Assembly: GCF_030551255.1 (NCBI RefSeq)
Contig: NZ_CP130630.1
Coordinates: 7,483,501 to 7,547,500 of the forward strand
Reading direction: 5' to 3'
Origin: Streptomyces sp. NL15-2K
Lineage (GTDB): Bacteria > Actinomycetota > Actinomycetes > Streptomycetales > Streptomycetaceae
DNA length: 64,000 nt
The position numbers were made by a program, and so were the translations under genes. Below the pieces are notes generated by a model that saw only the letters and a program-made list of their open reading frames with translations, did no database searches and was not told the origin of the DNA. Below, piece after piece: positions 1-64,000 of the stretch. Every line of letters begins with the position of its first letter. Positions within the stretch are counted from its first letter, which is position 1.

Positions 1-716
1 GCCGGCGCGCGGTCATCGCCGTCACCGCCAACACCTTGTCCCCTCCGATGGTCGAAGCCCTGAGCCGGGTTCGCCTGCCGCTCGTGCTGCTCGACCCGGA
101 GGTGCCCGACCCTTCGATCGTCAGTGTCGGTTCGACCTACTTCGCCGGCGGCCGTGCCGCCACCACGCATCTGCTTTCCCTCGGCCACCGCCGCATCGCC
201 TACCTCGGCGGCAAGGAGGACGCCAGCTCCAACCAGGCCCGACTGCACGGATTTCGCAGCGCCATGGAGGCCGCCGGCGTACCCGTACTGGGCGAACTGG
301 TCCGGCACGCCGGCAGTTTCCACACCGCGGAGGGCGTCGAGCACGGCAAGCGGCTGCTGGCCGCGGACCCCGCGCCCACCGCGGTGTTCGCCGCCTGCGA
401 CGAGCTGGCCGCCGGGGTCATCGAGGCCGCCCGGCTGCGTGGCCTGCGTGTCCCGGAGGACCTCAGCGTCGTCGGCTTCGACGACACGCCGCTGGCCCGG
501 GTCACCTCGCCGCCGCTCAGCACCGTCCACCAACCCATCAACGAGATGGGTGCCGTTGCCCTGCGGACCGCTCTTCGTCTGGCTTCCGCGGCGGAGATCG
601 ATTCCCACCACGTCGAGCTGGCCACGAGGCTGGTGGTCCGGGACTCGACCGGACCGGTCCCCGCCGATACCGACCCCGATGGCGCCGCGCAGACCGAAAC
701 CCGTGTCGCCTTCTGA
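1..716 (+). CDS. LacI-family transcriptional regulator, C-terminal part (5' end outside window)
   Basis: The reading frame is open to the window edge (first full codon at 3) and ends at TGA 714-716. What is present is the periplasmic-binding-protein-like effector domain of a LacI/GalR repressor: a GHRRIAYLGG strand-turn, an ARLHGFRSAMEAAG helix, the FAACDELAAGVIEAA segment and the VPEDLSVVGFDDTPLA hinge, all in family order. The helix-turn-helix and hinge helix must lie upstream of the window. The neighbour 150 bp downstream on the same strand is an alpha-L-rhamnosidase, so a rhamnoside or related sugar is a plausible inducer; that is inference from position only. Confidence 0.9.
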   Translation, partial: RRAVIAVTANTLSPPMVEALSRVRLPLVLLDPEVPDPSIVSVGSTYFAGGRAATTHLLSLGHRRIAYLGGKEDASSNQARLHGFRSAMEAAGVPVLGELVRHAGSFHTAEGVEHGKRLLAADPAPTAVFAACDELAAGVIEAARLRGLRVPEDLSVVGFDDTPLARVTSPPLSTVHQPINEMGAVALRTALRLASAAEIDSHHVELATRLVVRDSTGPVPADTDPDGAAQTETRVAF

Positions 717-863
717 CCCCATACGGCACGCACGCCCGAACGTCCGGGACGCGGCGGAAGGCGACCCCGCCTGCCGCACGCCCTCGCGGGCCCAGAGCGC
801 CCCGCGCACGCTCGTCCGGCACCGGCAGTGAACAACCGACTGACCCACATGGAATGGGAGGCG

Positions 864-3539
864 ATGGCGGCTATGGCCATGCTCGCTCCGTACGACCTCA
901 CGATCGACTTCGGTGGCGACCAGTTCCCGGTCTCCGGAAGCCGCCCGCGACTGTCGTGGAAGCCCCCCGGGGGCATACCGGCGTATGCCGGCCACGAGCT
1001 GGAGATCCACGTCGACGGGCGTTCGCCGCAGACGGAGCACGTCGGCGACCACCTGTTCGTCGACTGGCCGGCCCGCCCGCTGGGCAGTGGTGAGCGCGTG
1101 CGGTGGCGCGTCCGAACGCACGCGGAGGCGGAGATCTCGCAGTGGAGCGCCTGGCACGCTTTCGAGGCCGGGCTCCTCGACGAGGACTGGACGGCACACT
1201 GGATCACGCCCGCGGACGATCCTCAGGACGCGCGCCGCCGGCCCGGGACCCGCCCCACGCACGTCCTGCGCTCCACCTTCACCACCGCCGAGGTGGTCCG
1301 CGCCCGCCTGTACTCCACGGCCCTGGGCGTGTACGAGGCGTTCGTCAACGGCGAGCGCGCGGGCACCGTCGAACTCGCGCCCGGCTCGACCTCGTACGAC
1401 CGCACGCTGTACGCCCAGGCCGCCGACGTCACCGCGTCCGTCCGCCCCGGCGTCAACACCGTTGAGATCGTGCTGTCCGACGGCTGGTACCGCGGCCAGG
1501 TCGGCGCCTTCCGCAAACCGGCAGGCTGGGGGGAACTCCTCGCTGCCCGGCTTGAGTTGCATCTGGAGTACGCCGACGGGTCGCGCCGGGTCGTCCGCAC
1601 CGACGAGCACTGGACCTCCGCCCGGGGCCCCGTCACCCGCGCCGACCTGAGGGACGGCCAGATCACCGACTTCCTCGCCCCTCGAGGCCCTGAGCGGCCC
1701 GTACTCGTCGACGCCGTCACCGCGCCCGCGGTCGACTGGTCCCCGGCCCCGCCCGTGCGCCGCGTCGAGGACCGCCCCGTCGTCTCGCTCACCCGCCTGC
1801 CGGACGGCGCCTGGATCGCCGACTTCGGCCAGAACGCCTCCGGCTGGCTCGTCCTCACCGACCTCGGCCCGGCCGGTACCCGGACCGTGATCGACCATGG
1901 CGAGCACCTCGATCCCGCCACCGGAGATCTGACCACCTCCCACCTGGACATCCAGCGCCCCGGCGATCCGGTGACCGTCTTCGTCCAGCACGACGAGGTC
2001 GTCTCCTCCGGGGCCCCCGGCGAGACCTTCGAGCCCCGCCACACCGTGCACGGATTCCGGTACGCCCGGCTGGAGCGCGGCGACGTCCCGCTGGACGCCG
2101 CCGGCCTCACCATGCGGGTGGTCCACACCGACCTGCGGCCCACCGGTACCTTCGCCTGCGGCAACGAGGACCTCAACCGTCTGCACGAGGTCGTCCGCTG
2201 GAGCTTCCGCGGCAACGCCGTCGACGTGCCCACCGACTGCCCCACCCGCGAGTGCATCGGCTGGACCGGCGACTACCAGGTCTTCGCGCCCAGCGCCGCA
2301 CGCCTCTACGACGTGTCCGGCTTCAGCCGCAAGTGGCTCCGCTCGGTCCGCGACGACCAACTCGACGACGGGCGCATCGCCAACTTCTCCCCCGACGGAC
2401 GGCGCGCCAAGCTCCGCACCGACCGGCGGCTCGACATGATGACGGGCTCCGCCGGCTGGGGCGACGCCATCGTGCTGGTGCCCTGGGTGCTGTACGAGAC
2501 CTACGGCGACAGCCGGGTGCTCGCCGAGAACTGGGACGCGATGGTCCGCTGGGTCGAATGGGCACTGACCACCGCCCGCACCGCCCGCCACCCCTCCCGA
2601 GTGGCCCGCTCGACCCAGCCCCTGCCGCACGAGGAGTTCGTCTGGGACGGCTCCTTCCACTGGGGCGAGTGGAGCGAGCCCAAAGCCCGCGCCGAGGACG
2701 GCTCGCTGATCGAGCCGGTGGAGGACGGCCCGGACGGCTGGATGACGACCGACAAGGGCGAGGTGGGCACCGCCTTCCTGCACCGCTCCACCTCCATCCT
2801 CGCCGAGGTGGCCACCCTCCTGGGCCGCGACGCCGAGGCCGCCCGCTACACGGAGTTGGCGCAACGGATCAAGGACGCCTGGCGCACGGAGTTCCTCGAA
2901 GACACCGGCCGGACCACCACCGACACCCAGGCGAGCTACGTCCGCGCCCTCACCTTCGGACTGGTGCCCGAGAAGCTGCGTGACGCGGCCGTCGAGCGTC
3001 TGGTGGTCCTCATCCGCGCGGCCGGAACGCACCTGGGCACCGGCTTCCTCTCCACCGCCGACCTGCTGCCCGTCCTCGCCGACACCGGCCACGCCGGCCT
3101 CGCCTACGAGGTGCTGCTGCAGCGCTCCGCGCCGTCCTGGCTCGCCATGCTCGACCGTGGCGCCACCACGATGTGGGAGGACTGGGAGGGCATCGACGAG
3201 AACGGCGACGCGCACGACTCGCTCAACCACTACAGCAAGGGCGCCGTCATCAACTTCCTGCACACCCACACCCTCGGCCTGCGGCAGGCCGAGGGCTCGG
3301 TGGCCTGGGAGTCGTTCGTCGTCGCGCCCGTGCTCCACGCGTCGGTCGGCTGGGCGCGCGGGACCTTCGACGGGCCACGGGGGACCATCGCGGTCGAGTG
3401 GCGCACCGAGGGCGACGAACTGCACATCACCGTCGACGTACCTCCCGCCTCCACCGCCGCCGTCGTCTTCCCCGGGGGTGAGGAACTGACGGCGGGTCCA
3501 GGCCGGTTCACGGCGCGGCGGAGCGTGGGAGCGCGGTGA
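864..3539 (+). CDS. Alpha-L-rhamnosidase (glycoside hydrolase family 78)
   Basis: Hydrolyses terminal alpha-L-rhamnose from rhamnosides. The order matches GH78: a short fibronectin-like start with PRLSWK, the N-terminal beta domain (GVYEAFVNGERAG, LSDGWYRGQVG), then the (alpha/alpha)6 catalytic barrel. The family acid cluster is seen as DCPTREC..GWTGD near residues 456-470, with a later MWEDWEG and a LNHYSKGAV stretch, and a C-terminal beta domain. About 890 residues, a normal GH78 length. Start is uncertain: GTG 828 and ATG 849, 864 and 873 are in frame. GGGAGG at 856-861 is very close to 864 and 11 nt before 873, so one of these two is likeliest. No signal peptide is visible, so it is probably intracellular and acts on imported oligosaccharide or glycoside. 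The LacI-type gene just upstream may control it. Confidence 0.88.
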   Translation: MAAMAMLAPYDLTIDFGGDQFPVSGSRPRLSWKPPGGIPAYAGHELEIHVDGRSPQTEHVGDHLFVDWPARPLGSGERVRWRVRTHAEAEISQWSAWHAFEAGLLDEDWTAHWITPADDPQDARRRPGTRPTHVLRSTFTTAEVVRARLYSTALGVYEAFVNGERAGTVELAPGSTSYDRTLYAQAADVTASVRPGVNTVEIVLSDGWYRGQVGAFRKPAGWGELLAARLELHLEYADGSRRVVRTDEHWTSARGPVTRADLRDGQITDFLAPRGPERPVLVDAVTAPAVDWSPAPPVRRVEDRPVVSLTRLPDGAWIADFGQNASGWLVLTDLGPAGTRTVIDHGEHLDPATGDLTTSHLDIQRPGDPVTVFVQHDEVVSSGAPGETFEPRHTVHGFRYARLERGDVPLDAAGLTMRVVHTDLRPTGTFACGNEDLNRLHEVVRWSFRGNAVDVPTDCPTRECIGWTGDYQVFAPSAARLYDVSGFSRKWLRSVRDDQLDDGRIANFSPDGRRAKLRTDRRLDMMTGSAGWGDAIVLVPWVLYETYGDSRVLAENWDAMVRWVEWALTTARTARHPSRVARSTQPLPHEEFVWDGSFHWGEWSEPKARAEDGSLIEPVEDGPDGWMTTDKGEVGTAFLHRSTSILAEVATLLGRDAEAARYTELAQRIKDAWRTEFLEDTGRTTTDTQASYVRALTFGLVPEKLRDAAVERLVVLIRAAGTHLGTGFLSTADLLPVLADTGHAGLAYEVLLQRSAPSWLAMLDRGATTMWEDWEGIDENGDAHDSLNHYSKGAVINFLHTHTLGLRQAEGSVAWESFVVAPVLHASVGWARGTFDGPRGTIAVEWRTEGDELHITVDVPPASTAAVVFPGGEELTAGPGRFTARRSVGAR

Positions 3540-3641
3540 AGGCAGGGGTACCGCGCCCGCCGCGACAGCGCGACCGGCCCACTCGGCCCTTGCGTTGCCT
3601 GAGTTCGCCCCGATGCCGTGACCTCTTGCTATGGTGCGCCG

Positions 3642-4076
3642 ATGCCATCGATCAGACAGTTCCAAGTCACCTTCGACTGCGCGGAACCTGAGCGCGTCGC
3701 TCGCTTCTGGTGCGAGGTGCTGGGGTACGTCGCACCGCCGCCGCCGGAGGGGTTCACCACGTGGGACGAATACAACCGCTCCCTGCCTCCTGAGGAACAG
3801 GGCTCATGGTTCGCATGCAAGGACCCCTCAGGCGTCGGCCCGCGGCTGTACTTCCAGCGCGTGCCCGAAGGCAAGGTCGCCAAGAATCGGGTGCATCTTG
3901 ACGTGCGGGCCGGCACCGGGCTCGTGGGTGAAGAGCGCCTGGCCACGCTCGAGGCCGAGTGCGCACGACTGGTCGCGCTCGGCGCGACCCACGTACGAAC
4001 GCTGCTCGCCGATGAGGAAAACGAGTCCTGCATCGTGATGCAGGACGTCGAGGGCAACGAGTTCTGTCTCGACTGA
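3642..4076 (+). CDS. VOC/glyoxalase-like domain protein
   Basis: About 144 residues with the vicinal-oxygen-chelate pattern: an N-terminal betaalphabeta half beginning SIRQFQVTFDCAEPERVARFW and a C-terminal half ending ESCIVMQDVEGNEFCLD, the usual last strand of glyoxalase-like proteins. The family includes dioxygenases, isomerases and resistance proteins; nothing here fixes the reaction. ATG 3642 is chosen because it gives the conserved MPSIRQF start; the in-frame GTG 3618 adds eight unconserved residues. The stop codon lies at the junction of a 19-bp tandem duplication (4057-4094), described separately. It is convergent with the response regulator gene that ends at 4122. Confidence 0.8.
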   Translation: MPSIRQFQVTFDCAEPERVARFWCEVLGYVAPPPPEGFTTWDEYNRSLPPEEQGSWFACKDPSGVGPRLYFQRVPEGKVAKNRVHLDVRAGTGLVGEERLATLEAECARLVALGATHVRTLLADEENESCIVMQDVEGNEFCLD

Positions 4077-4094
4077 CGAGTTCTGTCTCGGCTG
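4057..4094. repeat. 19-bp tandem duplication across the VOC stop codon
   Basis: ACGAGTTCTGTCTCGACTG (4057-4075) is followed directly by ACGAGTTCTGTCTCGGCTG (4076-4094), one mismatch. The TGA stop of the VOC gene (4074-4076) spans the junction of the two copies. The second copy supplies another TGA in a different frame at 4093-4095. Similar direct duplications cover the stop codons at 19.4 kb and 32.3 kb. Confidence 0.9.
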
Positions 4095-4121
4095 ATTCCC
4101 TCGACCATGGGCTTCAGCCCT

Positions 4122-4820
4122 TTACGGCAGGCGGCCGGTGTCGCCGTCGCCGTCGGGGGCGGGGTGGGCCAAGCCCGTCCGGTAGGCGATGACGACGAGT
4201 TGGGCCCGGTCGCGGGCCTCCAGCTTCGTCATGGCGCGCTGCACGTGGGCGCGGACGGTGAAGGGGCTGAGGAACATCCGCTCGGCGATCTCCTGGTTGG
4301 ACAGGCCGGTCGCGACCAGGGCCACCATCTCGCGTTCGCGCGGGGTGAGCACGGCGAGTTGTTCGGGGTGGTGCGGCGGGGCGTTGTCCGGTGTGGCCAG
4401 GAAACGGGCGACCAAGGAGCGGGTCGCGGCGGGGGACAGAAGAGTGTCGCCGTCGGCGATCGTACGCACGGCGTCCAGCAGGTCCTCGGCCCCGATGCCC
4501 TTGCCGATGAAGCCGCCGGCTCCCGCGCGCAGGGCCTGAGCGACGTACTCGTCGGTCTCGTACGTGGTGAGGATCAGGATGCGGCTGGCCCGCAGTTCGG
4601 GGTCCGCGCAGATCTCCGACGTGGCGGTGAGACCGTCCACCTCGGGCATACGGATGTCCATGATCACCACGTCCGGGCGTAATTCCCGGGTGAGTCTCAC
4701 CGCCTCCCTGCCGTCGCCTGCCTCGCCGACCACGGTGATGTCGTCGGCACTGTCGAGAAGCATCCGGAAGGCACCGCGCAGCAGGGCCTGATCGTCGGCG
4801 AGCAGCACTCGGAGCGTCAC
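4122..4820 (-). CDS. NarL/LuxR-type response regulator
   Basis: A 232-residue two-domain response regulator. The receiver domain carries the acidic pair D9-D10, phosphoacceptor D55 in VVIMDIRMP and the ILTTYE switch strand. The C-terminal DNA-binding domain has LTPREREMVALVATGLSNQEIAERMFLS and the recognition segment PFTVRAHVQRAMTKLEARDR, typical of NarL/FixJ. Start GTG 4820 overlaps the histidine kinase stop as GTGA (4817-4820), so the two are translationally coupled and form a cognate pair. A likely target is the MMPL exporter at the head of the same operon. Some 20 residues rich in Asp and Gly follow the last helix and are probably unstructured. Confidence 0.93.
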   Translation of the reverse strand: MTLRVLLADDQALLRGAFRMLLDSADDITVVGEAGDGREAVRLTRELRPDVVIMDIRMPEVDGLTATSEICADPELRASRILILTTYETDEYVAQALRAGAGGFIGKGIGAEDLLDAVRTIADGDTLLSPAATRSLVARFLATPDNAPPHHPEQLAVLTPREREMVALVATGLSNQEIAERMFLSPFTVRAHVQRAMTKLEARDRAQLVVIAYRTGLAHPAPDGDGDTGRLP

Positions 4821-6160
4821 GGCGCATCCCCGGCCTCTCTGCCGCCCGTTCCTGCGTCGCCCGTCGCTCCGTCAGCCATCCGTCCCTCTACGGTTGTTGC
4901 TCCGTCAGTTCTCTGCGCCGTGTCCTTGGCGGGCGGGAGGGGCAGCTCGGTGGAGACGAGGAAGCCGCCTTCCGGGCGTCTGCCCGCGGAGAGGTGTCCC
5001 CCGACCGCGGTGGCACGTTCACGCATCCCGATCAGACCGTAACCGGGCGGACGGTCCACCGTCGTGGACGCGCTCGGTCCCGTGGACGCACCCCGTCCCT
5101 TGGCTGCGGTCGGCGCCGTACGGGCGCCCCTTCCGTCGTCGGCGACGGTGATGGTCACGCGATCGCGGTTCCAGGCGAGGCGCACCCGGGCGCTACCGGT
5201 ACCGGCATGCTTGGTCACGTTGGTCAGGGCCTCCTGGACGATGCGGTAGGCGGTGAGGTCCACTCCCGGCGGCAGCGGCCTGGCCGTGCCCTCCTGGTGC
5301 ACCGACACCTCCAGGCCCGCGCGGCGGAAGGACTCGAGGAGCGTGGGAAGCCGGGAGAGGCCGGGCGCCGGTTCGGCGGGCGCGGCCGTGTCCCCGGACT
5401 GGCGCAGCAGACCCACCGTGGCCCGCAGGTCGTCGAGCGCGTCGCCGGTGGTCTCGACGAGCTCCTTCAGGCTCTTGCGGGTCTGCTCCGGGCGGGAGTC
5501 GAAGAGGTGGGCGGCGACCGTGGCCTGCGCGTTGGCCAGGGTGATCTGATGGGCCACCAGGTCATGCAGTTCCCGGGCGATGCGCACCCGTTCCTCGGCC
5601 ACTCTCCGGCGTGCCTCGCTGTCCCGGCTCTCCTCGGCCCGCTGGGCCCGCTCCTCCACGGCCGCCAGGTAGGCCCGTCGGTTCTGCGCCGAGTGACCGA
5701 GTACGCCGGCCACCAGCGGGAACGCCGCCACCAGTCCCAGCCTGCTCGCGTCCTCCCACGAGTTGGTCCCGAACGGGAGGGTGGAGACGACCAGCAGCGC
5801 CGTGGAGGTGAGCAACACCGCGCTCGCCGCGCGCCGTTCCATGCGCAGGGCGAGTGAGTAGGCGGTGATCACGGCGGGGGCCACGATGAGCGGGCTCAGC
5901 AGGAGACCCGACGGCGCGACCAGCACGCCGCACACGGTCGTGACCGCGATGGCGGCCAGTGGTGTCCTGTGCCGCACCGGCAGCACGGCACAGGACACCA
6001 CGGCGATGAGGTAGGCGGCGGCAGGCGGCGCAGACAGCGGCTCGTCGTCGACCTGCACCACGCCGCCGAACAGGCAGAGCGCGAACGCCGTCGCCGTGAT
6101 CGCTGCCTCCCGCCACCACGTGCCGCGTGATCGCGGGCTACCGCCACCCTTGTCCGTCAT
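4817..6160 (-). CDS. Sensor histidine kinase (HisKA_3 / NarL partner)
   Basis: A 447-residue membrane kinase. Five or so hydrophobic segments between residues 17 and 155 form a membrane sensor without a large extracytoplasmic loop. They are followed by a coiled-coil linker, the HisKA_3 box ARELHDLVAHQ (phosphorylated His199) and a HATPase_c domain with VQEALTNVTKHAG and VADDGRGA and the GLIGMRERATAVGG lid. A long low-complexity Thr/Gly/Asp tail ends the protein. ATG 6160 is 7 nt after the MMPL stop codon; an upstream in-frame extension to 6238 would run inside the MMPL gene and is unlikely. The order exporter, kinase, regulator suggests an envelope or drug stress system. Confidence 0.92.
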   Translation of the reverse strand: MTDKGGGSPRSRGTWWREAAITATAFALCLFGGVVQVDDEPLSAPPAAAYLIAVVSCAVLPVRHRTPLAAIAVTTVCGVLVAPSGLLLSPLIVAPAVITAYSLALRMERRAASAVLLTSTALLVVSTLPFGTNSWEDASRLGLVAAFPLVAGVLGHSAQNRRAYLAAVEERAQRAEESRDSEARRRVAEERVRIARELHDLVAHQITLANAQATVAAHLFDSRPEQTRKSLKELVETTGDALDDLRATVGLLRQSGDTAAPAEPAPGLSRLPTLLESFRRAGLEVSVHQEGTARPLPPGVDLTAYRIVQEALTNVTKHAGTGSARVRLAWNRDRVTITVADDGRGARTAPTAAKGRGASTGPSASTTVDRPPGYGLIGMRERATAVGGHLSAGRRPEGGFLVSTELPLPPAKDTAQRTDGATTVEGRMADGATGDAGTGGREAGDAP

Positions 6161-6167
6161 GGCCGGC

Positions 6168-8426
6168 TCAGTGCCGGTGCCGGCCGACGGGGAGCCGCGG
6201 CACCACTGCGTCCGGCTCCATTGCGGAGGCCGGGACACGCCTGCTCAGTTTCTCGCCCTCGATATCCACATTCGGCAGCACACGGCTCAGGATACGAGGC
6301 AGCCACCAGGCCCGGTGGCCGAGCAGTGCCAGGACCGCGGGCACGATCGCCATCCGGACCACGAAGGCGTCGAAGGCGACGGCGGAGGCCAGGCCGACGC
6401 CCATCGTCTGGATGGTCGGATTGCTCATCCCGATGAATCCGGCGAACACGCTGACCATGATGATCGCCGCCGCGGCCACCACCCGTCCGCTGTGCCGGAA
6501 ACCGTTGACGATCGCCTCGCCGGGGGACGCGCCATGGACGTAGGCCTCCCGCATGCGGGTCAGGAGGAAGACCTCGTAATCCATGGCGAGGCCGAACACA
6601 ATGCCGATGATGAGGACAGGCATCAGCGACATCACCGGTCCGGTCTGCTCGATGCCGACCAGATCCGCCGCCCACCCCCACTGGAAGACGGCGACGAGGA
6701 CGCCGAAGGCGGCACCCACCGACAGCAGGAAGCCGAGCGCGGCCTTGACCGGGACCAGGACCGAGCGGAAGACCACCATCAGCAGGAGCACCGCCAGGCC
6801 GATGACCACGGTCAGATAGGGGATGAGGGCGTCGGACATGGCTTCGGAGATGTCGATGTTCATCGCGGTGGTGCCGGTCACCAGGACGGCGGCGCCCGTG
6901 TCGGCCTCGACGCCGGAGACCGCGCCCCGGATCGCGTGCACCAGGTCCTTGGTCTCGCCGCTGTTCGGCGCGGTCTGCGGTACGGCGGTGAGGACGGCCG
7001 TGTCCTCGGCCTGGCTGAGCACCGGATCACCGACCGACGCGAGCCCGTCCACTCCCCGTACGGTTTTGGCGACCAGGTCCGTGGTGGCCCGGGTGTCGCC
7101 AGACCCCGAAGACGCTGCCGTGTCCACGACCACGGTCAGCGGGCCGTTGAAGCCGGGGCCGAAGCCTTCTGACAGCAGGTCGTAGGCACGGCGCTGGGTG
7201 GTCTCCACCGACTTGGACTCGTCGCCGGGCAGTCCGAGTTCGAGGCTCAGCGCCGGCAGGGCGACGGCGCCGAGACCGAGTCCGGCGATCATCAGCACGG
7301 GTACCGGCCGGCGCAGCACGAACCGCGCCCAGCGAGTGCCGAGCCCGGGCCGGCCGGCCTCGGTCGGCACCGGGTGCGGGCGCTCGCTTCCGGGCCGGGT
7401 GGCCTTGCGGACGGCGCGGGACAGGATCCGCCGGCCGAAGAAGCCGAACAGCGCGGGGACCAGGGTCAGCGCGACGAGTACGGCAAGGGCCACGGCGCCC
7501 GCGCCGCCCATACCCATCTTGGTGAGTTCGGGAATTCCGACGACCCCGAGGCCGACCAGGGCGATGAAGACGGTCGCGCCGGCGAAGACGACGGCGGACC
7601 CGGCCGTGCCCACCGCCCGTCCTGCGGCCTCCTCCGGCTCGCTGCCCTGGGCGCACTCGTCGCGGAAGCGGGAGGTGATGAAGAGTGCGTAGTCGATGCC
7701 GACCGCCAGCCCCAGCATCAGCGCCAGGATGGCGACGGTGGACGTCAGGCCCAGCGGAACGGCCAGCGCGGAGACCAGGCCGAAGGCGATGGCCACGCCC
7801 ACGAAGGCGGTCAGCAGCGACAATCCGGCCGCGACCAGCGACCCGAGGGCGAGCACGAGGACGATCGCCGCCACCGCCACGCCGATGATCTCCGTCGTAC
7901 CGCCCAGTTCCTCTTCCGCATCCAGGGCCGAGCCACCGATCTCCACGGTCAGTCCCGCGTCCCGGGCCTGGCTCGCGGCGTGCTCAAGGGCGCTCTTCGT
8001 CGACTCGGTCAGGTCGACGGCTCCCTCGGTGTAGGTGACCGTGGAGTAGGCGATGGTGCCGTCCTCGCTGACGGCGCCGGTCTCATAGGGGTCGGTGGTC
8101 GACGCGACCTGATCGCCCCCGTCCAGTAAGCCGAGGGCGTCCTCGACGGCCGCCTTGTGCTCCCTGGCCGTCACCCGCTGCCCGTCCGGGGCCTGGAACA
8201 CCAAGCGGGCCTCGGCGCCCTGGGAGTTGCTCTGGGGGAAGCGCTCGTCGAGCAGGTCGAACGCCTTCTGCGACTCGGTGCCGGGCATGGAGAGGTCCTC
8301 TTCCTCCCCGGCCGGCGCCATGGCGGCGGCGGCGACGGCCAGCACCAGGACACCCAGCCACAGACCACCTACGAGGCGGCGCCGTCGGAAGGCCCACCGT
8401 CCGATCCGGTAAAGAAATGTCGCCAC
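6168..8426 (-). CDS. MMPL/RND-family transporter
   Basis: A 752-residue MMPL permease. It has an N-terminal VATFLYRIGRWAFRRRRLV cytoplasmic-to-TM1 start, two large extracytoplasmic loops, and two homologous membrane blocks, each with the family signature (GLAVGIDYALFITSRFRDE and GLAMDYEVFLLTRMREAY), giving about 12 membrane segments. Family members export lipids, siderophores or drugs using proton motive force; the substrate here is unknown. Start GTG 8426 matches the canonical MATFLYRxGR start and has GGAG 10 nt upstream. It is the first gene of an operon with the kinase and response regulator below it. Confidence 0.93.
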   Translation of the reverse strand: MATFLYRIGRWAFRRRRLVGGLWLGVLVLAVAAAAMAPAGEEEDLSMPGTESQKAFDLLDERFPQSNSQGAEARLVFQAPDGQRVTAREHKAAVEDALGLLDGGDQVASTTDPYETGAVSEDGTIAYSTVTYTEGAVDLTESTKSALEHAASQARDAGLTVEIGGSALDAEEELGGTTEIIGVAVAAIVLVLALGSLVAAGLSLLTAFVGVAIAFGLVSALAVPLGLTSTVAILALMLGLAVGIDYALFITSRFRDECAQGSEPEEAAGRAVGTAGSAVVFAGATVFIALVGLGVVGIPELTKMGMGGAGAVALAVLVALTLVPALFGFFGRRILSRAVRKATRPGSERPHPVPTEAGRPGLGTRWARFVLRRPVPVLMIAGLGLGAVALPALSLELGLPGDESKSVETTQRRAYDLLSEGFGPGFNGPLTVVVDTAASSGSGDTRATTDLVAKTVRGVDGLASVGDPVLSQAEDTAVLTAVPQTAPNSGETKDLVHAIRGAVSGVEADTGAAVLVTGTTAMNIDISEAMSDALIPYLTVVIGLAVLLLMVVFRSVLVPVKAALGFLLSVGAAFGVLVAVFQWGWAADLVGIEQTGPVMSLMPVLIIGIVFGLAMDYEVFLLTRMREAYVHGASPGEAIVNGFRHSGRVVAAAAIIMVSVFAGFIGMSNPTIQTMGVGLASAVAFDAFVVRMAIVPAVLALLGHRAWWLPRILSRVLPNVDIEGEKLSRRVPASAMEPDAVVPRLPVGRHRH

Positions 8427-9009
8427 CTGTTGATCACTCCAGACGCCGCTAGGAATGGGGATTGCGTGAGATTCACGCGCCTCCCACATTTCCCTCCGGC
8501 GTCCCGCCGGGCATCGTTCTCCGCCGCCGTCTTCGCCTGGTGCACACGGACCAGCCACTCACGTGTCCTGGTGCCTACGCACTACACGCCAACCCGGGTC
8601 GGGGCTTGACCTGGAGTTCAGTGCCCAACAGGTGTGACTCGGCGCCCGCGGCGACCAGGGCGCGTCATGGAGGCGGCGGCTCTGCGCCGGGACGACGAGG
8701 AGATCGGCGTCGCCGTGCGGCAGGAGCACGGACGGCACCCTCGGATGGGCTTGGCCTGTTCGTCCAACGAACATGCCCATTGAGCGTGACGGGGGTCACT
8801 CCTACTTTGACGCTGCTCGGCGGGCTGGCCACCAGGGCCGAGCGTCCTGAATCAGGTTTGGTCGATGAGCCGCGCGGAGGCGCTCCGCAAGGCCTCAGGG
8901 GCGGTACGGCAGCGGTGTTGCCGGGATGACCGCGACAAAAGCACCCACAGCACGGTCCGGCGGCGGACGTCGGTTCCGGCAGCAGCGCTCTGCGCGCAAG
9001 GAGTCGTCC
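8427..9009. other. 583-bp divergent intergenic region
   Basis: Lies between the divergent MMPL operon and the MFS gene. Short open frames exist on both strands but none shows a family motif or a good ribosome site, so I call no gene. The only clear feature is the perfect 17-bp palindrome at 8758-8774. If the MFS promoter is at that palindrome, the MFS transcript has a leader of about 200 nt. Confidence 0.6.
8758..8774. promoter_or_regulatory. IclR-type operator, site 1 (perfect palindrome)
   Basis: TGTTCGT CCA ACGAACA: 7-bp arms with a 3-bp spacer, a perfect inverted repeat. The right half with its flank (ACGAACA, six bases, then TTGAG) recurs at 13508-13524, and the half site recurs reversed at 12132-12148. 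It lies about 235 bp upstream of the MFS permease. The likely ligand is the IclR protein encoded at 11307-12086. Confidence 0.75.
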
Positions 9010-10719
9010 ATGGTTCAGATCGATTCACCCAGTGCGTCAAAGGGAGAGGGCGGCAGATACACCCTGAGCGCAGGCACTCTGACGGCGGTGGTTCTCGCCG
9101 TGTGCCTTGCGCAGATAGCCCTTTCCGTCCCCTCGCTCATCATCGGGCTGATCCAGCAGGATCTCGCGCCGTCCTCGTCCCAACTGACGTGGATCGCCGA
9201 GGCCTTCATGCTTCCCGTCGCCGCGTTGGGGCTGGGATTCGGCGTGTTCGGTGACCTGTTCGGCCGTAAGCGCCTGCTCGTCGGGGGCGCCGCGCTCATT
9301 GTCGTGGGCTCGGCTCTCGCGATCCTGGTGCCGGCTGAGGGATCCTCGACCGACACTCGGGTGACGTTGCTGCTCGTTGCTCAAGTCCTCAACGGCATCG
9401 GGGCCGCGGCCGTCTTCCCGACGAGCCTCGCCATGGTGGCAGCCGGCACGCACACCACTGCCACCCGCGCACGTGGCGTGGCGATCTGGGCCACCGCGCT
9501 CTCGGTCGGCGGCTTCCTCGGCCCGCTGCTGGCAGGCCTCGCCGCCAAGATCGAACTCGGCTGGGCCGGGAACGCGAACTGGCGCTGGGCCTTCGTCGGC
9601 GTCCTCGTCATCGCCGCGGTGAGCGTGGTCCTGTCGCTGGCCCTCGCCCAGAACTCCGCCTCGCCCGAGGGCCGGTCCATCGACTGGCCGGGTCAGATCA
9701 CTGCCGCGCTCGGCCTGTTCGCTCTGATGTACGCCGTGATCCAGGGCCCTGAGAGTGGCTGGGGGAGCCCGCAGATCGTCATGGCGTTGATCGTCGCCGC
9801 CGTCTTCCTCGTGCTGTTCGTCTTCGTCGAGAACCGTGCGACCGAGCCGCTCCTTCTCCTGAGCGTGTTCAGGAACCGGGCGTTCGCGATGAACTCGGTG
9901 GTCACCCTGATCGGTATGTTCGCGTTCCTCGTGATCATGTACAGCACCAGTATCCGCCTCACCACCATCCAGGGATTCAGCCCACTGAAGAGCTCCGTCG
10001 CCTACCTCTTCTTCGGAGGCATCGGTTTCGTACTGCTGCCCTTCACCTCCAAGTTGCTCGGCCGCTACAACCCCCGGTGGGTTCTCTGCGCAGCCCTGAT
10101 CCTCATCGGCGCCAGCGGGCTGTGGTTCGCCGGCGTTCCGACGAGCAATCGGGCCCTGGGCGCCATCGTCGCGCCTCTGATTCTCGCCGGCGTCGGCTCG
10201 GCGCTCGCCATCGCCGCCATCAGCGCGGTCGCGGTCAACACGTTGCCCAACCACCTCGCCGGTATGGCGAGCGGTGTCACGAGCACGTTCCGGGACCTCG
10301 GGTTCGCCCTCGGCCCCGCGATCGCCGGTGCTGTCGCACTGGGCCGGGCCGCCGACGAGATCGCCCGCAAGCTGGCCGGCGATCCTGAACTGAGGAACGC
10401 CTACGAGGCCTTCCAGGCCTCCGCGGCCCACGCTCCCGCCGATCAGAGACCGCAACTCGAGGCGGCGGTGCACGCCGTGGAATCGGGCCCGCTCGGCGCC
10501 AACTCGGTGCCGGCCAACATCACGCTGCCGGATGGTCAGGTCATGCCCTTCAACCCGCTCAAGGACGTCGCCTTCGACGCCCTCAGCAGCAGTTACTCCC
10601 TCGCCTACGTGCTCGGTGGCGTGGCTGCTCTCGTGGCGGCCGCACTCACTCTCGTCGGCGCGCGCGGTGGTGTGGCCCAGGCTCATCTCGAGGACGACCC
10701 GCACACCCTCGAGGACTGA
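9010..10719 (+). CDS. MFS permease (DHA2-like, 14-TM type)
   Basis: A 569-residue major facilitator with about 14 hydrophobic segments. The loop motif GVFGDLFGRKRLLVGG (motif A) follows TM2, and a GFLGPLLAG motif-C-like stretch is in TM5. The loop before the last segments is unusually long, with about 80 hydrophilic residues. Start ATG 9010 has AAGGAG six bases upstream; a longer start at 8926 would add 28 polar residues without a good ribosome site. It is preceded by operator site 1 and is the outermost gene of the aromatic island, so it may import the aromatic substrate or export toxic intermediates. Confidence 0.88.
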   Translation: MVQIDSPSASKGEGGRYTLSAGTLTAVVLAVCLAQIALSVPSLIIGLIQQDLAPSSSQLTWIAEAFMLPVAALGLGFGVFGDLFGRKRLLVGGAALIVVGSALAILVPAEGSSTDTRVTLLLVAQVLNGIGAAAVFPTSLAMVAAGTHTTATRARGVAIWATALSVGGFLGPLLAGLAAKIELGWAGNANWRWAFVGVLVIAAVSVVLSLALAQNSASPEGRSIDWPGQITAALGLFALMYAVIQGPESGWGSPQIVMALIVAAVFLVLFVFVENRATEPLLLLSVFRNRAFAMNSVVTLIGMFAFLVIMYSTSIRLTTIQGFSPLKSSVAYLFFGGIGFVLLPFTSKLLGRYNPRWVLCAALILIGASGLWFAGVPTSNRALGAIVAPLILAGVGSALAIAAISAVAVNTLPNHLAGMASGVTSTFRDLGFALGPAIAGAVALGRAADEIARKLAGDPELRNAYEAFQASAAHAPADQRPQLEAAVHAVESGPLGANSVPANITLPDGQVMPFNPLKDVAFDALSSSYSLAYVLGGVAALVAAALTLVGARGGVAQAHLEDDPHTLED

Positions 10720-10859
10720 CCGCTAGGACACGGGCAGCAGGCCGGCCCGGACAACCGGTGCGCCCGCCACGACTCCTCCTCCTCGCGAGCAGCGGTTGCG
10801 GCGGGCCACGGCGTACAAGACACAACGATCAACAGACGCACTCGGACAGGAGTCGAACA

Positions 10860-11279
10860 ATGGCCACCGTGCACCCAGGAGCGAGCAGTATGAACGACGT
10901 CCGCATGCCGGCCACGGTCGCTGAGGCGGAGGCGGCGTGGCTCGTCGCGATCACAAACGGCGACGAGGAGCAGCGTGACCTGATGCTCCCCGACTGTGTG
11001 ATCGTTCATGGCCCGGTCGGGAATGTCCATGACCGCGAGCGCTTCTTCAGTTACAACGCGTCCATGGGGCCCATCGTCGAGGCTGAGACGAGCGAGGTGG
11101 CGTGTCTGGAGCGAGGGGGCCGGGCGATCGTGACGTGCTTTCAGAAGATGCGCGTTCGGCGCTTGCCCGACCTGCCGCCGTTCCTGGTTCAGGCCGTGGC
11201 CACACGGGTGTGGTGCTCGACCGACGAGGGATGGCGCCTCGGCCACATGCAGCTCTCTCGGCGGCAACCGTCGGCATGA
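10860..11279 (+). CDS. NTF2-like (SnoaL-fold) protein, paralogue of the 21.0-kb gene
   Basis: A 139-residue NTF2-fold protein of unknown reaction. It is clearly related to the gene at 21046-21450: both share AEAAWLVA.T.G.E....LML, VHGPVG and the ending TRVW...EGWRL.HM. Family members are small hydrolases, isomerases or dehydratases with a hydrophobic pocket. Start ATG 10860 has AGGAG eight bases before it; an upstream in-frame start would add a low-complexity leader. It sits between the MFS permease and the IclR gene and probably belongs to the same catabolic unit. Confidence 0.8.
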   Translation: MATVHPGASSMNDVRMPATVAEAEAAWLVAITNGDEEQRDLMLPDCVIVHGPVGNVHDRERFFSYNASMGPIVEAETSEVACLERGGRAIVTCFQKMRVRRLPDLPPFLVQAVATRVWCSTDEGWRLGHMQLSRRQPSA

Positions 11280-11306
11280 CGCGCCGGTTTCCTCGCCCTG
11301 CGAGGG

Positions 11307-12086
11307 TTACGAGATGTCGATGGGAATGCCCGGCCTCCAGCCGAGACTCCTGGACAATCCCAGTCCACTCGTGACCAGCGTGGGAACGGCCGCTTGGAGT
11401 TTGATCGAGCCCGCAGCCACCACAACGGAGAGGGCCGCGACGACTTTGCCGCGGCCGTCGACGATGCGCGTAGCGACCGACTCGGCCCCTTCGCTCAGCT
11501 CTTCCTTGACGACCACCGTTCCGGTCGATCGGCAGGACGCCAGTTCGCGACGGAGTTCGGCCGGTTCCACGATCGTCCTGGGAGTGAAGCGCTGCAGCCT
11601 TCCCGCCAGCACCTCATCGATGAAGGCGGGACTGCTGTGGCTCAGAAGCACCTTGCCGACACCTGAGCAGTGCAAGGGCAGAAGGCCGCCGACCTGCGAT
11701 GTCAGACCGACGGCGTTGACGGCCGACAGCCGTTCGATGATCACGGCCTGGTCGCCTTGGAGGACGGCCAGCTGCACATGCTGGCGAAGAGCCGTGTACA
11801 GGTCCTCCACGAACGGCTGCGCGGCGCTGCGGAGCGTCTCGGCGCGCGGGGCGAGGGTCCCGAGGCGCCACAGGGGCAGGCCGATCGCGAAGCGGTTGTC
11901 GCTGGTGCGCTCCAGCGCGCCGGCCTCCAGAAGGTCGAGCGTGAGGCGCCTGGCGGTGGCTTGCGGCATGCCCGTACGCCGGACCAGGTCGGCGAGGCTC
12001 AGCTCGGTGTGGTTGGGGTCGAAGGAGAACAGCAGATCCCACAGTCGAGAGCTGACTGAGCGTCCTGGCTCGTGTGCGCGAGGCAT
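11307..12086 (-). CDS. IclR-family transcriptional regulator of the aromatic island
   Basis: About 259 residues. N-terminal winged helix (LSLADLVRRTGMPQATARRLTLDLLEAGAL), then the IclR effector domain with LPLHCSGVGKVLLSHSS and the C-terminal SVVVAAGSIKLQA region. ATG 12086 has GGAGAGG five bases upstream; ATG 12101 overlaps that site. It is divergent from the FAD monooxygenase. The intergenic region holds operator site 2, and near-identical sites precede the MFS, ThDP enzyme and aldehyde dehydrogenase genes, so this is the best candidate for the island's regulator. Whether it activates or represses cannot be told. Confidence 0.92.
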   Translation of the reverse strand: MPRAHEPGRSVSSRLWDLLFSFDPNHTELSLADLVRRTGMPQATARRLTLDLLEAGALERTSDNRFAIGLPLWRLGTLAPRAETLRSAAQPFVEDLYTALRQHVQLAVLQGDQAVIIERLSAVNAVGLTSQVGGLLPLHCSGVGKVLLSHSSPAFIDEVLAGRLQRFTPRTIVEPAELRRELASCRSTGTVVVKEELSEGAESVATRIVDGRGKVVAALSVVVAAGSIKLQAAVPTLVTSGLGLSRSLGWRPGIPIDIS

Positions 12087-12131
12087 GGGCCTCTCCTCCA
12101 TCGTTTGTGGCCCCGGTCACTCTACCTTCCA

Positions 12132-12148
12132 TGTTCGTTGGATGGATG
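12132..12148. promoter_or_regulatory. IclR-type operator, site 2 (between iclR-like gene and FAD monooxygenase)
   Basis: On the minus strand this reads CATCCAT CCA ACGAACA: the right half is identical to sites 1 and 3, the left arm is degenerate. It is 46 bp upstream of the regulator start and 86 bp upstream of the monooxygenase start, so it suits both autoregulation and divergent control. A -10-like TAGAGT follows on the minus strand. Confidence 0.65.
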
Positions 12149-12233
12149 ACGCCGTTCCAAGAATGCGCGGTTTGTAGAACTCTTGTACACAGTGAGCCAT
12201 TACCTCACTCGAGGTCCACGGGAGTGCAAGAGC

Positions 12234-13433
12234 ATGATGAGTACGGAAGACGGCCCTAGGATCGCGATCCTCGGCGGCGGCATCGGAGGCCTCGCTGCCG
12301 CGGCTTTCCTTCGCGTTAAGGGCTTCGACAGTGACGTCTACGAGCAGGCGGCCGCCCTGACCGAAGTCGGTGCGGGCCTGGTGGTCGCGCCCAACGCGGC
12401 CCGCCTGCTACGACAACTCGGCGTGCTGGACCGGTTCGTCGAGCGCGCGGTCCGGATGGAGGTCGGTTGGGAGTTCCGGCGCTGGGAGAACGGCGCCGTC
12501 CTCTCCGCGGAGAACCTTCAGGAGGGGTGCATACGCCTGTACGGCGAGCACACCTACACCGCCCACCGCGCCGACCTGCTGGACGCCTTGAGGTCGGCTG
12601 TCCCCGAGCACTCGGTCCATCTCGGCAAGCGCTGCGTCTCGGTCGAGTTCGAAGGCGACCAGGCGGTTCTGCGGTTCGACGACGGCGAGACGGTCCGCCC
12701 GGACATCCTCATCGGCGCCGACGGGGTCCACTCACGAGTGCGCGGCGCCATCGTCGGGCCGACTCAGGCCAGGGAGTCGGGCATCTGCGCCTTCCGGGCC
12801 CTCGTACCGGCGGGGGAGGCACCCGACTTCGCCAGGCGGCGCGCCCAGACCCTCTGGATCGGCCCCGACCGCCACCTCGTGCACTACCCGGTCTCCGGCG
12901 GCGAGTACGTCAACCTCGTCGCCTTCACACCGGCCGGTGCGGGCAGCGTCGAGTCGTGGACGGCCACCGCGACGCTCGAGGAACTGCTCGACGAGTTCGC
13001 CGGCTGGGATCCGCGTCTGGTGGAGCTGATCAGGTCGGCCGACACGCCGGGGCGCTGGGCGTTGCTCGACCGCGAGCCCCTCGACCACTGGAACCGTGGC
13101 AACGCGACCCTGCTGGGTGACGCGGCCCACCCGATGTTCCCGTTCTTCGCCCAGGGCGCTGCCCAGGCGATCGAGGACGGCGCAGTCCTGGCCCTCTGTC
13201 TTGGTCAGGACCCGGACGACCCGATCGCGGCGCTGGGACGTTACGAAGAGCTCCGTCGACGCCGCACGGCACGCCTGCAGCAGGTGTCGCACGGAAGGTC
13301 GCACATCAACCACCTTCCGGACGGTCCTGAGCAGCAGGCGCGCGACTTGGCGTACTCGCAGGCCGACCCCCTCAGGGCGAACGGCTGGATCTACGAGTAC
13401 GACGCCGAGGTCGCTGTCTCGGCCTCGGTGTGA
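12234..13433 (+). CDS. FAD-dependent aromatic monooxygenase (salicylate hydroxylase-like)
   Basis: A 399-residue class A flavoprotein monooxygenase. Rossmann GGGIGGLAAAAFLR is at the N-terminus, IGADGVHSRVR gives the DG motif, and GDAAHPMFPFFAQGAAQAIEDG the GD motif. These enzymes hydroxylate phenolic acids with NAD(P)H and O2, often with loss of CO2 (salicylate to catechol, 2,4-dihydroxybenzoate to hydroxyquinol). The presence of hydroxyquinol dioxygenase in the same island favours a hydroxyquinol-forming reaction; this is inference. Start ATG 12234 (followed by ATG 12237) has GGAG nine bases upstream. It is controlled from the divergent region with operator site 2. Confidence 0.9.
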   Translation: MMSTEDGPRIAILGGGIGGLAAAAFLRVKGFDSDVYEQAAALTEVGAGLVVAPNAARLLRQLGVLDRFVERAVRMEVGWEFRRWENGAVLSAENLQEGCIRLYGEHTYTAHRADLLDALRSAVPEHSVHLGKRCVSVEFEGDQAVLRFDDGETVRPDILIGADGVHSRVRGAIVGPTQARESGICAFRALVPAGEAPDFARRRAQTLWIGPDRHLVHYPVSGGEYVNLVAFTPAGAGSVESWTATATLEELLDEFAGWDPRLVELIRSADTPGRWALLDREPLDHWNRGNATLLGDAAHPMFPFFAQGAAQAIEDGAVLALCLGQDPDDPIAALGRYEELRRRRTARLQQVSHGRSHINHLPDGPEQQARDLAYSQADPLRANGWIYEYDAEVAVSASV

Positions 13434-13507
13434 ATCAGCCCCGAGGCTCCGCCCTGGCCAGTCCGGTCGACGGGGTCTCGACCTTTCCATGGCGAATCAG
13501 GCGTTGA

Positions 13508-13524
13508 CCATCCAACGAACACGG
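13508..13524. promoter_or_regulatory. IclR-type operator, site 3 (upstream of ThDP enzyme)
   Basis: TGACCAT CCA ACGAACA, followed after five bases by ATTGAGT. The downstream part closely matches site 1, including the downstream flank. A TTGACC -35-like hexamer (13504-13509) overlaps its left edge and TTGAGT (13528-13533) could be a -10 with 18-bp spacing, so the operator would lie within the promoter of the ThDP-SDR-VOC unit. Confidence 0.65.
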
Positions 13525-13557
13525 CCATTGAGTACGTCCAGAAGGGCGGATCACCGA

Positions 13558-15255
13558 ATGGCACCCGCAACCGGTAGTGGGCTCGTCGTGCGAACACTGC
13601 AGCGAGCCGGAGTCACCGTCGCCTTCGGCCTGAACGGAGCACACGTCGACGGCATCTTCCAGGATGCCCTGGATGCCAAGCTTCGGATCGTCGACGTGCG
13701 CCACGAGATGAACGCCGGCCACGCGGCCGAGGGCTATGCACGGGTCACCGGGGACCTCGGTGTCGCCGTCGTCACGGCCGGTGGCGGCTTCACCAACGTC
13801 CTGACCTCCATCGCCAACGCCCATCTGGACCGGACCCCCGTCCTCTACATCGCTGGCTCCGGTCCCCTCGAGACGGACCAGATCAACGACCAGCAGGCCG
13901 GATTCGACCAGGTCGCCATGGCAGCCCCGGTGACCAAGTTCGCGCACCGCGTCACCCGTGCCGAGCTGATCCCCCGTCTGGTCGCCCAGGCGGTCCGCAT
14001 CGCTCAGTCGGAGCCCAAGGGCCCGGTGCTGCTCGACATTCCCTGGGACGTCCTGCGCCAGCAGGTCGACGTCGACGAGGTGGAGGACTACCGCCTCGAC
14101 ATCGACGGCACCGGCATCGCCCCCGCCGGTGGCGTCGACCGGATCATCGAGGCGATCGGCGCCGCCCGGCGGCCGATCGCGCTGGTCGGCAAGTCCTTCG
14201 TCACCGCCGAGGCACGGGCAGGGTTGCACGAGTTCGCCGCCCGTACGGGAGTGCCCCTCTTCTCCGACTGGGAGGGCCTCGGCGCGATCGTCGGCTCCGA
14301 GCAGCACGTCGGTCTCGTCCAGACCCTGGCCACCGTCCCCGAGGACGAGCGGCCCGACCTGGTCCTTCTGCTCGGGCTGCGCTTCGGAATGACCACCCAG
14401 TTCGGCACGGGCCGACTGCTCCCGAAGAGCGCGCGGATCTTCCAGATCGACCCCGACGGCCGTGAACTCGGCCGTCTGCAGGAAGTCGAACTCGGCATCC
14501 AGGCCGACCCGGTCGGCACGATCGGTGTGCTGAACGAGCGCCTCGGCGACAGCCCCGCCCCCTCCGGACGCGACGACTGGCTCACGACCCTGCGGGACAT
14601 CTCGGCCACCCGGCGGTCCGCACTCGCCGCCGAGACCGATGAGCACGAGGACGACGCGATCCACCCGTACCTCGCGGTCCGCACGATCGCCGAGAGCGTC
14701 CCCGACAACGCCACCGTGGTCGTGGACGGCGCCCTGACCGAGCTGTGGCTCTCCGAGACGATCGCACTCGCGCCGCTGGCCCACTACCTCGGGCACGGCT
14801 ACCTCAGCTCGATGGGGAGCAACTTCGGTGTGGCTCTGGGAGCGCAGTACGCGGCCCCCGACAAGGCGACGATCCTCGTCACCGGCGACGGCGCCGTCGG
14901 CTACAGCCTCGCCGAGTTCGACGCCCTCGTGCGGGCAGGGCTCCCGGTGATTGTGATCGTCCTCAACAACCAGGCCTGGGGCGCCACTCTGCACACCCAG
15001 CAGTTCCTCTTCGGACAGGACCGCGTCACCAACAACCGCCTGCAGAACGGCTCGTACAGCGGCGTGGCACGAGCTCTCGGTGCGGACGGCGTCGACGTCA
15101 CGGAACTCGACCAGCTCCGCCCGGCGATCGAGGCCGCCCTCGCGGCCCGCCGACCGACCTGCATCGACGTACGCGTGAGCCTTGCCCCCATTCCTCCGGA
15201 GGAGCGCGTCCTGAACGGCGGAGCTCCGTTCGGCGGCATCGAGATCGACGCATGA
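13558..15255 (+). CDS. Thiamine diphosphate-dependent enzyme (acetolactate synthase / benzoylformate decarboxylase superfamily)
   Basis: A 565-residue ThDP enzyme in three domains. The Pyr domain has cofactor-activating Glu50 in DVRHEMNAGHAAEGYAR, the middle domain has RPIALVGKSF and the DGREL stretch, and the PP domain has the ThDP/Mg motif (VTGDGAVGYSLAEFD ... IVLNN, residues about 442-471). The family includes C-C lyases, 2-keto acid decarboxylases and ring-opening dione hydrolases. Beside an aryl-aldehyde dehydrogenase the simplest idea is an aryl-glyoxylate decarboxylase or C-C lyase that makes an aromatic aldehyde. ATG 13558 is chosen for the conserved start. The SDR follows after 33 bp. 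Confidence 0.88.
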   Translation: MAPATGSGLVVRTLQRAGVTVAFGLNGAHVDGIFQDALDAKLRIVDVRHEMNAGHAAEGYARVTGDLGVAVVTAGGGFTNVLTSIANAHLDRTPVLYIAGSGPLETDQINDQQAGFDQVAMAAPVTKFAHRVTRAELIPRLVAQAVRIAQSEPKGPVLLDIPWDVLRQQVDVDEVEDYRLDIDGTGIAPAGGVDRIIEAIGAARRPIALVGKSFVTAEARAGLHEFAARTGVPLFSDWEGLGAIVGSEQHVGLVQTLATVPEDERPDLVLLLGLRFGMTTQFGTGRLLPKSARIFQIDPDGRELGRLQEVELGIQADPVGTIGVLNERLGDSPAPSGRDDWLTTLRDISATRRSALAAETDEHEDDAIHPYLAVRTIAESVPDNATVVVDGALTELWLSETIALAPLAHYLGHGYLSSMGSNFGVALGAQYAAPDKATILVTGDGAVGYSLAEFDALVRAGLPVIVIVLNNQAWGATLHTQQFLFGQDRVTNNRLQNGSYSGVARALGADGVDVTELDQLRPAIEAALAARRPTCIDVRVSLAPIPPEERVLNGGAPFGGIEIDA

Positions 15256-15288
15256 TCCGCCACTCCTGAACCCCCACCAAGGAGAACC

Positions 15289-16107
15289 ATGAACGACACG
15301 ACTGACGCCGGAAGTCGCGACCTGGCCGTCGACGACCGGCGCCGGCGCTTCCTCGGGAAGACCTGCCTCGTCACCGGCGGCAGCAGAGGACTGGGACTGG
15401 CAGCCGCACAGGCGTTCGCGCGCGAGGGCGCACGCGTGGTCATCATCGCGCGCGACCCGGACCAACTGAAGACCGCGAGCGATCTGATCGGCGACGGCAC
15501 GATCGCCGTGGCAGCCGACCTCTCCTCGTCGGCCGGCATCAAGGCCGCGGTCACGGAGGTCGCCGCACGAGTCGACCACCTCGATGCCGCCTTCCTCAAT
15601 GCCGGGCATGCGGGCATCAAACGCCTCGGCGACATGGACGAAGCCACCTGGGACATGGTGTTCGACACCAACGTCAAGGGCTCGTTCTTCCTCATGCAGG
15701 GCCTCAGGCCCTTGCTCGCACCCGGCGGGGCCGTCGTCTTCTGCGGCTCGGCAGCCGGTCGAAGGGCCAGCGCGGGAACCGCCGCCTACGGAAGCAGCAA
15801 GGCCGCACTCGAGCACCTGACACGCATCCTCGCCGCCGAAGTCATCGGCGACGGAATCCGGGTCAACATCGTCATTCCGGGCGGCATGAACACCGACATC
15901 GCCGAACGCACGACGGGCCTTCCGCCCGGCGGAGCCGACGCCTTCCGGGAGCGGGTCAGGCTCAGCACTCCCATGCTCCGGGAAGGAGAACCGGACGAGC
16001 TCGCCGACGCCGTGCTCTTCCTGGCCTCGTCCGAAGCCAGCTACATCACAGGCGCGGCCCTTCCGGTGGACGGCGGCGCCTCCAGCTTCACCCGCCCGCC
16101 GAAATAG
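15289..16107 (+). CDS. Short-chain dehydrogenase/reductase
   Basis: A 272-residue classical SDR. Cofactor motif TGGSRGLG (residues about 28-35), NAG at the end of strand 4, catalytic Ser in FCGSAAG, the YxxxK pair in AAYGSSKAALEHL, and a C-terminal PVDGGASS. The cofactor loop has ARD, compatible with NADPH. AAGGAG precedes ATG 15289. It is probably cotranscribed with the ThDP enzyme and the VOC gene, and may oxidise or reduce an alcohol/ketone intermediate of the aromatic route. Confidence 0.92.
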   Translation: MNDTTDAGSRDLAVDDRRRRFLGKTCLVTGGSRGLGLAAAQAFAREGARVVIIARDPDQLKTASDLIGDGTIAVAADLSSSAGIKAAVTEVAARVDHLDAAFLNAGHAGIKRLGDMDEATWDMVFDTNVKGSFFLMQGLRPLLAPGGAVVFCGSAAGRRASAGTAAYGSSKAALEHLTRILAAEVIGDGIRVNIVIPGGMNTDIAERTTGLPPGGADAFRERVRLSTPMLREGEPDELADAVLFLASSEASYITGAALPVDGGASSFTRPPK

Positions 16108-16166
16108 AGGCGACGGCCGCTCCCGATCACCAACCGCGCCACAGGACCCACGCGAGGACAACCACC

Positions 16167-16715
16167 ATGGAGTTTCCCTTCGGCCAGCCGACCGACGCCA
16201 TCATCCAGGTCGCGTACACGGTCCCCGACCTCACTGCCGGGATGCGCTGGTGGACCGACGAACTCGGCGTCGGGCCCTGGTTCGTGAACGGGCGGATCGG
16301 CGGCGAGGGCTCCACCTACCGTGGTGAGCCGGGGAAGGCCGAGTTCACCCTGGCCCTCGCGTTCTCGGGGCACATGATGGTCGAGCTCATCCAGACCCTC
16401 GACGACGAGCCTTCCATCTACAAGGACGCCTACGAACGCCGTGGCTACGGCTTCCACCACGTCGCCAAGGCCGTGCCGAACGTCAAGGAAGAGGTCGAGC
16501 GTCGTGAGGCGAGCGGGGCGTCGGTGCAATTTCACGATCTGACCCCGGGGGGTGACGTCTTCTTCCTCGACGGAGGTGAAGATGCCCCGGGGATGATCGA
16601 GCTCGTCCAGGACAGCGAGATCACCCGAGGGATCTTCACATCCGCCTGGCGGGCATCAGTCGACTGGGACGGGGAGCGACCTCTGCGCGACTTCGCGGAG
16701 TTGCTGCCCGCCTGA
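16167..16715 (+). CDS. VOC-superfamily protein (methylmalonyl-CoA epimerase/glyoxalase type)
   Basis: A 182-residue vicinal-oxygen-chelate protein. N-terminal AIIQVAYTVPDLTAGMRWW, a central HMMVELIQTLDDEPS and a second half GYGFHHVAKAVPNVKEEVE with a PGMIELVQDSE final strand. Candidate metal ligands are His and Glu of these strands. Catabolic members are extradiol dioxygenases, epimerases or hydrolases, and the reaction cannot be assigned. It is the last plus-strand gene of the island and is convergent with the dioxygenase gene, with only 32 bp between stop codons. Confidence 0.85.
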   Translation: MEFPFGQPTDAIIQVAYTVPDLTAGMRWWTDELGVGPWFVNGRIGGEGSTYRGEPGKAEFTLALAFSGHMMVELIQTLDDEPSIYKDAYERRGYGFHHVAKAVPNVKEEVERREASGASVQFHDLTPGGDVFFLDGGEDAPGMIELVQDSEITRGIFTSAWRASVDWDGERPLRDFAELLPA

Positions 16716-16747
16716 CCGACTCTCCTGGGCCGGAGCGGCAGGCACGG

Positions 16748-17686
16748 TCATACGCCCGCGGGGGCGAGGACGATGTCGAAGCGCACCCGGCTCCACGTGC
16801 CGTCGATGACGCGGCCGTCGGGGGTCGGCGTGCCGGCGGGCTGCCGCTCGAACCGCTTGATCAGTGAGTCCTTCACGCCGAAGACGGTGTCCTTGCGGCC
16901 GATCGGGTCGCCCTCGGGGAAAATGTGGGTCACCAGCGTGCGCGCCCCCTCGTGGGACACCATGAAGTGCAGATGGGCGGCGCGCAGCGGTGAGCGGCCG
17001 ACCGCGTCGAGCATCTTGCCGACGGGCCCGTCGTCCGGGATGGGGTACGGCGTCGGGGTGAGGCCCCAGAAGCGGTAGCTGCCGTCGGCCGCGGAGAACA
17101 GGTGTGCCCGGCCGGCGCGCTTTCCGGCGTCGTACTGGACGTCGTAGAACCCGTCCTCGTCGGCCTCCCAGACCTCCATCCGCGCGCCGGCGAGCGGGGT
17201 GCCGTCGGTGTCGGTGACGGTGCCCTCGACCCAGCAGGGCTCGCCGGGGGCACCGAAGGCCAGGTCGCCGCCGAGTTCGATCGCGGGGGCGTCCTCGACG
17301 AAGAACGGCCCGAAGACGGTCGCCTCGGTGGCGCCCTTGTAGGCCTGGTTGTTGACGTTGATGGTCTGCATGCTCGCGCCGAGGGTGTCGGACAGCAGGA
17401 TGAACTCCTGCCGGACGTCGTCGGTGATGTGGCCGGCCTTGGTGAGGAAGTCGATCGCCGTCCCCCACTCCTCCTCGGTCAGCCGGACCTCGCGGATGAA
17501 GGAGTGCACGTGCTTGACCAGGGAGGTCATGAGTTCCTGCAGCCGCGGGTCCTCGCAGAGGTCGAAGGAGGCCAGGACGTTGTCGACGAGCTGCTGCTCG
17601 ACCGCCTGTTGCTCCGGCGACACCTCGCGGTAGATCGTGCTGTCGGCACCGGCCTGGGCCGAGCCGGGGTTGACGTAGGTAGCCAT
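16748..17686 (-). CDS. Hydroxyquinol 1,2-dioxygenase (intradiol ring-cleavage)
   Basis: A 312-residue intradiol dioxygenase that should open hydroxyquinol (1,2,4-trihydroxybenzene) to maleylacetate. The N-terminal dimerisation domain ([19 protein letters not shown]) is followed by the catalytic beta-sandwich. The Fe(III) ligands are readable as Tyr181, Tyr214, His238 and His240, with spacings 33, 24 and 2 residues as in characterised hydroxyquinol dioxygenases. Assignment to hydroxyquinol rather than catechol is supported by the maleylacetate reductase gene 11 bp upstream. Start ATG 17686 follows GAGG. Last gene of the minus-strand catabolic unit. Confidence 0.92.
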
Positions 17687-17697
17687 GACGGCCTCTT

Positions 17698-18765
17698 TCA
17701 GTTGATCGGTTCGCCGGCCCACGCCGCCTCCAGCAGCGCGGTCAGGTTCTCGTCGGTGACGGGGGTGGGGTTGTTGGCCGGGATCGCCCGTGTGATCGGC
17801 CCCAGCGCCTTGGCGATGCCGTCCTCGGGCATGCCGTAGTCGCGCAGCGCCCTCGGCGCGTCCAGCACCTGGCGCAGGGCGGCCAGGCCGGCGCTCGCCG
17901 CCTCGGTGCGGAAGACCGTGCCGAAGGCCTGGGCGATACGCGCCTCCGCCTCGGGGGCGTGCGGGGCGTTGAAGGCCAGCACGTAGGGCAGCACGACCGC
18001 GTGGGTCTGTGCGTGCGGGAGGTTGAACATGCCGCCGAGGACGTGGCAGATCTTGTGATGCATCCCGGAGCCGGCCGAGGCGAACGCGACCGCGGCGAGG
18101 TAGGCGCCGTACAGCGTCTGCTCGATGCCCTCGACGCCGGTCGAGTCGTCGGCCACGGCCGGCAGGCCGGTCGCCAGTGCGCGGATGCCCTCCTGTGCCA
18201 GCGCCCGGTCGATCGGGTCGGTCCGTGGCCCCCACATCGAGTCCACGCAGTGCGCCATCGCGTTCAGGCCGCTGGCCACGGTCATCTCGCCGGGCAGCGT
18301 GGTCAGCAGAGCGGCGTCGTACACGACCGACGCGGGCAGCACCCTGCTGTCGACACCGGTGTTCTTGGTCTCGCCCTCGGTCAGGCCCCACACGTTGGTC
18401 GCCTCCGAGCCGGCGTACGTGGTGGGGACCGCGACGATCGGCAGCCCGGTGCTCATCGCGACGGCCTTGGCCAGACCCGTGGTCGAGCCGCCGCCGACGC
18501 TGACCAGGATGTCCGCGCCCGCGTCGACCGCCGCCCGCAGGGCTCGCCCCGCGACCTCGACCGGTACGTGCATCACGACCTCCTCGTGACGCAGTACCAC
18601 CGGGAGCTCCTTGGCGATGGGGTCGGCCAGCTCCCTCTCGCGGTCCGACGCGATCAGCATGACCTTGGAACCGCCGAGCGCCTCGACCTCCGCCGCCACG
18701 GCGCCGGGCGACTCCCCGGCCGCGAACACCACCCGCTGGGGAAGGGTCTCGTGGGTGAACTTCAT
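17698..18765 (-). CDS. Maleylacetate reductase
   Basis: A 355-residue iron-type alcohol dehydrogenase family protein of the maleylacetate reductase branch: start [14 protein letters not shown], nucleotide-binding [32 protein letters not shown], and the His-rich [22 protein letters not shown]. It reduces maleylacetate to 3-oxoadipate with NAD(P)H. ATG 18765 overlaps the upstream NTF2-like stop as TGATG (one shared base). Together with the dioxygenase it forms the classical hydroxyquinol lower pathway, and its product is the substrate of the pcaIJF products at 26-28.7 kb. Confidence 0.94.
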
Positions 18766-19361
18766 CAGGCCTCCGTCAGCCATTGCTTGCCTTCGCCGTA
18801 GAGCTGCTCGACTGCTGTGCCGGTGAGGCCGGGAAGCCCGTCCTTCACCGTGAATCCCGCCTTGGTCTGCAGGTAGGCCAAGTGCCGGTAGCCGGTCGGG
18901 AACCGGTTCAGGAGTTCGGGGTCCAACGTCAGTGTGGCAGCGGGGTCCACGGCGTCGAGCCGGTCCTTCTCGTAGATCGGCTGCCGGCGCACGAGGGTCC
19001 AGCGCCCCTCGTGGCGGGAGAGGAAGTCGTAGAAGCGGCCGGTGCACACGACATCGACCTCGACGCCGTCGATGCTCGCGCGCTGGTTGATGGTCATCTT
19101 CGTCTGCGCGATGGCCCGGTCGCCGACGATGTCCGCGGTGTGGCCACCGAGGAAGTGCAGGATGCTGACTCCGTTCTCGAAGCCCTCACGACTGGCCTTG
19201 ATGAAGTCGGTGGCGCTTCCCTGGAACCAGGTGGCGCTCATCCAGCCGTCGCGCGGATGCCAGACCGTGGCGAAGCGTCCCCAGTCCCCGGCATCGCGCC
19301 ACAGCGCCCAGTTCTCGACGAGCTGCCGGATCTCGTGGCGGTCGTTGTCGGTCTGCGACAT
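18765..19361 (-). CDS. NTF2-like (SnoaL-type) protein
   Basis: A 198-residue NTF2-fold protein. N-terminal helix [24 protein letters not shown], then [20 protein letters not shown], and the characteristic [29 protein letters not shown] strand pair. Its C-terminal 60 residues extend beyond the usual NTF2 core. Related folds act as dehydratases, dehydrochlorinases or ring-hydroxylating dioxygenase beta subunits, but there is no Rieske alpha subunit nearby. It is translationally coupled to the maleylacetate reductase, which argues for a role in the same pathway. Confidence 0.82.
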
Positions 19362-19385
19362 GGTTCGGTCTCCGCTCGGGTCTCA

Positions 19386-19427
19386 TCCTCGGATGGGGTA
19401 GTGGCGTCCTCAGATGGGGTAGTGGCG
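19386..19427. repeat. 21-bp tandem duplication across the aldehyde dehydrogenase stop codon
   Basis: Two adjacent 21-bp copies (19386-19406 and 19407-19427) differ at one base. The right copy codes for the C-terminal RHYPI and the TGA stop (19412-19410 on the minus strand). In the left, downstream copy the same position is CGA, so the duplication lies in the gap before the next gene. Same kind of event as at 4057-4094 and 32311-32350. Confidence 0.9.
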
Positions 19428-20900
19428 GGATCCCGACTGGATGGTGATCCAGCGCAACTCGGTGAACTCCTCCAGCGCGGCGCGGGAGCCGAACCGGCCC
19501 CAGCCGCTGGCGCCGACACCGCCGAAGGGCATCTGGGGTTCGTCGTGCACGGTTGCGCTGTTGATGTGGCAGATGCCGGACTTTATCCGGCGGGCCACGT
19601 CGAGCGCGGCGGCCGCGTCCTTGCCGAAGACCGCGGCGGAGAGTCCGTACTCGGTGTCGTTGGCGACCGCGACGGCTTCGTCGGTCGAATCCACCTCCAT
19701 GATCGAGACCACCGGTCCGAAGGTCTCCTCGGTGTAGATACGCATGTCCGGCGTGACCCCGCGTACCACGGTGGGCTGCACGAACAGGCCGTCGGCCGTG
19801 CCGCCGGTCAGGATCTGCGCGCCCTTGGCGCGGGCGTCCTCGATCAACCCGACCACGTGGTCGCGGGCGGCGGCGTGGACCAGCGGACCGATCTGTGAGT
19901 TGGGGTCGCTCGGGGGTCCGACGACGAGCTTGGCGGCACGCTCGGTCAGGCGGGAGGAGAGCTCGTCGGCGACAGTTCTGTCCACGATGACGCGCTCGGT
20001 CGACATGCAGATCTCGCCCTGGTTCATGAAGGCACCGAAGCTGGCCGCCGCGGCGGCCTCCTCCAGATCGGCGTCGGGAAGGACCAGGAAAGGCGCTTTG
20101 CCACCGAGTTCGAGGACGACACGGGTGAGGTGGCGACCGCCGAGTTCGCCGATGATACGGCCGACCTTGCTGGATCCGGTGAAGTTCACGCGCGTCACGG
20201 CGCGGTGGGCGATCAGCGCCTCGACGACGCTCGGACCGTCCTTCGGGGCGTTGCTGATGAGGTTGACCGCTCCGGCGGGCACGCCGGCGTCCTGCAGTAC
20301 CTGGACGATGGCGGCGTGGGTGAGCGGCGTCTGCTCGGAGGACTTCAGCACCACGGTGTTGCCCCACACCAGCGGCCACACGACGGCGCGTACGCCGAGG
20401 ATCAGCGGCGCGTTCCACGGTGCGATGCCGACGACGACGCCGACCGGCTGACGTACGCCGAGGGCGGTGAGGCCGGGCACGTCCGACGGGATGACCTCGC
20501 CGACGGCCGCGTACGCCTGGGCCGCCGCCTCGACGAGCATGCCCTTGGCGACGTGCACGTTGAAGCCGCACCAGGGGAGAGTGGCGCCCATCTCGCGGCT
20601 CATCGTGGCGACGATCTCGTCGGTGCGCTCGCCGAGCAGGACGGCCGCACGCTCCAGAACCGACCGCCGTGCGGACGGCGGAAGGCTTGACCACTCGGGA
20701 AGGGCGGCCGCCGCCGCGTCCACCGCGAGATCGACGTCCTCGACGGAGGCTGCCGCGACCCGCGCGATCGGTTCACCGGTCAGGGCCTCGGTCGTCTCGA
20801 AGTAGCGGCCGTCCTTGGCCGCGACGTGCTCCCCCGCGATGAGCAGGTCGCTGGTCCGGACAGTGCCGGACGTGGGTGCCTCGGTCTCAGTGGCTGACAT
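19410..20900 (-). CDS. Aromatic aldehyde dehydrogenase (salicylaldehyde/vanillin dehydrogenase type)
   Basis: A 496-residue NAD(P)-dependent aldehyde dehydrogenase. Conserved residues: Asn163 in PWNAP, FTGSSKVGR cofactor turn (about 240-248), general base Glu264 in LELGGKAP, and nucleophile Cys298 in NQGEICMS. The GFNVHVAKGMLVEAA segment and the overall pattern resemble the salicylaldehyde/vanillin/benzaldehyde branch. It would oxidise an aryl aldehyde to the acid used by the FAD monooxygenase. ATG 20900 has GAGGTGAGGC upstream. A 21-bp tandem duplication covers the stop codon. Operator site 4 is 90-106 bp upstream. Confidence 0.9.
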   Translation of the reverse strand: MSATETEAPTSGTVRTSDLLIAGEHVAAKDGRYFETTEALTGEPIARVAAASVEDVDLAVDAAAAALPEWSSLPPSARRSVLERAAVLLGERTDEIVATMSREMGATLPWCGFNVHVAKGMLVEAAAQAYAAVGEVIPSDVPGLTALGVRQPVGVVVGIAPWNAPLILGVRAVVWPLVWGNTVVLKSSEQTPLTHAAIVQVLQDAGVPAGAVNLISNAPKDGPSVVEALIAHRAVTRVNFTGSSKVGRIIGELGGRHLTRVVLELGGKAPFLVLPDADLEEAAAAASFGAFMNQGEICMSTERVIVDRTVADELSSRLTERAAKLVVGPPSDPNSQIGPLVHAAARDHVVGLIEDARAKGAQILTGGTADGLFVQPTVVRGVTPDMRIYTEETFGPVVSIMEVDSTDEAVAVANDTEYGLSAAVFGKDAAAALDVARRIKSGICHINSATVHDEPQMPFGGVGASGWGRFGSRAALEEFTELRWITIQSGSRHYPI

Positions 20901-20989
20901 GGGTTGCCTCACCTCTACAACAGCTGCGATCGCCGCACGAAACCTGCATGTCGAACTCTCCGCCCTCGGCGGCACGTCCTGAACCCTCA

Positions 20990-21006
20990 TGTCCGTTCAT
21001 CGAACA
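20990..21006. promoter_or_regulatory. IclR-type operator, site 4 (upstream of aldehyde dehydrogenase)
   Basis: TGTCCGT TCA TCGAACA, the 7-3-7 architecture of site 1 with each arm differing by one base. It lies in the 145-bp gap between the NTF2-like gene at 21046 and the aldehyde dehydrogenase start at 20900, suggesting an internal promoter for the aldehyde dehydrogenase, NTF2, maleylacetate reductase and dioxygenase genes under the same regulator as the plus-strand arm. Confidence 0.55.
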
Positions 21007-21045
21007 GCCGCGTGCGTGAGGGCAAGGCGGTCGGCCTTCCCGGCC

Positions 21046-21450
21046 TCAGGCCGGCGGCATGCGCTTGGACTGGTGCATGTGCGCCAGGCGCCAGCCCTCC
21101 GCGGTCTCCTCCCAGACCCGCGTCACCGCTTCCTGGACCGGGAACGGCGGGAGGTTCTCGTCGAAGACGATGTGCATCTCCTGGAGGCACGTGGTGATCG
21201 CGGTGGTGCCGTGCACCGTGATGCTGAGATCCTCGGCCTTCGCGAAGACGTGGCGGCGGCGGGTCCAGGTGAAATGGGCGAAGGTCTTGCCGTCGTCGAT
21301 CTTTCCGACCGGGCCGTGGACGGCCTGGCTGTCCCCCAGCATGAGGGCGGTCATCGCTTCTTCGCCCTCGGTCAGAGCCACGAGCCATGCGGCCTCTGCC
21401 TGCTCGATCGCCTGGATGGCCCCGTTGGTCGAGGTGAACGTGGTCGTCAT
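21046..21450 (-). CDS. NTF2-like (SnoaL-fold) protein, paralogue of the 10.9-kb gene
   Basis: A 134-residue NTF2-fold protein closely related to the 10860-11279 product (AEAAWLVAL, LMLGDSQAVHGPVG, TRVWEETAEGWRLAHMHQSKR). ATG 21450 overlaps the stop of the preceding reductase gene as ATGA (21450-21447), and GGAG lies eight bases upstream, so it is coupled to the reductase. The two paralogues lie on opposite arms of the island, pointing to duplication within the cluster. No catalytic residue assignment is possible by eye. Confidence 0.82.
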   Translation of the reverse strand: MTTTFTSTNGAIQAIEQAEAAWLVALTEGEEAMTALMLGDSQAVHGPVGKIDDGKTFAHFTWTRRRHVFAKAEDLSITVHGTTAITTCLQEMHIVFDENLPPFPVQEAVTRVWEETAEGWRLAHMHQSKRMPPA

Positions 21451-22409
21451 AGGTCCAGCTCCAAAATCGGTGAGTGTGCTCTCGATGAGCACGTGGTGAA
21501 CATGCCGTCGGCGCGCTCATGGTCGGTCAGGACGTCGTCGCGGTGGTCGGGCTCTCCGGCCAGTACGCGCACGGTGCACTCGCCGCAGATTCCCTGCTGG
21601 CAGGAGTAAGGGGCGTCGACGCCGCCCGCGAGCAGGACGTCGAGGACGTTCTCGCCTTCCTTGATCTCGTACTCGCCCCCGGACTTGGCGAGCCGCACAG
21701 TGAATGCCCCGCCGGCCGTGTGCGCGGCGGCGTCCTCAACGGGTGCGAAGCGCTCCATGTGGATCGTTTCGGCAGTCCATCCCGCTTGGCGTGCGCAGGA
21801 GATCACGAAGTCCATGAAGCCCCCGGGTCCACAGACGTAGATTGCCGTCTCCGGGTCGGGCCGGCCGATGTCGGTGGCGACGCTGAATCGCTGGTCGTCC
21901 GGGCCGTCGTCGAAGTGGAGCCGAACGTGAGGGTTGTGCTCCAACTCGTCGATGAACGCTGAATCCGTCCGGCTTCGAGCGCAGTAGTGCAACTCGTACT
22001 CCGCGCCCCTGGCTTCGAGCGCGTGCGCCATGGCCAGCAGGGGAGTGACCCCGATACCGCCGGCCACCAGCAGATGGCGACGTGCTTCGTCCGAGACTGA
22101 GAACCTGTTCCGCGGAAGGGAGATCCGCAGCCTGTCGCCCTCGCGAAGTCGATGCATCCCCAGCGAGCCGCCGCGCGACGCCGTCTCGGCCAGCACCGCC
22201 AGCCGATATCGGGCGCGGTCGTGCGGCGGCCCGCACAGGGAGTACTGGCGGACCAGCCCGGCGGCACCGTCCACCAGTACGTCGACATGGGCGCCGGCGG
22301 CGAACTCCGGAAGCTCGACGTCGTCGGGACTGACCAGTTCGAGCACCACGATCCGGGCAGTCGCGTCGCGCCGGGTGACCACGATGGTCTCGAGCCACTC
22401 GTTGCTCAT
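21447..22409 (-). CDS. Phthalate-dioxygenase-reductase/VanB-type oxidoreductase (FMN, NAD, 2Fe-2S)
   Basis: A 320-residue three-domain electron-transfer reductase. The flavin domain has RQYSLCGPP, the NAD domain has LLVAGGIGVTPLLAMAHAL and IYVCGPGGFMDF, and the C-terminal plant-type ferredoxin has CQQGICGECTVRVL and a last Cys near residue 309, supplying four Cys ligands. Such proteins feed electrons to a Rieske oxygenase such as vanillate O-demethylase. No Rieske oxygenase gene occurs anywhere in this window, so its partner is missing or elsewhere. It follows a small 51-residue gene by 9 bp and is coupled to the NTF2-like gene. Confidence 0.92.
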   Translation of the reverse strand: MSNEWLETIVVTRRDATARIVVLELVSPDDVELPEFAAGAHVDVLVDGAAGLVRQYSLCGPPHDRARYRLAVLAETASRGGSLGMHRLREGDRLRISLPRNRFSVSDEARRHLLVAGGIGVTPLLAMAHALEARGAEYELHYCARSRTDSAFIDELEHNPHVRLHFDDGPDDQRFSVATDIGRPDPETAIYVCGPGGFMDFVISCARQAGWTAETIHMERFAPVEDAAAHTAGGAFTVRLAKSGGEYEIKEGENVLDVLLAGGVDAPYSCQQGICGECTVRVLAGEPDHRDDVLTDHERADGMFTTCSSRAHSPILELDL

Positions 22410-22418
22410 GGTTCCTGC

Positions 22419-22574
22419 TCAGCTGCCGACGGTGGCCGGGGCGTCGGCGTTGCCGCCCGCCGGGCGCTTGCCGAGGGTGAAGCGGCCGGACTCGGTGCGG
22501 TGGACCTCCGACGCGTCCTGGGCCAAGCGCTCGGGATCGTTCGTGCGGATCGAGCCCTCTGAAGTGGTGGTCAT
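22419..22574 (-). CDS. Small protein of unknown function (51 aa), first gene of reductase unit
   Basis: I do not recognise this product. ATG 22574 is preceded by GGGAGA at a proper distance and the stop lies 9 bp before the reductase start, so it looks translated and cotranscribed. The peptide is hydrophilic (SEGSIRTNDPERLAQDASEV, then RFTLGKRPAGG) with no signal peptide or membrane segment. It could be a true small subunit or the remnant of a larger gene, perhaps the missing oxygenase component. A candidate TetR site lies about 110 bp upstream. Confidence 0.45.
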   Translation of the reverse strand: MTTTSEGSIRTNDPERLAQDASEVHRTESGRFTLGKRPAGGNADAPATVGS

Positions 22575-22682
22575 CGTTGTGTCTCCCGTGCGGCTCGGGC
22601 GCACGTCAGTGGCGCGGGCAGGCTGTGAAGGATCACCTGCGAGGGCACCGTCATGTGTGCGACCCTCGAAATTAAAACGTGA

Positions 22683-22693
22683 TTCACATTCGC
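22683..22693. promoter_or_regulatory. Candidate operator half-site for the adjacent TetR regulator
   Basis: TTCACATTCGC matches the right arm (TTCACATCCGC) and the complement of the left arm (GCGAATGTGA) of the inverted repeat at 23475-23502, one each side of the TetR gene. Next to it GTGATTCAC (22679-22687) is itself palindromic. It lies between the divergent reductase unit and the TetR gene. Confidence 0.5.
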
Positions 22694-22776
22694 ATTTCTT
22701 CTCGCAGTGCGTCAAGAGTCACGTTCAGGTGCTTCCTTGGCTGGGAGCGCCGGGCGCCGGGCGCCGGGTGCGGAGC

Positions 22777-22805
22777 TTGCTGGAGCGGATGTCAGCGGCG
22801 TATAC
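22777..22805 (+). promoter_or_regulatory. Candidate promoter of the TetR gene
   Basis: CTTGCT (22777-22782) and TATACG (22800-22805) are spaced 17 bp. Transcription about 7-10 bp downstream of the -10 would begin at or next to GTG 22816, implying leaderless translation. Confidence 0.5.
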
Positions 22806-22815
22806 GCTGGGGCGA

Positions 22816-23457
22816 GTGAGTACCGAACCGTCACTCGATCTGCCGCCGCCGCAGCAGGCGCGCAGCCGGCTTACCCAGCAGCGGATCATGGAAGCAGGTG
22901 CGGCCCTCCTCGAAGAGGGCGGCACCGAGGCGCTCACTGTCGCGGCCGTCGCTGCTCGAGCGGGTGTCTCGGTGGGCAGCGTCTATCGACGGTTCGCCGG
23001 CAAGGACCGCCTGATCGCGGCTCTGCAGCACGACATGATCGATCGGTTTCGCGCTGACATCATTCGCCGTTTTGCTCCCCGGCGCACAGAACCGGCCGCG
23101 CTGGTCGCCTCGGCGGTCGCCGGGCTCACCGAGACGTTTCAGGCGCACGAGCGCCTGATGCGCGTCTTCATCACCGCGGGCACCACCGATCCCGCAGTGG
23201 CTCGCATGGGGTCCGAGGCCGGCGTTGACGCCGGCGAGGTCTTCCGGCGCTTCCTGGAGCCGATCGCGCCGATGGTCGACGCGCCGGAGCCGGAGTTGCG
23301 CCTGGATGTCGTCTACCGCTTGGTGTTCGGGGCCTGTATGAACCGCACGCTGCACGGCGAACACTTCGAGTCCGCCCGACCGCTGACGTGGCGTCAACTC
23401 ACCGAGGAGCTCGTGGACATCGCCTGCCGGTACCTCCTCGGCGCGCCGGCGCAGTAG
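22816..23457 (+). CDS. TetR-family transcriptional regulator
   Basis: A 213-residue TetR protein. The HTH is RIMEAGAALLEEGGTEALTVAAVAARAGVSVGSVYRRFAGKDRL. The all-alpha ligand domain follows, with YRLVFGACMNRTLHGEHF in the usual place. GTG 22816 is preferred because a -10-like TATACG lies ten bases upstream; ATG 22789 is an alternative. An inverted repeat just after the stop and a matching half site before the reductase unit suggest control of the divergent reductase genes and perhaps of a lost downstream gene. The ligand is unknown, probably an aromatic intermediate. Confidence 0.9.
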   Translation: MSTEPSLDLPPPQQARSRLTQQRIMEAGAALLEEGGTEALTVAAVAARAGVSVGSVYRRFAGKDRLIAALQHDMIDRFRADIIRRFAPRRTEPAALVASAVAGLTETFQAHERLMRVFITAGTTDPAVARMGSEAGVDAGEVFRRFLEPIAPMVDAPEPELRLDVVYRLVFGACMNRTLHGEHFESARPLTWRQLTEELVDIACRYLLGAPAQ

Positions 23458-23474
23458 GCTCCGAGCCTCCTGAT

Positions 23475-23502
23475 GCGAATGTGAGAACTGCTTCACATCC
23501 GC
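23475..23502. promoter_or_regulatory. Inverted repeat, likely TetR operator
   Basis: GCGAATGTGA, 7 bp, TTCACATCCGC: about 10-bp arms with one mismatch. It starts 18 bp after the TetR stop codon and precedes a gene remnant (23577-23714). A matching half-site is at 22683-22693. Confidence 0.6.
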
Positions 23503-23576
23503 GGCCGGGCGGCTGCATACTGGCCGGGCTCCTGGCGCCTCCGGAATCAGGATCGCCTGGACTGAGGGCGCCCAGG

Positions 23577-23714
23577 GACTCCACGCCGGTCGTCGGCGGC
23601 GTGCCGATCGTGACGGCCGACGGGGAGGTCATCGGCGTGGGCGGGGCGGACGACGTCACTGACGACCGCATCGCGCAGCAGGCTCGCGATTCCGTCGCGA
23701 AGATCGTTGCGTAG
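23577..23714 (+). pseudogene. Remnant of a GlcG/HbpS-like (DUF336) heme-binding protein, C-terminal end
   Basis: Only about 45 codons are recognisable: TPVVGGVPIV, GEVIGVGGAD and DDRIAQQARDSV, then TAG. This matches the C-terminus of GlcG/HbpS family proteins (GGVPI..G.viGaiGVGG). No start codon with a ribosome site and no N-terminal two thirds are present, so it is a truncated relic. Such genes often accompany aromatic or glycolate catabolic loci, consistent with decay of a gene once controlled by the upstream operator. Confidence 0.6.
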
Positions 23715-23907
23715 GCCTTCCTCCTGGTCGGCAAGGCGGCGATGCCGACTGATCGGTAAGCCGCCGATGCCGAGCCTCGCCGCAGTCGCCGCGACCCCTG
23801 GGTGTGGCTGACTCACGCGTGCCTGTCGGCGCGCCTGACCTTGCATCGCGCGACCATGCGGCCGCCTTTCCCGCCAGGCCGGCTGCGACGACTACTGGCG
23901 GCCCTGG

Positions 23908-24414
23908 CTACGGCGGCCCCAAGCCGCGGCCGCCGTCGCAGTGGTCGGGGTCGATGGCGTGCAGGATGCGTCGGCCGATGTGGGCGAGCTGTTTGACCTG
24001 CGCCTTGGTCAACGGGTCGAGCACCAGTCGGCGTACTTCCGCGACGTGGCCGGGGGCAGCGCTGACGATCTTCTCGTACCCCTCGTCGGTCAGGGTGGCC
24101 AGGGTGTAGCGGCCGTCGGCCGGATCAGGGCGGCGTTGGACGTACCTCTTGCGTTCGAGCCGGGCCACGACCTGGGAGAGGCGAGAGAGCGAGCCCTCGG
24201 CGAACGCGGCGAGCGCGCTCATGCGCAGTTCCCGCTGCGGCGACTCCGACAGCGACGCCATCACCCCGTACTCGAAGTGCGTCAGCCCTTCGTCGCGCAG
24301 CTGCGTGTCGAGCGCGTGTTCCAGGCGCCGCATGATGCCGACCAGGCCGAGCCAGGCGCGACGTTCCTCCTCGTCAAGCCAGCGGGGCGCCTCGTCGGCG
24401 GGGGTGTTCGTCAT
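23908..24414 (-). CDS. MarR-family transcriptional regulator
   Basis: A 168-residue MarR protein. Dimerisation helix RAWLGLVGIMRRLEHALDTQLRDEGLTHFEYGVMASLSES, winged helix (RMSALAAFAEGSLSRLSQVVARLERKRYVQRRPDPADGRYTLATLTDEG) with the DxR wing (DPADGR), and a C-terminal dimer helix. ATG 24414 has GGAGGG just upstream. Palindromes with CTTCAAG/CTTGAAG arms lie immediately before it and are likely its operators. Divergent from a truncated NAD(P)-binding gene and a DUF6069 gene. Confidence 0.92.
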   Translation of the reverse strand: MTNTPADEAPRWLDEEERRAWLGLVGIMRRLEHALDTQLRDEGLTHFEYGVMASLSESPQRELRMSALAAFAEGSLSRLSQVVARLERKRYVQRRPDPADGRYTLATLTDEGYEKIVSAAPGHVAEVRRLVLDPLTKAQVKQLAHIGRRILHAIDPDHCDGGRGLGPP

Positions 24415-24433
24415 GCCCTCCAATGTACCGGCG

Positions 24434-24516
24434 CTTCAAGCTTGAAGTGAATCCGCCTTATCTTCACTTGAAGGCTGAAGTTATTGCCGCTACGTTTGAG
24501 TTAATGCTTGAAGTGA
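24434..24516. promoter_or_regulatory. Cluster of CTTCAAG/CTTGAAG palindromes (likely MarR operators)
   Basis: CTTCAAGCTTGAAG (24434-24447) is a perfect 14-bp palindrome. CTTCACTTGAAG (24462-24473) is a 5-2-5 inverted repeat, and GCTTGAAGTG (24507-24516) repeats the right half. All lie between the divergent MarR gene and the truncated NAD(P)-binding gene, fitting autoregulation plus control of the plus-strand genes. Confidence 0.7.
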
Positions 24517-24561
24517 CTGCCCGGGGTTCCGAGCAGCGCCGAAGCCTTGAGGAGTCCCCCC

Positions 24562-24672
24562 ATGAAGCTGCTCGTACTCGGCGCCACCGGTGCCACCGGG
24601 CGCTTGGTCGTCGATCAAGCCCTGGCCGCGGGCCACACCGTGCGCGCACTCGTCCGCTCACCCGCCGGCTGA
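24562..24672 (+). pseudogene. Truncated NAD(P)H-binding (NmrA/epimerase-type) protein, N-terminal 36 codons
   Basis: ATG 24562 follows GGAG and codes for a textbook Rossmann start, MKLLVLGATGATGRLVVDQ, then ALAAGHTVRALVRSPA, and stops at TGA 24670-24672. Intact family members have about 210 residues. The rest is absent and the next gene starts 47 bp on, so this is a deletion remnant that still sits behind a MarR-controlled promoter. Confidence 0.75.
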
Positions 24673-24718
24673 CCCGGCCCGCTCCCGGCCTCGCCCTCAC
24701 TCGATCCGGAGGAACACC

Positions 24719-25159
24719 ATGAGCCACCAGCTCGCCGCCCACCCGGCCCGCCCCAGCGGCCTCGTCGTCGCCGGCGGCCTGATCGGCACCGTCGCCGTCG
24801 CCGTCGCCCTCAACGCCATCGTCGCCGCGATAGCCCACGCCGCCGGCGCCTCGGACGACTTCGACGCTCTCCAACTGCCTGCCTATGGCTCCTTCACCGT
24901 CATCGGCGTCCTGGCCGCCGCTGCCGCCTGGGCGATCATCCGCGCGCGCTCGGCACACCCGGCCCGGTTGCTGCGCACCCTCGTGCCCGCCGTCGTGATC
25001 GTCAGCCTGATCCCGGACATCATGGTCGGCATCTCCGGCAGCCAGCCCGGCACCAGCTGGGGTGCCGTCATCGCCTTGATGGTCATGCACGTCGTTGTCG
25101 CCGCCGTCGCCGTCCCCGCGTACCAGCGGCTCCTCCCCCTCCCCGCCACCCAGGACTGA
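24719..25159 (+). CDS. Four-helix membrane protein (DUF6069-like)
   Basis: A 146-residue integral membrane protein with four hydrophobic segments (about residues 15-37, 55-77, 85-105, 113-136) separated by short loops, the layout of the DUF6069 family in actinomycetes. No enzymatic motif is seen and the function is unknown. GGAGGAACACC precedes ATG 24719. It lies downstream of the MarR-type palindromes and the truncated Rossmann gene, so it is probably MarR-controlled. Confidence 0.75.
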   Translation: MSHQLAAHPARPSGLVVAGGLIGTVAVAVALNAIVAAIAHAAGASDDFDALQLPAYGSFTVIGVLAAAAAWAIIRARSAHPARLLRTLVPAVVIVSLIPDIMVGISGSQPGTSWGAVIALMVMHVVVAAVAVPAYQRLLPLPATQD

Positions 25160-25205
25160 CCATGTCGCGCCACGCGGGGGGCCGTGTCCGGCGTCGGTGG
25201 ACGTG

Positions 25206-26087
25206 TCAGAACATCGCCTGGATGATCCCCACGGTGCGCGCCAGGTGCGGCTCGGAGCGGTCCGCGCGGTGGGCGACGGCCAGCTCCACGCGTGCGTCGG
25301 CCCCGGACAGCGGTCGGTAGGCGACGCCGTCGAGCGCCAACGCGGTCACGGGCTCGGGTACGACGGCGACGCCGAGGCCGCCGGCCACGAGCGTGACCAG
25401 CGTCGAGGTCTCGCCGACCTCATGGCGGATGTGCGGCTCGACACCGGCGTCGCGCAGCAGGCCCAGCACCACGTCGTACATCACCGACCGGCGGTCGGCG
25501 GAGTGCACGATCAGGTCGGCACCGGCCAGGTCCACCGCCCGCAGCCGTTTCCGGCGGGCGAGGGGGTGGTCCACCGGTACGGCGACGACGAGCCGGTCCC
25601 GGCGCAGAGTGTGGACGGTGAGGGAGAGGTCGGCCGCCGGAGGGCGCAGCAGCGCGACGTCGATCGCGCCCGTGCGCAGCGCCTCGACCTGGTCGGGCGC
25701 GAGCATCTCGCCGCGGAAGGAGAAGTCGACGCCGGGAAGCTCCTCCGTGAGCCGCCGCGACAGCGCGGGCAGGAGGCTGTACGTCGCCGAGCCCACGCAC
25801 CCGATCGCGAGGTGACCCACCGCGCCGGCGGCGACGAGCCGTGCGTGGTGGGTGGCCTCGTCGACGTCGGCGAGGATCGCGCGCGCCCGCTCGAGGTAGG
25901 CCCGGCCGGCCTCGGTGAGGTCGACGCGGCGTGTGGTGCGGTGGAGCAGTTCGACGCCGAGTTCGGCCTCGAGCTGGCGGATCTGCGTGGACAGGGGCGG
26001 CTGGGCCATGTGGAGCCGCTCGGCGGCGCGACCGAAGTGGCGTTCCTCGGCCACCGCCACGAAGTACCGCAGGTGACGCAGATCCAT
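25206..26087 (-). CDS. LysR-family regulator of the pca genes
   Basis: A 293-residue LysR protein. N-terminal HTH MDLRHLRYFVAVAEERHFGRAAERLHMAQPPLSTQIRQLE and a substrate-binding effector domain (HLAIGCVGSATYSLLPAL, VALLRPPAADL, VAGGLGVAVVP). It is divergent from the thiolase with 71 bp between starts, the classic LysR-target arrangement, so the likely role is activation of pcaFIJ in response to a beta-ketoadipate pathway intermediate. Direct GAATAT repeats at 26111-26132 lie in the shared promoter region. Confidence 0.9.
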   Translation of the reverse strand: MDLRHLRYFVAVAEERHFGRAAERLHMAQPPLSTQIRQLEAELGVELLHRTTRRVDLTEAGRAYLERARAILADVDEATHHARLVAAGAVGHLAIGCVGSATYSLLPALSRRLTEELPGVDFSFRGEMLAPDQVEALRTGAIDVALLRPPAADLSLTVHTLRRDRLVVAVPVDHPLARRKRLRAVDLAGADLIVHSADRRSVMYDVVLGLLRDAGVEPHIRHEVGETSTLVTLVAGGLGVAVVPEPVTALALDGVAYRPLSGADARVELAVAHRADRSEPHLARTVGIIQAMF

Positions 26088-26122
26088 ATGTCGTCCGTAT
26101 CAATTGGCTCGAATATGCGTAC

Positions 26123-26151
26123 TTCAGAATATCGCGGCCCCGGATTAGCGT
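26123..26151 (+). promoter_or_regulatory. Candidate promoter of pcaF-pcaI-pcaJ
   Basis: TTCAGA (26123-26128) and TAGCGT (26146-26151) are spaced 17 bp. The ATG at 26159 lies 7 bp beyond the -10, so the message may be leaderless; no ribosome site is visible. GAATAT occurs twice with a 16-bp period upstream, a possible LysR contact. Confidence 0.5.
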
Positions 26152-26158
26152 CTCTGCC

Positions 26159-27364
26159 ATGAGTGCTTTCATCTACGCCGCGACGCGGACGCCGTTCGGC
26201 CGCTTCAACGGCGCGCTGGCCGGCGTGCGCCCCGACGACCTCGCCGCCGCCGCGATCACCTCGACGCTCGCCCGGGTGCCGGGCCTCGACCCCGCCGCGA
26301 TCGACGACGTGGTGTGGGGCAACGCCAACGGCGCCGGTGAGGAGAACCGCAACGTCGGCCGCATGGCGGCGCTGCTCGCCGGGCTTCCGGTGAGCGTGCC
26401 CGGCACCACGGTCAACCGGCTCTGCGGCTCGAGCCTCGACGCGGCGATGACGGCCAGTCGCACGATCGAGTCCGGCGACGCCGAGGTCGTGCTGACCGGC
26501 GGCGTGGAGTCGATGACGCGTGCGCCGTGGGTGCTGCCCAAGGCGGCGAAGCCGTTCCCGGCCGGCGACGTCACCGCGGTCTCGACCACGCTCGGCTGGC
26601 GGCTGGTCAACCCGCGGATGCCGAAGGAGTGGACCGTCAGCCTCGGCGAGGCCAACGAGCAGCTCCGGGAGCGCTTCGGGATCTCCCGCGAGCGGCAGGA
26701 CGAGTTCGCCGCCCGCTCCCACCGACTCGCCCACCAGGCCTGGGAATCGGGCTTCTACGACGACCTGGTGGTGCCGGTCGAAGGCGTCGACCTGGCCCGC
26801 GACGAGGGCATCCGAGCCGGGTCCACGCCGGAGGTCCTGGCCGGGCTCAAGCCGGTCTTCCGTACGGCGGAGCAGGGCGGCACCATCACGGCGGGCAACG
26901 CCAGCCCGCTCAACGACGGTGCCTCCGCGGTGCTGTTGGGCAGCGAGAGGGCCGCGGCCACGATCGGGGCCGACCCGATCGCCCGTATCGCCGGCCGAGG
27001 TGTGATGGCGCTGGAGCCGCAGGCCTTCGGCTACGCCCCCGTCGAGGCCGCGAACCGTGCGCTGGCCCGGGCCGGGATCGGCTGGGACCAAGTGGGCGCG
27101 GTCGAGCTCAACGAGGCCTTCGCCGTGCAGTCGCTCGCCTGCCTCGACGCCTGGAAGGTCGACCCCGGCATCATCAACCAGAAGGGCGGCGCCATCGCGA
27201 TCGGGCACCCGCTGGGCGCCTCGGGCGGCCGCATCCTCGCCACACTGGCCAAGGTGCTGCGCGAGAGGAAGCAGCGCTACGGCGTCGCCGCGATCTGCAT
27301 CGGGGTCGGCCAGGGGCTGGCCGTCGTACTCGAGAACTGCGATGTCACGGAGACGGCCCAGTGA
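26159..27364 (+). CDS. pcaF: 3-oxoadipyl-CoA thiolase / acetyl-CoA acyltransferase
   Basis: A 401-residue type II thiolase. Nucleophile Cys89 in NRLCGSSLDA, catalytic His in GHPLGASGGR near residue 350, and the second Cys in CIGVGQGLAV near 380. It cleaves 3-oxoadipyl-CoA to succinyl-CoA and acetyl-CoA. Assignment to the beta-ketoadipate pathway rather than fatty acid metabolism rests on its coupling (GTGA overlap, 27361-27364) to the two CoA-transferase subunit genes and on the island feeding 3-oxoadipate. No ribosome site; possibly leaderless. Confidence 0.88.
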   Translation: MSAFIYAATRTPFGRFNGALAGVRPDDLAAAAITSTLARVPGLDPAAIDDVVWGNANGAGEENRNVGRMAALLAGLPVSVPGTTVNRLCGSSLDAAMTASRTIESGDAEVVLTGGVESMTRAPWVLPKAAKPFPAGDVTAVSTTLGWRLVNPRMPKEWTVSLGEANEQLRERFGISRERQDEFAARSHRLAHQAWESGFYDDLVVPVEGVDLARDEGIRAGSTPEVLAGLKPVFRTAEQGGTITAGNASPLNDGASAVLLGSERAAATIGADPIARIAGRGVMALEPQAFGYAPVEAANRALARAGIGWDQVGAVELNEAFAVQSLACLDAWKVDPGIINQKGGAIAIGHPLGASGGRILATLAKVLRERKQRYGVAAICIGVGQGLAVVLENCDVTETAQ

Positions 27365-28056
27365 GCCGGGCGGAGATCGTCGAGAGCGCGGATGCGGCGG
27401 TCGCCGGGATCGAGGACGGCTCCACCGTTCTGGTCGGCGGCTTCGGCCTGGCGGGCATGCCGTTCGATCTGATCGACGCGCTCATCCGGCAGGGTGCGAA
27501 GGACCTCACGATCGTGTCCAACAACGCCGGTAACGGTGAGGTCGGGCTGGCCGCGCTGCTGGCCGCCGGCCGGGTGCGCAAGGTGCTCTGCTCCTTCCCG
27601 CGCCAGGCCGACTCCTGGGTCTTCGACGGCCTCTACCGCGAGGGGAAGATCGAGCTCGAGGTGGTGCCGCAGGGCAACCTCGCCGAGCGGATGCGCGCGG
27701 CCGGTGCCGGTATCGGCGCGTTCTACTGCCCGACCGCGGTCGGCACGCCGCTGGCCGAGGGCAGGGAGGAGCGTGAGATCGACGGTCGCAAGTACCTGCT
27801 GGAGTACCCCATCAGGGGCGACTACGCGCTGATCGGCGCGCACGTCGCGGACGCGATGGGCAACCTCGTCTATCGCAAGACCGCCCGCAACTTCGGACCG
27901 GTCATGGCCACGGCCGCGACGACGACCATCGTCCAGGTCGACGAGGTCGTCGAGCCCGGAACGCTCGACCCCGAGGCCGTCGTCACCCCGTCCATCTACG
28001 TCGACCGGGTCGTCCAGGTGAAGGCCCGCCACTACACCGTGCAGGGGGCCCGATGA
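27361..28056 (+). CDS. pcaI: 3-oxoadipate CoA-transferase, alpha subunit
   Basis: A 231-residue class I CoA-transferase alpha subunit: VLVGGFGLAGMPFDLIDAL (CoA-binding GGFG..G.P), LTIVSNNAGNGEVGLAALL, and YLLEYPIRGDYALIGAHVAD. With the beta subunit it moves CoA from succinyl-CoA to 3-oxoadipate. Acetoacetate CoA-transferase is a related alternative, but the neighbouring thiolase and hydroxyquinol genes favour PcaI. GTG 27361 overlaps the thiolase stop. Confidence 0.88.
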   Translation: MSRAEIVESADAAVAGIEDGSTVLVGGFGLAGMPFDLIDALIRQGAKDLTIVSNNAGNGEVGLAALLAAGRVRKVLCSFPRQADSWVFDGLYREGKIELEVVPQGNLAERMRAAGAGIGAFYCPTAVGTPLAEGREEREIDGRKYLLEYPIRGDYALIGAHVADAMGNLVYRKTARNFGPVMATAATTTIVQVDEVVEPGTLDPEAVVTPSIYVDRVVQVKARHYTVQGAR

Positions 28057-28745
28057 CCACCACGTCAACCACCACGTCGAGCGGCCAGGCGTACGCCGGG
28101 GTGCCGAGAAGCGCCGAACACCGGCTCTCGACGGACGAACTGGCCGCCGTCATCGCACGCGACATTCCGGCCGGCGCCTTCGTCAACCTCGGTATCGGGC
28201 AGCCCACCAAGATCGCCGACCACCTGCCGGCCGACTCCGGGGTGGTACTGCACACCGAGAACGGCATGCTCAACATGGGCCCCAAGGCCGAGGGCGACGC
28301 GGTCGACCCCGACCTGACCAACGCCGGCAAGGTCCCGGTGACCGAACTGCCGGGGGCGGCGTACTTCCACCACGCCGACTCCTTCGCGATGATGCGCGGC
28401 GGGCACCTCGATGTCTGCGTCCTCGGGGCCTACCAGGTCGCCTTCAACGGCGACCTCGCCAACTGGCACACCGGCAAGCCCGACGCCATCCCTGCCGTCG
28501 GCGGTGCCATGGACCTCGCCATCGGCGCCAAGGACGTCTACGTGATGATGACGCTCTTCACCCGCTCCGGCGAGCCGAAGCTCGTCCCGCAGTGCGCCTA
28601 CCCGCTCACCGGCGTCGGCTGCGTCAGCCGCGTCTACACGGACCACGGGGTCTTCGACGTCGGCCCCGACGGCGTACGGATCCGGGAGACGTACGGCGTC
28701 AGCGCCCAGGAGCTGGCGGAGCGACTGGGCATCACGCTGTCCTAG
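28053..28745 (+). CDS. pcaJ: 3-oxoadipate CoA-transferase, beta subunit
   Basis: A 230-residue class I CoA-transferase beta subunit. The catalytic Glu is Glu69 in HTENGMLNMGP, preceded by NLGIGQPTKIAD and followed by the GGHLDVCVLGAYQV strand. ATG 28053 overlaps the alpha-subunit stop as ATGA. The last codons end in TAG at 28743-28745, where an IS5-type element begins: the TA belongs to the target and the G to the element, so the insertion left the protein intact. Confidence 0.9.
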   Translation: MTTTSTTTSSGQAYAGVPRSAEHRLSTDELAAVIARDIPAGAFVNLGIGQPTKIADHLPADSGVVLHTENGMLNMGPKAEGDAVDPDLTNAGKVPVTELPGAAYFHHADSFAMMRGGHLDVCVLGAYQVAFNGDLANWHTGKPDAIPAVGGAMDLAIGAKDVYVMMTLFTRSGEPKLVPQCAYPLTGVGCVSRVYTDHGVFDVGPDGVRIRETYGVSAQELAERLGITLS

Positions 28746-29842
28746 GGCCTGTGTGACGTTGTGATCAACCTGTCGCCTTCAGTAGATCGTTGATCCAGAT
28801 CATCGAGGCGCGGAGGTAGAGGCCGGCGAGGTAGCTCTCGGGCGTCTTGTCGTATCGAGTCGCGATGCCCCGCCAGGCCTTCAGCTTGTTGATCAGGCGC
28901 TCGACGGTGTTCCGCTCCTTGTAGAGACCGGTGTCGTGACCTGTGGGCCGGCCGCCCCGGCTGCCTTTCTTCTTTCGGTTGGCAGCCTGGTCCCTCTTCT
29001 CCGGGATGACGGCCTTGATGTTGCGTTTTCGCAAGTAGGAACGGTTGGCGCGGGATGAGTAGGCCTTGTCCGCAGCGACAGCGCCAGGCCGGGTCCGGGG
29101 ACGGCCGACAGGCAGACGGACCCGCACCTTCTGCAGCACGGGGACGAACTGCGGGCTGTCGGCGGCCTGTCCTGCGGTCAGGACGAACGACAACGGACGG
29201 CACTTGCGGTCCGCGGCGAGATGAACCTTGCTCGTCAGCCCGCCACGGGACCTGCCGAGCAGGGCTTCCTTCAGACGGAGCTTGCGCCGTCGCCTGACGT
29301 GCCGCCGCTCTTCCCGCCCGGGCGTGTCGCTTCCGTCCTGTCCGTTCTGTTCCGGCGGGCCGCCCCCTTTTGCCAGGCCCGTTCCTGGTCGGCGGCGGCT
29401 TCCTCCAGGGCGTCCATGACCTCCTTGCCGATGCACATCCCGGCGGCGTCGTGGTGGGCCCGGGCGGTGGTGGAGTCCACGCTGACCAGGGACAAGTCCG
29501 TCTTCCCCTGGCGGGCGGCCTCAGCGATCACACCTTCCAGCAGTGCGGTGAAGACGCCGGCGTCCCGCCAGACCCGGAAACGGCCGTAGACCGTCGGCCA
29601 CGGGCCGAACCCGCCCGGCATTTCCCGCCACTGACTGCTGGTGCGGAACCGCCAGATCACCCCCTCGAACTGCTCACGCAGCCGCTCAGGGTACGGACCG
29701 CACTCGCCTATCGGCAGGAACGGTTCGATCAACTGCCACTGCTCGTCGGTGAGTTGCCTTCGCGTCACGATCGTCTTCCTACCGGATCTGCCTTCCAGAG
29801 GGATCCGGATCGGCAAGATTGATCACAACGTCACACAGGCCC
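28745..29842 (-). mobile_element. IS5-family insertion sequence, about 1.1 kb
   Basis: Near-identical termini form perfect inverted repeats beginning GGGCCTGTGTGACGTTGTGA on both ends (28745 onwards and the complement ending at 29842), about 24 bp long. They are flanked by TA on each side; CTAG on both sides is an alternative reading of the target duplication. Inside is a two-frame DDE transposase. The element splits nothing: it sits in the pcaJ stop codon. Both ends and the frameshift site look intact, suggesting recent or still possible mobility. Confidence 0.9.
28765..29768 (-). CDS. IS5-family transposase made by -1 frameshifting of two overlapping frames
   Basis: Frame A starts at GTG 29768 (TRRQLTDEQWQLIEPFLP) and carries the first catalytic Asp in VSVDSTTARAHH. 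Frame B, one base back, ends at 28765 and holds the second Asp (AADKAYSS) and the Glu in NTVERLINKLKAWRGIATRYDK. The frames overlap around a slippery run, AAAAGGGGG on the coding strand (29371-29363), so -1 ribosomal frameshifting should give the full DDE enzyme. Neither frame alone has all three acidic residues. Frame A alone runs to 29271 and frame B is open from 29436. Confidence 0.85.
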
Positions 29843-29930
29843 TAGACCGTGTCCTTGTGTGATCGTTCCCTGCTTGCGGGACGGGAACCGGCCACGATCG
29901 CCACCACCGGCTCCCGCCCCGTCCGGCCGG

Positions 29931-30311
29931 TCAGGCGCCCTCGCTCTCCAAGCTGAGCACCCGCAGCTCCCTGATCAGCCCGTCCGCGTCGACCGTCACG
30001 TGCTCGATGCCGCCTTGGGACCCGAGTTGGCCGTCGGGAGTGCGCCAGGCCGCTATGAAGCGGACCTCGATCGTTCCGTCGTCGAGCACCGTGGTGGTCC
30101 ACACATGCTTGCTGTCGGCCATGTCCGAGTAGAAGCGTCGGTAGAACTCCGTGATGCCGGCCATGCCGGTCACCGGGGGCATTTCGCCGAACTGCACGGT
30201 GGCCTCCTGTGCGAACACAGACCCCAGCTCCCGCAGTGTTTCCGGCTCGTGCACCGCACGGTCGACGAGCGTGATGTAGCGATCGACTACCGCCTCGGTC
30301 GTCTGAGTCAT
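29931..30311 (-). CDS. NTF2-like (SnoaL-type) small protein
   Basis: A 126-residue NTF2-fold protein: ALPHA start VVDRYITLVDRAVHEP, central TGMAGITEFYRRFYSDMADSKH, and paired strands VEVRF-like IEVRFIAAWRTPDG and GGIEHVTVDADGLIREL. Family members are often isomerases or hydrolases of polyketide or aromatic compounds. It lies 25 bp downstream of an FAD monooxygenase on the same strand, so the two probably act together. The exact reaction is unknown. Confidence 0.78.
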   Translation of the reverse strand: MTQTTEAVVDRYITLVDRAVHEPETLRELGSVFAQEATVQFGEMPPVTGMAGITEFYRRFYSDMADSKHVWTTTVLDDGTIEVRFIAAWRTPDGQLGSQGGIEHVTVDADGLIRELRVLSLESEGA

Positions 30312-30336
30312 TTCATTTCCTCTTTCTCGTGAGGTG

Positions 30337-31509
30337 TCAGCCCATCAGGGCTTTGCCGAGCTTGGCGCCGACCGGGGTGGAGGCGGCGCGGATCAAGGTG
30401 CTGCGGGCGATGCGGCCGACGCGGTTGGCGGGCATGAAGAAGTGCCGCATGCGCAGGGCTTCCTTCTGGTAGCGGGTGACGAGCGGGCGCAGTTGCTGCT
30501 CCCAGCTGCCCAGCGCGGTCGGCAGGTCACCGTGTTCGGTGAGCAGGCGGGCCAGCAGTTCGGCGCCGGCGATGCCCATGCCGGTGCCCTGGCCGGAGTG
30601 GAGGGTCATGCACCAGGCGGAGTCGCCGAGCAGGAGCACCCGGCCCTGGCTCCAGCGGCTCAGGTGGATCTGGCTGACCTGGTCGAACAGGACAGACTCG
30701 GAGCGGTCCATCGCCTCCAGCATGGCGGGCACGAGGTCCCCGCCGAAGCCGGCGAAGGCCTGGCGCAGGGCGGCGGAGGGCTTCTTGCGGATCTCGGCGG
30801 CGGGCCAGTCGGTGCGGTAGAGCAGGAAGGCGACCGGGGGGTGGTCGCGGTAGCTGTTGATCCAGGCGGAGCGGCCGGGGGCGGTGGCGACGGCGACGTC
30901 GCCGTCCCGCATGCCGGGCAGCGGGCCGTCCATGACGCAGGCGGCCACGACGTGGTCGAAGTCCTTGCGGTAGAGGTCTTCGGGGCCGAAGACCAGGGAG
31001 CGGACGGTGGAGTGGATGCCGTCGCCCCCGATGAGCAGGTCCGCGCTCTCCACGGACCCGTCGGTGAGGGTCACGGTCACCTGCTCGCGGTCCTGGGTGA
31101 TGGCGGCGGGCCCGGTGCCGTAGCGGATCTCCACCAGGTCCTGGACCGCCTCGTACAGGACACGCTCCAGATCGCTGCGCAGCAGCATCCGCATCGGGGT
31201 GCCGTTGACCTGTTCGGGAAAGGTCAGGCCGGGTGTGAGGCGTCCGCGGGAGTCGACTTCGAACGCGCGCCCCTCGGGGTCGCGGCGGTCCGGAAGCGAG
31301 TCCAGGAGGCCGAGGCGTTCGGCGGCGGTGTAGCCGGGGCCGTTGAAGCGGACGAAGTAGCCGCCGGTACGGCGTTCGGGGGCCCTCTCGATGGTCAGGG
31401 GCTGCCAGCCGGCCCCGTGCAGGCTCAGGGCCGCGGCCAGACCGGAGATGCCGGATCCGACGATGAGGGCACGGCGGGCGCCCCGTGGGGGGAGCGACGA
31501 AGAGGTCAT
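30337..31509 (-). CDS. FAD-dependent monooxygenase
   Basis: A 390-residue class A flavin monooxygenase. N-terminal IVGSGISGLAAALSLHGAGW, the DLLIGGDGIHSTVRSLVFG DG motif, and LLGDSAWCMTLHSGQGTGMGIAGAELLARLL, a GD motif of the TetX/squalene-epoxidase-like group. It probably hydroxylates or inactivates a hydrophobic aromatic or polyketide. ATG 31509 is chosen because it gives the usual short leader before the Rossmann fold. It is divergent from a TetR gene with a palindrome between, the standard layout of an inducible detoxification gene. Confidence 0.88.
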   Translation of the reverse strand: MTSSSLPPRGARRALIVGSGISGLAAALSLHGAGWQPLTIERAPERRTGGYFVRFNGPGYTAAERLGLLDSLPDRRDPEGRAFEVDSRGRLTPGLTFPEQVNGTPMRMLLRSDLERVLYEAVQDLVEIRYGTGPAAITQDREQVTVTLTDGSVESADLLIGGDGIHSTVRSLVFGPEDLYRKDFDHVVAACVMDGPLPGMRDGDVAVATAPGRSAWINSYRDHPPVAFLLYRTDWPAAEIRKKPSAALRQAFAGFGGDLVPAMLEAMDRSESVLFDQVSQIHLSRWSQGRVLLLGDSAWCMTLHSGQGTGMGIAGAELLARLLTEHGDLPTALGSWEQQLRPLVTRYQKEALRMRHFFMPANRVGRIARSTLIRAASTPVGAKLGKALMG

Positions 31510-31539
31510 GCCTCGACCATACTCTTGATCGATACTGGA

Positions 31540-31562
31540 TGACCAGTTTCGAAATTTGGTCA
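31540..31562. promoter_or_regulatory. Inverted repeat between FAD monooxygenase and TetR gene
   Basis: TGACCA, 11 bp, TGGTCA in the 82-bp divergent region. It lies 30 bp upstream of each start codon and is the obvious operator for the TetR protein encoded at 31592. Confidence 0.7.
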
Positions 31563-31591
31563 CGCGATGAGTAGGGTGGGATGCTGTGCTC

Positions 31592-32323
31592 ATGACCCTG
31601 GATCGCCTGGCCGCTTCCCCGCAGGCCGACGACGAACGCGCCGAGCGCATCCTGGCCGCCGCGCGCGAGCTGCTGTTGGCGTGGGGCTACAAGCGGGTCA
31701 CCGTCGATGAGATCGCCCGCCGCGCCCGTATCGGCAAGGGCACCGTCTACCTGCACTGGAAGACGAAAGAGACGCTGTTCACCGAACTGCTGCGGCGCGA
31801 GCTCCACGAGCTGCTCGGCATCCTCGCCGCCGGAATCGAGCAGGACCCGTCCGCCGCCCTGCCCAACAGGCTGGTCCGGGAGGTGTTCCTGCAGCAGACC
31901 CGCAACCCTCTCGGCCGGGCCATCCATGCCGGTGACAATGAAGTCCTCGGCGCGCTCGCGGTCACCGCGAACGGCCTTCCCGTCATCCGGGAACTCGGCT
32001 TCCACACCCTGCTCGCCCGCCTCGTCGACGTATGGCGCGCGCATGGGCTGGTGACCGTCACAGCGTCGGCGGCGGACCAGATCTACACGATCGACGCGGT
32101 GCTGACCGGGTTCATGACGGGGGGCATCGCCGTCCCCCCGAGCGAGGAGTTCCCCCCGGACCACCGGGCGGACCTGCTCGGCCGCACGATCGAAGCAGCC
32201 CTCGAACCCTCCGCCGGGCCGGACGAGGTCACCCTCCGCGCAGCCGCTCAGGACGTTCTCGCCGCCTTGGCAGCCGCCCAGGGCACGCTCGCCGAGGCCC
32301 GCTCGCGCTCGGCGTCCCGCTGA
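31592..32323 (+). CDS. TetR/AcrR-family regulator
   Basis: A 243-residue TetR protein. The HTH (RILAAARELLLAWGYKRVTVDEIARRARIGKGTVYLHWKTKETLF) is followed by a helical ligand domain with an unusually long C-terminus (ending DVLAALAAAQGTLAEARSR). ATG 31592 is preferred over the in-frame GTG two codons upstream. It probably represses itself and the divergent monooxygenase through the TGACCA-N11-TGGTCA repeat. A perfect 19-bp tandem duplication covers its stop codon. Confidence 0.9.
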   Translation: MTLDRLAASPQADDERAERILAAARELLLAWGYKRVTVDEIARRARIGKGTVYLHWKTKETLFTELLRRELHELLGILAAGIEQDPSAALPNRLVREVFLQQTRNPLGRAIHAGDNEVLGALAVTANGLPVIRELGFHTLLARLVDVWRAHGLVTVTASAADQIYTIDAVLTGFMTGGIAVPPSEEFPPDHRADLLGRTIEAALEPSAGPDEVTLRAAAQDVLAALAAAQGTLAEARSRSASR

Positions 32324-32350
32324 GCGGCAGGCGTCCCGCTGAGCGGCAGG
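32311..32350. repeat. Perfect 19-bp tandem duplication across the TetR stop codon
   Basis: GGCGTCCCGCTGAGCGGCA occurs twice head to tail (32311-32329, 32330-32348) and the match runs on two more bases. The TGA stop (32321-32323) lies inside the first copy and is repeated out of frame at 32340-32342. The copies are identical, so the event is recent or maintained. Confidence 0.95.
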
Positions 32351-32550
32351 AGCCCCGCCGGTCGGGCAGGCCGGACTACGAAGGCACAGGGGCTGCGGCT
32401 CATCCCCGTGAATCCCCGTGACTTACGGCAGTCCCGGCCACGGAGAGACGCCTGAGGAGGTTCCCGGCGGCAGCGGCGCGTGGTGAATCCCGGACCGGTG
32501 GCGGCAGGCCGTCCCTTGCCGTTGCCGACCACCGGGTCCGGGGTCCCTCA

Positions 32551-32597
32551 CCGCCGGGCCGGGCGCGCCTCCGCTCTTGGCGCGTCCGGCCCGGCGG
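32551..32597. terminator. Long GC-rich hairpin, bidirectional terminator
   Basis: CCGCCGGGCCGGGCGCG (32551-32567) pairs with CGCGTCCGGCCCGGCGG (32581-32597) across a 13-base loop with one mismatch in 17 bp. It lies between the convergent TetR gene and MFS gene, four bases from the latter's stop codon. There is no T tract, as is common in Streptomyces. Confidence 0.8.
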
Positions 32598-32600
32598 CTG

Positions 32601-35048
32601 TCACTCGCCCGGGTGGGAGAGCTCGATGTCGTGGCTCTCCGCACCCGAGCCGTGCACGGTCAGGCTGGTGGCCTTCGGCGGGTAGCCGGCCGCCATGATC
32701 GTGTACTCGCCGCCGTCCAGGTCGGTGAAGGCATAGGTGCCGTCCTCGCCGGTGGTCGCGCCGGCCACCACGTTGCCGGCCGCGTCGAGGAGCGTGATCC
32801 GCGCGTCGTTCAGCGGCCGGCCCGCCGCTTGGACCGTGCCCTGCACCTGGAGGCCGGAGAACAGTTCGACCTCGGTCCTGGTGACGCCCTGCCCGGCGAT
32901 CTCGACGGGCAGCGCGATCGGCCGGTAGCCGGCCGCGGTCACCGCGAGGGTCAGCTGGCCGGGCACCAGCTCGGCGAAGCTGAAGGTGCCGTCCGTGTCG
33001 GTCAGCCCGGCGGCGAGCACGTCGCCGCGCACGTCGGCCGCGACCACCATGGCGCCGACGACCGGCTTCTTGTGGTCGGCCGACCTGACCGTGCCGACCA
33101 GGCCGCTGGTGCCGGAGAGCAGGATGTCGTACGAGACCGGCTCGTCGCCGACCACCACCGTGGAAGCCTGTGGCTGGTAGCCCTCGGCGGAGGCGATGAG
33201 CACGTAGCTTCCCGCGCCCGGCGCGTCCACCGTGTACGAACCGTCCGGGTGGGCCACCACGCGGCCCACCTGCCGCCCGCCCAGTGAGATCAGGGTGACG
33301 GCTGCCTGCGGCACGGGTGTCGACTCGGCGCCGATGACGTGGCCGCTGACGGGGATGCCGCCGGAGGCCCGGACCGCGGCAGTGGCTCCCGCGGTCGCCG
33401 CCGGGACGGGCGAAGTGTCCGTGGCGGGCGCTGCCGGGCTCGGCACGTTCTCGTCGTTCTCTGTGCTGTCGTGGTTCCCGTCCGCCCGGCCTCGGAGGCC
33501 GAGCGCCGCGAGGGCGGCGCCCAGGAGCGCGAGGATGCCGGTGACCAGGACGGCGGTGTGAACGCCGTTCATGAAGGCGGTGTGGCTGCCCTCCACCACG
33601 GCCGCCCGGAGCTGTGCGGGCATCGCGTCGGAGACCGGGGCGACGCCCATCGCGACCGCGTCCTTCGCCTCCTCGAAGCGAGCGGCTGCCGAGTGGGGCA
33701 CGCCGGCGTCGGTCAGCGAGTCGGTGAGTGTGGAGCCGACGCGGCTGCTGATGATGGAGACGAGCACCGAAGTGCCGAGCGCTCCGCCGACCTGGAGCGA
33801 GGTGGCCTGGAGGCCACCCGCGATGCCACCGTCCTTGACGGGGGCGTTGCCGACGATCGCGTCGGAGGACGCGGACATCACGATGCCGACGCCGAGGCCG
33901 AGCGCGGCGAACGGCGGCCACATGGTGGCGTACGAGGAGTCGGCGCTCCACGAGAGCATCGCGAACGCGGCGCCGGCCTGGAGCACCATCCCGAGCGGCA
34001 TGGTCAGCCGCGGGCCGAACTTCTCGGTGAGCTTCGCGCCGAGCGGCGAGGCCACCATGGAGACGAGGCTGAGCGGCAGGGTGCGCACACCGGCCTCGAC
34101 GGGCGTGAAGCCGCGTACGTTCTGCAGGTACAGCATCACGAAGAAGATCGTGCCGAGCAGCACGAAGAAGTTCAGCGCGGTGACGAACGTACCGATGGTC
34201 AGGGCCGGGTTGCGGAACAGCCGCATGGGCAGGAGGGGGTGCGCGACGCGGGTCTCGTACCAGCCGAAGAGGACCAGGACGACGACACCGCCGACGATCG
34301 CGCCGAGCGTGCCGGCCGAAGTCCAGCCCCACGTCTCGCCCTTGACGACGCCGAAGACGACGGCGAGCAGTCCGAGCGCGAGCAGCACGACGCCGGGCAC
34401 GTCGAACTTCTCGCTCGCGGCAGCCTCGTTCCTGGACTGCGGCAGCACTACGAGGCCGAAGACGAGGGCGATGACGCCGATGGGGGCGTTGATGTAGAAG
34501 ACGGACTCCCAGTTGACGTGCTCGACGAGCAGTCCGCCGACGATCGGGCCGAGCGCGGTGGAGACGGACGAGATCATCGCCCAGATGCCGACCGCCATGC
34601 CGAACTTCTTCGGCGGGAACACGGCACGCAGCAACGCGAGGGTGTTGGGCATCAACATCGCGCCGAAGAGGCCCTGCAGGGCCCGGAAGGCGATGACGCC
34701 CTCGACAGAGCCGACGAGACCGATCGCAACGGACGCGAGGGTGAATCCGACGACGCCGACGAGGTAGACCGTACGGCGCCCGAGGCGGTCGCCGAGCTTG
34801 CCGCCGAGGATGAGGGCGGCGGCGAGGGCGAGCAGGTAGGAGTTGGTGACCCACTGCAGTTCAGCGGTGGTGGCGTTCAGGTCGCGGGCGATCTCGGCGT
34901 TGGCGATCGAGACGACGGAGCCGTCGAGGCCGACCATGAACAGGCCGAACGCGACGGCGACCAGCGTCAGCCAGGCGTTGGCGCGAACACCGCGGGGCTG
35001 GGGGTCGGATACGGAAGGGGGCGCTGTGGAGACAGCGGTGACAGACAT
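32601..35048 (-). CDS. MFS exporter (DHA2) with C-terminal carboxypeptidase-regulatory-like repeats
   Basis: An 815-residue fusion. Residues about 25-510 are a 14-TM DHA2 drug exporter (GKLGDRLGRRTVYLVG motif A, ALGPIVGGLLVEHVNWESVFYINAPIG motif C). After a Glu/Asn/Pro-rich linker come three successive beta-sandwich modules of roughly 80 residues, each with a G-x-V or PV-AxVTL start and DGSYTV/DGTFSF/DGTYAF turns, typical of carboxypeptidase-regulatory-like domains. Where these modules sit relative to the membrane depends on helix number. The upstream MarR gene on the same strand probably controls it. ATG 35048 gives the normal short N-terminus. Confidence 0.9.
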   Translation of the reverse strand: MSVTAVSTAPPSVSDPQPRGVRANAWLTLVAVAFGLFMVGLDGSVVSIANAEIARDLNATTAELQWVTNSYLLALAAALILGGKLGDRLGRRTVYLVGVVGFTLASVAIGLVGSVEGVIAFRALQGLFGAMLMPNTLALLRAVFPPKKFGMAVGIWAMISSVSTALGPIVGGLLVEHVNWESVFYINAPIGVIALVFGLVVLPQSRNEAAASEKFDVPGVVLLALGLLAVVFGVVKGETWGWTSAGTLGAIVGGVVVLVLFGWYETRVAHPLLPMRLFRNPALTIGTFVTALNFFVLLGTIFFVMLYLQNVRGFTPVEAGVRTLPLSLVSMVASPLGAKLTEKFGPRLTMPLGMVLQAGAAFAMLSWSADSSYATMWPPFAALGLGVGIVMSASSDAIVGNAPVKDGGIAGGLQATSLQVGGALGTSVLVSIISSRVGSTLTDSLTDAGVPHSAAARFEEAKDAVAMGVAPVSDAMPAQLRAAVVEGSHTAFMNGVHTAVLVTGILALLGAALAALGLRGRADGNHDSTENDENVPSPAAPATDTSPVPAATAGATAAVRASGGIPVSGHVIGAESTPVPQAAVTLISLGGRQVGRVVAHPDGSYTVDAPGAGSYVLIASAEGYQPQASTVVVGDEPVSYDILLSGTSGLVGTVRSADHKKPVVGAMVVAADVRGDVLAAGLTDTDGTFSFAELVPGQLTLAVTAAGYRPIALPVEIAGQGVTRTEVELFSGLQVQGTVQAAGRPLNDARITLLDAAGNVVAGATTGEDGTYAFTDLDGGEYTIMAAGYPPKATSLTVHGSGAESHDIELSHPGE

Positions 35049-35185
35049 GTGTGTGAGCTGTCCTCGGGACGTGTGGCGCGCCGCTGGGGCGCGTGGACAT
35101 GTGGGGGAAGCTGTGCACGGGAGCGGCACACCCAGCCCCGCCGCAGGGGCGGCAAGGGCAGCAGGCGTACGGGAGCCCGGACCGG

Positions 35186-35665
35186 TCAGGCGGAGTCGTC
35201 GCGCAGGCGCCGGGTGAGAGCTTCGAGGGCGCCGAGCGCCGAGCCGAGGGCGTCGAGGTCACCGTCGGTGAGAGTATTCAGCGCGGACGCGAACTGCGCC
35301 GCCGCGATGTTCTGGACCTCGCCGATGCGTTGACGCGCCTTGGCGGTGACGCACAGGTGCGCCACACGCTTGTCGGTGTCGTCCTGATGCCGTTCCAGCA
35401 GGCCCGCTTCGGTGAGGCGGGTGACCAGGGCGCTGACGTTGTTCGGCATCATCCGCAGCGCCTGGGCCGCCTTGTGGACGGTCGCGCCGTCGTGCTCGGC
35501 GACGTACTGAAGCAGGGTCAACTGCCGCTCGGGGAGCTTGGCGTAGGGCAGTTGCCGGTCGATGCCCTGCTTGATGTACCGGTTCAGCGCAGGCAGGCAC
35601 GCCACGAGGCCTGCGGCCACATGGTCGACGCCCTGGATGGGGCGAGCCTCACTGATTCCGGTCAC
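35186..35665 (-). CDS. MarR-family regulator of the MFS exporter
   Basis: A 159-residue MarR protein. Helix ERQLTLLQYVAEHDGATVHKAAQALRMMPNNVSALVTRLTEAGLLERHQDDTDKRVAHLCVT forms the winged helix with the DxxDKR wing. GTG 35665 lies six bases after a TAACTT -10 hexamer, so translation is probably leaderless. Near-perfect direct repeats lie inside the promoter and suggest autorepression. The MFS gene follows 137 bp downstream on the same strand, the usual regulator-efflux pair. Confidence 0.9.
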   Translation of the reverse strand: MTGISEARPIQGVDHVAAGLVACLPALNRYIKQGIDRQLPYAKLPERQLTLLQYVAEHDGATVHKAAQALRMMPNNVSALVTRLTEAGLLERHQDDTDKRVAHLCVTAKARQRIGEVQNIAAAQFASALNTLTDGDLDALGSALGALEALTRRLRDDSA

Positions 35666-35671
35666 GACGCC

Positions 35672-35701
35672 AAGTTACCTATGACAAGAAACCTATGTCA
35701 A
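35672..35701 (-). promoter_or_regulatory. MarR gene promoter with internal direct repeats
   Basis: On the minus strand TTGACA (35701-35696) and TAACTT (35677-35672) are spaced 18 bp. Two near-identical 11-bp repeats, TGACATAGGTT and TGTCATAGGTA, fill the region between and over the -35 box and are likely the regulator's own binding site. The start codon is six bases past the -10, so the transcript is probably leaderless. Confidence 0.65.
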
Positions 35702-35773
35702 AATACTAATTGATGGTCCCGGCCGGACACCTGCGCACGGACCGGACTGCGAACGGACCGGACCCTGCCGGCG

Positions 35774-36415
35774 TCAGGAGTGGCGGTCCGCTTCCCCCGT
35801 CGCGTTCTGAACGGTGAGGAGCCGCACCTTTGAACCGTCACCGACGGCACGCCAACGGTGGGGAGTGCCTCCGGGGTAGCAGATGCTGTCTCCCGGTCCG
35901 AGCACGTGGAGACGGGGTCCGTCCGCGGTCTGCAGGTCGATCTCGATCTCACCGGCCACGACGTAGACGAACTCGTCGCCGGGGTGGTCGTAGTACTCCT
36001 CGAACCCCTCCCGGGTCCCGGTGTACTCCACGGGGTGGACGGAGTAGGCGGGGGCGCCGAGCATACGTGCCGTGCCGCCGGGGTTGGCCACGGGCAGGCC
36101 CTCGCCCGAGCGCACCAGGTGGACGGAGTCGGCCGAGGCGCCGGGATGCCGCACCGCCGCCGCGGCCATGAGTGCCTGCTGTGTGGTGCCGAGAGCGCGG
36201 GCGATGCGGTGCAGGGACGGCATGCTCGGCCGGGTCAGACCCCGCTCCAGCTGGCTGAGGAACGGGTGGGAGAGGGCGGCGCGGTCGGCGAGCTGGACGA
36301 GGGTCAGGCCCCGCTCCTTGCGCAACTTGCGGATCGCACTGCCGAGTTCGGCGCGCAGCGGTGCGTCCGCGTCCTCGGCGGTGGGTGACGTGCTGTTGGC
36401 GGGTTGGGGCGGCAT
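35774..36415 (-). CDS. XRE-family regulator with C-terminal cupin domain
   Basis: A 213-residue regulator. HTH of the lambda-repressor type (SAIRKLRKERGLTLVQLADRAALSHPFLSQLERGLTRPSMPSLHRIARAL), a linker, then a cupin_2 domain (DHPGDEFVYVVAGEIEIDL ... GPGDSICYPGGTPHRWRAV) that presumably binds the inducer. It is divergent from the flavin reductase block. The palindrome in this gap (36514-36534) recurs upstream of the ABC-transporter block, so it is the best candidate regulator of both. AGGA lies before ATG 36415. Confidence 0.9.
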   Translation of the reverse strand: MPPQPANSTSPTAEDADAPLRAELGSAIRKLRKERGLTLVQLADRAALSHPFLSQLERGLTRPSMPSLHRIARALGTTQQALMAAAAVRHPGASADSVHLVRSGEGLPVANPGGTARMLGAPAYSVHPVEYTGTREGFEEYYDHPGDEFVYVVAGEIEIDLQTADGPRLHVLGPGDSICYPGGTPHRWRAVGDGSKVRLLTVQNATGEADRHS

Positions 36416-36513
36416 GGCAGGAATCCTAAAGGGTGGGGCCGACGGGCCGTTGGGCTCCTGAAGGCGGCCGGGGGAGAGGTTTTACGCCGGCGAAACACCA
36501 GGACTTTACGCTC

Positions 36514-36534
36514 GATGTTGATGGCACGAACATT
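36514..36534. promoter_or_regulatory. Palindrome upstream of the flavin reductase block, copy 1
   Basis: GATGTT, 9 bp, AACATT. The inner bases also match the second copy at 39304-39324 when read on the opposite strand. It lies 27 bp before the flavin reductase start and 99 bp from the XRE-cupin start. Two TTTACGC direct repeats (36481-36487, 36505-36511) lie just upstream. Confidence 0.65.
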
Positions 36535-36561
36535 CTACCTCTCAGCCCCAAGGGAGCCCTC

Positions 36562-37083
36562 ATGGCTGCGGCCACTTCCGACCGTCCCGTCGACTCCCGG
36601 CCGGACTCCGCCTTCCTCGACGCCATGGCCGCCCTGGCCGGGGGCGTCTGTGTCGTCACCGCCCTGACCGCGAAGGGGCGCCCGGTCGGCTTCACCAGCA
36701 CCGCCGTCATGAGCCTGAGCCGCGAACCGCAGCTGCTGGCCATCGGGGTGGGCCGTCGCGGCCGTACGCTGCCCACGCTGCTCGGCGGCCGCACGTTCGC
36801 GCTGAACATCCTGCATGCCGGCGGTGAGCACATCTCCCGGCGCTTCGCCGACTCCTCCGCGGACCGGTTCGCGGAGGTGGAGTGGTCGGCCGAGGAACGC
36901 GGCGGACTGCCGCTGCTGCTCGCGCACAGTTCGTACGCGGTCCTCTGCCGTATCGCGCGCGACCTCCCGGCCGGGGACCACCAGCTGATCGTCGCGGCCG
37001 TCGAGGGCGTCGTGACCGGGACCGGCGGACCGACCGCCCTCGTGCACCACGACCGCCGCTATCACGCGCTCGGTGCCGCGTGA
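36562..37083 (+). CDS. Flavin reductase-like (FMN-binding split barrel) protein
   Basis: A 173-residue protein of the HpaC/RutF flavin reductase family: AGGVCVVTALTAKGRPVGFTSTAVMSLSREPQLLAIGV near the N-terminus, RTFALNILHAGGEHISRRFA, and a C-terminal LVHHDRRYHALG. It would supply reduced flavin to a two-component monooxygenase, but no such partner gene is in the window. AGGGAG lies about six bases before ATG 36562. Its stop overlaps the next gene (GTGA). Confidence 0.9.
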   Translation: MAAATSDRPVDSRPDSAFLDAMAALAGGVCVVTALTAKGRPVGFTSTAVMSLSREPQLLAIGVGRRGRTLPTLLGGRTFALNILHAGGEHISRRFADSSADRFAEVEWSAEERGGLPLLLAHSSYAVLCRIARDLPAGDHQLIVAAVEGVVTGTGGPTALVHHDRRYHALGAA

Positions 37084-37964
37084 GCGGGCCCGACTGGTTC
37101 CAGGTCGCCGAGACCGGCCCGGGCGCCTTCGTGATCGCCGAGCCGGGCCACGTCAACAGCTACCTCCTGCTCGGCGACGAACTGGCCCTGCTCTACGACA
37201 CGGGCATGGGCGTCGGCGACATCGGCGAGCAGGTGCGACGGCTGACCCGGCTGCCGCTGCTCGTCGTCAACTCCCACCACCACTTCGACCACCGCGGCGG
37301 CAACGCCTCCCTGGCCGGGCACGCCGAGGACATCGCCGTACACACCGATGGCGCCGCGCTGCACACGGCTCCGGCTCCGCGCGAGTGGCTGGAGGCGTAC
37401 GCGCACATCGCGCACGGCCTGCGGAAGCGGTACGAGGAGTTCCGTGCCCTGGACACCGGCGGGTTCTTCCTGACCGACTCCCGCGTCGAGGTGCGGCCGG
37501 TGCCCGACCTGGCCGACTGGCGCATCGAGGCCGTACGCCCCACCCGGCTGCTGCGCGAAGGAGACGTCCTCCACCTGGGCGGCCGGAGCCTGAAGGTGCT
37601 CCACACCCCCGGGCACTCGCCGGACGGCATCTGCCTGTGGGAGCCGGAGACGGGGTTGCTGCTGGCCGGGGACACGCTGATCAGCGGTACCTTCTTCGCC
37701 CATGTACCGGGCGCCGACGTGAAAGCCTTCGCCGGCTCGACGCGCCGCCTCGCGGAGCTGCCCGTCACCACCGCGCTGCTCGGCCACAATCTGCGGCACC
37801 GGGAGTCGGCGGATTTCGTCGGCCGGGTCGCCGAGGCGTTCGCGGCCGTGCGGGACGGCCGCACCCGCCCGTACCCCTCCACCGACATGTTCGGCGCCCC
37901 CGTACGCCGTCATGACTTCGACGGCTTCGCGGTGCTCACCGCGCCGCACGGAACGGACCGCTGA
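37080..37964 (+). CDS. Metallo-beta-lactamase-fold hydrolase
   Basis: A 294-residue MBL-fold protein. Metal motif NSHHHFDHRGGN, later His in HTPGHSPDGICLWEPE, Asp in LLAGDTLISG and His in LLGHNLRH. The binuclear zinc site is complete, so it is likely an active hydrolase, of lactone, lactam, thioester or cyclic amide. GTG 37080 overlaps the flavin reductase stop and its own stop overlaps the amidohydrolase start as TGATG. Confidence 0.9.
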   Translation: MSGPDWFQVAETGPGAFVIAEPGHVNSYLLLGDELALLYDTGMGVGDIGEQVRRLTRLPLLVVNSHHHFDHRGGNASLAGHAEDIAVHTDGAALHTAPAPREWLEAYAHIAHGLRKRYEEFRALDTGGFFLTDSRVEVRPVPDLADWRIEAVRPTRLLREGDVLHLGGRSLKVLHTPGHSPDGICLWEPETGLLLAGDTLISGTFFAHVPGADVKAFAGSTRRLAELPVTTALLGHNLRHRESADFVGRVAEAFAAVRDGRTRPYPSTDMFGAPVRRHDFDGFAVLTAPHGTDR

Positions 37965-39211
37965 TGTCACCACTTCTGCTGCGTGGCGCGCGGCTGCCCG
38001 ACGGAGACGTCCGCGACCTCCTGCTCGACCCGGACAGCGGCCTCGTCGCCCGGGTCGCCCCGCCCGGAGTGCTTCCTTCCGGCCCCGATGAACTCGACCT
38101 GACCGGGCATCTGCTCCTGCCCGCCCCCGCGGAACCGCACGCCCACCTGGACAAGGCCCTCACCTGGGATCTGGCGCAAGCATTGCCTGCCGGGGCACCA
38201 GCGGGCGCCCTGCCCGGAGACCTGTCCTCCGCCGTCACCGCCTGGCGCGCGTACGCCGCGCGGGTCACCGAGGAAGACGTGTTCCAGCGCGCCGGGCGGG
38301 CGGTCGACGAGTTGCGTGCGAACGGTGTGACAGCCGTCAGGACCCACGTGGATCTCCTCACGGACAACGGCAGCTACCGCGCCGGTGATCCGCTGCGCGG
38401 CCTGCGTGCCCTGCTCCGGCTGCGCAGACAGCTCCGCGGCCGCGTACGACTCCAGATCGCCGTCCTGCACATCGACGCCCCGGACGAGCTGCTGCACCAG
38501 GCCCTCGACCTCGGCGCGGACCTGCTGGGCGACTGCCCCCACCTGTCCGCCGACCCGGCCGCGTCCGTGGAACGCACCCTGCGCATCGCCGCCGAGCACC
38601 AGGTCGGGGTCGACCTGCACGCGGACGAGACCCTCGACCCGGGCGCGCAGGATCTGCGCCTGCTCGCCCGTGCCGTGCGGGAGCGCGGCTTCGTCTCCGG
38701 CGTCACCGCGAGTCACTGCGTCAGCCTCGGCGCGGTGGAGCCGGAGGAGGCGGCCCGCACGGCCAAGGAGGTCGCGGCCGCCGGGATCGGCGTGGTCGCC
38801 CTCCCGCTGACGAACCTCTACCTCCAGGGCCGCGACCGTCCGTCGTCCACACCGCGTGGTCTCACCGCCGTACGCGCCCTGCTGGACGCGGGCGTGACGG
38901 TCGCGGCCGGCGGTGACAACATCCGGGACCCTTTCAACCCCGTGGGCCGGGCGGATCCGCTGGAGACCGCGTCCCTGCTGGTCACGGCCGGCCATCTCAC
39001 GCCGGGCGAGGCGCTGCACGCGGTCACCGCGGGCGCCCGTGCCGTCCTCGGGCTGCCCGAGGCCGGCCCGTACGAGGGTGCCGTCGCCGATCTGCTGGCG
39101 GTGCGCGCGCAGACCGTGTCGGAGGTCCTCGGCGCGTCCTGTCCCGAGCGGCTCGTCTTCGCCGGCGGGCGGCTGGTCAGCCGTACGTCGGTGGTGCGCG
39201 AGCTGTACTGA
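37964..39211 (+). CDS. Amidohydrolase-family deaminase (cytosine deaminase-like)
   Basis: A 415-residue amidohydrolase. Metal and catalytic motifs in family order: EPHAHLDKA (HxH), TAVRTHVDLL, DLHADETLDP (catalytic Glu), ASHCVSLG and GGDNIRDPFN (Asp). This pattern is that of cytosine/isocytosine/N-isopropylammelide-type deaminases. It probably removes an exocyclic amino group from, or hydrolyses, a nitrogen ring compound. Start overlaps the previous stop (TGATG). Confidence 0.9.
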   Translation: MSPLLLRGARLPDGDVRDLLLDPDSGLVARVAPPGVLPSGPDELDLTGHLLLPAPAEPHAHLDKALTWDLAQALPAGAPAGALPGDLSSAVTAWRAYAARVTEEDVFQRAGRAVDELRANGVTAVRTHVDLLTDNGSYRAGDPLRGLRALLRLRRQLRGRVRLQIAVLHIDAPDELLHQALDLGADLLGDCPHLSADPAASVERTLRIAAEHQVGVDLHADETLDPGAQDLRLLARAVRERGFVSGVTASHCVSLGAVEPEEAARTAKEVAAAGIGVVALPLTNLYLQGRDRPSSTPRGLTAVRALLDAGVTVAAGGDNIRDPFNPVGRADPLETASLLVTAGHLTPGEALHAVTAGARAVLGLPEAGPYEGAVADLLAVRAQTVSEVLGASCPERLVFAGGRLVSRTSVVRELY

Positions 39212-39212
39212 G

Positions 39213-39236
39213 GGTCCGGGAACCTGTCCGGGAATC
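39213..39236. repeat. 12-bp imperfect tandem duplication after the amidohydrolase stop
   Basis: GTCCGGGAACCT is followed by GTCCGGGAATCT with one mismatch, a few bases after the TGA at 39209-39211. A smaller relative of the stop-codon duplications seen elsewhere. Confidence 0.7.
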
Positions 39237-39303
39237 TGCTGAAGCCGCCCGCCCGCCCGTTCCCGACGAACGGATACCGCCGTGACACCGGTCCGAAACA
39301 ATC

Positions 39304-39324
39304 AATGTTCATGCTATCAACATT
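39304..39324. promoter_or_regulatory. Palindrome upstream of the ABC transporter block, copy 2
   Basis: AATGTT, 9 bp, AACATT: a perfect 6-9-6 inverted repeat 27 bp before GTG 39352. Its sequence matches the complement of copy 1 at 36514-36534 in 17 of 21 positions, and both lie 27 bp from the start codon of the gene they precede. Confidence 0.7.
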
Positions 39325-39351
39325 CGCACTGTGGCACTGAAGGGAGCTGAT

Positions 39352-40122
39352 GTGCCGACCACCGCCGAACAGACACTCGAAGCGACACTGGAAGCGACGC
39401 TGCGATTCGAGAGCGTCGACAAGCACTTCGCCAACGGGACCACCGCCCTCACCGGCCTCGAACTCTCCATCGCACCGGGCGAGTTCGTCGCCGTCGTCGG
39501 CCCCTCGGGCTGCGGCAAGTCCACCCTGCTCCGCCTCGCCTCCGGCCTGGACACCGCCACTGGCGGCACGGTCCATGCCCCCGCGGACTCCCTCGGCTAC
39601 GTCTTCCAGGACCCGACCCTGCTGCCCTGGCGCACCGTCCTGGCCAACGTCGAACTCCCCGCCGAACTCACCGGAACCCCGAAGGCCGAACGGCGTGAAC
39701 GGGCGCTGGACGCCCTGCGCCTGGTGGGCCTGGAGGGCTTCGAGAAGCAGCTGCCGGGGCAGCTGTCCGGAGGCATGCGGATGCGCGTGTCCCTGGCCCG
39801 TGCCCTCATGGCACGGCCGTCGCTGTTCCTCTTCGACGAACCGTTCGGCGCCCTCGACGAGATGACCCGCCTGCGCATGCAGGAGGAACTCCAGCGCATC
39901 TACGCCGAGACCGGCTTCGCCGCCCTGTTCATCACCCACTCGGTGACCGAGGCCGTCTTCCTGTCCGGCCGGGTCGTGGTGATGTCGGCACGCCCCGGCC
40001 GGATCACCGCCTCCTTCGACGTCCCCTTCCCCCATCCCCGCCCGGCCGAGCTGCGCTACGACCCCGAGTTCGGCCGCATCGCCGGCGAGGTCTCGGCGGC
40101 GCTGCGTGGAGGATCCGAGTGA
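39352..40122 (+). CDS. ABC transporter ATP-binding protein (nitrate/sulfonate/NMT1 type)
   Basis: A 256-residue ATPase. Walker A GPSGCGKST, Q-loop VFQDPTLLPWR, signature LSGGMRMRVSLARAL, Walker B LFLFDEPFGALDE and switch His in FITHSVTEAV, characteristic of the SsuB/TauB/ThiZ family. GTG 39352 with AGGGAG 6 bp upstream is preferred to GTG 39331. Operator copy 2 precedes it. Energises uptake through the permease and lipoprotein encoded next. Confidence 0.93.
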   Translation: MPTTAEQTLEATLEATLRFESVDKHFANGTTALTGLELSIAPGEFVAVVGPSGCGKSTLLRLASGLDTATGGTVHAPADSLGYVFQDPTLLPWRTVLANVELPAELTGTPKAERRERALDALRLVGLEGFEKQLPGQLSGGMRMRVSLARALMARPSLFLFDEPFGALDEMTRLRMQEELQRIYAETGFAALFITHSVTEAVFLSGRVVVMSARPGRITASFDVPFPHPRPAELRYDPEFGRIAGEVSAALRGGSE

Positions 40123-41006
40123 GCGCCCACATCACGGCCACCGACCGGACCGAAAAGGCCGTACCGGCAACGGACTTGCCCCAAGCCGAGCCTCCGGCCC
40201 GCGCACGCCGGCACCGGATCCGGATCCGGCCCGTCACACTGCTCACGCCGCTCGGTTCGCTCGGCGCGGCCATCGGCGTCTGGTACGCCGCCACCTATCT
40301 GCTGCTCAGCCCCGACCGGCGCTTCCTCGTCCCGCCACCCCACCAGGTCCTCACCGTGTCGTTCCTCGACTGGACCCATCTGCAGCCGATGCTCCAGGCG
40401 CTGCGGCTCACCGCCCAGGTGGCGCTCGTCGGTCTGCTCATCGCCTCCGCGCTGGGCGTGACGGCGGCGGTGCTGATGAGCAGGGCCCGCTGGCTGGAAC
40501 GCTCCCTGTACCCGTACGCGGTGGTCCTCCAGACCGTGCCGATCCTCGCGATCGTGCCGCTGGTCGGCCTCTGGTTCGGCTTCGGATTCACCAGCCGCGT
40601 GGTCGTCTGCGTCCTGATCGCCCTCTTCCCGATGATCGCCAACACCCTGTTCGGCATCCAGTCGGTGGACCGCACCCACCACGACCTGTTCACCCTCCAG
40701 CGGGCGAGCCGCTGGGCCCGGCTGCGCAAGCTCGAACTGCCCGCAGCGCTGCCTTCGATCTTCACCGGGCTGCGCACCTCCTCCGGCCTGTCCGTGATCG
40801 GTGCGATCGTCGGTGACATGTTCTTCAAGCAGGGCGAACCCGGCATCGGGACCCTGCTCGACGTCTACCGCTCCCGGTTGCAGTCCGAGGACCTGTTCGC
40901 CGCGATCATCCTCGCCTCACTCTTCGGTGTCACGGTCTTCGCCTTCTTCACCCTCGTCGCGCGGCTCGCCGTCGGCTCCTGGCACGCCTCGGCCGACCGG
41001 CCGTAA
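40119..41006 (+). CDS. ABC transporter permease (SsuC/ThiX type)
   Basis: A 295-residue permease with six or so membrane segments and the cytoplasmic EAA-like loop LQRASRWARLRKLELPAALPSIFTGLR before the last helices, where the ATPase docks. A 40-residue charged N-terminal tail precedes TM1. GTG 40119 overlaps the ATPase stop (GTGA). Confidence 0.93.
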   Translation: MSAHITATDRTEKAVPATDLPQAEPPARARRHRIRIRPVTLLTPLGSLGAAIGVWYAATYLLLSPDRRFLVPPPHQVLTVSFLDWTHLQPMLQALRLTAQVALVGLLIASALGVTAAVLMSRARWLERSLYPYAVVLQTVPILAIVPLVGLWFGFGFTSRVVVCVLIALFPMIANTLFGIQSVDRTHHDLFTLQRASRWARLRKLELPAALPSIFTGLRTSSGLSVIGAIVGDMFFKQGEPGIGTLLDVYRSRLQSEDLFAAIILASLFGVTVFAFFTLVARLAVGSWHASADRP

Positions 41007-41062
41007 CCCCGCCGCTGCCCCCGCCCTCCGCTCATCTCCCCCCGTCCCTCAGGGAGTCAGTC

Positions 41063-42235
41063 ATGCCCTCATCCGCCAGACACGCCGCTGTTTTCGGCGT
41101 TTCCTCCGCAATCGCCCTGGTATCGATCACCGCCTGCGGAAGTGGCTCCACCGCCTCGACCGGTTCCGCCGACAAGCTCCAGGCAGCCCCCGCCGCCCAG
41201 CGCCTGACCGGCGTCTGCCCCAAGACGGTCGTCGTCCAGGTCGACTGGGAGCCCGAGGCCGAACACGGCCCCCTCTACCACCTCGTCGGCCCCGGCCACA
41301 CCGTCGACACCGCGAAGAAGCGGGTCACCGGCCCGCTGGTCATCGACGGCAAGGACACCGGCGTCGACATCCAGATCCGGGCCGGCGGCTCCGCCATCGG
41401 CTACCAGAGCGTCCCCTCGCAGATGTACGTCGACAAGAGCATCACCCTCGGCACGGTCACCACCGACGTGGCCATCACGGCATCCGCCAAACAGCCGGTC
41501 ACGGCCGTCGCGGCGCTGATGAAGAAGAGCCCGCAGGTCCTGATGTGGGACCCCGCCACCCACCCCGACTGGAAGACGATCGCGGACATCGGCAAGTCGA
41601 ACGAGAAGGTCGTCTACGTGGACGGCAGCACCTACGCCTCACTGCTGGTCGCGAAGGGCCTCATCAAGAAGAGCCAGCTGGACGGGAGCTACGACGGCGC
41701 ACCCGCCCGCTTCGTGTCCAACCCGGGCATCGCCCAGCAGGGCTTCGCCACCGCCGAGCCGTACATCTACGAGCACGAGGTGTCGGCCTGGAAGAAGCCG
41801 ATCAAGTACCAGCTGCTCGCGGACGTCGGCTTCAACGTCTATCCAGAAGCCCTCTCGGTGCGCAGCGGTGAGCTGAAGTCGCTCAGCCCCTGCCTGAAGA
41901 AGCTCGTCCCCGTCCTGCAGCAGTCGGCCGTCGACTTCGCGGCCGAGCCGTCGGCGACGGTCAAGCTCATCAGCGACCTGGTGCAGCAGTACAACACCGG
42001 CTGGGTCTACTCCGAGGGCACCGGCACCTTCGCCGCGCAGCAGATGGTCAAGCTCGGCATCCTCGGCAACGAGGCCGACGGCAGCATCGGGAGCTTCGAC
42101 ATGAAGCGCGTCGACTCCATCCTGAAGACCTTCACCCCCCTCGTCGAGCAGAGCGGCGCCAAGGTCGAGCCGGGGCTGACCGCCGAGGACCTGGCGACCG
42201 GCGAGTTCATCGACACCTCGATCGGATTGAAGTGA
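41063..42235 (+). CDS. ABC transporter substrate-binding lipoprotein (ThiY/NMT1-like)
   Basis: A 390-residue binding protein. Signal peptide with lipobox VSITAC (lipidated Cys25) and low-complexity linker. The first strand VVVQVDWEPEAEHGPLYHL follows the pattern of NMT1/ThiY proteins that bind pyrimidine, thiamine-related or other small nitrogenous ligands. Two alpha/beta lobes follow. GGGAG precedes ATG 41063. With the ATPase and permease it forms a complete importer, so the pathway starts from an external compound. Confidence 0.9.
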   Translation: MPSSARHAAVFGVSSAIALVSITACGSGSTASTGSADKLQAAPAAQRLTGVCPKTVVVQVDWEPEAEHGPLYHLVGPGHTVDTAKKRVTGPLVIDGKDTGVDIQIRAGGSAIGYQSVPSQMYVDKSITLGTVTTDVAITASAKQPVTAVAALMKKSPQVLMWDPATHPDWKTIADIGKSNEKVVYVDGSTYASLLVAKGLIKKSQLDGSYDGAPARFVSNPGIAQQGFATAEPYIYEHEVSAWKKPIKYQLLADVGFNVYPEALSVRSGELKSLSPCLKKLVPVLQQSAVDFAAEPSATVKLISDLVQQYNTGWVYSEGTGTFAAQQMVKLGILGNEADGSIGSFDMKRVDSILKTFTPLVEQSGAKVEPGLTAEDLATGEFIDTSIGLK

Positions 42236-43656
42236 TGACGACCGGAAACCTGACCGCTCTCACCGAACTCGTCGACGACGAACGAGCGACGACTGCGACG
42301 GAACGTCAGCCCACGCCCGGCATCGAGGAATTCTGCGCCCAGGCCGCCGAGCTCCTCGGCGCCGACGGATCGATCCGCGATCCGGCCGCGCGGGAGAAGG
42401 CCTCCTGCGACTGGGCGCACATGTCGCCCATCCTGTCCGCGAAACTCCCCGCCGGGCACGCCGAGGCGGTCCTGCGCCCCACCTCGCACGAGCAGCTCCC
42501 GGGCATCCTGGCCCTGGCCCACCGCCACCGCATCCCCCTCACCCCCCGCGGCAAGGGCACCGGCAACTACGGCCAGGCGATCCCGCTGTACGACGGTGCC
42601 GTGCTCGACCTCACCGGCTGCGGCCGCGTCCTCGACGCCGGCGACGGCTGGATCCGCGCCGAGGCCGGGGCGAAGATGTCCGACCTCGAAGCCCACGCCC
42701 GCACGCTCGGCCAGGAGCTGTGGATGTTCCCGTCCACCTTCGGCACCACCCTCGGCGGCTTCCTCTCCGGCGGCAGCGGCGGCACCGGATCCCTCGTGCA
42801 CAAGACCAACAGCGACGGCTTCGTACGGGAGCTGACCGTCGTACCCTGCACGGCGGACGCCGAGCCCTTCACCGTGCGGGAGTCGGACGCGCTGCCGTAC
42901 ATCCACGCCTACGGCACCACCGGCGTCATCGCCACCGCGACCGTACGGCTCCAGCGGGCCCGCACCTGGACGGGGCTGTTCGCGGCCTTCGCCGACTGGG
43001 CGTCCGCCACCGCCGCCCTCTCGGCGCTCGTACGGCTGGAACCGGCACCGCGCCTGGCCTCGCTGGACGAGGCCGGCCTCGTCCGGGTCTACCCGCCGGA
43101 CCCCGCTCTGGACCCCGCGGCCCTGAGCCTGCGCGCGATCATCGAGGAGGAGGCGGTCGACCAGGCACGGGCGATCGTCCAGTCGTACGGCGGCAGCGTC
43201 CTCGACGTCCGGCCCGCACCGGACGGCCCCGCGCTGATCAGCTCGATGTCCTTCAACCACCCGACCTACCACCTGATGAAGGCCGAGGACGGCTGGTTCC
43301 ACCTGGAGATCGGCGGCGACGTCCTGCTCGGCGACACCACCGAGATCAGGAAGGTCTTCCCGGACACCCTGCTCCACCTGGAGGGCATGCGCTCCGGCAC
43401 GGTCGGCATGCTCATGGCCCGTTACCAGGACGAGCAGACGGTGTACGACGGCATCGCCGCCCTGGGTGCTCTGGGTGTCGGCGTGCACAGCCCGCACAAC
43501 TGGTACGTCGACCGCCGCCTGGACCTGGTACGGGAAGCGGCCCGCACCGCCGACCCGCTCGGCCTGCTCAATCCCGGCAAGATTCCCGCCGCTTCCGAGG
43601 AGACCGCTTCCGAGGCGACCGTTCCCGAGGCGACCGTTCCCGAGGAGACCCCGTGA
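42235..43656 (+). CDS. FAD-linked oxidase (PCMH-type, glycolate oxidase GlcD-like)
   Basis: A 473-residue flavoprotein. N-terminal PCMH FAD domain (LRPTSHEQLPGILALAHRHRIPLTPRGKGTGNYGQ, then MFPSTFGTTLGGFLSGGSGGTGS) and a C-terminal cap domain ending ADPLGLLNPGKI. Family members oxidise 2-hydroxy acids or C-N/C-O bonds. ATG 42235 overlaps the binding-protein stop as TGATG. The last 20 codons are a fourfold 15-bp tandem repeat. Its coupling to hydrolase genes suggests an oxidative step within a nitrogen-ring pathway. Confidence 0.88.
   Translation: MTTGNLTALTELVDDERATTATERQPTPGIEEFCAQAAELLGADGSIRDPAAREKASCDWAHMSPILSAKLPAGHAEAVLRPTSHEQLPGILALAHRHRIPLTPRGKGTGNYGQAIPLYDGAVLDLTGCGRVLDAGDGWIRAEAGAKMSDLEAHARTLGQELWMFPSTFGTTLGGFLSGGSGGTGSLVHKTNSDGFVRELTVVPCTADAEPFTVRESDALPYIHAYGTTGVIATATVRLQRARTWTGLFAAFADWASATAALSALVRLEPAPRLASLDEAGLVRVYPPDPALDPAALSLRAIIEEEAVDQARAIVQSYGGSVLDVRPAPDGPALISSMSFNHPTYHLMKAEDGWFHLEIGGDVLLGDTTEIRKVFPDTLLHLEGMRSGTVGMLMARYQDEQTVYDGIAALGALGVGVHSPHNWYVDRRLDLVREAARTADPLGLLNPGKIPAASEETASEATVPEATVPEETP
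43591..43650. repeat. Four 15-bp tandem repeats coding the C-terminus of the FAD-linked oxidase
   Basis: Units GCTTCCGAGGAGACC, GCTTCCGAGGCGACC, GTTCCCGAGGCGACC, GTTCCCGAGGAGACC, each giving a five-residue (A/V)-(S/P)-E-(E/A)-T block. The period is in frame, so copy number can change without a frameshift. The stop codon and the GTG of the next gene follow directly. Confidence 0.92.
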
Positions 43657-44438
43657 CCTTCACCCGGTTCATCGACCTCAGCGGCCCGGAGATCGAGCGG
43701 CTCGGCGGGGACACCGTCGCCGTACTGCCCGTCGGCGCGGTCGAGCAGCACGGGCCCCATCTGCCCGTCGCCACCGACTACTACATGGCCGAGGCGGTCG
43801 CGGAAGGCGCCGCCCGGATCGCGGGGGAGAGCTGCGACATCACGCTGCTGCCCGGGCTCGCCTACACCAAGTCCGACGAACACGCCTGGTCCGCGGGCAC
43901 ATTGTGGCTCAGCGCCCGCACCCTGTTGTCCGTCCTGGACGACCTCGGCCGCTCCCTGACCGCCGGCCCCGTACGGCGGCTCGCCTTCCTCAACGCGCAC
44001 GGCGGCAACAGCGCCCTGCTCGGCGTCGCCCTGCGCGAACTGCGCACCCGCCACGGCCTGCGCACCTTCCTGCTGCACGCATCCCTCCCCGCCGACCAGG
44101 GCGGCACGTCCCCGGCCACGGAGTACGGCATGGGCGTGCACGGCGGGCTCAAGGAGACCGCCGCCATGCTGCACCTCCGCCCGGACCTGGTGGACATGGC
44201 CCGGGCCCGCCGCAGCGTCCCCGAACACCTCACCTCGTACGAGCACATCGGCTTCGGCAAGCCGGTGTCCTTCGGCTGGACCAGCGACGACTTCGCCACC
44301 GGCAACGGCCTCATCGGCGATCCCACGGGAGCCACGCCCGAACTCGGCCGCAAGCTCGTCGACGCGTCCATCGCCGCGGCCGCCGCCGCGTTGCGCGAAT
44401 GCGCGCGCTTCCTGCCCGACCGCCCCTTGCCCTCCTAG
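43653..44438 (+). CDS. Creatininase-family amidohydrolase
   Basis: A 261-residue creatininase/creatinine amidohydrolase family protein. GAVEQHGPHLPVATDY carries metal ligands Glu31, His33 and Asp42; FLNAHGGNSALL supplies the next His, and an acidic HGGLKETAAMLHLRPD the last. The family opens cyclic amides (creatinine, guanylurea, formamidopyrimidine). GTG 43653 overlaps the oxidase stop. The substrate here is unknown, but ring opening of a lactam fits the context. Confidence 0.92.
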   Translation: MTFTRFIDLSGPEIERLGGDTVAVLPVGAVEQHGPHLPVATDYYMAEAVAEGAARIAGESCDITLLPGLAYTKSDEHAWSAGTLWLSARTLLSVLDDLGRSLTAGPVRRLAFLNAHGGNSALLGVALRELRTRHGLRTFLLHASLPADQGGTSPATEYGMGVHGGLKETAAMLHLRPDLVDMARARRSVPEHLTSYEHIGFGKPVSFGWTSDDFATGNGLIGDPTGATPELGRKLVDASIAAAAAALRECARFLPDRPLPS

Positions 44439-44448
44439 GGAGCCCGCC

Positions 44449-44880
44449 ATGGCCAACCCCCCGCTGCACACCCCGCTGCGTGACATCACCGCCCACCACA
44501 TCACCGCGGGCGACACCGTCAAGCTCGCCGTGCTCACCGGTCCCCGGGACGGCTCGCCGACCACGGTCGTCTTCGAGGTCTGGGAACCGGGCGGCGCCCA
44601 GCCCTTCAACTGGCACCCCGACTCGGTCGAGACGTTCGTCGTCCTCGCCGGCCACGGCCGTGCCGCCAGCGACGAGCACGAACGCGACCTCGCCCCCGGC
44701 GACGTCCTGGTCCTGCCCGCCGGGTCCAAGCACCGCATCGTCAACACGTCCGCCACCGAACGCCTCTACACCCTCACCGTCATGTCCCCCGACGAGGGCT
44801 TCGCCGACCTCATCGAACGCGGGCCGGGCGCGACGCTGGACGACCGGGATCTGGCCGTCCTGCGGGCGGGAACGTCGTGA
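44449..44880 (+). CDS. Single-domain cupin protein
   Basis: A 143-residue cupin: FEVWEPGGAQPFNWHPDSVETFVVLAGHGRAASD (motif 1, with one His and a Glu) and LAPGDVLVLPAGSKHRIVNTS (motif 2). Metal ligands appear largely present. Such small cupins are isomerases, dioxygenases or sensors. GGGAG precedes ATG 44449, 10 bp after the creatininase stop. Its stop overlaps the AtzH-amidase gene. Confidence 0.88.
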   Translation: MANPPLHTPLRDITAHHITAGDTVKLAVLTGPRDGSPTTVVFEVWEPGGAQPFNWHPDSVETFVVLAGHGRAASDEHERDLAPGDVLVLPAGSKHRIVNTSATERLYTLTVMSPDEGFADLIERGPGATLDDRDLAVLRAGTS

Positions 44881-46451
44881 ACGCGGATCTCCTCGCTGCC
44901 TTCTGGGCATACGAACAAGCCCTCGCCGCCAATGATGTGCCGGGGCTGGACCACTGGTTCCTGGACGCGCCGGACACCCTGCGCGCCGACGGCGACGCCG
45001 TGCTGGTGGGCCACAGCGCCATCGCCGACTTCCGGCGCGGGCGCGGCGGGGCTCCGGCGCGGGTCGTCGAGCGGGTGCACGTGGTCCGGCCGGCGACCGG
45101 GGTCGCGGTCGTGACCGCCGAGACCCGGCGGCAGGACGGGGCACGCGGGCTGCAGACCCAGGTGTGGCAGCACACCGACGCCGGGTGGCGGATCGCCGCC
45201 GCACATGTGAGCGCCGCGTCCGCGCCGACGCCGGACGACCGCCCGGATCCGGCGGTGTGGCGTGTGGGGGGTTCTCGGGGAGACCCGCTGTCGGCATCCA
45301 CCGGGCAGGGCCCGCTGGCGCATGTCCGCACCGCCGTGAAGGATCTGTACGCCGTCGCGGGACAGCGCGTCGGTGCGGGCAACCCCGCCTGGCTGGCGGA
45401 GGCCCGTACGGAAGAGGCGCACGCGGCCGCCGTACGGCGGCTGCTCGACGCGGGCGCCGAACTCACCGGCATCGCCCAGACCGACGAGCTGGCCTTCAGC
45501 CTCGCCGGGACCAACGCGCACTACGGCACCCCCGTCAACCCCGCCGCCCCCGGCCGCGTCACCGGCGGCTCCAGCAGCGGCCCGGCCGCCGCCGTGGCCC
45601 ACGACTGGGCGGACCTGGGGCTGGCCACCGACACCGCCGGCTCGATCCGCGTACCGGCGTCCTACTGCGGCCTGTACGGCTGGCGGCCCACCCACGGAGC
45701 CACCCCCACCGGGGGCCTGCTGGCGCTGGCCCCCTCCTTCGACACCGCCGGACTCCTGGCCCGCGACCCCGTCCTGCTGCGTACGGCGGCCGAGGTGCTG
45801 CTGCCCGCCGACGAGGCCCCCGTGCCGGTCACCCGACTCATGGTGGACGAGGAACTGGTGTCGCTCGCCGGACCCGAGGTCCGCGCCTCCTTCGAGGCCG
45901 CCTGCCGGGCACTGACCCTGCGCACAGGGCTGCCCCTGGCGCGTACTCCCACCGGAGCCGCCGAGCACCTGGAGGAATGGTTCGCCGCCTTCCGCGCGGT
46001 CCAGGCCACTGAGGCCTGGGAGCAGCACGGCGCCTGGATCACCCGTCACCCGGGCGCGCTCGCCCCGGACGTCGCGGCGCGCTTCGAGAACGGACGCCGG
46101 GTGAGCGCGGCCGAGCGGGCGGAGGCGGAACAGATCCTGGCCGACGCGCGGAAGGCGCTGGACGTCGTACTGGTACCCGGCACTGCCCTGCTCCTGCCCG
46201 CCACGAGCGGTCCGGCCACCCTCGCCGACGCGCCGCCCGAGGAGGTCGAGGCCGTACGCGCCGCCACCCTCCGCCTGACCTGCCTCGCCTCGCTGGCCGG
46301 GCTCCCGGCGGTCGTCGCCCCGCTGCTGCGGGTGCGCTCACTGCCCGTGGGCCTGTGCGCGCTGGGCGCCCGGGGCACGGACCGGGCCCTGCTGGACTTC
46401 ACGGCCTCCACCGGCTTCACCACCGAATCGAGGAGCCCCACGCATGCCTGA
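44877..46451 (+). CDS. AtzH-like domain fused to an amidase-signature hydrolase
   Basis: A 524-residue fusion. Residues 1-125 resemble AtzH (DUF3225, NTF2-like fold: LLAAFWAYEQALAANDVPGL ... VWQHTDAGWRIAAAHVS). Residues about 140-520 are an amidase-signature enzyme with catalytic Lys155, the Ser-rich turn GGSSSG (230-235, cis-Ser) and nucleophile Ser256 in DTAGSIR. In cyanuric acid catabolism AtzH and the AtzE amidase are separate neighbouring proteins acting on carboxylated biuret/urea intermediates; here they are one chain. GTG 44877 overlaps the cupin stop. Confidence 0.88.
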   Translation: MNADLLAAFWAYEQALAANDVPGLDHWFLDAPDTLRADGDAVLVGHSAIADFRRGRGGAPARVVERVHVVRPATGVAVVTAETRRQDGARGLQTQVWQHTDAGWRIAAAHVSAASAPTPDDRPDPAVWRVGGSRGDPLSASTGQGPLAHVRTAVKDLYAVAGQRVGAGNPAWLAEARTEEAHAAAVRRLLDAGAELTGIAQTDELAFSLAGTNAHYGTPVNPAAPGRVTGGSSSGPAAAVAHDWADLGLATDTAGSIRVPASYCGLYGWRPTHGATPTGGLLALAPSFDTAGLLARDPVLLRTAAEVLLPADEAPVPVTRLMVDEELVSLAGPEVRASFEAACRALTLRTGLPLARTPTGAAEHLEEWFAAFRAVQATEAWEQHGAWITRHPGALAPDVAARFENGRRVSAAERAEAEQILADARKALDVVLVPGTALLLPATSGPATLADAPPEEVEAVRAATLRLTCLASLAGLPAVVAPLLRVRSLPVGLCALGARGTDRALLDFTASTGFTTESRSPTHA

Positions 46452-47214
46452 GGCCCACGGCCTGATCGGGCCCAACTCCCGCAATGCCTGGCGGGCCGAT
46501 GGCGGGATCGTCACCCTGGCCCGTCCCCACCGCGACCCGCACCCGGTCACCGCCGAGGCGCTGCCGCGGACCGTGGTCGCCGACCTCGCCGCCACCGCGC
46601 TGATCGTCGTCGACATGCAGAACGACTTCTGCTCGCCCGACGGCTGGCTCGCCTCCATCGGCGTGGACGTGACCCCCGCCCGCGCCCCGATCCCCGTCAT
46701 CGCCGGCCTGCTGCCCCCGCTGCGCGCCGCCGGCGTCCCGGTCGTCTGGCTCAACTGGGGCAACCGCCCCGACCGGGCCAACCTCCCGCCCGGCGTCCTG
46801 CACGTCTACGACCCGGACGGCACCGGCGGCGGCATCGGCGCCCCGCTGCCGGGCGGCGCGGGCCGGGTGCTGGAACACGGCAGCCCCTCGGCCGCACTCG
46901 TCGCCGGGCTGGAACCGGCGGAAGGAGACCTCCACGTCGCCAAGTACCGGATGAGCGGCTTCCAGGACACCGAGCTGGACAGCGTGCTGCGCAACCTGCG
47001 GGTCGACACCCTGCTGTTCGCCGGCGTCAACGCCGACCAGTGCGTCCTGGCCACCCTCATGGACGCCGCCAACCTCGGCTACGACGTCCTCATGCTGGAG
47101 GACGCGGTGGCCACCACCTCGCCCGCGTACTGCATGGACGCCACGCTCTACAACGTCCGCCAGTGCTTCGGGTTCACCCTCACGGCCGAGGCCCTGCGGG
47201 AGGCCCTGACGTGA
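46444..47214 (+). CDS. Isochorismatase-family amidohydrolase (biuret/ureidoacrylate hydrolase-like)
   Basis: A 256-residue cysteine hydrolase. Catalytic triad Asp57 (LIVVDMQNDF), Lys167 (AKYRMSGF) and Cys200 (GVNADQCVLATLMDAAN). The SGFQDTELDSVLRNLRVDTLLFAGV stretch resembles RutB and biuret hydrolases, which split ureido groups. A 45-residue N-terminal extension precedes the core. AGGAG precedes ATG 46444 and the gene overlaps the amidase by 8 bp and the formamidase by 4 bp. Confidence 0.9.
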   Translation: MPEAHGLIGPNSRNAWRADGGIVTLARPHRDPHPVTAEALPRTVVADLAATALIVVDMQNDFCSPDGWLASIGVDVTPARAPIPVIAGLLPPLRAAGVPVVWLNWGNRPDRANLPPGVLHVYDPDGTGGGIGAPLPGGAGRVLEHGSPSAALVAGLEPAEGDLHVAKYRMSGFQDTELDSVLRNLRVDTLLFAGVNADQCVLATLMDAANLGYDVLMLEDAVATTSPAYCMDATLYNVRQCFGFTLTAEALREALT

Positions 47215-48278
47215 AGCTCCTCCAACCCGGACTCGGCCCATTGGACGGCGACCACTACCTCCCCGCCGACCCCTCCCGGGTGCACTGGGGCCTGCTGCCC
47301 AACGCCACCGCCGAACCGGCGCTGACCGTCCGATCGGGCGAGACCGTCACCTTCGACACCACCAGTCACGAGGGCATCCTCGAAGACCAGGGCCGCGACC
47401 CGGCCGCCTTCTTCGGGGCAGCCGGCATCCCCGGGGACCGTCTGCTGCACGACGCCGTCGAACTGGCCGCCTCCGCACGCGAACACCTGCCTCACACGCA
47501 CGGCCCGCATGTCGTCACCGGACCCGTGGCACTGCACGGCGCACAGCCCGGCGACGTACTGGAGGTCGAAGTCCTGACCCTGCGCCGCCGCGCCCCCTAC
47601 GGGGTGATCAGCAACCGGCACGGCAAGGGCGCCCTCCCCGGCGAATACCCGCAGACACCCCTGGGCGAGCCGGCCAGCATCGTCGCGACCGTCTCGGACG
47701 ACGGCCGGGGCCGGCTCCCGGTCGGCGACGGCCGCCGACTCGGCTTCCCCCTCCGCCCCTTCCTCGGCATCATGGGCGTCGCCCCGGCCACCGAATCCCC
47801 CGTCCACTCCGTCCCGCCCGGCCCGCACGGCGGGAACATCGACGTCCGCCACCTCGGCACCGGCGCCCGGCTCTTCCTCCCCGTCCAAGTCCCCGAGGCC
47901 CTCTTCTACGTCGGCGACCCGCACTTCTCCCAGGGCGACGGCGAAGTCGCCCTCACCGCCTTCGAGGCCCCACTGCGCGCCACCCTCCGCCTCACCGTCC
48001 ACACAGACCCGGCCACCCGCTCCCTGGCCGCCCGCCTGCGCGCACCCTTCGCCGAAACCCCGTCCGAGCACATCGTGCTGGGCCTCGACCAGGACCTCGA
48101 CGAGGCCCTGCGCAACGCCGTACGCGACGCACTCACCCTCCTCACGGACCGCTTCGCGATCCCCGGCCCTGTCGGCCTCGCCTACCTCAGCGCGGCCGCC
48201 GACTTCCACGTCTCCCAGGTGGTCGACATCGTCAAGGGCGTCCACGGCCGCATATCGAAGGCAGACCTGACGTGCTGA
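47211..48278 (+). CDS. Acetamidase/formamidase-family protein
   Basis: A 355-residue FmdA/AmdA-type amidase: HWGLLPNATAEPALTVRSGETVTFDTTSHEG at the start, GPVALHGAQPGDVLEVEVL, VPPGPHGGNIDVRHLGTGARLFLPVQVPEALFYVGDPHFSQGDGEVALTAFE as the core, and YLSAAADFHVSQVVDIVKGVH at the end. It hydrolyses small amides to ammonia and acid and would finish a pathway releasing formamide-like units. GTG 47211 overlaps the isochorismatase stop. Last gene of the block; a toxin-antitoxin pair follows 78 bp later. Confidence 0.92.
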   Translation: MKLLQPGLGPLDGDHYLPADPSRVHWGLLPNATAEPALTVRSGETVTFDTTSHEGILEDQGRDPAAFFGAAGIPGDRLLHDAVELAASAREHLPHTHGPHVVTGPVALHGAQPGDVLEVEVLTLRRRAPYGVISNRHGKGALPGEYPQTPLGEPASIVATVSDDGRGRLPVGDGRRLGFPLRPFLGIMGVAPATESPVHSVPPGPHGGNIDVRHLGTGARLFLPVQVPEALFYVGDPHFSQGDGEVALTAFEAPLRATLRLTVHTDPATRSLAARLRAPFAETPSEHIVLGLDQDLDEALRNAVRDALTLLTDRFAIPGPVGLAYLSAAADFHVSQVVDIVKGVHGRISKADLTC

Positions 48279-48312
48279 ACTGTGCTGACTGGGACCTCAT
48301 GGACGGCCGCTG

Positions 48313-48340
48313 CGAGTGGTACATTATTCGGTACCACTCG
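48313..48340. promoter_or_regulatory. Perfect 10-bp inverted repeat, toxin-antitoxin operator/promoter
   Basis: CGAGTGGTAC (48313-48322), 8 bp, GTACCACTCG (48331-48340). A -10-like TACATT (48320-48325) lies within it. The Phd/YefM antitoxin start is 16 bp downstream. This fits autorepression by the antitoxin or toxin-antitoxin complex. Confidence 0.85.
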
Positions 48341-48356
48341 ATGAGGGAGCCAGTCC

Positions 48357-48638
48357 ATGTCCATAACTGCGAGCGAAGCCCGCAAGGCTCTCTTTCCGCT
48401 GATCAAGAAGGTCAACGACGATCACGAGGCCATCGAGATCGTTTCCAAGCATGGCAACGCCGTGCTCGTCTCAGCAGAGGACTACGCGGCGCTGCGCGAG
48501 GGCTCGTACCTGCTGCGCTCGCCTGCGAACGCACGGCGACTGCTCAAGGCGTACGAGAATGCCCTGGGCAACGTGAACGTATCGGAGCGTGAGCTGATCG
48601 ATCCGGATGCGGTGGGTCCTGCAGCGGGTGCCGAGTGA
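48357..48638 (+). CDS. Antitoxin, Phd/YefM family
   Basis: A 93-residue antitoxin: MSITASEARKALFPLIKKVNDDHEAIEIVSKHGNAVLVSAEDYAALRE is the YefM DNA-binding fold, and the acidic, flexible C-terminus (SERELIDPDAVGPAAGAE) would wrap the toxin. GAGGGAG precedes ATG 48357. Its stop overlaps the toxin start as GTGA. Autorepression through the palindrome at 48313-48340 is likely. Confidence 0.94.
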   Translation: MSITASEARKALFPLIKKVNDDHEAIEIVSKHGNAVLVSAEDYAALREGSYLLRSPANARRLLKAYENALGNVNVSERELIDPDAVGPAAGAE

Positions 48639-48889
48639 GGCTTGTCTTCGAGGATCAAGGCTGGGAGGACTACACGTCCTGGCTCAAGAACGACCGCAAG
48701 ATTCTCGCTCGGATCAACAAGCTCATCGAGGACGTCAAGGGTGATCCCTTCACGGGAATAGGCAAGCCCGAGCCGCTGAAGTACCACTTGCCCGGGGCGT
48801 GGTCGAGGCGGATCGACGACGAGCACCGCCTTGTCTACTTGGTCACGGACAAGGAGATCGTGATCCTCGCAGCTCGCTATCACTACTAG
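48635..48889 (+). CDS. Toxin, Txe/YoeB family mRNA interferase
   Basis: An 84-residue RelE-fold ribosome-dependent RNase. It has the same length as E. coli YoeB and all its key residues at the same numbers: Glu46 (GKPEPLK), Arg65 (DEHRLVYLV), His83 and Tyr84 (RYHY), so it should be active. GTG 48635 overlaps the antitoxin stop. The pair lies at the 3' end of the nitrogen-compound block, where it may stabilise the locus. Confidence 0.95.
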   Translation: MRLVFEDQGWEDYTSWLKNDRKILARINKLIEDVKGDPFTGIGKPEPLKYHLPGAWSRRIDDEHRLVYLVTDKEIVILAARYHY

Positions 48890-48961
48890 TACCCGGCGGC
48901 TTTGACCCGTGGGCACCCTGCCGACGCCGCAGGTTCGACATTCCGGTTCGAGGCGCCGCCC

Positions 48962-49861
48962 TCACCCCGCACCCACCACCCCCCGGCACGCCTCCGCATA
49001 CGCCCGCACCAGAGGCCGGCGTCCGTCCTCCCGGCGCCAGGCCAGGACGTAGCGGCTGGGGCTGACGCCGTGTACCGGGCGGGTGATCACGCCGCCCAGG
49101 GTGAGGAGCGGGACGTTGCCCGTGGCCACCAGGCAGATGCCGAGGCCGGCGACCAGGGCCTCGTACGTCTCCTCCGTGCTCGCGATCTCGGCGCCGATCC
49201 GGGCGGGGCGGCCGTCGCGGGCGTCCAGGGCGAGCCAGTAGTCGCGCAGCGGGCCGGTGCTCTCGGGCAGCGCGAGGAACGGCTCGTCGAGCAGGTCCGC
49301 GAAGTCGATCTCGGCGCGGGCGGCGAGGGGGTGCGTCTCGGGGAGGGCGACCTGGAGCGGCTCCTCGGCGATCACCGTCCAGGCGTAACGGTCCTGGTCG
49401 GGCAGCGGCAGCCAGACGAAGGCGACGTCCGCGTCGCCGTCGGCGAGGCCCGCGGACGGGTCCTCCCAGTTCACCTGCCGCAGCCGGACGACGGTCTCCG
49501 GATGCGCGGCCGTGAAGCGGGAGCGGATGGCGGGCAGGAGGCCGCCGCGGCCCGGGCTGGTGCTCATCCCGACGACCAGGGTGTTGCGCTGCGCCGTCCG
49601 GGCCGCCTCCACCGCGCCCGCCCCCTCCGCCCAGGCGGCCAGCACGCGCCGGGCGTGCGGCAGCAGCGCCGTACCGGCGCCGGTGAGCGCCACACCGTGC
49701 GGCTCGCGGGCGAACAGCTCGACGCCCAACTGCCGTTCCAGGGCCCGGATCTGCTTGCTGAGCGCGGGCTGCGACACGTACAACCGCTCGGCCGCGCGCG
49801 TGAAGTGCAGCTCCTCGGCCACCGTCACGAAGTAGCGCAGGTCCCGCACATGAACGTCCAT
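48962..49861 (-). CDS. LysR-family transcriptional regulator
   Basis: A 299-residue LysR protein: DVHVRDLRYFVTVAEELHFTRAAERLYVSQPALSKQIRALE HTH and an effector domain (TLVVGMSTSPGRGGLLPAI, DVAFVWLPLPDQD, LVAGLGICLVATGN). Upstream ATGs at 49867 and 49873 are in frame but lie inside a perfect ATAACC-N3-GGTTAT palindrome, so ATG 49861 is preferred. It is divergent from an SDR gene, its likely target. Confidence 0.9.
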   Translation of the reverse strand: MDVHVRDLRYFVTVAEELHFTRAAERLYVSQPALSKQIRALERQLGVELFAREPHGVALTGAGTALLPHARRVLAAWAEGAGAVEAARTAQRNTLVVGMSTSPGRGGLLPAIRSRFTAAHPETVVRLRQVNWEDPSAGLADGDADVAFVWLPLPDQDRYAWTVIAEEPLQVALPETHPLAARAEIDFADLLDEPFLALPESTGPLRDYWLALDARDGRPARIGAEIASTEETYEALVAGLGICLVATGNVPLLTLGGVITRPVHGVSPSRYVLAWRREDGRRPLVRAYAEACRGVVGAG

Positions 49862-49865
49862 GGTC

Positions 49866-49880
49866 ATAACCATCGGTTAT
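49866..49880. promoter_or_regulatory. LysR box (T-N11-A palindrome)
   Basis: ATAACC ATC GGTTAT, a perfect 6-3-6 inverted repeat with the T-N11-A spacing of LysR sites, between the LysR start (49861) and the SDR start (49974). It covers the regulator's own translation start region, suggesting tight autorepression. Confidence 0.75.
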
Positions 49881-49973
49881 CACCCCGGGTCTTGGACGGG
49901 CAACCGCACCGGGCAGCAGGCTGGTTCACGAACGAGCGAGGACGATGTGCCGACGATGTGACGAGGAGCTGTC

Positions 49974-50804
49974 ATGAACAAGGTCTGGCTGATCACGGGC
50001 GCCAGCAGCGGTTTCGGGCGGGCGATCGCCGAGGCGGCCCTGGCCGACGGTGACGTGGTGGTGGGCGTGGCCCGGCGACCCGAGGCGCTGGACGACCTCG
50101 TGGCCGCCCACCCCGACCAGGTGGAGGCGCTGCGTCTGGATGTCGCCGACACGGGGGCCGCCGAGGCCGCCGTACGGGATGTGGTGGCGCGGCACGGGCG
50201 GATCGACGTGCTGGTCAACAACGCGGGCCGCACGCACGTCGGCGCCTTCGAGGAGACCTCCGAGGACGAGTTGCGGGCGCTGTTCGACGTCCACGTCTTC
50301 GGGCCGGCCGCCCTCACCCGGGCCGTGCTGCCGTACATGCGGGAGCGGCGCTCGGGCGCGATCGTGCAGATGAGCAGCGTGGGCGGGCAGGGCTCCTTCG
50401 CGGGCTTCTCGGCGTACAGCGGGACGAAGTTCGCCCTGGAGGGCATGTCCGAGGCGCTCGCGGACGAGGTCCAGGAGTTCGGCATCAAGGTGCTGATCGT
50501 CGAACCGGGGGCGTTCCGCACCGCGCTCTTCGACACCAGCAGGGCGGGCGTCAGCGCGGACAGCGGGGTGTACGCCAAGGTGAGCGACACCCGCGGGTTC
50601 GTGGCCGGCGGGGACGGCAGCCAGCCCGGCGACCCGGCGAAGGCGGCGGCCGTCATCCTGGCCGCGTTGAACGCCGAGCGGACGCCGCTGAGGCTCCCGC
50701 TCGGCGAGGACAGCGTCACCACGATCCTCGGCCACCTCGACCAGGTCCGCGAGGAGGTACTGGCCTGGGAGAAGCAGACCCGCGCCACGGCGTTCGACGA
50801 CTGA
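49974..50804 (+). CDS. Short-chain dehydrogenase/reductase
   Basis: A 276-residue classical SDR: TGASSGFGRAIAEAAL cofactor turn, VARRP giving an NADP-favouring Arg pair, VNNAG, catalytic Ser in MSSVGG and the YSGTK pair in FSAYSGTKFALEGM, then EPGAFRT. This pattern is common in stress-linked oxidoreductases of unknown substrate. Controlled from the divergent LysR region; probably monocistronic. Confidence 0.92.
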   Translation: MNKVWLITGASSGFGRAIAEAALADGDVVVGVARRPEALDDLVAAHPDQVEALRLDVADTGAAEAAVRDVVARHGRIDVLVNNAGRTHVGAFEETSEDELRALFDVHVFGPAALTRAVLPYMRERRSGAIVQMSSVGGQGSFAGFSAYSGTKFALEGMSEALADEVQEFGIKVLIVEPGAFRTALFDTSRAGVSADSGVYAKVSDTRGFVAGGDGSQPGDPAKAAAVILAALNAERTPLRLPLGEDSVTTILGHLDQVREEVLAWEKQTRATAFDD

Positions 50805-51015
50805 GCGACCGACTGGCCGACACCTCGCCGAGGAGTCGTGAGGGCCCTGCTGTGACCTCGATCGCAAGGTGGCCGGCGGTGTGTCCGCAGATGAGAGCGC
50901 CTGGGCGTCGAACTTGTGGGCAGGGCGTCGACAGGTGGGGTCCGTCGCACTGGGAGGGGCGAAATATCCAGCCGGGGTGACAAGCGATGGGCGAGCGATG
51001 GCCGGTGCTTGGCCT

Positions 51016-53265
51016 TCAGGAGGTGAGTGTGGCGAAGAGGTCCGGGATCAATGCCGCGTTGGGGTGGCTCAACGGCAGGGTCAGCACCGGTTTTTCGGCG
51101 CTCGCCTGATAGACGCAGATCATGCCGTTGTGCAATTGCGGAGCGCTGAGCGACTCCCAGGGCAGGGCGAGCCGTGGCTTCTTACACGCGATGCCTGCCT
51201 GGTTCACCTTGACGCTGCCGCCGATCGTGACGGTCTCACCCCGGCGAACCTGGGCGACCAGTTCGGCGAGCAACCGGGGCTCCAGGTACTGCCTGGCCAG
51301 GTTCACCAGGAACGCCCACTCCTCCGGCTGCTCGGCTCGGCGGCCCCCCTTCGAGAAGAGCACGGAGACTTTCTGCCCGCCGTAGTACGGGTACCGCCCC
51401 ACCTGGAATTCCCACTTGTTGTTGTAGAACGTGGGGAACATGAAGCGCTTTTCGGCGATCTGGGTCGCCGAATAGCTGACCCACTCCACCTCGTCGAGCG
51501 CAATCGATTTCCTGCCGTACGTGATCACCTGCGGGTCGGCGTGAAGATGTGTCCAGCCGACCGTGGTGTCGAGGACCGGGACTCCGCGAGTTCGCGCCGG
51601 CCCCGCGGGCGGCATCGGGCTTTGCGGAGGTACGGATGCGGGGGGCGCGTTCCGGGGGTCGGGGGGCACCACGTCAGGTTGCGCCGTCGGCGCCTGTCGC
51701 GTGGGGGAACTCGCGGGCCGGTCCTGCGGGGGGCCGGACGGCGGTGTCGACGCGCCGGCGGCGTGCGGTGCCGTGCGGGACGCGGGACCGGGCTCGCCGG
51801 CCTCTGCGGCGTACGCGGAGAGCCATGCCGGTGTGTGGGCGCGCGGGTAGGCGGCCAGGTCGTTGCGGTAGTGCTCCGGGCCCAGCAGATCTTCGTCGGG
51901 GAAGGGCTGATCGCCGTAGTCGTAGTCCGTGGTCATCCGGGCGCCCATGCCGGCGCTGTCGCTGACAGTGAGCACCAGGCGCCACCACGGCCCGGCCGGC
52001 ATGCGCGCGGCAAGGTGCCGCTGCCGGCGGACCAGCACGGCTATCTGCTCGGGCACCCGAGCCTCGGTGCTCCGCTTCCCGGCCCAGAACCGCAGCTGGG
52101 CGACCTCGCCGGAGACCGTGAAGGAGAAGATGGCGGTGAAGCGGTCCCACCCCCGGGGGCCGAGCAGCGCCAGTTGCTGCGCGATCGGGCCGACCAGCCG
52201 GGATGCCCTGGCCGCGATCACCTCCTCGGAGGGATCGTCGACGGTGAACGAACTGATGCCCGCGGAGCCTTCCGACTCGGAGTCGAGCCGCGTGACCTCG
52301 TCCCAGAGGTCGGCCATGAACCGTTCCTCGGCGGGCGTGCGGCGCACGTACGCCTCCTCGGCGGTGAACATCTCCTCCGCCTGCCGCGGCGGAATCGAGC
52401 TGGATATTTCCTTGAGCCGCCCGGCGTCGCTGATGAGGAACACCGACCGGCCCACAGGCATGTCCAGGAATGCCATCGGGTCGCTGTCGTCGACGTCCAC
52501 CGGCGCGTAGACGCTCCAGCCCCCGTCAAAGCGATCCGCCGTCAGGCCCTGCGTGGGATAGTCCAGGCGGCGTGCCCGGATCTGTTCCACGACCAGTGAG
52601 ATCGCCCGTGCTGCGGTCATCCGCCCGTCCTCGGGCGCGAGGACGGCGTCGTCGAGAGGGTGGTGGCCGGCCGGTGACCGGCCCTGGTAATGGTGCGTGA
52701 GGTCGAACCAGAGACACATCTCCTCGGCGGTGTCGACGTCGACATCGGCCGCGATCACCGACCAGGAGCCGTCGGCGTCCCGCCCGTGAAGCGTCACCAC
52801 GTCGCCGTCCTGCCGGCCGGCCATGACGTAGTCCGCCTCGTGGCGATCGCCAAGTTCGGCGGCGTCGGCGGGCGTGGGAGCCGTGGAGCTGACGCGCTCC
52901 CCGAACGGTTCGCCGTCCACATCGATGGCGGTCAACACGTAACCGTCTTCAGGGGCGAAGGCGTACTCGAAGCCGGCCTGAGGGCCGCCGTCCCAGTCCG
53001 GATCCGGCCGGCACGTGGCATCGTGCTGCCTGCGCATCACCACGACGACAGCGGCGGGGGCATCGGCGACGAGGACCGACCAGGTGCCGGTGGCGTCTTT
53101 CCCATAAAGGGTGATGTCGTCGTGGCCGTGACGGACCGATACATAGTTCGTCCGGTGACTGTCGCCGAATCCGGCGACTTCGCCAAGGGCGGGCGCAGTG
53201 GAGACGACGCGTTCGGCGAGCCGTTTGCCGTCGGCGTCGGTGGCAGCCATCACGTAGCCGGTCAT
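51016..53265 (-). CDS. Large multidomain protein with repeated N-terminal modules and immunity-protein-like domains
   Basis: A 749-residue soluble protein. Residues 1-74 and 107-177 are diverged copies of one module (GYV.xAxDxDG, ERV.STAP, GD.H..(N/D)YV, L.G.D..G.WSV..AD). Residues about 215-310 resemble a YrhB/Imm35-type domain. Residues 345-485 resemble a YezG/DUF600 antitoxin-like domain (DYDYGDQPFP, HYRNDLAAYPR, PAWL). A Pro/Ala linker (486-560) leads to an unrecognised beta-rich domain (563-749). Several immunity-type domains in one chain suggest a polyimmunity protein, but no toxin gene is beside it. ATG 53265 opens the first module; the frame continues upstream without domain content. 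Confidence 0.65.
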   Translation of the reverse strand: MTGYVMAATDADGKRLAERVVSTAPALGEVAGFGDSHRTNYVSVRHGHDDITLYGKDATGTWSVLVADAPAAVVVVMRRQHDATCRPDPDWDGGPQAGFEYAFAPEDGYVLTAIDVDGEPFGERVSSTAPTPADAAELGDRHEADYVMAGRQDGDVVTLHGRDADGSWSVIAADVDVDTAEEMCLWFDLTHHYQGRSPAGHHPLDDAVLAPEDGRMTAARAISLVVEQIRARRLDYPTQGLTADRFDGGWSVYAPVDVDDSDPMAFLDMPVGRSVFLISDAGRLKEISSSIPPRQAEEMFTAEEAYVRRTPAEERFMADLWDEVTRLDSESEGSAGISSFTVDDPSEEVIAARASRLVGPIAQQLALLGPRGWDRFTAIFSFTVSGEVAQLRFWAGKRSTEARVPEQIAVLVRRQRHLAARMPAGPWWRLVLTVSDSAGMGARMTTDYDYGDQPFPDEDLLGPEHYRNDLAAYPRAHTPAWLSAYAAEAGEPGPASRTAPHAAGASTPPSGPPQDRPASSPTRQAPTAQPDVVPPDPRNAPPASVPPQSPMPPAGPARTRGVPVLDTTVGWTHLHADPQVITYGRKSIALDEVEWVSYSATQIAEKRFMFPTFYNNKWEFQVGRYPYYGGQKVSVLFSKGGRRAEQPEEWAFLVNLARQYLEPRLLAELVAQVRRGETVTIGGSVKVNQAGIACKKPRLALPWESLSAPQLHNGMICVYQASAEKPVLTLPLSHPNAALIPDLFATLTS

Positions 53266-53523
53266 CAGTCCTGTTCCTATCCGTGCCGAGGACGGGGTTG
53301 CAGGGCCGCCCGCCGTACCACTCACCGACGATGTCAGCTCGCCGGGAGCCGTAGCCCAAAGCGCCGCTACATCAAGGCGAAACCTTGCCACACTCGCTGA
53401 GTTGGCCGAAATGGGTGTGGTCGCCGGCGTCGGCGAAGGCCAGGTCAGGGATGTGGGGGAGCGCACCGACGGCCGGGCCCGGTCCCGGAAGATGATCTCG
53501 GTGTTCCGGCAGAGCCGAATTGC

Positions 53524-54273
53524 GTGACCGCTGACACTCGGATCCGGGATGTTTCGGCGTATTCGGACGTTGGCGGGCTTGCACCGCTGGTGGATTCGGC
53601 GGTGGGGCTTACAGCGAGCCTCGGCTTCGATCACTCGTGTGCCCCGGAGCAGGGTCAACTGCTCTCGGTCCTCGCTCGCGGCTGGCGCGGTGGACGGATC
53701 GGTGAGACCGGAACGGGCTGCGGCGTCGGACTGGCGTGGATGGTCGAAGCGACCGACCCGACCACGTCCTTTGTGAGTATCGAGCTCGACCAGGGACGAG
53801 CCTCGGCGGCCGCCGAGCTCTTCGCGGACCACCCACACGTCCGCGTAGAGCAGGGCGATTGGCGGGGACTTGTCGAGCACGGCCCGTTTGACCTGCTCGT
53901 CTTGGACGGCGGGGGTAAGGGCAAAGACCCGTCGGTCGACTCGCCGCTGGATCCAGCCGCGGGATGGCCGGCGGTTGGGGGGACCGTCGTGCTTGACGAC
54001 TTCATTCCCGCCGGCGCCCCGGGTGCCGCCGAACATGACGCCGCGCGACGCCACTGGCTGGAGCATCCGCTGCTGCGTGCGACTGAGATCCGCCTGTCAC
54101 CAACCTTGGCGACGATCGTCGCAGTACGTGTCCGACAGCGCAGCGCCGAGCGTCCTGTTTCCACGGCTCGGCAATCGACGCCTGGACAGTGCAGTTCTGA
54201 TGACGCGTCAGTGATGCGTCAGCGATACGTCAATGACGGTCCTCGTCCTCGCGGAAGGGCTTCGGGTCGGTGA
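53524..54273 (+). CDS. Class I SAM-dependent O-methyltransferase-like protein
   Basis: A 249-residue protein. Motif I GRIGETGTGCGVGLAWM, acidic SIELDQGRASAA end of strand 2, VRVEQGDWR, and LLVLDGGGKG with VVLDDF, as in the O-methyltransferase/TrmR-like group. The last 50 residues are low-complexity and coded partly by 11-bp direct repeats (54198-54232), probably because the original stop was lost. It overlaps the convergent serpin gene by 44 bp. GTG 53524 is the likely start. The substrate is unknown. Confidence 0.78.
   Translation: MTADTRIRDVSAYSDVGGLAPLVDSAVGLTASLGFDHSCAPEQGQLLSVLARGWRGGRIGETGTGCGVGLAWMVEATDPTTSFVSIELDQGRASAAAELFADHPHVRVEQGDWRGLVEHGPFDLLVLDGGGKGKDPSVDSPLDPAAGWPAVGGTVVLDDFIPAGAPGAAEHDAARRHWLEHPLLRATEIRLSPTLATIVAVRVRQRSAERPVSTARQSTPGQCSSDDASVMRQRYVNDGPRPRGRASGR
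54198..54232. repeat. Three imperfect 11-bp direct repeats (GATRCGTCA core)
   Basis: TGATGACGCGTCA, GTGATGCGTCA and GCGATACGTCA follow one another in the tail of the methyltransferase frame and reach the end of the convergent serpin gene. ACGCGT/ATGCGT/ATACGT cores are palindromic or near so; a binding site or simple slippage product are both possible. Confidence 0.55.
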
Positions 54274-55420
54274 CCCAGCCCGCCGCGAGGACGAGGCTCG
54301 TCTCCCGGTGGACGGCGAGGAAGCCGAAGGGGCGGTCGAAGGTGGCGCGGGCCGCGGTCGTCTCGTACTCCGGCTCCGGCCGGCTGTCCCAGCCCATCCA
54401 CACGATGTCCATCGCGGTCACCGCCGCCGCCCGGAAGCCCTCCGCGCCGAAGGTGGCCGTCGCCGACTGCCGCCCGGCGGCGAGGCCGAGCGGAGCCGTG
54501 CCGATGCCCGGGAAATGACCGGGGGTGCCGTCGGCCGCCGTGCGGAGCCCGAACAGCTCCGGACGTTCCAGCAGGTCGTGGTCGGCGTCCAGCGTGAACT
54601 CCACGGTGTCGAGCGTCAGGCTCGGCGGCTCGGGCCGGACGGTGCGGACCCTGTCCACCCGCAGGCCGGGGCCGGCGTCCCCGAGCGGCAGCCGGCTGCC
54701 GGGAACGGCCTCGTACACGCCGTGCAGGACGTCGACTCCGGAGCCGAGCACCTCCCCGGGCCCCATCCCCTCCGCCCCCAGCACCAGGTGTACGTCGACT
54801 CCGTCCGTGCCCCGCACCCTCGCCCCGGTGACCGCGCCCGCGGCGGTCCGGGCCACCGTCACCGCGTCCAGATCCGGGGTCGTACGGGTGAGGCCCGCGT
54901 GGTCGCGCCCCCGCCACGGAACGAGGTCGCCCTTGAACGGCACCTCCCAGTCCGTCCGCAACGCCAGCGCCGTGGCCAGCACCAGCACCGACTCCGGCCG
55001 CAGCGTCACCGGCATGCGCTCGACCAACCCGCCCGTACGCCGGGCCGCCCACGCGTCCAGGGCCCGCTGGTCGGCGTCGAGGTCACCGGTGAGCACCCCG
55101 TGCGCCTCGGCCGGCAGTCCGGCCGCCCACTCCTTCCGCAGCTCCACGGTCCGCCCGGTCCACAGCCCCAGGGCGCAGTCCAGACCCGCCACGGACTCCG
55201 TCACCGCCAGCAACTCCCGCGCGGCGGTGGCCGCTCGGTCCGCCGGCACCCCGATCGCCTCCGCCAGCTCCGCCCGCGCCGCGCCCGTCGCCCCGTCCGC
55301 GAGGAAGGCGAGCAACGGCCAGACCCCGGCCGCCGAGAACACCGTGCCGCCGGAGGATTCCCCGGCCCACCGCGCGGTCAACCCGTTCACTGCCCGGATC
55401 GTCGCATTTCCGACCGGCAT
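54230..55420 (-). CDS. Serpin-family protease inhibitor
   Basis: A 396-residue bacterial serpin: N-terminal AVNGLTARWAG and FSAAGVWPLLAFLADGATGAARAELAEAIG (helices A-D), LVLATALALRTDWEVPFKGD (strand s3A area), and near the C-terminus the hinge GAEGFRAAAVTA, the reactive-centre loop, then FDRPFGFLAVHRETSLVLAAGWVTDP, the classical last strands. The Ala-rich hinge is that of an inhibitory serpin, though small-residue content is modest. No signal peptide is seen, so the target may be a cytosolic protease. ATG 55420 has GGGGGCGG upstream. Confidence 0.9.
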   Translation of the reverse strand: MPVGNATIRAVNGLTARWAGESSGGTVFSAAGVWPLLAFLADGATGAARAELAEAIGVPADRAATAARELLAVTESVAGLDCALGLWTGRTVELRKEWAAGLPAEAHGVLTGDLDADQRALDAWAARRTGGLVERMPVTLRPESVLVLATALALRTDWEVPFKGDLVPWRGRDHAGLTRTTPDLDAVTVARTAAGAVTGARVRGTDGVDVHLVLGAEGMGPGEVLGSGVDVLHGVYEAVPGSRLPLGDAGPGLRVDRVRTVRPEPPSLTLDTVEFTLDADHDLLERPELFGLRTAADGTPGHFPGIGTAPLGLAAGRQSATATFGAEGFRAAAVTAMDIVWMGWDSRPEPEYETTAARATFDRPFGFLAVHRETSLVLAAGWVTDPKPFREDEDRH

Positions 55421-55555
55421 TCCGCCCCCATCAGCGCCGCGCTTACCATGCGCTCTGTCGTACATCAGTTCCACACTGTCATCGTCACTGTTATTGGCAC
55501 CATCAGCGACACCACCGACATGGCTCCGCCGCCCGAACCAGGAAGCACGGTACTT

Positions 55556-56797
55556 GTGTCCACACCCCCGCCCCCTGGGCCCTACCAGCCCCAGGAACCC
55601 CAAGGGCCGTACCCGCAGGGCCAGTACCCCCAGGGCCAGTACCCCCAGGGCCAGTACCCGCCGTCTCCGCCCGCCGCGCAGGGGCCGTACAACCCCTACG
55701 GTCCCTACGGCCCGCCGCCCTACCAGGGCTGGGGCCAGGGCTACCTGCCGTACAACCAGCCCGCGCCGGTCAACGGGCTCGCCATCGCCTCTCTCGTCCT
55801 CGGGATCCTCTGCTGCCTGCCGGCCGTGGGGCTCGTGCTCGGGCTGATCGCGCTCGGTCAGATCAGGAAGAAGGGCGAGCGCGGCCGGGGCATGGCCATC
55901 GCCGGTTCCGTGCTGTCGTCCCTGGGGCTGGCCCTGTGGGTGCTGGTGCTCGCCACGAGCGGTGCGTCGGACTTCTGGGACGGGTTCAAGGACGGGGTGA
56001 GCAGCAGCGGTTCGCCGAAGAAGGGCGAGTGCTTCGACTCGCCCACGGGCCTGGAGGGTTCGTTCTACGACCTCGACGAGGTGCCCTGCGCCGGTGAGCA
56101 CGACGGTGAGGTGTTCGCCGTGGTCAGGCTGCCGGGCGGCGTCTTCCCGGGCGACGGCGAGGTCACGCGGATCGCCCAGGACAAGTGCTACGAGCTCCGG
56201 ACCTCCTACGCCATGGACGCCTGGGCCGTGCCGGAGCACGTCGACGTGTACTACATCGTCCCGTCGGCCGACAGCTGGCGCACCGGCGACCGGGAGATCA
56301 CCTGCGTCTACGGCAACACGGACGCGAACGCCGGCCTGAGCGGGGGCTCGCTGCGCAACGACGCGACGACGCTCGACGCGGACCAGCTCGCCTACCTGAA
56401 GGCGGCCAACCTCCAGGAGGCGGCGCTGGACACGGCGCCCGGGGACACCCCCGAGGACGACCTGGACGCCAACCGGCTGTGGGCCGGGCGGGTGTCGTCC
56501 GCGCTCGCCAAGGAGGCCGGGATGCTGAGCGCCCACCAGTGGCCCGCCGACGCGAGGAAGCCGCTCGCGGCCGTCCTCAAGGAGGTGCGGGACCTCGAGG
56601 GGCCGTGGGGGAAGGCGGCCGAGGCCACCGACGTGGACGCCTTCTACCTGGCCTACGGCGAGGCGCTGGAGCTGGAGGACCGCGACCGGACCGTCACCGC
56701 CCGCAAGGCCCTGGGGCTCGCCACGACCCCGCCGTCGTCCGAGGAGGACGGCAGCGGTGGGGACACCGGCGGCGGAGGTGGCGATCTTGAGGTGTGA
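55556..56797 (+). CDS. DUF4190 membrane protein with C-terminal septum-formation-like domain
   Basis: About 413 residues. A Pro/Gly/Tyr/Gln-rich N-terminus with three PQGQY repeats, then two membrane helices (GLAIASLVLGILCCLPAVGLVLGLIALG and MAIAGSVLSSLGLALWVLVLA), the DUF4190 unit. An extracytoplasmic part follows with GECFDSPTGL ... VPCAGEHDGEVFAVVRL ... CYELR, matching the septum-formation family Cys pattern, then a helical tail. Probably an envelope protein of unknown role. GTG 55556 gives the usual VSTPPPPGP start; ATG 55520 is possible. Confidence 0.85.
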   Translation: MSTPPPPGPYQPQEPQGPYPQGQYPQGQYPQGQYPPSPPAAQGPYNPYGPYGPPPYQGWGQGYLPYNQPAPVNGLAIASLVLGILCCLPAVGLVLGLIALGQIRKKGERGRGMAIAGSVLSSLGLALWVLVLATSGASDFWDGFKDGVSSSGSPKKGECFDSPTGLEGSFYDLDEVPCAGEHDGEVFAVVRLPGGVFPGDGEVTRIAQDKCYELRTSYAMDAWAVPEHVDVYYIVPSADSWRTGDREITCVYGNTDANAGLSGGSLRNDATTLDADQLAYLKAANLQEAALDTAPGDTPEDDLDANRLWAGRVSSALAKEAGMLSAHQWPADARKPLAAVLKEVRDLEGPWGKAAEATDVDAFYLAYGEALELEDRDRTVTARKALGLATTPPSSEEDGSGGDTGGGGGDLEV

Positions 56798-56944
56798 GGG
56801 CGGCTATAGCGGGGAGAAAGTGCCTGCGTAAAGCCCCTCACGGGCACAAGTCATCACATCGAGTGATTCTCTGGCCTTTGCTTGCATCGCACAACCCACG
56901 GTTGCCACGCTGTAGCTGTCTGTGCAACCTGATGGGAGCAGCCA

Positions 56945-57697
56945 GTGACATTCGGTGAGCAGCCGGCGTACCTGCGTGTCGCGGGTGATCTCCGCAAGAA
57001 GATCGTCGACGGTTCGCTGCCACCGCACACCCGCCTCCCGTCCCAGGCCAGGATCCGCGAGGAGTACGGCGTCTCGGACACGGTCGCCCTCGAGGCGCGC
57101 AAGGTACTGATGGCCGAGGGGCTGGTCGAGGGTCGCTCCGGCTCCGGGACGTATGTGCGCGAGCGGCCCGAGCCGCGCCGTATCGCCCGCTCCGGCTACC
57201 GTCCGGCCGGCGGTGCCACCCCCTTCAGGCAGGAGCAGGCCGAAGGTGAGGGGCGCGGCACCTGGGAGTCCAGCAGCGAGCAGGCCGAGGCGAGCGCCGC
57301 GGTCGCCGAGCGGCTCGCCATCCGGCCCGGCGACCGTGTGATGTGCACGAAGTACGTCTTCCGGGACGCCGGCGAGGCGATGATGCTCTCCACCTCCTGG
57401 GAGCCCCTCGCCGTCACCGGCCGTACGCCCGTGATGCTGCCCGAGGAGGGCCCGCTCGGCGGCATGGGTGTCGTCGAGCGCATGGCCGCCATCGACGTCA
57501 TCGTGGACAACGTCACCGAGGAGGTCGGCGCCCGCCCCGGCCTCGCCGAGGAGTTCCTCACCCTGGGCGGTGTCCCCGGCCATGTCGTCCTGGTCGTCCA
57601 GCGCACGTACTACGCCTCGGGCCGCCCGGTGGAGACGGCCGACGTGGTGATCCCGGCCGACCGGTACCGGGTCGCGTATCACCTGCCCGTGAAGTAA
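56945..57697 (+). CDS. GntR-family regulator with UTRA domain
   Basis: A 250-residue HutC-subfamily GntR protein. N-terminal winged helix (AYLRVAGDLRKKIVDGSLPPHTRLPSQARIREEYGVSDTVALEARKVLMAEGLVEGRSGSGTYVRERP) and a C-terminal UTRA effector domain ending VQRTYYASGRPVETADVVIPADRYRVAYHL. GGGAG lies just before GTG 56945. The DNA-binding domain resembles regulators widespread in Streptomyces development loci; its ligand is unknown. Confidence 0.92.
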   Translation: MTFGEQPAYLRVAGDLRKKIVDGSLPPHTRLPSQARIREEYGVSDTVALEARKVLMAEGLVEGRSGSGTYVRERPEPRRIARSGYRPAGGATPFRQEQAEGEGRGTWESSSEQAEASAAVAERLAIRPGDRVMCTKYVFRDAGEAMMLSTSWEPLAVTGRTPVMLPEEGPLGGMGVVERMAAIDVIVDNVTEEVGARPGLAEEFLTLGGVPGHVVLVVQRTYYASGRPVETADVVIPADRYRVAYHLPVK

Positions 57698-58121
57698 GGC
57701 CTGTGACGCGTGACGTGACGCCTTGTGCGCTGTGACGTAACGCCTCGTGGTCGTGAAGTGCCGCACTCCGTACGTGAGGTGGCACACACTCCCTCTGAAG
57801 CGGCGCACGCCCTTCTGGCAGTTGCCCCCGGCGAAAGCCCAACCGGCGTCCGTCCGCACGGCGTTGGAATCCGGCCGTTTTCGCAGGTCGGCGCAGACGT
57901 GCGGACCATTCCGCTGACCGGATGCATCGACGTGCGCCGGGGGCGCGTTCGATGATGTGCGCCCCATGGTGTGCCGGTCTGGCTTGGCTGGTTGCGTACC
58001 TCTTTGTGAAAAGCCGTGTTCGCTGAGTAAAGGTTGGGCGTAGGCTCGGGCATATGCGGATCGGGGTTTCGTTAGCGGGCGGGGCACGGCGCAGGCCGTG
58101 GGCGGGAAGTGGAGGGGCGCG
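57698..58121. other. 424-bp intergenic region between GntR and SPOR genes
   Basis: No gene is supported. The first 60 bp hold imperfect repeats of GTGACGTGACGCCTTGTG type right after the GntR stop. Near 58043 a TAGGCT hexamer could be a -10 for the SPOR gene. Otherwise I see nothing specific. Confidence 0.5.
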
Positions 58122-58313
58122 ATGAACGACGGCACGATCACTCTTCCCTGGCTCGTCATACGGCAGGACGACAGCGGCAATCGCTACCGCGTGGGCCGGT
58201 ACGCGACCCGGGCGGAGGCCCAGAAGATCGCGGACAGCCTCGACGGTCGCGGCCACAAACAGCTCTACTGGGTGGAGCGGATCGGGCAGAACGGCGTGAG
58301 CGCGGACGGCTGA
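58122..58313 (+). CDS. Small SPOR-domain-like protein
   Basis: A 63-residue protein (LPWLVIRQDDSGNRYRVGRYATRAEAQKIADSLDGRG) with the short betaalphabeta pattern found in SPOR-like proteins, which bind denuded peptidoglycan when exported. There is no signal peptide here, so its place of action is unclear. GGAGG precedes ATG 58122. Widely conserved in position after GntR-type genes in the genus, as far as I recall. Confidence 0.75.
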   Translation: MNDGTITLPWLVIRQDDSGNRYRVGRYATRAEAQKIADSLDGRGHKQLYWVERIGQNGVSADG

Positions 58314-58390
58314 CCCCACCACGCGCCGACCCGCTCCAAACTCCGGCCTTCCGGCTCCGGCCTTCCGGCTCTGGTCTTCCTGCTCCCGGC

Positions 58391-58620
58391 TGATGCCGGG
58401 CCTGCGACGGCGACCCGACCCGCGCATCCACCTGGTGGCCTGCGCCGGTCCTCGGGCTTCCCGGCTGATGCCGGGCCCGTGTCGGCCCTCGGGCTTGCCT
58501 GTTGATCCCGTGCGTGCCGGTCCGTGGGCTTTCCGGCTGATGCCGGGCCTGCGCCGATCCTCGGGCTTGCCCGCTGATCCCGCCCGTGCCGGTCCTCGGG
58601 TCCCGGCCGATCCGGCCCGC
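58391..58620. repeat. Minisatellite A: degenerate units of about 37 bp
   Basis: About six or seven units built on CCGGCTGATGCCGGGCCTGC plus a TCCTCGGGCTT segment. The TGAT core recurs at 58391, 58466, 58503, 58538 and 58575, with a degenerate copy near 58428, giving spacings of 33-38 bp. It lies between the SPOR gene and minisatellite B. No gene is supported here. Confidence 0.8.
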
Positions 58621-58624
58621 GACG

Positions 58625-59016
58625 CCCTTCCGGGCTTCCGGGCTTCCGCCCTTCCGGGCTTCCGGGCTTCCGGGCTTCCGCCCTTCCGGGCTTCCGCCCT
58701 TCCGGGCTCCCGCCCTTCCGGGCTCCCGCGCTCCCGGGCTCCCGCCCTTCCGGGCTCCCGCGCTCCCGCGCTCCCGCCCTTCCGGGCTCCCGGGCTCCCG
58801 CCCTTCCGGGCTCCCGGGCTCCCGGGCTCCCGGGCTCCCGCGCTCCCGCCCTTCCGGGCTCCCGGGCTCCCGGGCTCCCGCCCTTCCGGGCTCCCGGGCT
58901 CCCGGGCTCCCGGGCTCCCGGGCTCCCGCGCTCCCGCCCTTCCGGGCTCCCGCCCTTCCGGGCTCCCGCCCTTCCGGGCTCCCGGGCTCCCGGGCTCCCG
59001 CGCTCCCGCCCTCCCG
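58625..59016. repeat. Minisatellite B: about 49 copies of an 8-bp unit
   Basis: Nearly pure tandem octamers of form SCTYCCGS (mainly GCTCCCGG, GCTCCCGC, CCTTCCGG, GCTTCCGG). Variants are arranged in patches: GCTT forms at the left end, GCTC forms at the right. Long open frames cross it on both strands because the unit has few stop codons, but these encode only Arg/Pro/Gly/Ala/Ser repeats and I do not call them genes. It ends 13 bp before the Nudix start codon. Confidence 0.95.
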
Positions 59017-59021
59017 TAGGC
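59016..59021 (+). promoter_or_regulatory. Candidate -10 box of the Nudix gene at the minisatellite edge
   Basis: TAGGCT, eight bases before ATG 59030, with no ribosome site between, suggests a leaderless transcript. The -35 position falls inside minisatellite B, so repeat variation could alter promoter strength. Confidence 0.45.
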
Positions 59022-59029
59022 TCCGCCGC

Positions 59030-59434
59030 ATGACGGAACGGATCGTGGTCGTGGGGGCCGCCCTGCTCGACGGTGGCCGCCTGCTCGCCGCGCGCCGCAG
59101 TGCGCCCCCGGAGTTGGCGGGGCGCTGGGAGCTCCCCGGCGGCAAGGTCGAGTCGGGCGAGACGCCCGAAGCGGCGCTCGTGCGTGAGCTGCGCGAGGAA
59201 CTCGGAGTCGAGGCCGAGCCCGTCGAGCGTGTCCCGGGGGAGTGGCCCCTGAAGCCGCCGTACGTCCTGAAGGTGTGGACCGCGCGGCTGCTCGCCGGCT
59301 CCGGCGAACCCAAGCCCCTCCAGGACCACGACGCACTGCGCTGGCTCGCGCCGGACGAGATCTGGAGCGTGAACTGGCTGGACCAGGACGTGCCCGCCGT
59401 GCGCGAGGTGCTGGCGCGGCTGGGGCCTGTCTGA
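59030..59434 (+). CDS. Nudix hydrolase (MutT-like nucleotide pyrophosphohydrolase)
   Basis: A 134-residue MutT-type protein: [19 protein letters not shown], then the Nudix box [23 protein letters not shown] (residues about 37-59) with all metal-binding Glu residues. [19 protein letters not shown] is the usual C-terminal helix region. It should clean oxidised or non-canonical (d)NTPs. It probably uses a leaderless start at ATG 59030. The upstream region is entirely repeat DNA. Confidence 0.92.
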
Positions 59435-59560
59435 CGGAGCCGGCCGACATGTCCGCCTGTGCTGATCACTCCGTACGCCGTTTGCGTCACAGTGCGCCAT
59501 CGAGCGCGGTACTGGCCACTCGATATCGGGTATGTGCCCATTAACCCCACGAAACCGGAC

Positions 59561-59995
59561 ATGGGGTTGATCCGGCCGGCCTGGGATGTGATCGGCGTGA
59601 TCGACACCGAAGGTGACCGCGCCGAGTGGACCTTCCCGGCGGACCCGGGCGCCGTACGCACCGCCCGCGCCGTCGTCCGCGGCCGGCTGCGCGACTGGAA
59701 CCTCGACAGCCTCGCCGACCTGGCGGCGTTGTTGGTCAGCGAACTGGTGACCAACTCCCTGCGGCACGCCACGGGCCCCATCGGCGTACGGCTGGTACGC
59801 CCCGCGGGCCTGAGCGGCGTCCTGCTGGTCGAGGTCTCGGACCCGCTGCCGGACCCGCCCCGCGAGCGCGTCGCCCGGCCCGACGACGAGGGCGGCCGCG
59901 GACTCCAACTGGTTGCCCATTCCTCGCGCCGCTGGGGCACCCGGCCGGGCGAGTCGGGCAAGACGGTGTGGTTCGAACTCGCGGTGCCGCCGTGA
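59561..59995 (+). CDS. Stand-alone HATPase_c (RsbW-like) regulatory ATPase
   Basis: A GHKL ATPase domain of about 144 residues: AEWTFPADPGAVRTARAVVRGRLRDWNLDSLADLAALLVSELVTNSLRHA (N box), VEVSDPLPDPP and DDEGGRGLQLV (G1) with WGTRPGESGKTVWFEL. Such anti-sigma/switch kinases are numerous in Streptomyces and pair with SpoIIE phosphatases such as the one downstream. ATG 59561 has no clear ribosome site; GTG 59459 in frame is an alternative start. Confidence 0.85.
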   Translation: MGLIRPAWDVIGVIDTEGDRAEWTFPADPGAVRTARAVVRGRLRDWNLDSLADLAALLVSELVTNSLRHATGPIGVRLVRPAGLSGVLLVEVSDPLPDPPRERVARPDDEGGRGLQLVAHSSRRWGTRPGESGKTVWFELAVPP

Positions 59996-60281
59996 GCCAA
60001 CTGCGGTACCGGGATGAAGGATCCGCCGCGAAAGGGCTGTACGTCCCCTTCCACACTGTCCAGCGATTGGTTCAGGCCAGTGGCGGTTGTGCGCCGGAGC
60101 GATTCGGCGACGTGTCCGCTGGTTAGAAGACTGTAGGTGTTGGCACGGTCCGGTCCAAAAACCATCGGGACCGTGCTGTGATCGTGAACACCGTGTTGTG
60201 CGGCGCCGTAGTGCTGGATACTGCGGGCAGCCGCCGCCGGTGACCGGTGCCGGACGCGGTGAGCTGGAGGGGACGGTTCGC

Positions 60282-62906
60282 GTGAGCGAGATACCAGCGA
60301 AGGCCACGGAGTCCGAGGACCCGTCGGACGGCGCGAGGGCTGGGGCCACGGGTGATGCCGTGGCGGAAGCCGCGTCGGGCGATGTGCCGCCCGCTGACGC
60401 CATGTGGCAGAGCAGTCCGCCCGGCTCCATCTACGACTACATCAAGGTCGCGTCCTTCTCGATCGGCCCCGACGGCCTGGTCGACCAGTGGAGCCTGCGC
60501 GCCGAACAGCTCTTCGGTATCGCCGCCGAGCACGCGGTCGGCATGGACCCCATCGAGGCGTTCATCGACCCCGACCTGCGCGAGCAGGGCCAGCGCAAGA
60601 TGGCGGAGATCCTGGACGGCCGGGAGTGGACCGGAGTCGTCCCCTTCCGGATGCCGGACACGGCGGACGGCGAGCGCGGCCAGCAAGGCCTCGCCGAGGT
60701 CTACGTCATGCCGACGCGGACCGAGGGCGGCGAGAAGGCCGCCGTCTGCATAGTCGTCGACGTCCGCACCCTGCGCAGCATCGAGACCGACCTCGCCGCC
60801 TCGCAGTCCATTTTCGGCCAATCTCCCTTCGGCTTCCTGCTCATCGACACCGATCTGCGGGTACGACGCGCCAACAAGCAGTTCGCCAGCACCTTCGGCG
60901 GCAGCCCCGACGACCACCGCGGCCGCGGCGTCCACGACTACCTCCAGCGCCCCGAGGCCGAGCGGGTCGCCGCGACCCTGCGCCGCGTGCTGGAAACCGG
61001 CAACTCCATCACGGACATGCACATCACGGGCTTCCTGCCGGGCTCGGAGGAGCGCCGCCACTGGTCCGTCAACCTCTACCGCGTGCACAGCGGTTCCGGC
61101 CGCCCCATCGGCATCGCCTGGCTCGGACTCGACATCACCTCCCGCCGCGCCGCCGCCCGCGAGGCCGCCGCCGCCCGGCGCAACCTCGCCCTCCTGAACG
61201 AGGCCGGCGCCCGCATCGGCAACTCCCTCGACCTGGAGACCACGGCCCGCGAACTCCTCGACGTAGTCGTTCCAGGCTTCTGCGACCTGGCCACCGTCGA
61301 CCTCTACCAGGGCCTCCTGGCCGGCGACGAGACCCCGCCGGGCCTGGCCGACGGCAGCGCGGAGCTACGCCGCGTCGCCTTCGCCAGCGCCGTCTCCGAC
61401 GCGCCCTTCACCGGCTCCGGCAAGCCGGTCGCGGTCGGCGCGGTCCACCACTACCCCTTCAACTCGCCCTGCGCGGACGCCCTGCGCACCGCCCGCCCGC
61501 GGTACGTCCCCGCCGAGGAGGGCGGCCTCGTCCAGTCCACGCTCGCCGTGCCGATGGTCGCCCACGACACGGTCGTAGGCCTTGCGCAGTTCTCCCGTAC
61601 GAAGGGCAGCGAGCCGTTCGGCGACCGGGACCGGGACCTGGCGGTGGAGTTGGCGGCGCGGGCCGCGGTCTGCATCGACAACGCCCGCCTGTACCGCCGC
61701 GAGCACGAACGAGCCCTGATACTGCAACGATCCCTGCTCCCGCCCGGCGACCCGGTGGCCTCCGGCCTCGACATCGCCTGCCGCTACCTGCCCGGCAACT
61801 CCTCCGCCGACCGGCCGAGCGAGGTCGGCGGCGACTGGTTCGACGTCATCGAACTGCCGGGCCACCGTACGGCGTTGGTGGTCGGGGACGTGATGGGCCG
61901 CGGCCTGCGGGCAGCGGTCGCGATGGGTGAACTCCGCTCCGCCGTACGAACGCTGGCGTTGCTGGACCTGGAACCGGCGGAGGTCCTCTCCGCGCTGGAC
62001 GAGATCGCACGCGGCCTGGGCGCCCCCGGCGGCGTCCAGCAGGCCACCCGCGCGGCCCGCCGCCCACGCGAGGCCGACCTGTCCGAGGTGTATTTGGCGA
62101 CCTGCGTGTACGCGGTCTACGACTCGGTGACGAGGCGCTGCACCTTCGCCAACGCGGGCCATCTGCCGCCGGTGCTGGTCGAGCCCGGCGAGACCGCCCT
62201 GATGCTCGACGTGCCGCCGGGCATGCCGCTCGGGGTGGGAGGCGAACCCTTCGAGGAGGTGGAGGTCGAACTCCCCGAGGGCGCTCTGCTCGCGCTCTAC
62301 ACGGATGGACTGGTCGAATCCCGCGACCATCCGCTGGACGAGGGCCTCCAGGCCTTCGTAGGGGCGCTGACGGACCCCGCCCGCCCCCTGGAGGACGTAT
62401 GCGACCACGTCCTCAACACCCTCGACACCCACCACGGCGAGGACGACATCGCGCTGCTGATGGCACGTGTACAGGGCCTGCCCGCCGACTCGGTCGGCGA
62501 CTGGACGCTGCCGCGGGAGCCGCGCAGCGTGGGCCGGGCGAGGGAGTACGCACGCGGGCAGTTGCTGTCGTGGGACCTCGAACCACTGGTCGACACAACG
62601 GAGTTGCTGGTCAGCGAGCTGGTGACGAATGCGCTGCGGTACGGGGAAGGTGAGATCAGGTTGCGGTTGCTGTTGGACCGCACCTTGGTGTGCGAGGTCT
62701 GGGACGCGGGCCTGGTCCAGCCGCGCCGCCGCCGCGCCCGCGACACGGACGAGGGAGGCCGCGGGCTGCAACTGGTCGGGCTTCTCAGCGCGGCGTGGGG
62801 GTCGCGGCGTACGCCGCGGGGGAAGACGGTGTGGTTCGAGCTGCCGTTGCCGGACGGGGGGAGCGGGATGGTGGATCCGGCGGAGGCGTTGTTGAGTTTG
62901 TTCTAG
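60282..62906 (+). CDS. SpoIIE-family PP2C phosphatase with PAS, GAF and HATPase domains
   Basis: An 874-residue multidomain signalling protein. Two PAS domains (about 45-165, SIYDYIKVASFSIGPDGLVDQW; and 175-285, SIFGQSPFGFLLIDTDLRVRRAN), a GAF domain (about 305-470), the SpoIIE/PP2C domain (about 490-715: EVGGDWFDVIEL, VVGDVMGRGLRAA, FANAGHLPPVL, LALYTDGLVE) and an RsbW-like HATPase (about 745-865: LLVSELVTNALRYGEG, DEGGRGLQLVGLL). Both phosphatase and kinase-like activities in one chain point to control of an anti-sigma/anti-anti-sigma switch. GGAGGGGA lies eight bases before GTG 60282. Confidence 0.93.
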   Translation: MSEIPAKATESEDPSDGARAGATGDAVAEAASGDVPPADAMWQSSPPGSIYDYIKVASFSIGPDGLVDQWSLRAEQLFGIAAEHAVGMDPIEAFIDPDLREQGQRKMAEILDGREWTGVVPFRMPDTADGERGQQGLAEVYVMPTRTEGGEKAAVCIVVDVRTLRSIETDLAASQSIFGQSPFGFLLIDTDLRVRRANKQFASTFGGSPDDHRGRGVHDYLQRPEAERVAATLRRVLETGNSITDMHITGFLPGSEERRHWSVNLYRVHSGSGRPIGIAWLGLDITSRRAAAREAAAARRNLALLNEAGARIGNSLDLETTARELLDVVVPGFCDLATVDLYQGLLAGDETPPGLADGSAELRRVAFASAVSDAPFTGSGKPVAVGAVHHYPFNSPCADALRTARPRYVPAEEGGLVQSTLAVPMVAHDTVVGLAQFSRTKGSEPFGDRDRDLAVELAARAAVCIDNARLYRREHERALILQRSLLPPGDPVASGLDIACRYLPGNSSADRPSEVGGDWFDVIELPGHRTALVVGDVMGRGLRAAVAMGELRSAVRTLALLDLEPAEVLSALDEIARGLGAPGGVQQATRAARRPREADLSEVYLATCVYAVYDSVTRRCTFANAGHLPPVLVEPGETALMLDVPPGMPLGVGGEPFEEVEVELPEGALLALYTDGLVESRDHPLDEGLQAFVGALTDPARPLEDVCDHVLNTLDTHHGEDDIALLMARVQGLPADSVGDWTLPREPRSVGRAREYARGQLLSWDLEPLVDTTELLVSELVTNALRYGEGEIRLRLLLDRTLVCEVWDAGLVQPRRRRARDTDEGGRGLQLVGLLSAAWGSRRTPRGKTVWFELPLPDGGSGMVDPAEALLSLF

Positions 62907-63458
62907 CCGGACGGCAGGGTCGTGCGCAGTGCTCCTGATGGCCTGTGGTTCCTTGGTGCGACTGGGTATCACGGGGTGGTGTTCAATGTGGTGCCATCAG
63001 GCTTTTGTAGCACTTTCCGGTGACTGTTCATCGTGAGGTGCGGGAGCGTGATGGTGCATTCGGTAGCGTGCGTGTCACTGCGAGGCCGGTGAGAGCAGCA
63101 GTCACGATTCCGGTCTCCTTGAGAATCCGCCCCGTGCCCAGGAAAGCGACGCGGGGTCCCCGCCCCGCCCGGGTCCACACCGGGCGGAAAGCGTCCGGCG
63201 GGGCGGATACCGCAGCCTCCGAATCGCCGCAGCCGGCGGCGCCGCAGGCGGCAGGTACCGCACACGATGAGCACCCGCACCGCACCCGGCGGCGACGGCC
63301 CACGGTCCCACGGCAGGCGTCCAAACCCCGCCCAGCACGACGGACCACTTCCCGGCATCCAGGAAAACCCTGGATCGTCCAGGGAACCTCAGCTCATCAG
63401 CGACGCTTGGACACAGGCCCCGGTGTCGCAACATCACGCGCCTCGTAGAGTGGCGGTG
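62907..63458. other. 552-bp intergenic region
   Basis: No convincing gene; open frames here give Arg/Pro-rich translations without motifs. A 9-bp inverted repeat, CCTGATGGC (62934-62942) and GCCATCAGG (62993-63001), follows the phosphatase gene and may be part of a terminator. A -10-like TAGAGT lies at its right end. Confidence 0.55.
63446..63451 (+). promoter_or_regulatory. Candidate -10 box of the last gene
   Basis: TAGAGT seven bases before ATG 63459 with no ribosome site between; suggests leaderless translation. No convincing -35 hexamer is seen. Confidence 0.4.
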
Positions 63459-64000
63459 ATGACATCAGACGACGCCCCCGACTCCAGCCTGCCCATGCTG
63501 ACCGCCGCGCAGGCCTCACACCTGCGGGCACTCGCCGCCCCGTACTTGCAGGACGGCCACGACCATCCCCTGCACAACCTGGCACACCAGTGCCGCGACG
63601 TGCCGGAGGAGCGCTGGCCCGACCTGGTCGCCGCGCACTTCGCGAGCCTGCGGCAGGCCAGTGGGGGCGGCGAGAGCGCCGAGGAACTGCTGCGCGGCGC
63701 ACACGCCCGGCTGCTCCCCACCGACTCACTCACCCCTGAACTCCTCAACGTGCTGCGTTACGCGCGTGAGGTGGCTGACGGACTCGTCTTCGCCTACGCC
63801 CTCGACGGGCCCACCAGCGTGCGGATCCTCACCGACATGGACGTGGAGCGCGCCGGGATCGAGGCCCTGGGAGACGCAGCGCGCGCGAACCTCGTGCGGG
63901 TGCCCGCCGAGCATGAGGAAGTGCCCATGGAGGGAGGGGCGATACTGCACTCCTTCTATGGCGACTCCCCGTTCGTCGCCAGCAAGGCGCTGTTCCTGGC
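63459..64000 (+). CDS. Unknown soluble protein, 5' part (runs off the window)
   Basis: From ATG 63459 the frame stays open to the window end (180 codons, no stop). I do not recognise the family. The translation is acidic and soluble: helical TAAQASHLRALAAPYLQDGH, then WPDLVAAHFASLRQA, ELLRGAHARLLP and a mixed VEVADGLVFAYALDGPTSVRILTDMD-like part, with no signal peptide or membrane segment. Codon bias (G/C at third positions) is typical of a real gene. Confidence 0.65.
   Translation, partial: MTSDDAPDSSLPMLTAAQASHLRALAAPYLQDGHDHPLHNLAHQCRDVPEERWPDLVAAHFASLRQASGGGESAEELLRGAHARLLPTDSLTPELLNVLRYAREVADGLVFAYALDGPTSVRILTDMDVERAGIEALGDAARANLVRVPAEHEEVPMEGGAILHSFYGDSPFVASKALFL

Follow-up and report, generated by a model that had tools for sequence, protein, structure and literature searches.

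The twelve-gene locus at 36562–48278 (+) of the window, the 64,000-nucleotide stretch of Streptomyces sp. NL15-2K DNA analysed here, raises the question of which compound its importer and many hydrolases serve. Judged from sequence comparisons, there is about an even chance that it is a regulated accessory catabolic operon of two modules, in which a core would make oxalurate from an imported ring and an arm would finish the conversion; the ring is best read as probably amino-substituted and hydantoin- or pyrimidine-like. All twelve genes listed in the preliminary description are present and co-directional (Table 1), and the tight coupling it noted is confirmed, with overlaps of 1–8 bp at 8 of the 11 junctions (distances in gene order: -4, -1, +140, -4, +56, -4, -4, +10, -4, -8, -4; the ATPase start is ambiguous, 39331 or 39352). 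The divergent XRE-cupin regulator was absent from that gene set. Family searches recovered every family named there except the ThiY/NMT1 label of the lipoprotein, for which neither Pfam nor NCBIfam gave a match at E<=0.001 and the PDB gave nothing meaningful (best E 0.34). Alignment of 16 orthologs gave a mean column identity of 59% and a conserved DWxPExEHG motif, which we take to resemble NMT1/ThiY proteins; this motif and the position in an ABC operon are the basis of the label.

Table 1. Genes of the locus, with family matches and suggested roles.
Feature	Coordinates	Strand	Family match	Suggested role
XRE-type regulator, C-terminal cupin domain, divergent	35774..36415	-	HTH_31/HTH_3 + Cupin_2	
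Flavin reductase (RutF/HpaC superfamily)	36562..37083	+	Flavin_Reduct 106.2 bits	presumed reductase of a two-component flavin monooxygenase
Metallo-beta-lactamase-fold (MBL) hydrolase	37080..37964	+	Lactamase_B 78 bits	
CodA/AtzC-superfamily amidohydrolase	37964..39211	+	Amidohydro_3 85.1 bits	presumed ring deaminase
ABC importer ATPase	39352..40122 (alternative start 39331)	+	ABC_tran 103.3 bits	
ABC importer permease	40119..41006	+	BPD_transp_1 90.8 bits	
Lipoprotein, DWxPExEHG motif	41063..42235	+	no family match	presumed solute-binding protein
GlcD/VAO-type FAD-linked oxidase	42232..43656	+	FAD_binding_4 79.9 bits	
Creatininase-family metal hydrolase	43653..44438	+	Creatininase 213.3 bits	presumed lactam ring opener
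Single-domain cupin	44449..44880	+	Cupin_2 53.7 bits	
AtzH/HpxZ-like domain fused to amidase	44877..46451	+	AtzH-like 83, Amidase 172 bits	candidate oxalurate amidohydrolase
Isochorismatase-like cysteine hydrolase	46444..47214	+	Isochorismatase 132.1 bits	
FmdA/AmdA-family amidase	47211..48278	+	FmdA_AmdA 95.1 bits	candidate oxamate amidohydrolase

The cluster genes and the divergent regulator are collinear across other Streptomyces loci, while the LysR, SDR and MFS neighbours seen in the window lie outside the cluster there; the grouping therefore goes beyond chance. The preliminary description had named a lack of joint conservation as what would speak against it, and we found the genes kept together. 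Neighbours were counted at E<=1e-15 near orthologs of the FAD oxidase; since the loci were picked through this gene (L074 through the binding protein), its own count is no evidence. Other actinobacterial families, and plasmids of Proteobacteria, share a core composed of the ABC importer, the CodA-like amidohydrolase, the FAD oxidase and the creatininase-family hydrolase. Of 19 distant actinobacterial loci, 18 had the amidohydrolase, and the same number held for ATPase, permease and binding protein; the creatininase-family gene was found at 17. At the proteobacterial loci, amidohydrolase, creatininase-family gene, ATPase and permease reached 20/21 each and the binding protein was recognisable in just 1/21. 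As a control, loci of FAD-oxidase paralogs were inspected, where amidohydrolase, creatininase-family gene, permease and binding protein scored 0/20 each and the ATPase 3/20.

Near the proteobacterial core, MBL, cupin, AtzH-amidase and FmdA were found in 0/21 loci and the isochorismatase in 1/21; the flavin reductase is present in 13/14 Streptomyces-type, 0/19 distant and 0/21 proteobacterial loci. The cluster is made of two modules, a core that is also found alone and an amide-cutting arm that forms a separate cluster in some genomes. As the proteobacterial core occurs without the arm, oxalurate is not necessarily its end product. The XRE-cupin regulator accompanies 12/14 Streptomyces-type and 8/19 distant loci, and FmdA 8/14 Streptomyces-type loci, being missing from L004, L011 and L012 although the contig continues. 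Among 394 genomes of the class, 25 encode the FAD oxidase, as do 2 among 396 genomes of the phylum; both counts include the source genome. All 25 positive genomes among the 394 also have the binding protein, while 17 of the 42 binding-protein genomes lack the oxidase.

The deaminase and creatininase names are not to be taken as guides to the substrate, as specificity residues, motif and model score show. CodA relies on His61, His63, His214, Glu217, His246 and Asp313 for catalysis and on Gln156 and Asp314 for specificity. The window amidohydrolase, a member of the same superfamily as E. coli CodA (30% identical) and pADP-1 AtzC (24%), keeps the catalytic set (H59, H61, H219, E222, H251, D318), while equivalents of Gln156 and Asp314 are absent from it and from 16 other non-CodA rows of an 18-row alignment. 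It resembles AtzC in the HxH(M/L)DK and DNxRD motifs (K64, N319), yet lacks the Gln common to CodA and AtzC and has Asn for CodA Asp314. The other AtzC pocket residues compared, the Gln of the VAFAQ stretch and the Asp found in AtzC where CodA and the cluster enzyme have Glu (Glu222), both differ. These residues argue against cytosine deaminase activity. The creatininase-family protein scores 89.2 bits on the creatininase model TIGR04448 (cut-off 235), and the NGHYEN motif of creatininase, which contains the metal ligand Glu122, reads NAHGGN in an 18-sequence alignment, which argues against creatininase activity. Residues 52–453 of the FAD oxidase match PDB 6V42/6V43 at E 1.3e-45, the only PDB sequence matched at E<=1e-20. 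This FAD/FMN-containing dehydrogenase, for which our literature search found no paper, is 66.6–67.1% identical over the compared part to Rhizobium FAD oxidases, one of which sits in a core cluster.

The AtzH-amidase fusion had been read as a hint of cyanuric acid; its surroundings point to oxalurate and urate chemistry instead. At E<=1e-60 its relatives occupy 53 places in 394 genomes (AtzH domain detected at 37, the remainder being amidase-only matches or undetected): 21 belong to this cluster or to a module separated from it, another 21 to urate/allantoate clusters, and 11 lie elsewhere. The urate/allantoate group has uricase in 16 and FmdA within 1.5 kb in 19. It speaks against a common arm that FmdA lies within 10 kb at just 9 of the 21 cluster/module places, where some regions are cut. 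Isochorismatase, cupin, MBL and LLM were found at none of these 21 urate-group places, which leaves AtzH-amidase plus FmdA as the part common to both settings. Relatives of the fusion are present in 22/25 FAD-oxidase-positive and 30/369 other genomes (Fisher p 8e-19, relatedness not corrected). At L144, neighbours above NCBIfam cut-offs comprise OHCU decarboxylase, HIU hydrolase, urate oxidase, allantoinase and allantoate amidohydrolase; the aminotransferase that we term PucG-like, a label taken from context, stays below every model cut-off (BhcA comes closest, 180.6 vs 650). This urate/ureidoglycine context is absent at the window's own locus, with uricase, HIU hydrolase, OHCU decarboxylase and allantoinase all missing within 10 kb of the fusion.

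The fusion unites an AtzE/HpxY-like amidase and an AtzH/HpxZ domain in one protein. It scores 73.9 bits on the HpxZ model NF033625 (cut-off 135), and its amidase part falls below the AtzE cut-off (153.6 vs 425.75) but exceeds the cut-off of PRK08310, a model for an unnamed amidase (410.4 vs 391). The catalytic Tyr22 and Arg46 of AtzH, given in PMC6219798, are kept as Y12 and R36. Both are invariant across the 7 sequences aligned, one of them pADP-1 AtzH, where they lie three positions before the published numbering. Published work describes HpxY as an oxalurate amidohydrolase related to AtzE (PMC12625717), and states that oxalurate arises in B. subtilis via ureidoglycine aminotransferase and that HpxW frees oxalate from oxamate (PMC5270733). 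The fusion is a candidate oxalurate amidohydrolase, and the FmdA/AmdA-family amidase a candidate oxamate amidohydrolase.

An importer and several C-N hydrolases conserved together, with the core kept across phyla, are most naturally read as a locus that breaks down a nitrogen compound. This much of the earlier interpretation survives; it needs correction as to the enzyme names as substrates, the cyanuric acid link and the division into two modules. We infer that the compound is imported and deaminated, its ring opened and ammonia set free. The ABC system would import a small amino-substituted N-heterocycle, whose ring amine the amidohydrolase would exchange for oxygen, freeing ammonia. An oxygenase fed by the flavin reductase and the FAD oxidase may oxidise a ring carbon to the alpha-keto state, and the creatininase-family hydrolase would then open the lactam. 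It counts against this scheme that the Streptomyces cluster has no luciferase-like monooxygenase and that the closest protein in the genome to the Frankia-type enzyme is 33% identical. The isochorismatase, cupin and MBL proteins might process intermediates, the weakest part of the scheme. From the context shared with urate catabolism, AtzH-amidase would convert oxalurate to oxamate, CO2 and NH3, and FmdA would convert oxamate to oxalate and NH3. As claimed before, no characterised pathway was found to fit, and no description of the cluster turned up in an open-access library. Within this explanation we tentatively consider, as one possible form, a route from a 2-amino-imidazolone-type compound via hydantoin, 5-hydroxyhydantoin, parabanate, oxalurate and oxamate to oxalate. 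Such a route employs every core enzyme. Against it, distant clusters contain MTHFR-like, Rieske and VanB-like genes, a hint of methylated substrates that the hydantoin version would not call for. At L074, ureidoglycolate lyase and hydantoinase B genes adjoin the core on the opposite strand. It is a long shot that the locus scavenges oxidised guanine-type rings (2-amino-imidazolone, guanidinohydantoin-type) through import, deamination to hydantoins, C5 oxidation to parabanate-type rings, opening to oxalurate by a creatininase-family "parabanate hydrolase" and an AtzH-amidase/FmdA finish, the same pair also filling the unassigned oxalurate and oxamate steps when Actinobacteria break down purines.

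A six-ring variant of the Rut pathway is unlikely, although the flavin reductase of the window cluster fits it. In this variant a flavin monooxygenase would open an imported amino- or methyl-pyrimidine, the isochorismatase would hydrolyse the ureide, and in Proteobacteria RidA would take the part of RutC. Of the 21 cluster/module places, 15 have a luciferase-like monooxygenase (E<=1e-40) no more than 10 kb away. Annotated RidA-family genes occur in all but two (L075 and L088) of the 21 proteobacterial regions, and the TetR regulators tested in 5 of the 21 proteobacterial clusters are all RutR-like, which suggests a pyrimidine-like effector and fits the preferred reading as well. Against the variant, the Rut pathway has neither FAD oxidase nor creatininase-family enzyme, and the isochorismatase reaches 119.8 bits on the RutB model TIGR03614 (cut-off 377.95). 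RutA, previously listed as lacking, is missing from the cluster, but the genome encodes one protein over the family cut-off (C1:6013824, ~1.5 Mb away). It is improbable that the locus serves to degrade a methylated purine or pyrimidine, giving up a one-carbon unit to folate and feeding the product into the urate route. MTHFR-like genes at 14/19 distant loci favour it, as do VanB-like reductase and 8-oxoguanine-deaminase-like genes in L061, L063, L068 and L069, a VanA-type Rieske oxygenase in L063, xanthine-dehydrogenase-like and urate genes adjoining L069 and a xanthine permease adjoining L008. However, no one-carbon genes were seen in the window or the Streptomyces clusters, and the MTHFR label is weak (PRK08645 below cut-off in 3/3, DUF5981 above in 1/3).

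Creatinine or N-methylhydantoin would suit a creatininase-family protein together with a CodA-like enzyme, creatinine deiminases being members of that superfamily; given the model score and motif above, and with creatinase and sarcosine oxidase not among the cluster genes, we hold this to be very unlikely. Still less credit goes to s-triazine, cyanuric acid or biuret/triuret. The AtzH domain, the AtzC-like motifs, allophanate hydrolase genes flanking the R. phaseoli and R. bangladeshense cores, BiuH near the former, and AtzD plus BiuH near a related transporter in L098 all favour them, but the other Rhizobium cores (L082–L084) lack allophanate hydrolase and BiuH neighbours, and the allophanate hydrolase of this genome lies about 5 Mb off. 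The AtzD/barbiturase family (TIGR02714) was not found genome-wide, while the positive control genome G069 matched, in agreement with the reported lack of cyanuric acid hydrolase and barbiturase. The isochorismatase-like hydrolase has the triad D57, K167, C200. Of the BiuH residues listed in PMC7948467 (Asp36, Phe41, Lys142, Lys145, Gln215), it keeps Asp, Phe and Lys142, while Lys145 is Met and the Gln215 loop is 3 residues shorter; together with 123.4 bits on the BiuH model (cut-off 370), this argues against biuret hydrolase activity. Natural-product biosynthesis or modification, suggested by the Streptomyces host and the patchy spread of the FAD oxidase, is the most far-fetched: assembly-line enzymes are absent, importer genes stand at nearly all loci, the core occurs in soil and marine Proteobacteria, and the arm is shared with urate breakdown.

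For the preferred two-module reading, the oxalurate branch of Klebsiella Hpx is a close known system, with an AtzE-like amidase, an HpxZ/AtzH partner and a second amidase after them; in the window AtzH and amidase are fused, and the FmdA family takes the place of HpxW, which is GGT-like. Actinobacterial urate clusters have the same AtzH-amidase and FmdA pair. The cyanuric acid pathway of Pseudomonas sp. ADP (AtzD-AtzG-AtzE-AtzH-AtzF) shares the AtzH Tyr/Arg and an AtzE-superfamily amidase, while AtzD, AtzG and AtzF are missing from the window cluster. E. coli Rut likewise has a flavin reductase and an isochorismatase-like hydrolase, with RidA-family and RutR-like proteins in the proteobacterial relatives; the window cluster differs by lacking RutA and by its additional FAD oxidase, CodA-like enzyme and creatininase-family hydrolase. 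For contigs of ammonia-oxidising archaea that encode biuret hydrolase, a figure legend of PMC12625717 places creatininase and a gatA-like amidohydrolase, itself uncharacterised, close to biuH, and the passages on them mention no FAD oxidase, importer or AtzH fusion. If correct, the two-module reading would narrow the substrate class and propose AtzH-amidase and FmdA as finishing enzymes of purine breakdown in many Actinomycetes, the chemistry of the arm being separable from the identity of the imported ring. It would also give a function to two families whose members, encoded beside an FAD oxidase, carry the annotations cytosine deaminase and creatininase. Such families occur in soil, plant-associated and marine bacteria.

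The preliminary description had most neighbouring genes of the cluster overlapping by 1 to 8 bp, and by measurement this holds at 8 of the 11 junctions, the remaining three being gaps of 140, 56 and 10 bp (see table). No description of the cluster was found in the open-access literature, including by gene-set searches and searches on parabanate/oxalurate enzymology; Homarine-type pathways were also considered and nothing relevant was found there.

Positions of the cluster and its neighbours in the window (C1:7483501-7547500, genome size 12.4 Mb) and of features in two other loci
Feature	Position	Strand	Remark
MFS transporter	32601-35048	-	
XRE-cupin regulator	35774-36415	divergent	start 146 bp upstream of cluster
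Cluster, 12 genes	36562-48278	+	
1, flavin reductase		+	
2, MBL hydrolase		+	
3, CodA-like amidohydrolase		+	
4, ABC ATPase		+	
5, permease		+	
6, lipoprotein		+	
7, FAD-linked oxidase		+	
8, creatininase-family hydrolase		+	
9, cupin		+	
10, AtzH-amidase fusion		+	
11, isochorismatase-like hydrolase		+	
12, FmdA-family amidase		+	
Genes for cyanuric acid hydrolase and for biuret hydrolase, L098 (G069 C109)	13047-16110		
Urate/allantoate cluster with FmdA next to AtzH-amidase, L144	8162-16276		

The closest named orthologs of the FAD oxidase are from Streptomyces, and scanning genome contigs for near relatives of this protein yielded 14 close loci, some of them cut by contig ends, in which gene presence was scored at E<=1e-15. 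The FAD oxidase, as the selection criterion, is in all 14; the flavin reductase, the lipoprotein (the presumed binding protein) and the creatininase-family hydrolase are in 13 each; the regulator, MBL hydrolase, amidohydrolase, ATPase and permease in 12; the cupin, AtzH-amidase and isochorismatase in 11; and FmdA in 8. Wherever present, the genes keep the order of the window. FmdA is absent from L004, L011 and L012 (L numbers denote compared genomic regions), though the contig continues there, and L007 carries the core (importer, amidohydrolase, FAD oxidase, creatininase-family hydrolase) and the flavin reductase without the amide-cutting arm (AtzH-amidase and FmdA, with the isochorismatase, cupin and MBL genes). 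L014, from Actinacidiphila and included among the 14, has a fragment of the amidohydrolase and, immediately after it, a C-terminal piece of the FAD oxidase, and looks like either a decayed remnant of the cluster or an assembly error. The LysR, SDR and MFS neighbours of the window lie outside the cluster in the close loci; by eye, the C-terminal tail of the translated MFS transporter consists of roughly three repeats of the carboxypeptidase-regulatory-like type. Since a close FAD-oxidase ortholog is missing from all 24 genomes sampled in the same genus (best E 5.9e-12), the cluster is an accessory locus.

Counting the window's own, FAD-oxidase orthologs occur in 25 of 394 genomes of the class (E<=1e-25) and in 2 of 396 genomes of a phylum sample (E<=1e-40). 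Twenty distant regions were fetched; one is Streptomyces-like (L054, in genome G246), probably belongs to the same genome as L006 and was excluded from locus counts, leaving 19 (L055-L073). At E<=1e-15, the amidohydrolase, ATPase, permease and lipoprotein each have a match in 18 of these, and the creatininase-family hydrolase has one in 17, while the genes of the arm are scarcer (MBL 5, cupin 5, AtzH-amidase 3, isochorismatase 2, FmdA 2), partly because the regions end. Through plasmid searches the core also turned up in Proteobacteria, with identities of about 30%: the amidohydrolase, creatininase-family hydrolase, ATPase and permease are each in 20 of 21 regions, which were hand-chosen out of 60 and 141 matching records plus one binding-protein match and are not independent (at least six Rhizobium/Agrobacterium relatives, two on one plasmid). 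The window-type binding protein is in only one of these 21 at E<=1e-15, and the flavin reductase, MBL hydrolase, cupin, AtzH-amidase and FmdA are in none. As a control, 20 regions at actinobacterial FAD-oxidase paralogs showed no amidohydrolase, creatininase-family, permease or lipoprotein gene, and an ABC ATPase at 3. A lack of joint conservation had been named beforehand as speaking against the reading of these genes as one breakdown locus; the core co-occurs in close, distant and proteobacterial loci and not in the paralog control. Reported counts are from tblastn, our own gene caller having given unreliable starts and missed or merged genes on unannotated loci (for example L066, L177 and L184).

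The binding protein is more widespread, occurring in 42 of the 394 genomes, including all 25 with the FAD oxidase; in the 17 others, and beside paralogs, its neighbours are different amidohydrolases or 2OG oxygenases, or there is no evident partner. In five regions (L099, L101, L103, L104, L106) its relatives, 37-42% identical, adjoin methyltransferase-like genes with a WNYxLGGKD motif seen by eye.

Judged from their sequences, the residues of the enzymes argue against reading the names cytosine deaminase, creatininase and biuret hydrolase as functions. The amidohydrolase retains the CodA catalytic positions, but the positions of CodA Gln156 and Asp314 are altered in it and in the 16 other non-CodA rows of the alignment. 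It shares with AtzC the Lys that follows HxHLD and the motif DNxRD, whereas two other AtzC residues differ. In the creatininase-family protein, E31, H33, D42, H116 and E168 are shared by all 18 sequences aligned, but the creatininase motif NGHYEN reads NAHGGN. The isochorismatase retains the triad but not the Lys145 and Gln215 loop of BiuH. For the FAD oxidase, one PDB sequence matched at E<=1e-20 (6V42/6V43); over the part compared it has 66.6-67.1% identity with FAD oxidases from Rhizobium, of which that in L083 sits in a core cluster, and no paper on this structure was found in the open-access literature.

Relatives of the AtzH-amidase (E<=1e-60) lie at 53 places in 52 of the 394 genomes, in 22 of the 25 FAD-oxidase-positive genomes versus 30 of the 369 others (Fisher p 8e-19, relatedness not corrected). 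All 53 were counted: a first 16 picked by hand, 32 more, the window, L054 (G246 being kept here), L062, L064 and L065. At 37 places an AtzH domain could be recognised next to the match; L062, L064 and L065 carry it as a region of its own. A recount at fixed thresholds assigns 21 places to this cluster or to a module apart from it, with, within 10 kb, XRE-cupin at 19, isochorismatase at 18, cupin and MBL at 17 each, luciferase-like monooxygenase at 15, creatininase-family at 11 and FmdA at only 9. L142 (G167 C1), whose weaker monooxygenase (41%) falls outside the 15, holds a variant cluster without FAD oxidase: LLM monooxygenase, AtzH-amidase, ABC importer, a deoxyadenosine/8-oxoguanine-deaminase-like enzyme, creatininase-family, isochorismatase, cupin, FmdA and MBL.

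Another 21 places adjoin an aminotransferase of the AGT type and a gene of the allantoate-amidohydrolase type, a urate/allantoate setting with uricase at 16 and allantoinase, OHCU decarboxylase and HIU hydrolase at 18 each. FmdA is no more than 1.5 kb away at 19 of them, and isochorismatase, cupin, MBL and luciferase-like monooxygenase are at none. At L144 the OHCU decarboxylase, HIU hydrolase, urate oxidase, allantoinase and allantoate amidohydrolase pass NCBIfam cut-offs; its aminotransferase passes none. FmdA and AtzH-amidase stand side by side in the urate clusters of L144, L139, L145-L147, L149, L150, L152, L153, L156-L159, L163-L165, L168, L169 and L178. The remaining 11 places lie elsewhere, four with FmdA within 10 kb.

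In the literature, the ureidoglycine aminotransferase route of B. subtilis yields oxalurate and HpxW converts oxamate to oxalate and ammonium (PMC5270733), HpxY is an AtzE-related oxalurate amidohydrolase (PMC12625717), and AtzH has a catalytic Tyr and Arg (PMC6219798), both retained in the cluster's AtzH domain. Because of this literature on HpxY, HpxW and the aminotransferase and the pairing in urate clusters, we propose that AtzH-amidase and then FmdA would convert oxalurate to oxamate and on to oxalate in both the cluster and the urate settings, which makes the pair of the actinobacterial urate/allantoate clusters candidates for the unassigned steps of purine breakdown that act on oxalurate and oxamate. 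Since FmdA is near so few of the cluster or module places, our confidence in the best explanation, that an imported amino-substituted N-heterocycle is taken to oxalurate by the core and then enters the arm, was lowered slightly, to even odds.

Several neighbours of the core bear on the ring. 2OG-Fe(II) oxygenases lie by the core in L008, L076 and L078, TauD in L077, and in L091 and L094 a 2OG-Fe(II) oxygenase is beside the binding protein without FAD oxidase. A VanA-type Rieske oxygenase lies near the core in L063, VanB-like reductases with 8-oxoguanine-deaminase-like genes in L061, L063, L068 and L069, and a luciferase-like monooxygenase in L062, L064, L065, L070 and L071. An MTHFR-like gene is at 14 of the 19 distant loci, and RidA-family genes are annotated in 19 of the 21 proteobacterial regions; TetR regulators tested in five of the latter all have a RutR-type C-terminal domain, below the RutR cut-off. 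L069 adjoins urate genes, L008 a xanthine permease, and the R. phaseoli core lies between allophanate hydrolase and BiuH genes. Taken together, these neighbours point to a ring resembling a nucleobase or a hydantoin. The FAD oxidase family is associated with 2-hydroxy acid oxidation, the creatininase family acts on cyclic amides, and oxalurate is ring-opened parabanate; our hypothesis of a hydantoin route via parabanate fits both families and oxalurate as the opened ring. A quite improbable reading, that the cluster scavenges oxidised guanine-type rings (2-amino-imidazolone, guanidinohydantoin), draws on the imidazolone and guanidinohydantoin products of guanine oxidation described in PMC7589758.

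In L098 a cyanuric acid hydrolase and a biuret hydrolase gene (AtzD/BiuH-type), both over NCBIfam cut-offs, are separated by a few kb from two CodA-like amidohydrolases and an ABC system whose lipoprotein is of the family found in the cluster; by eye, a permease-like gene then follows.
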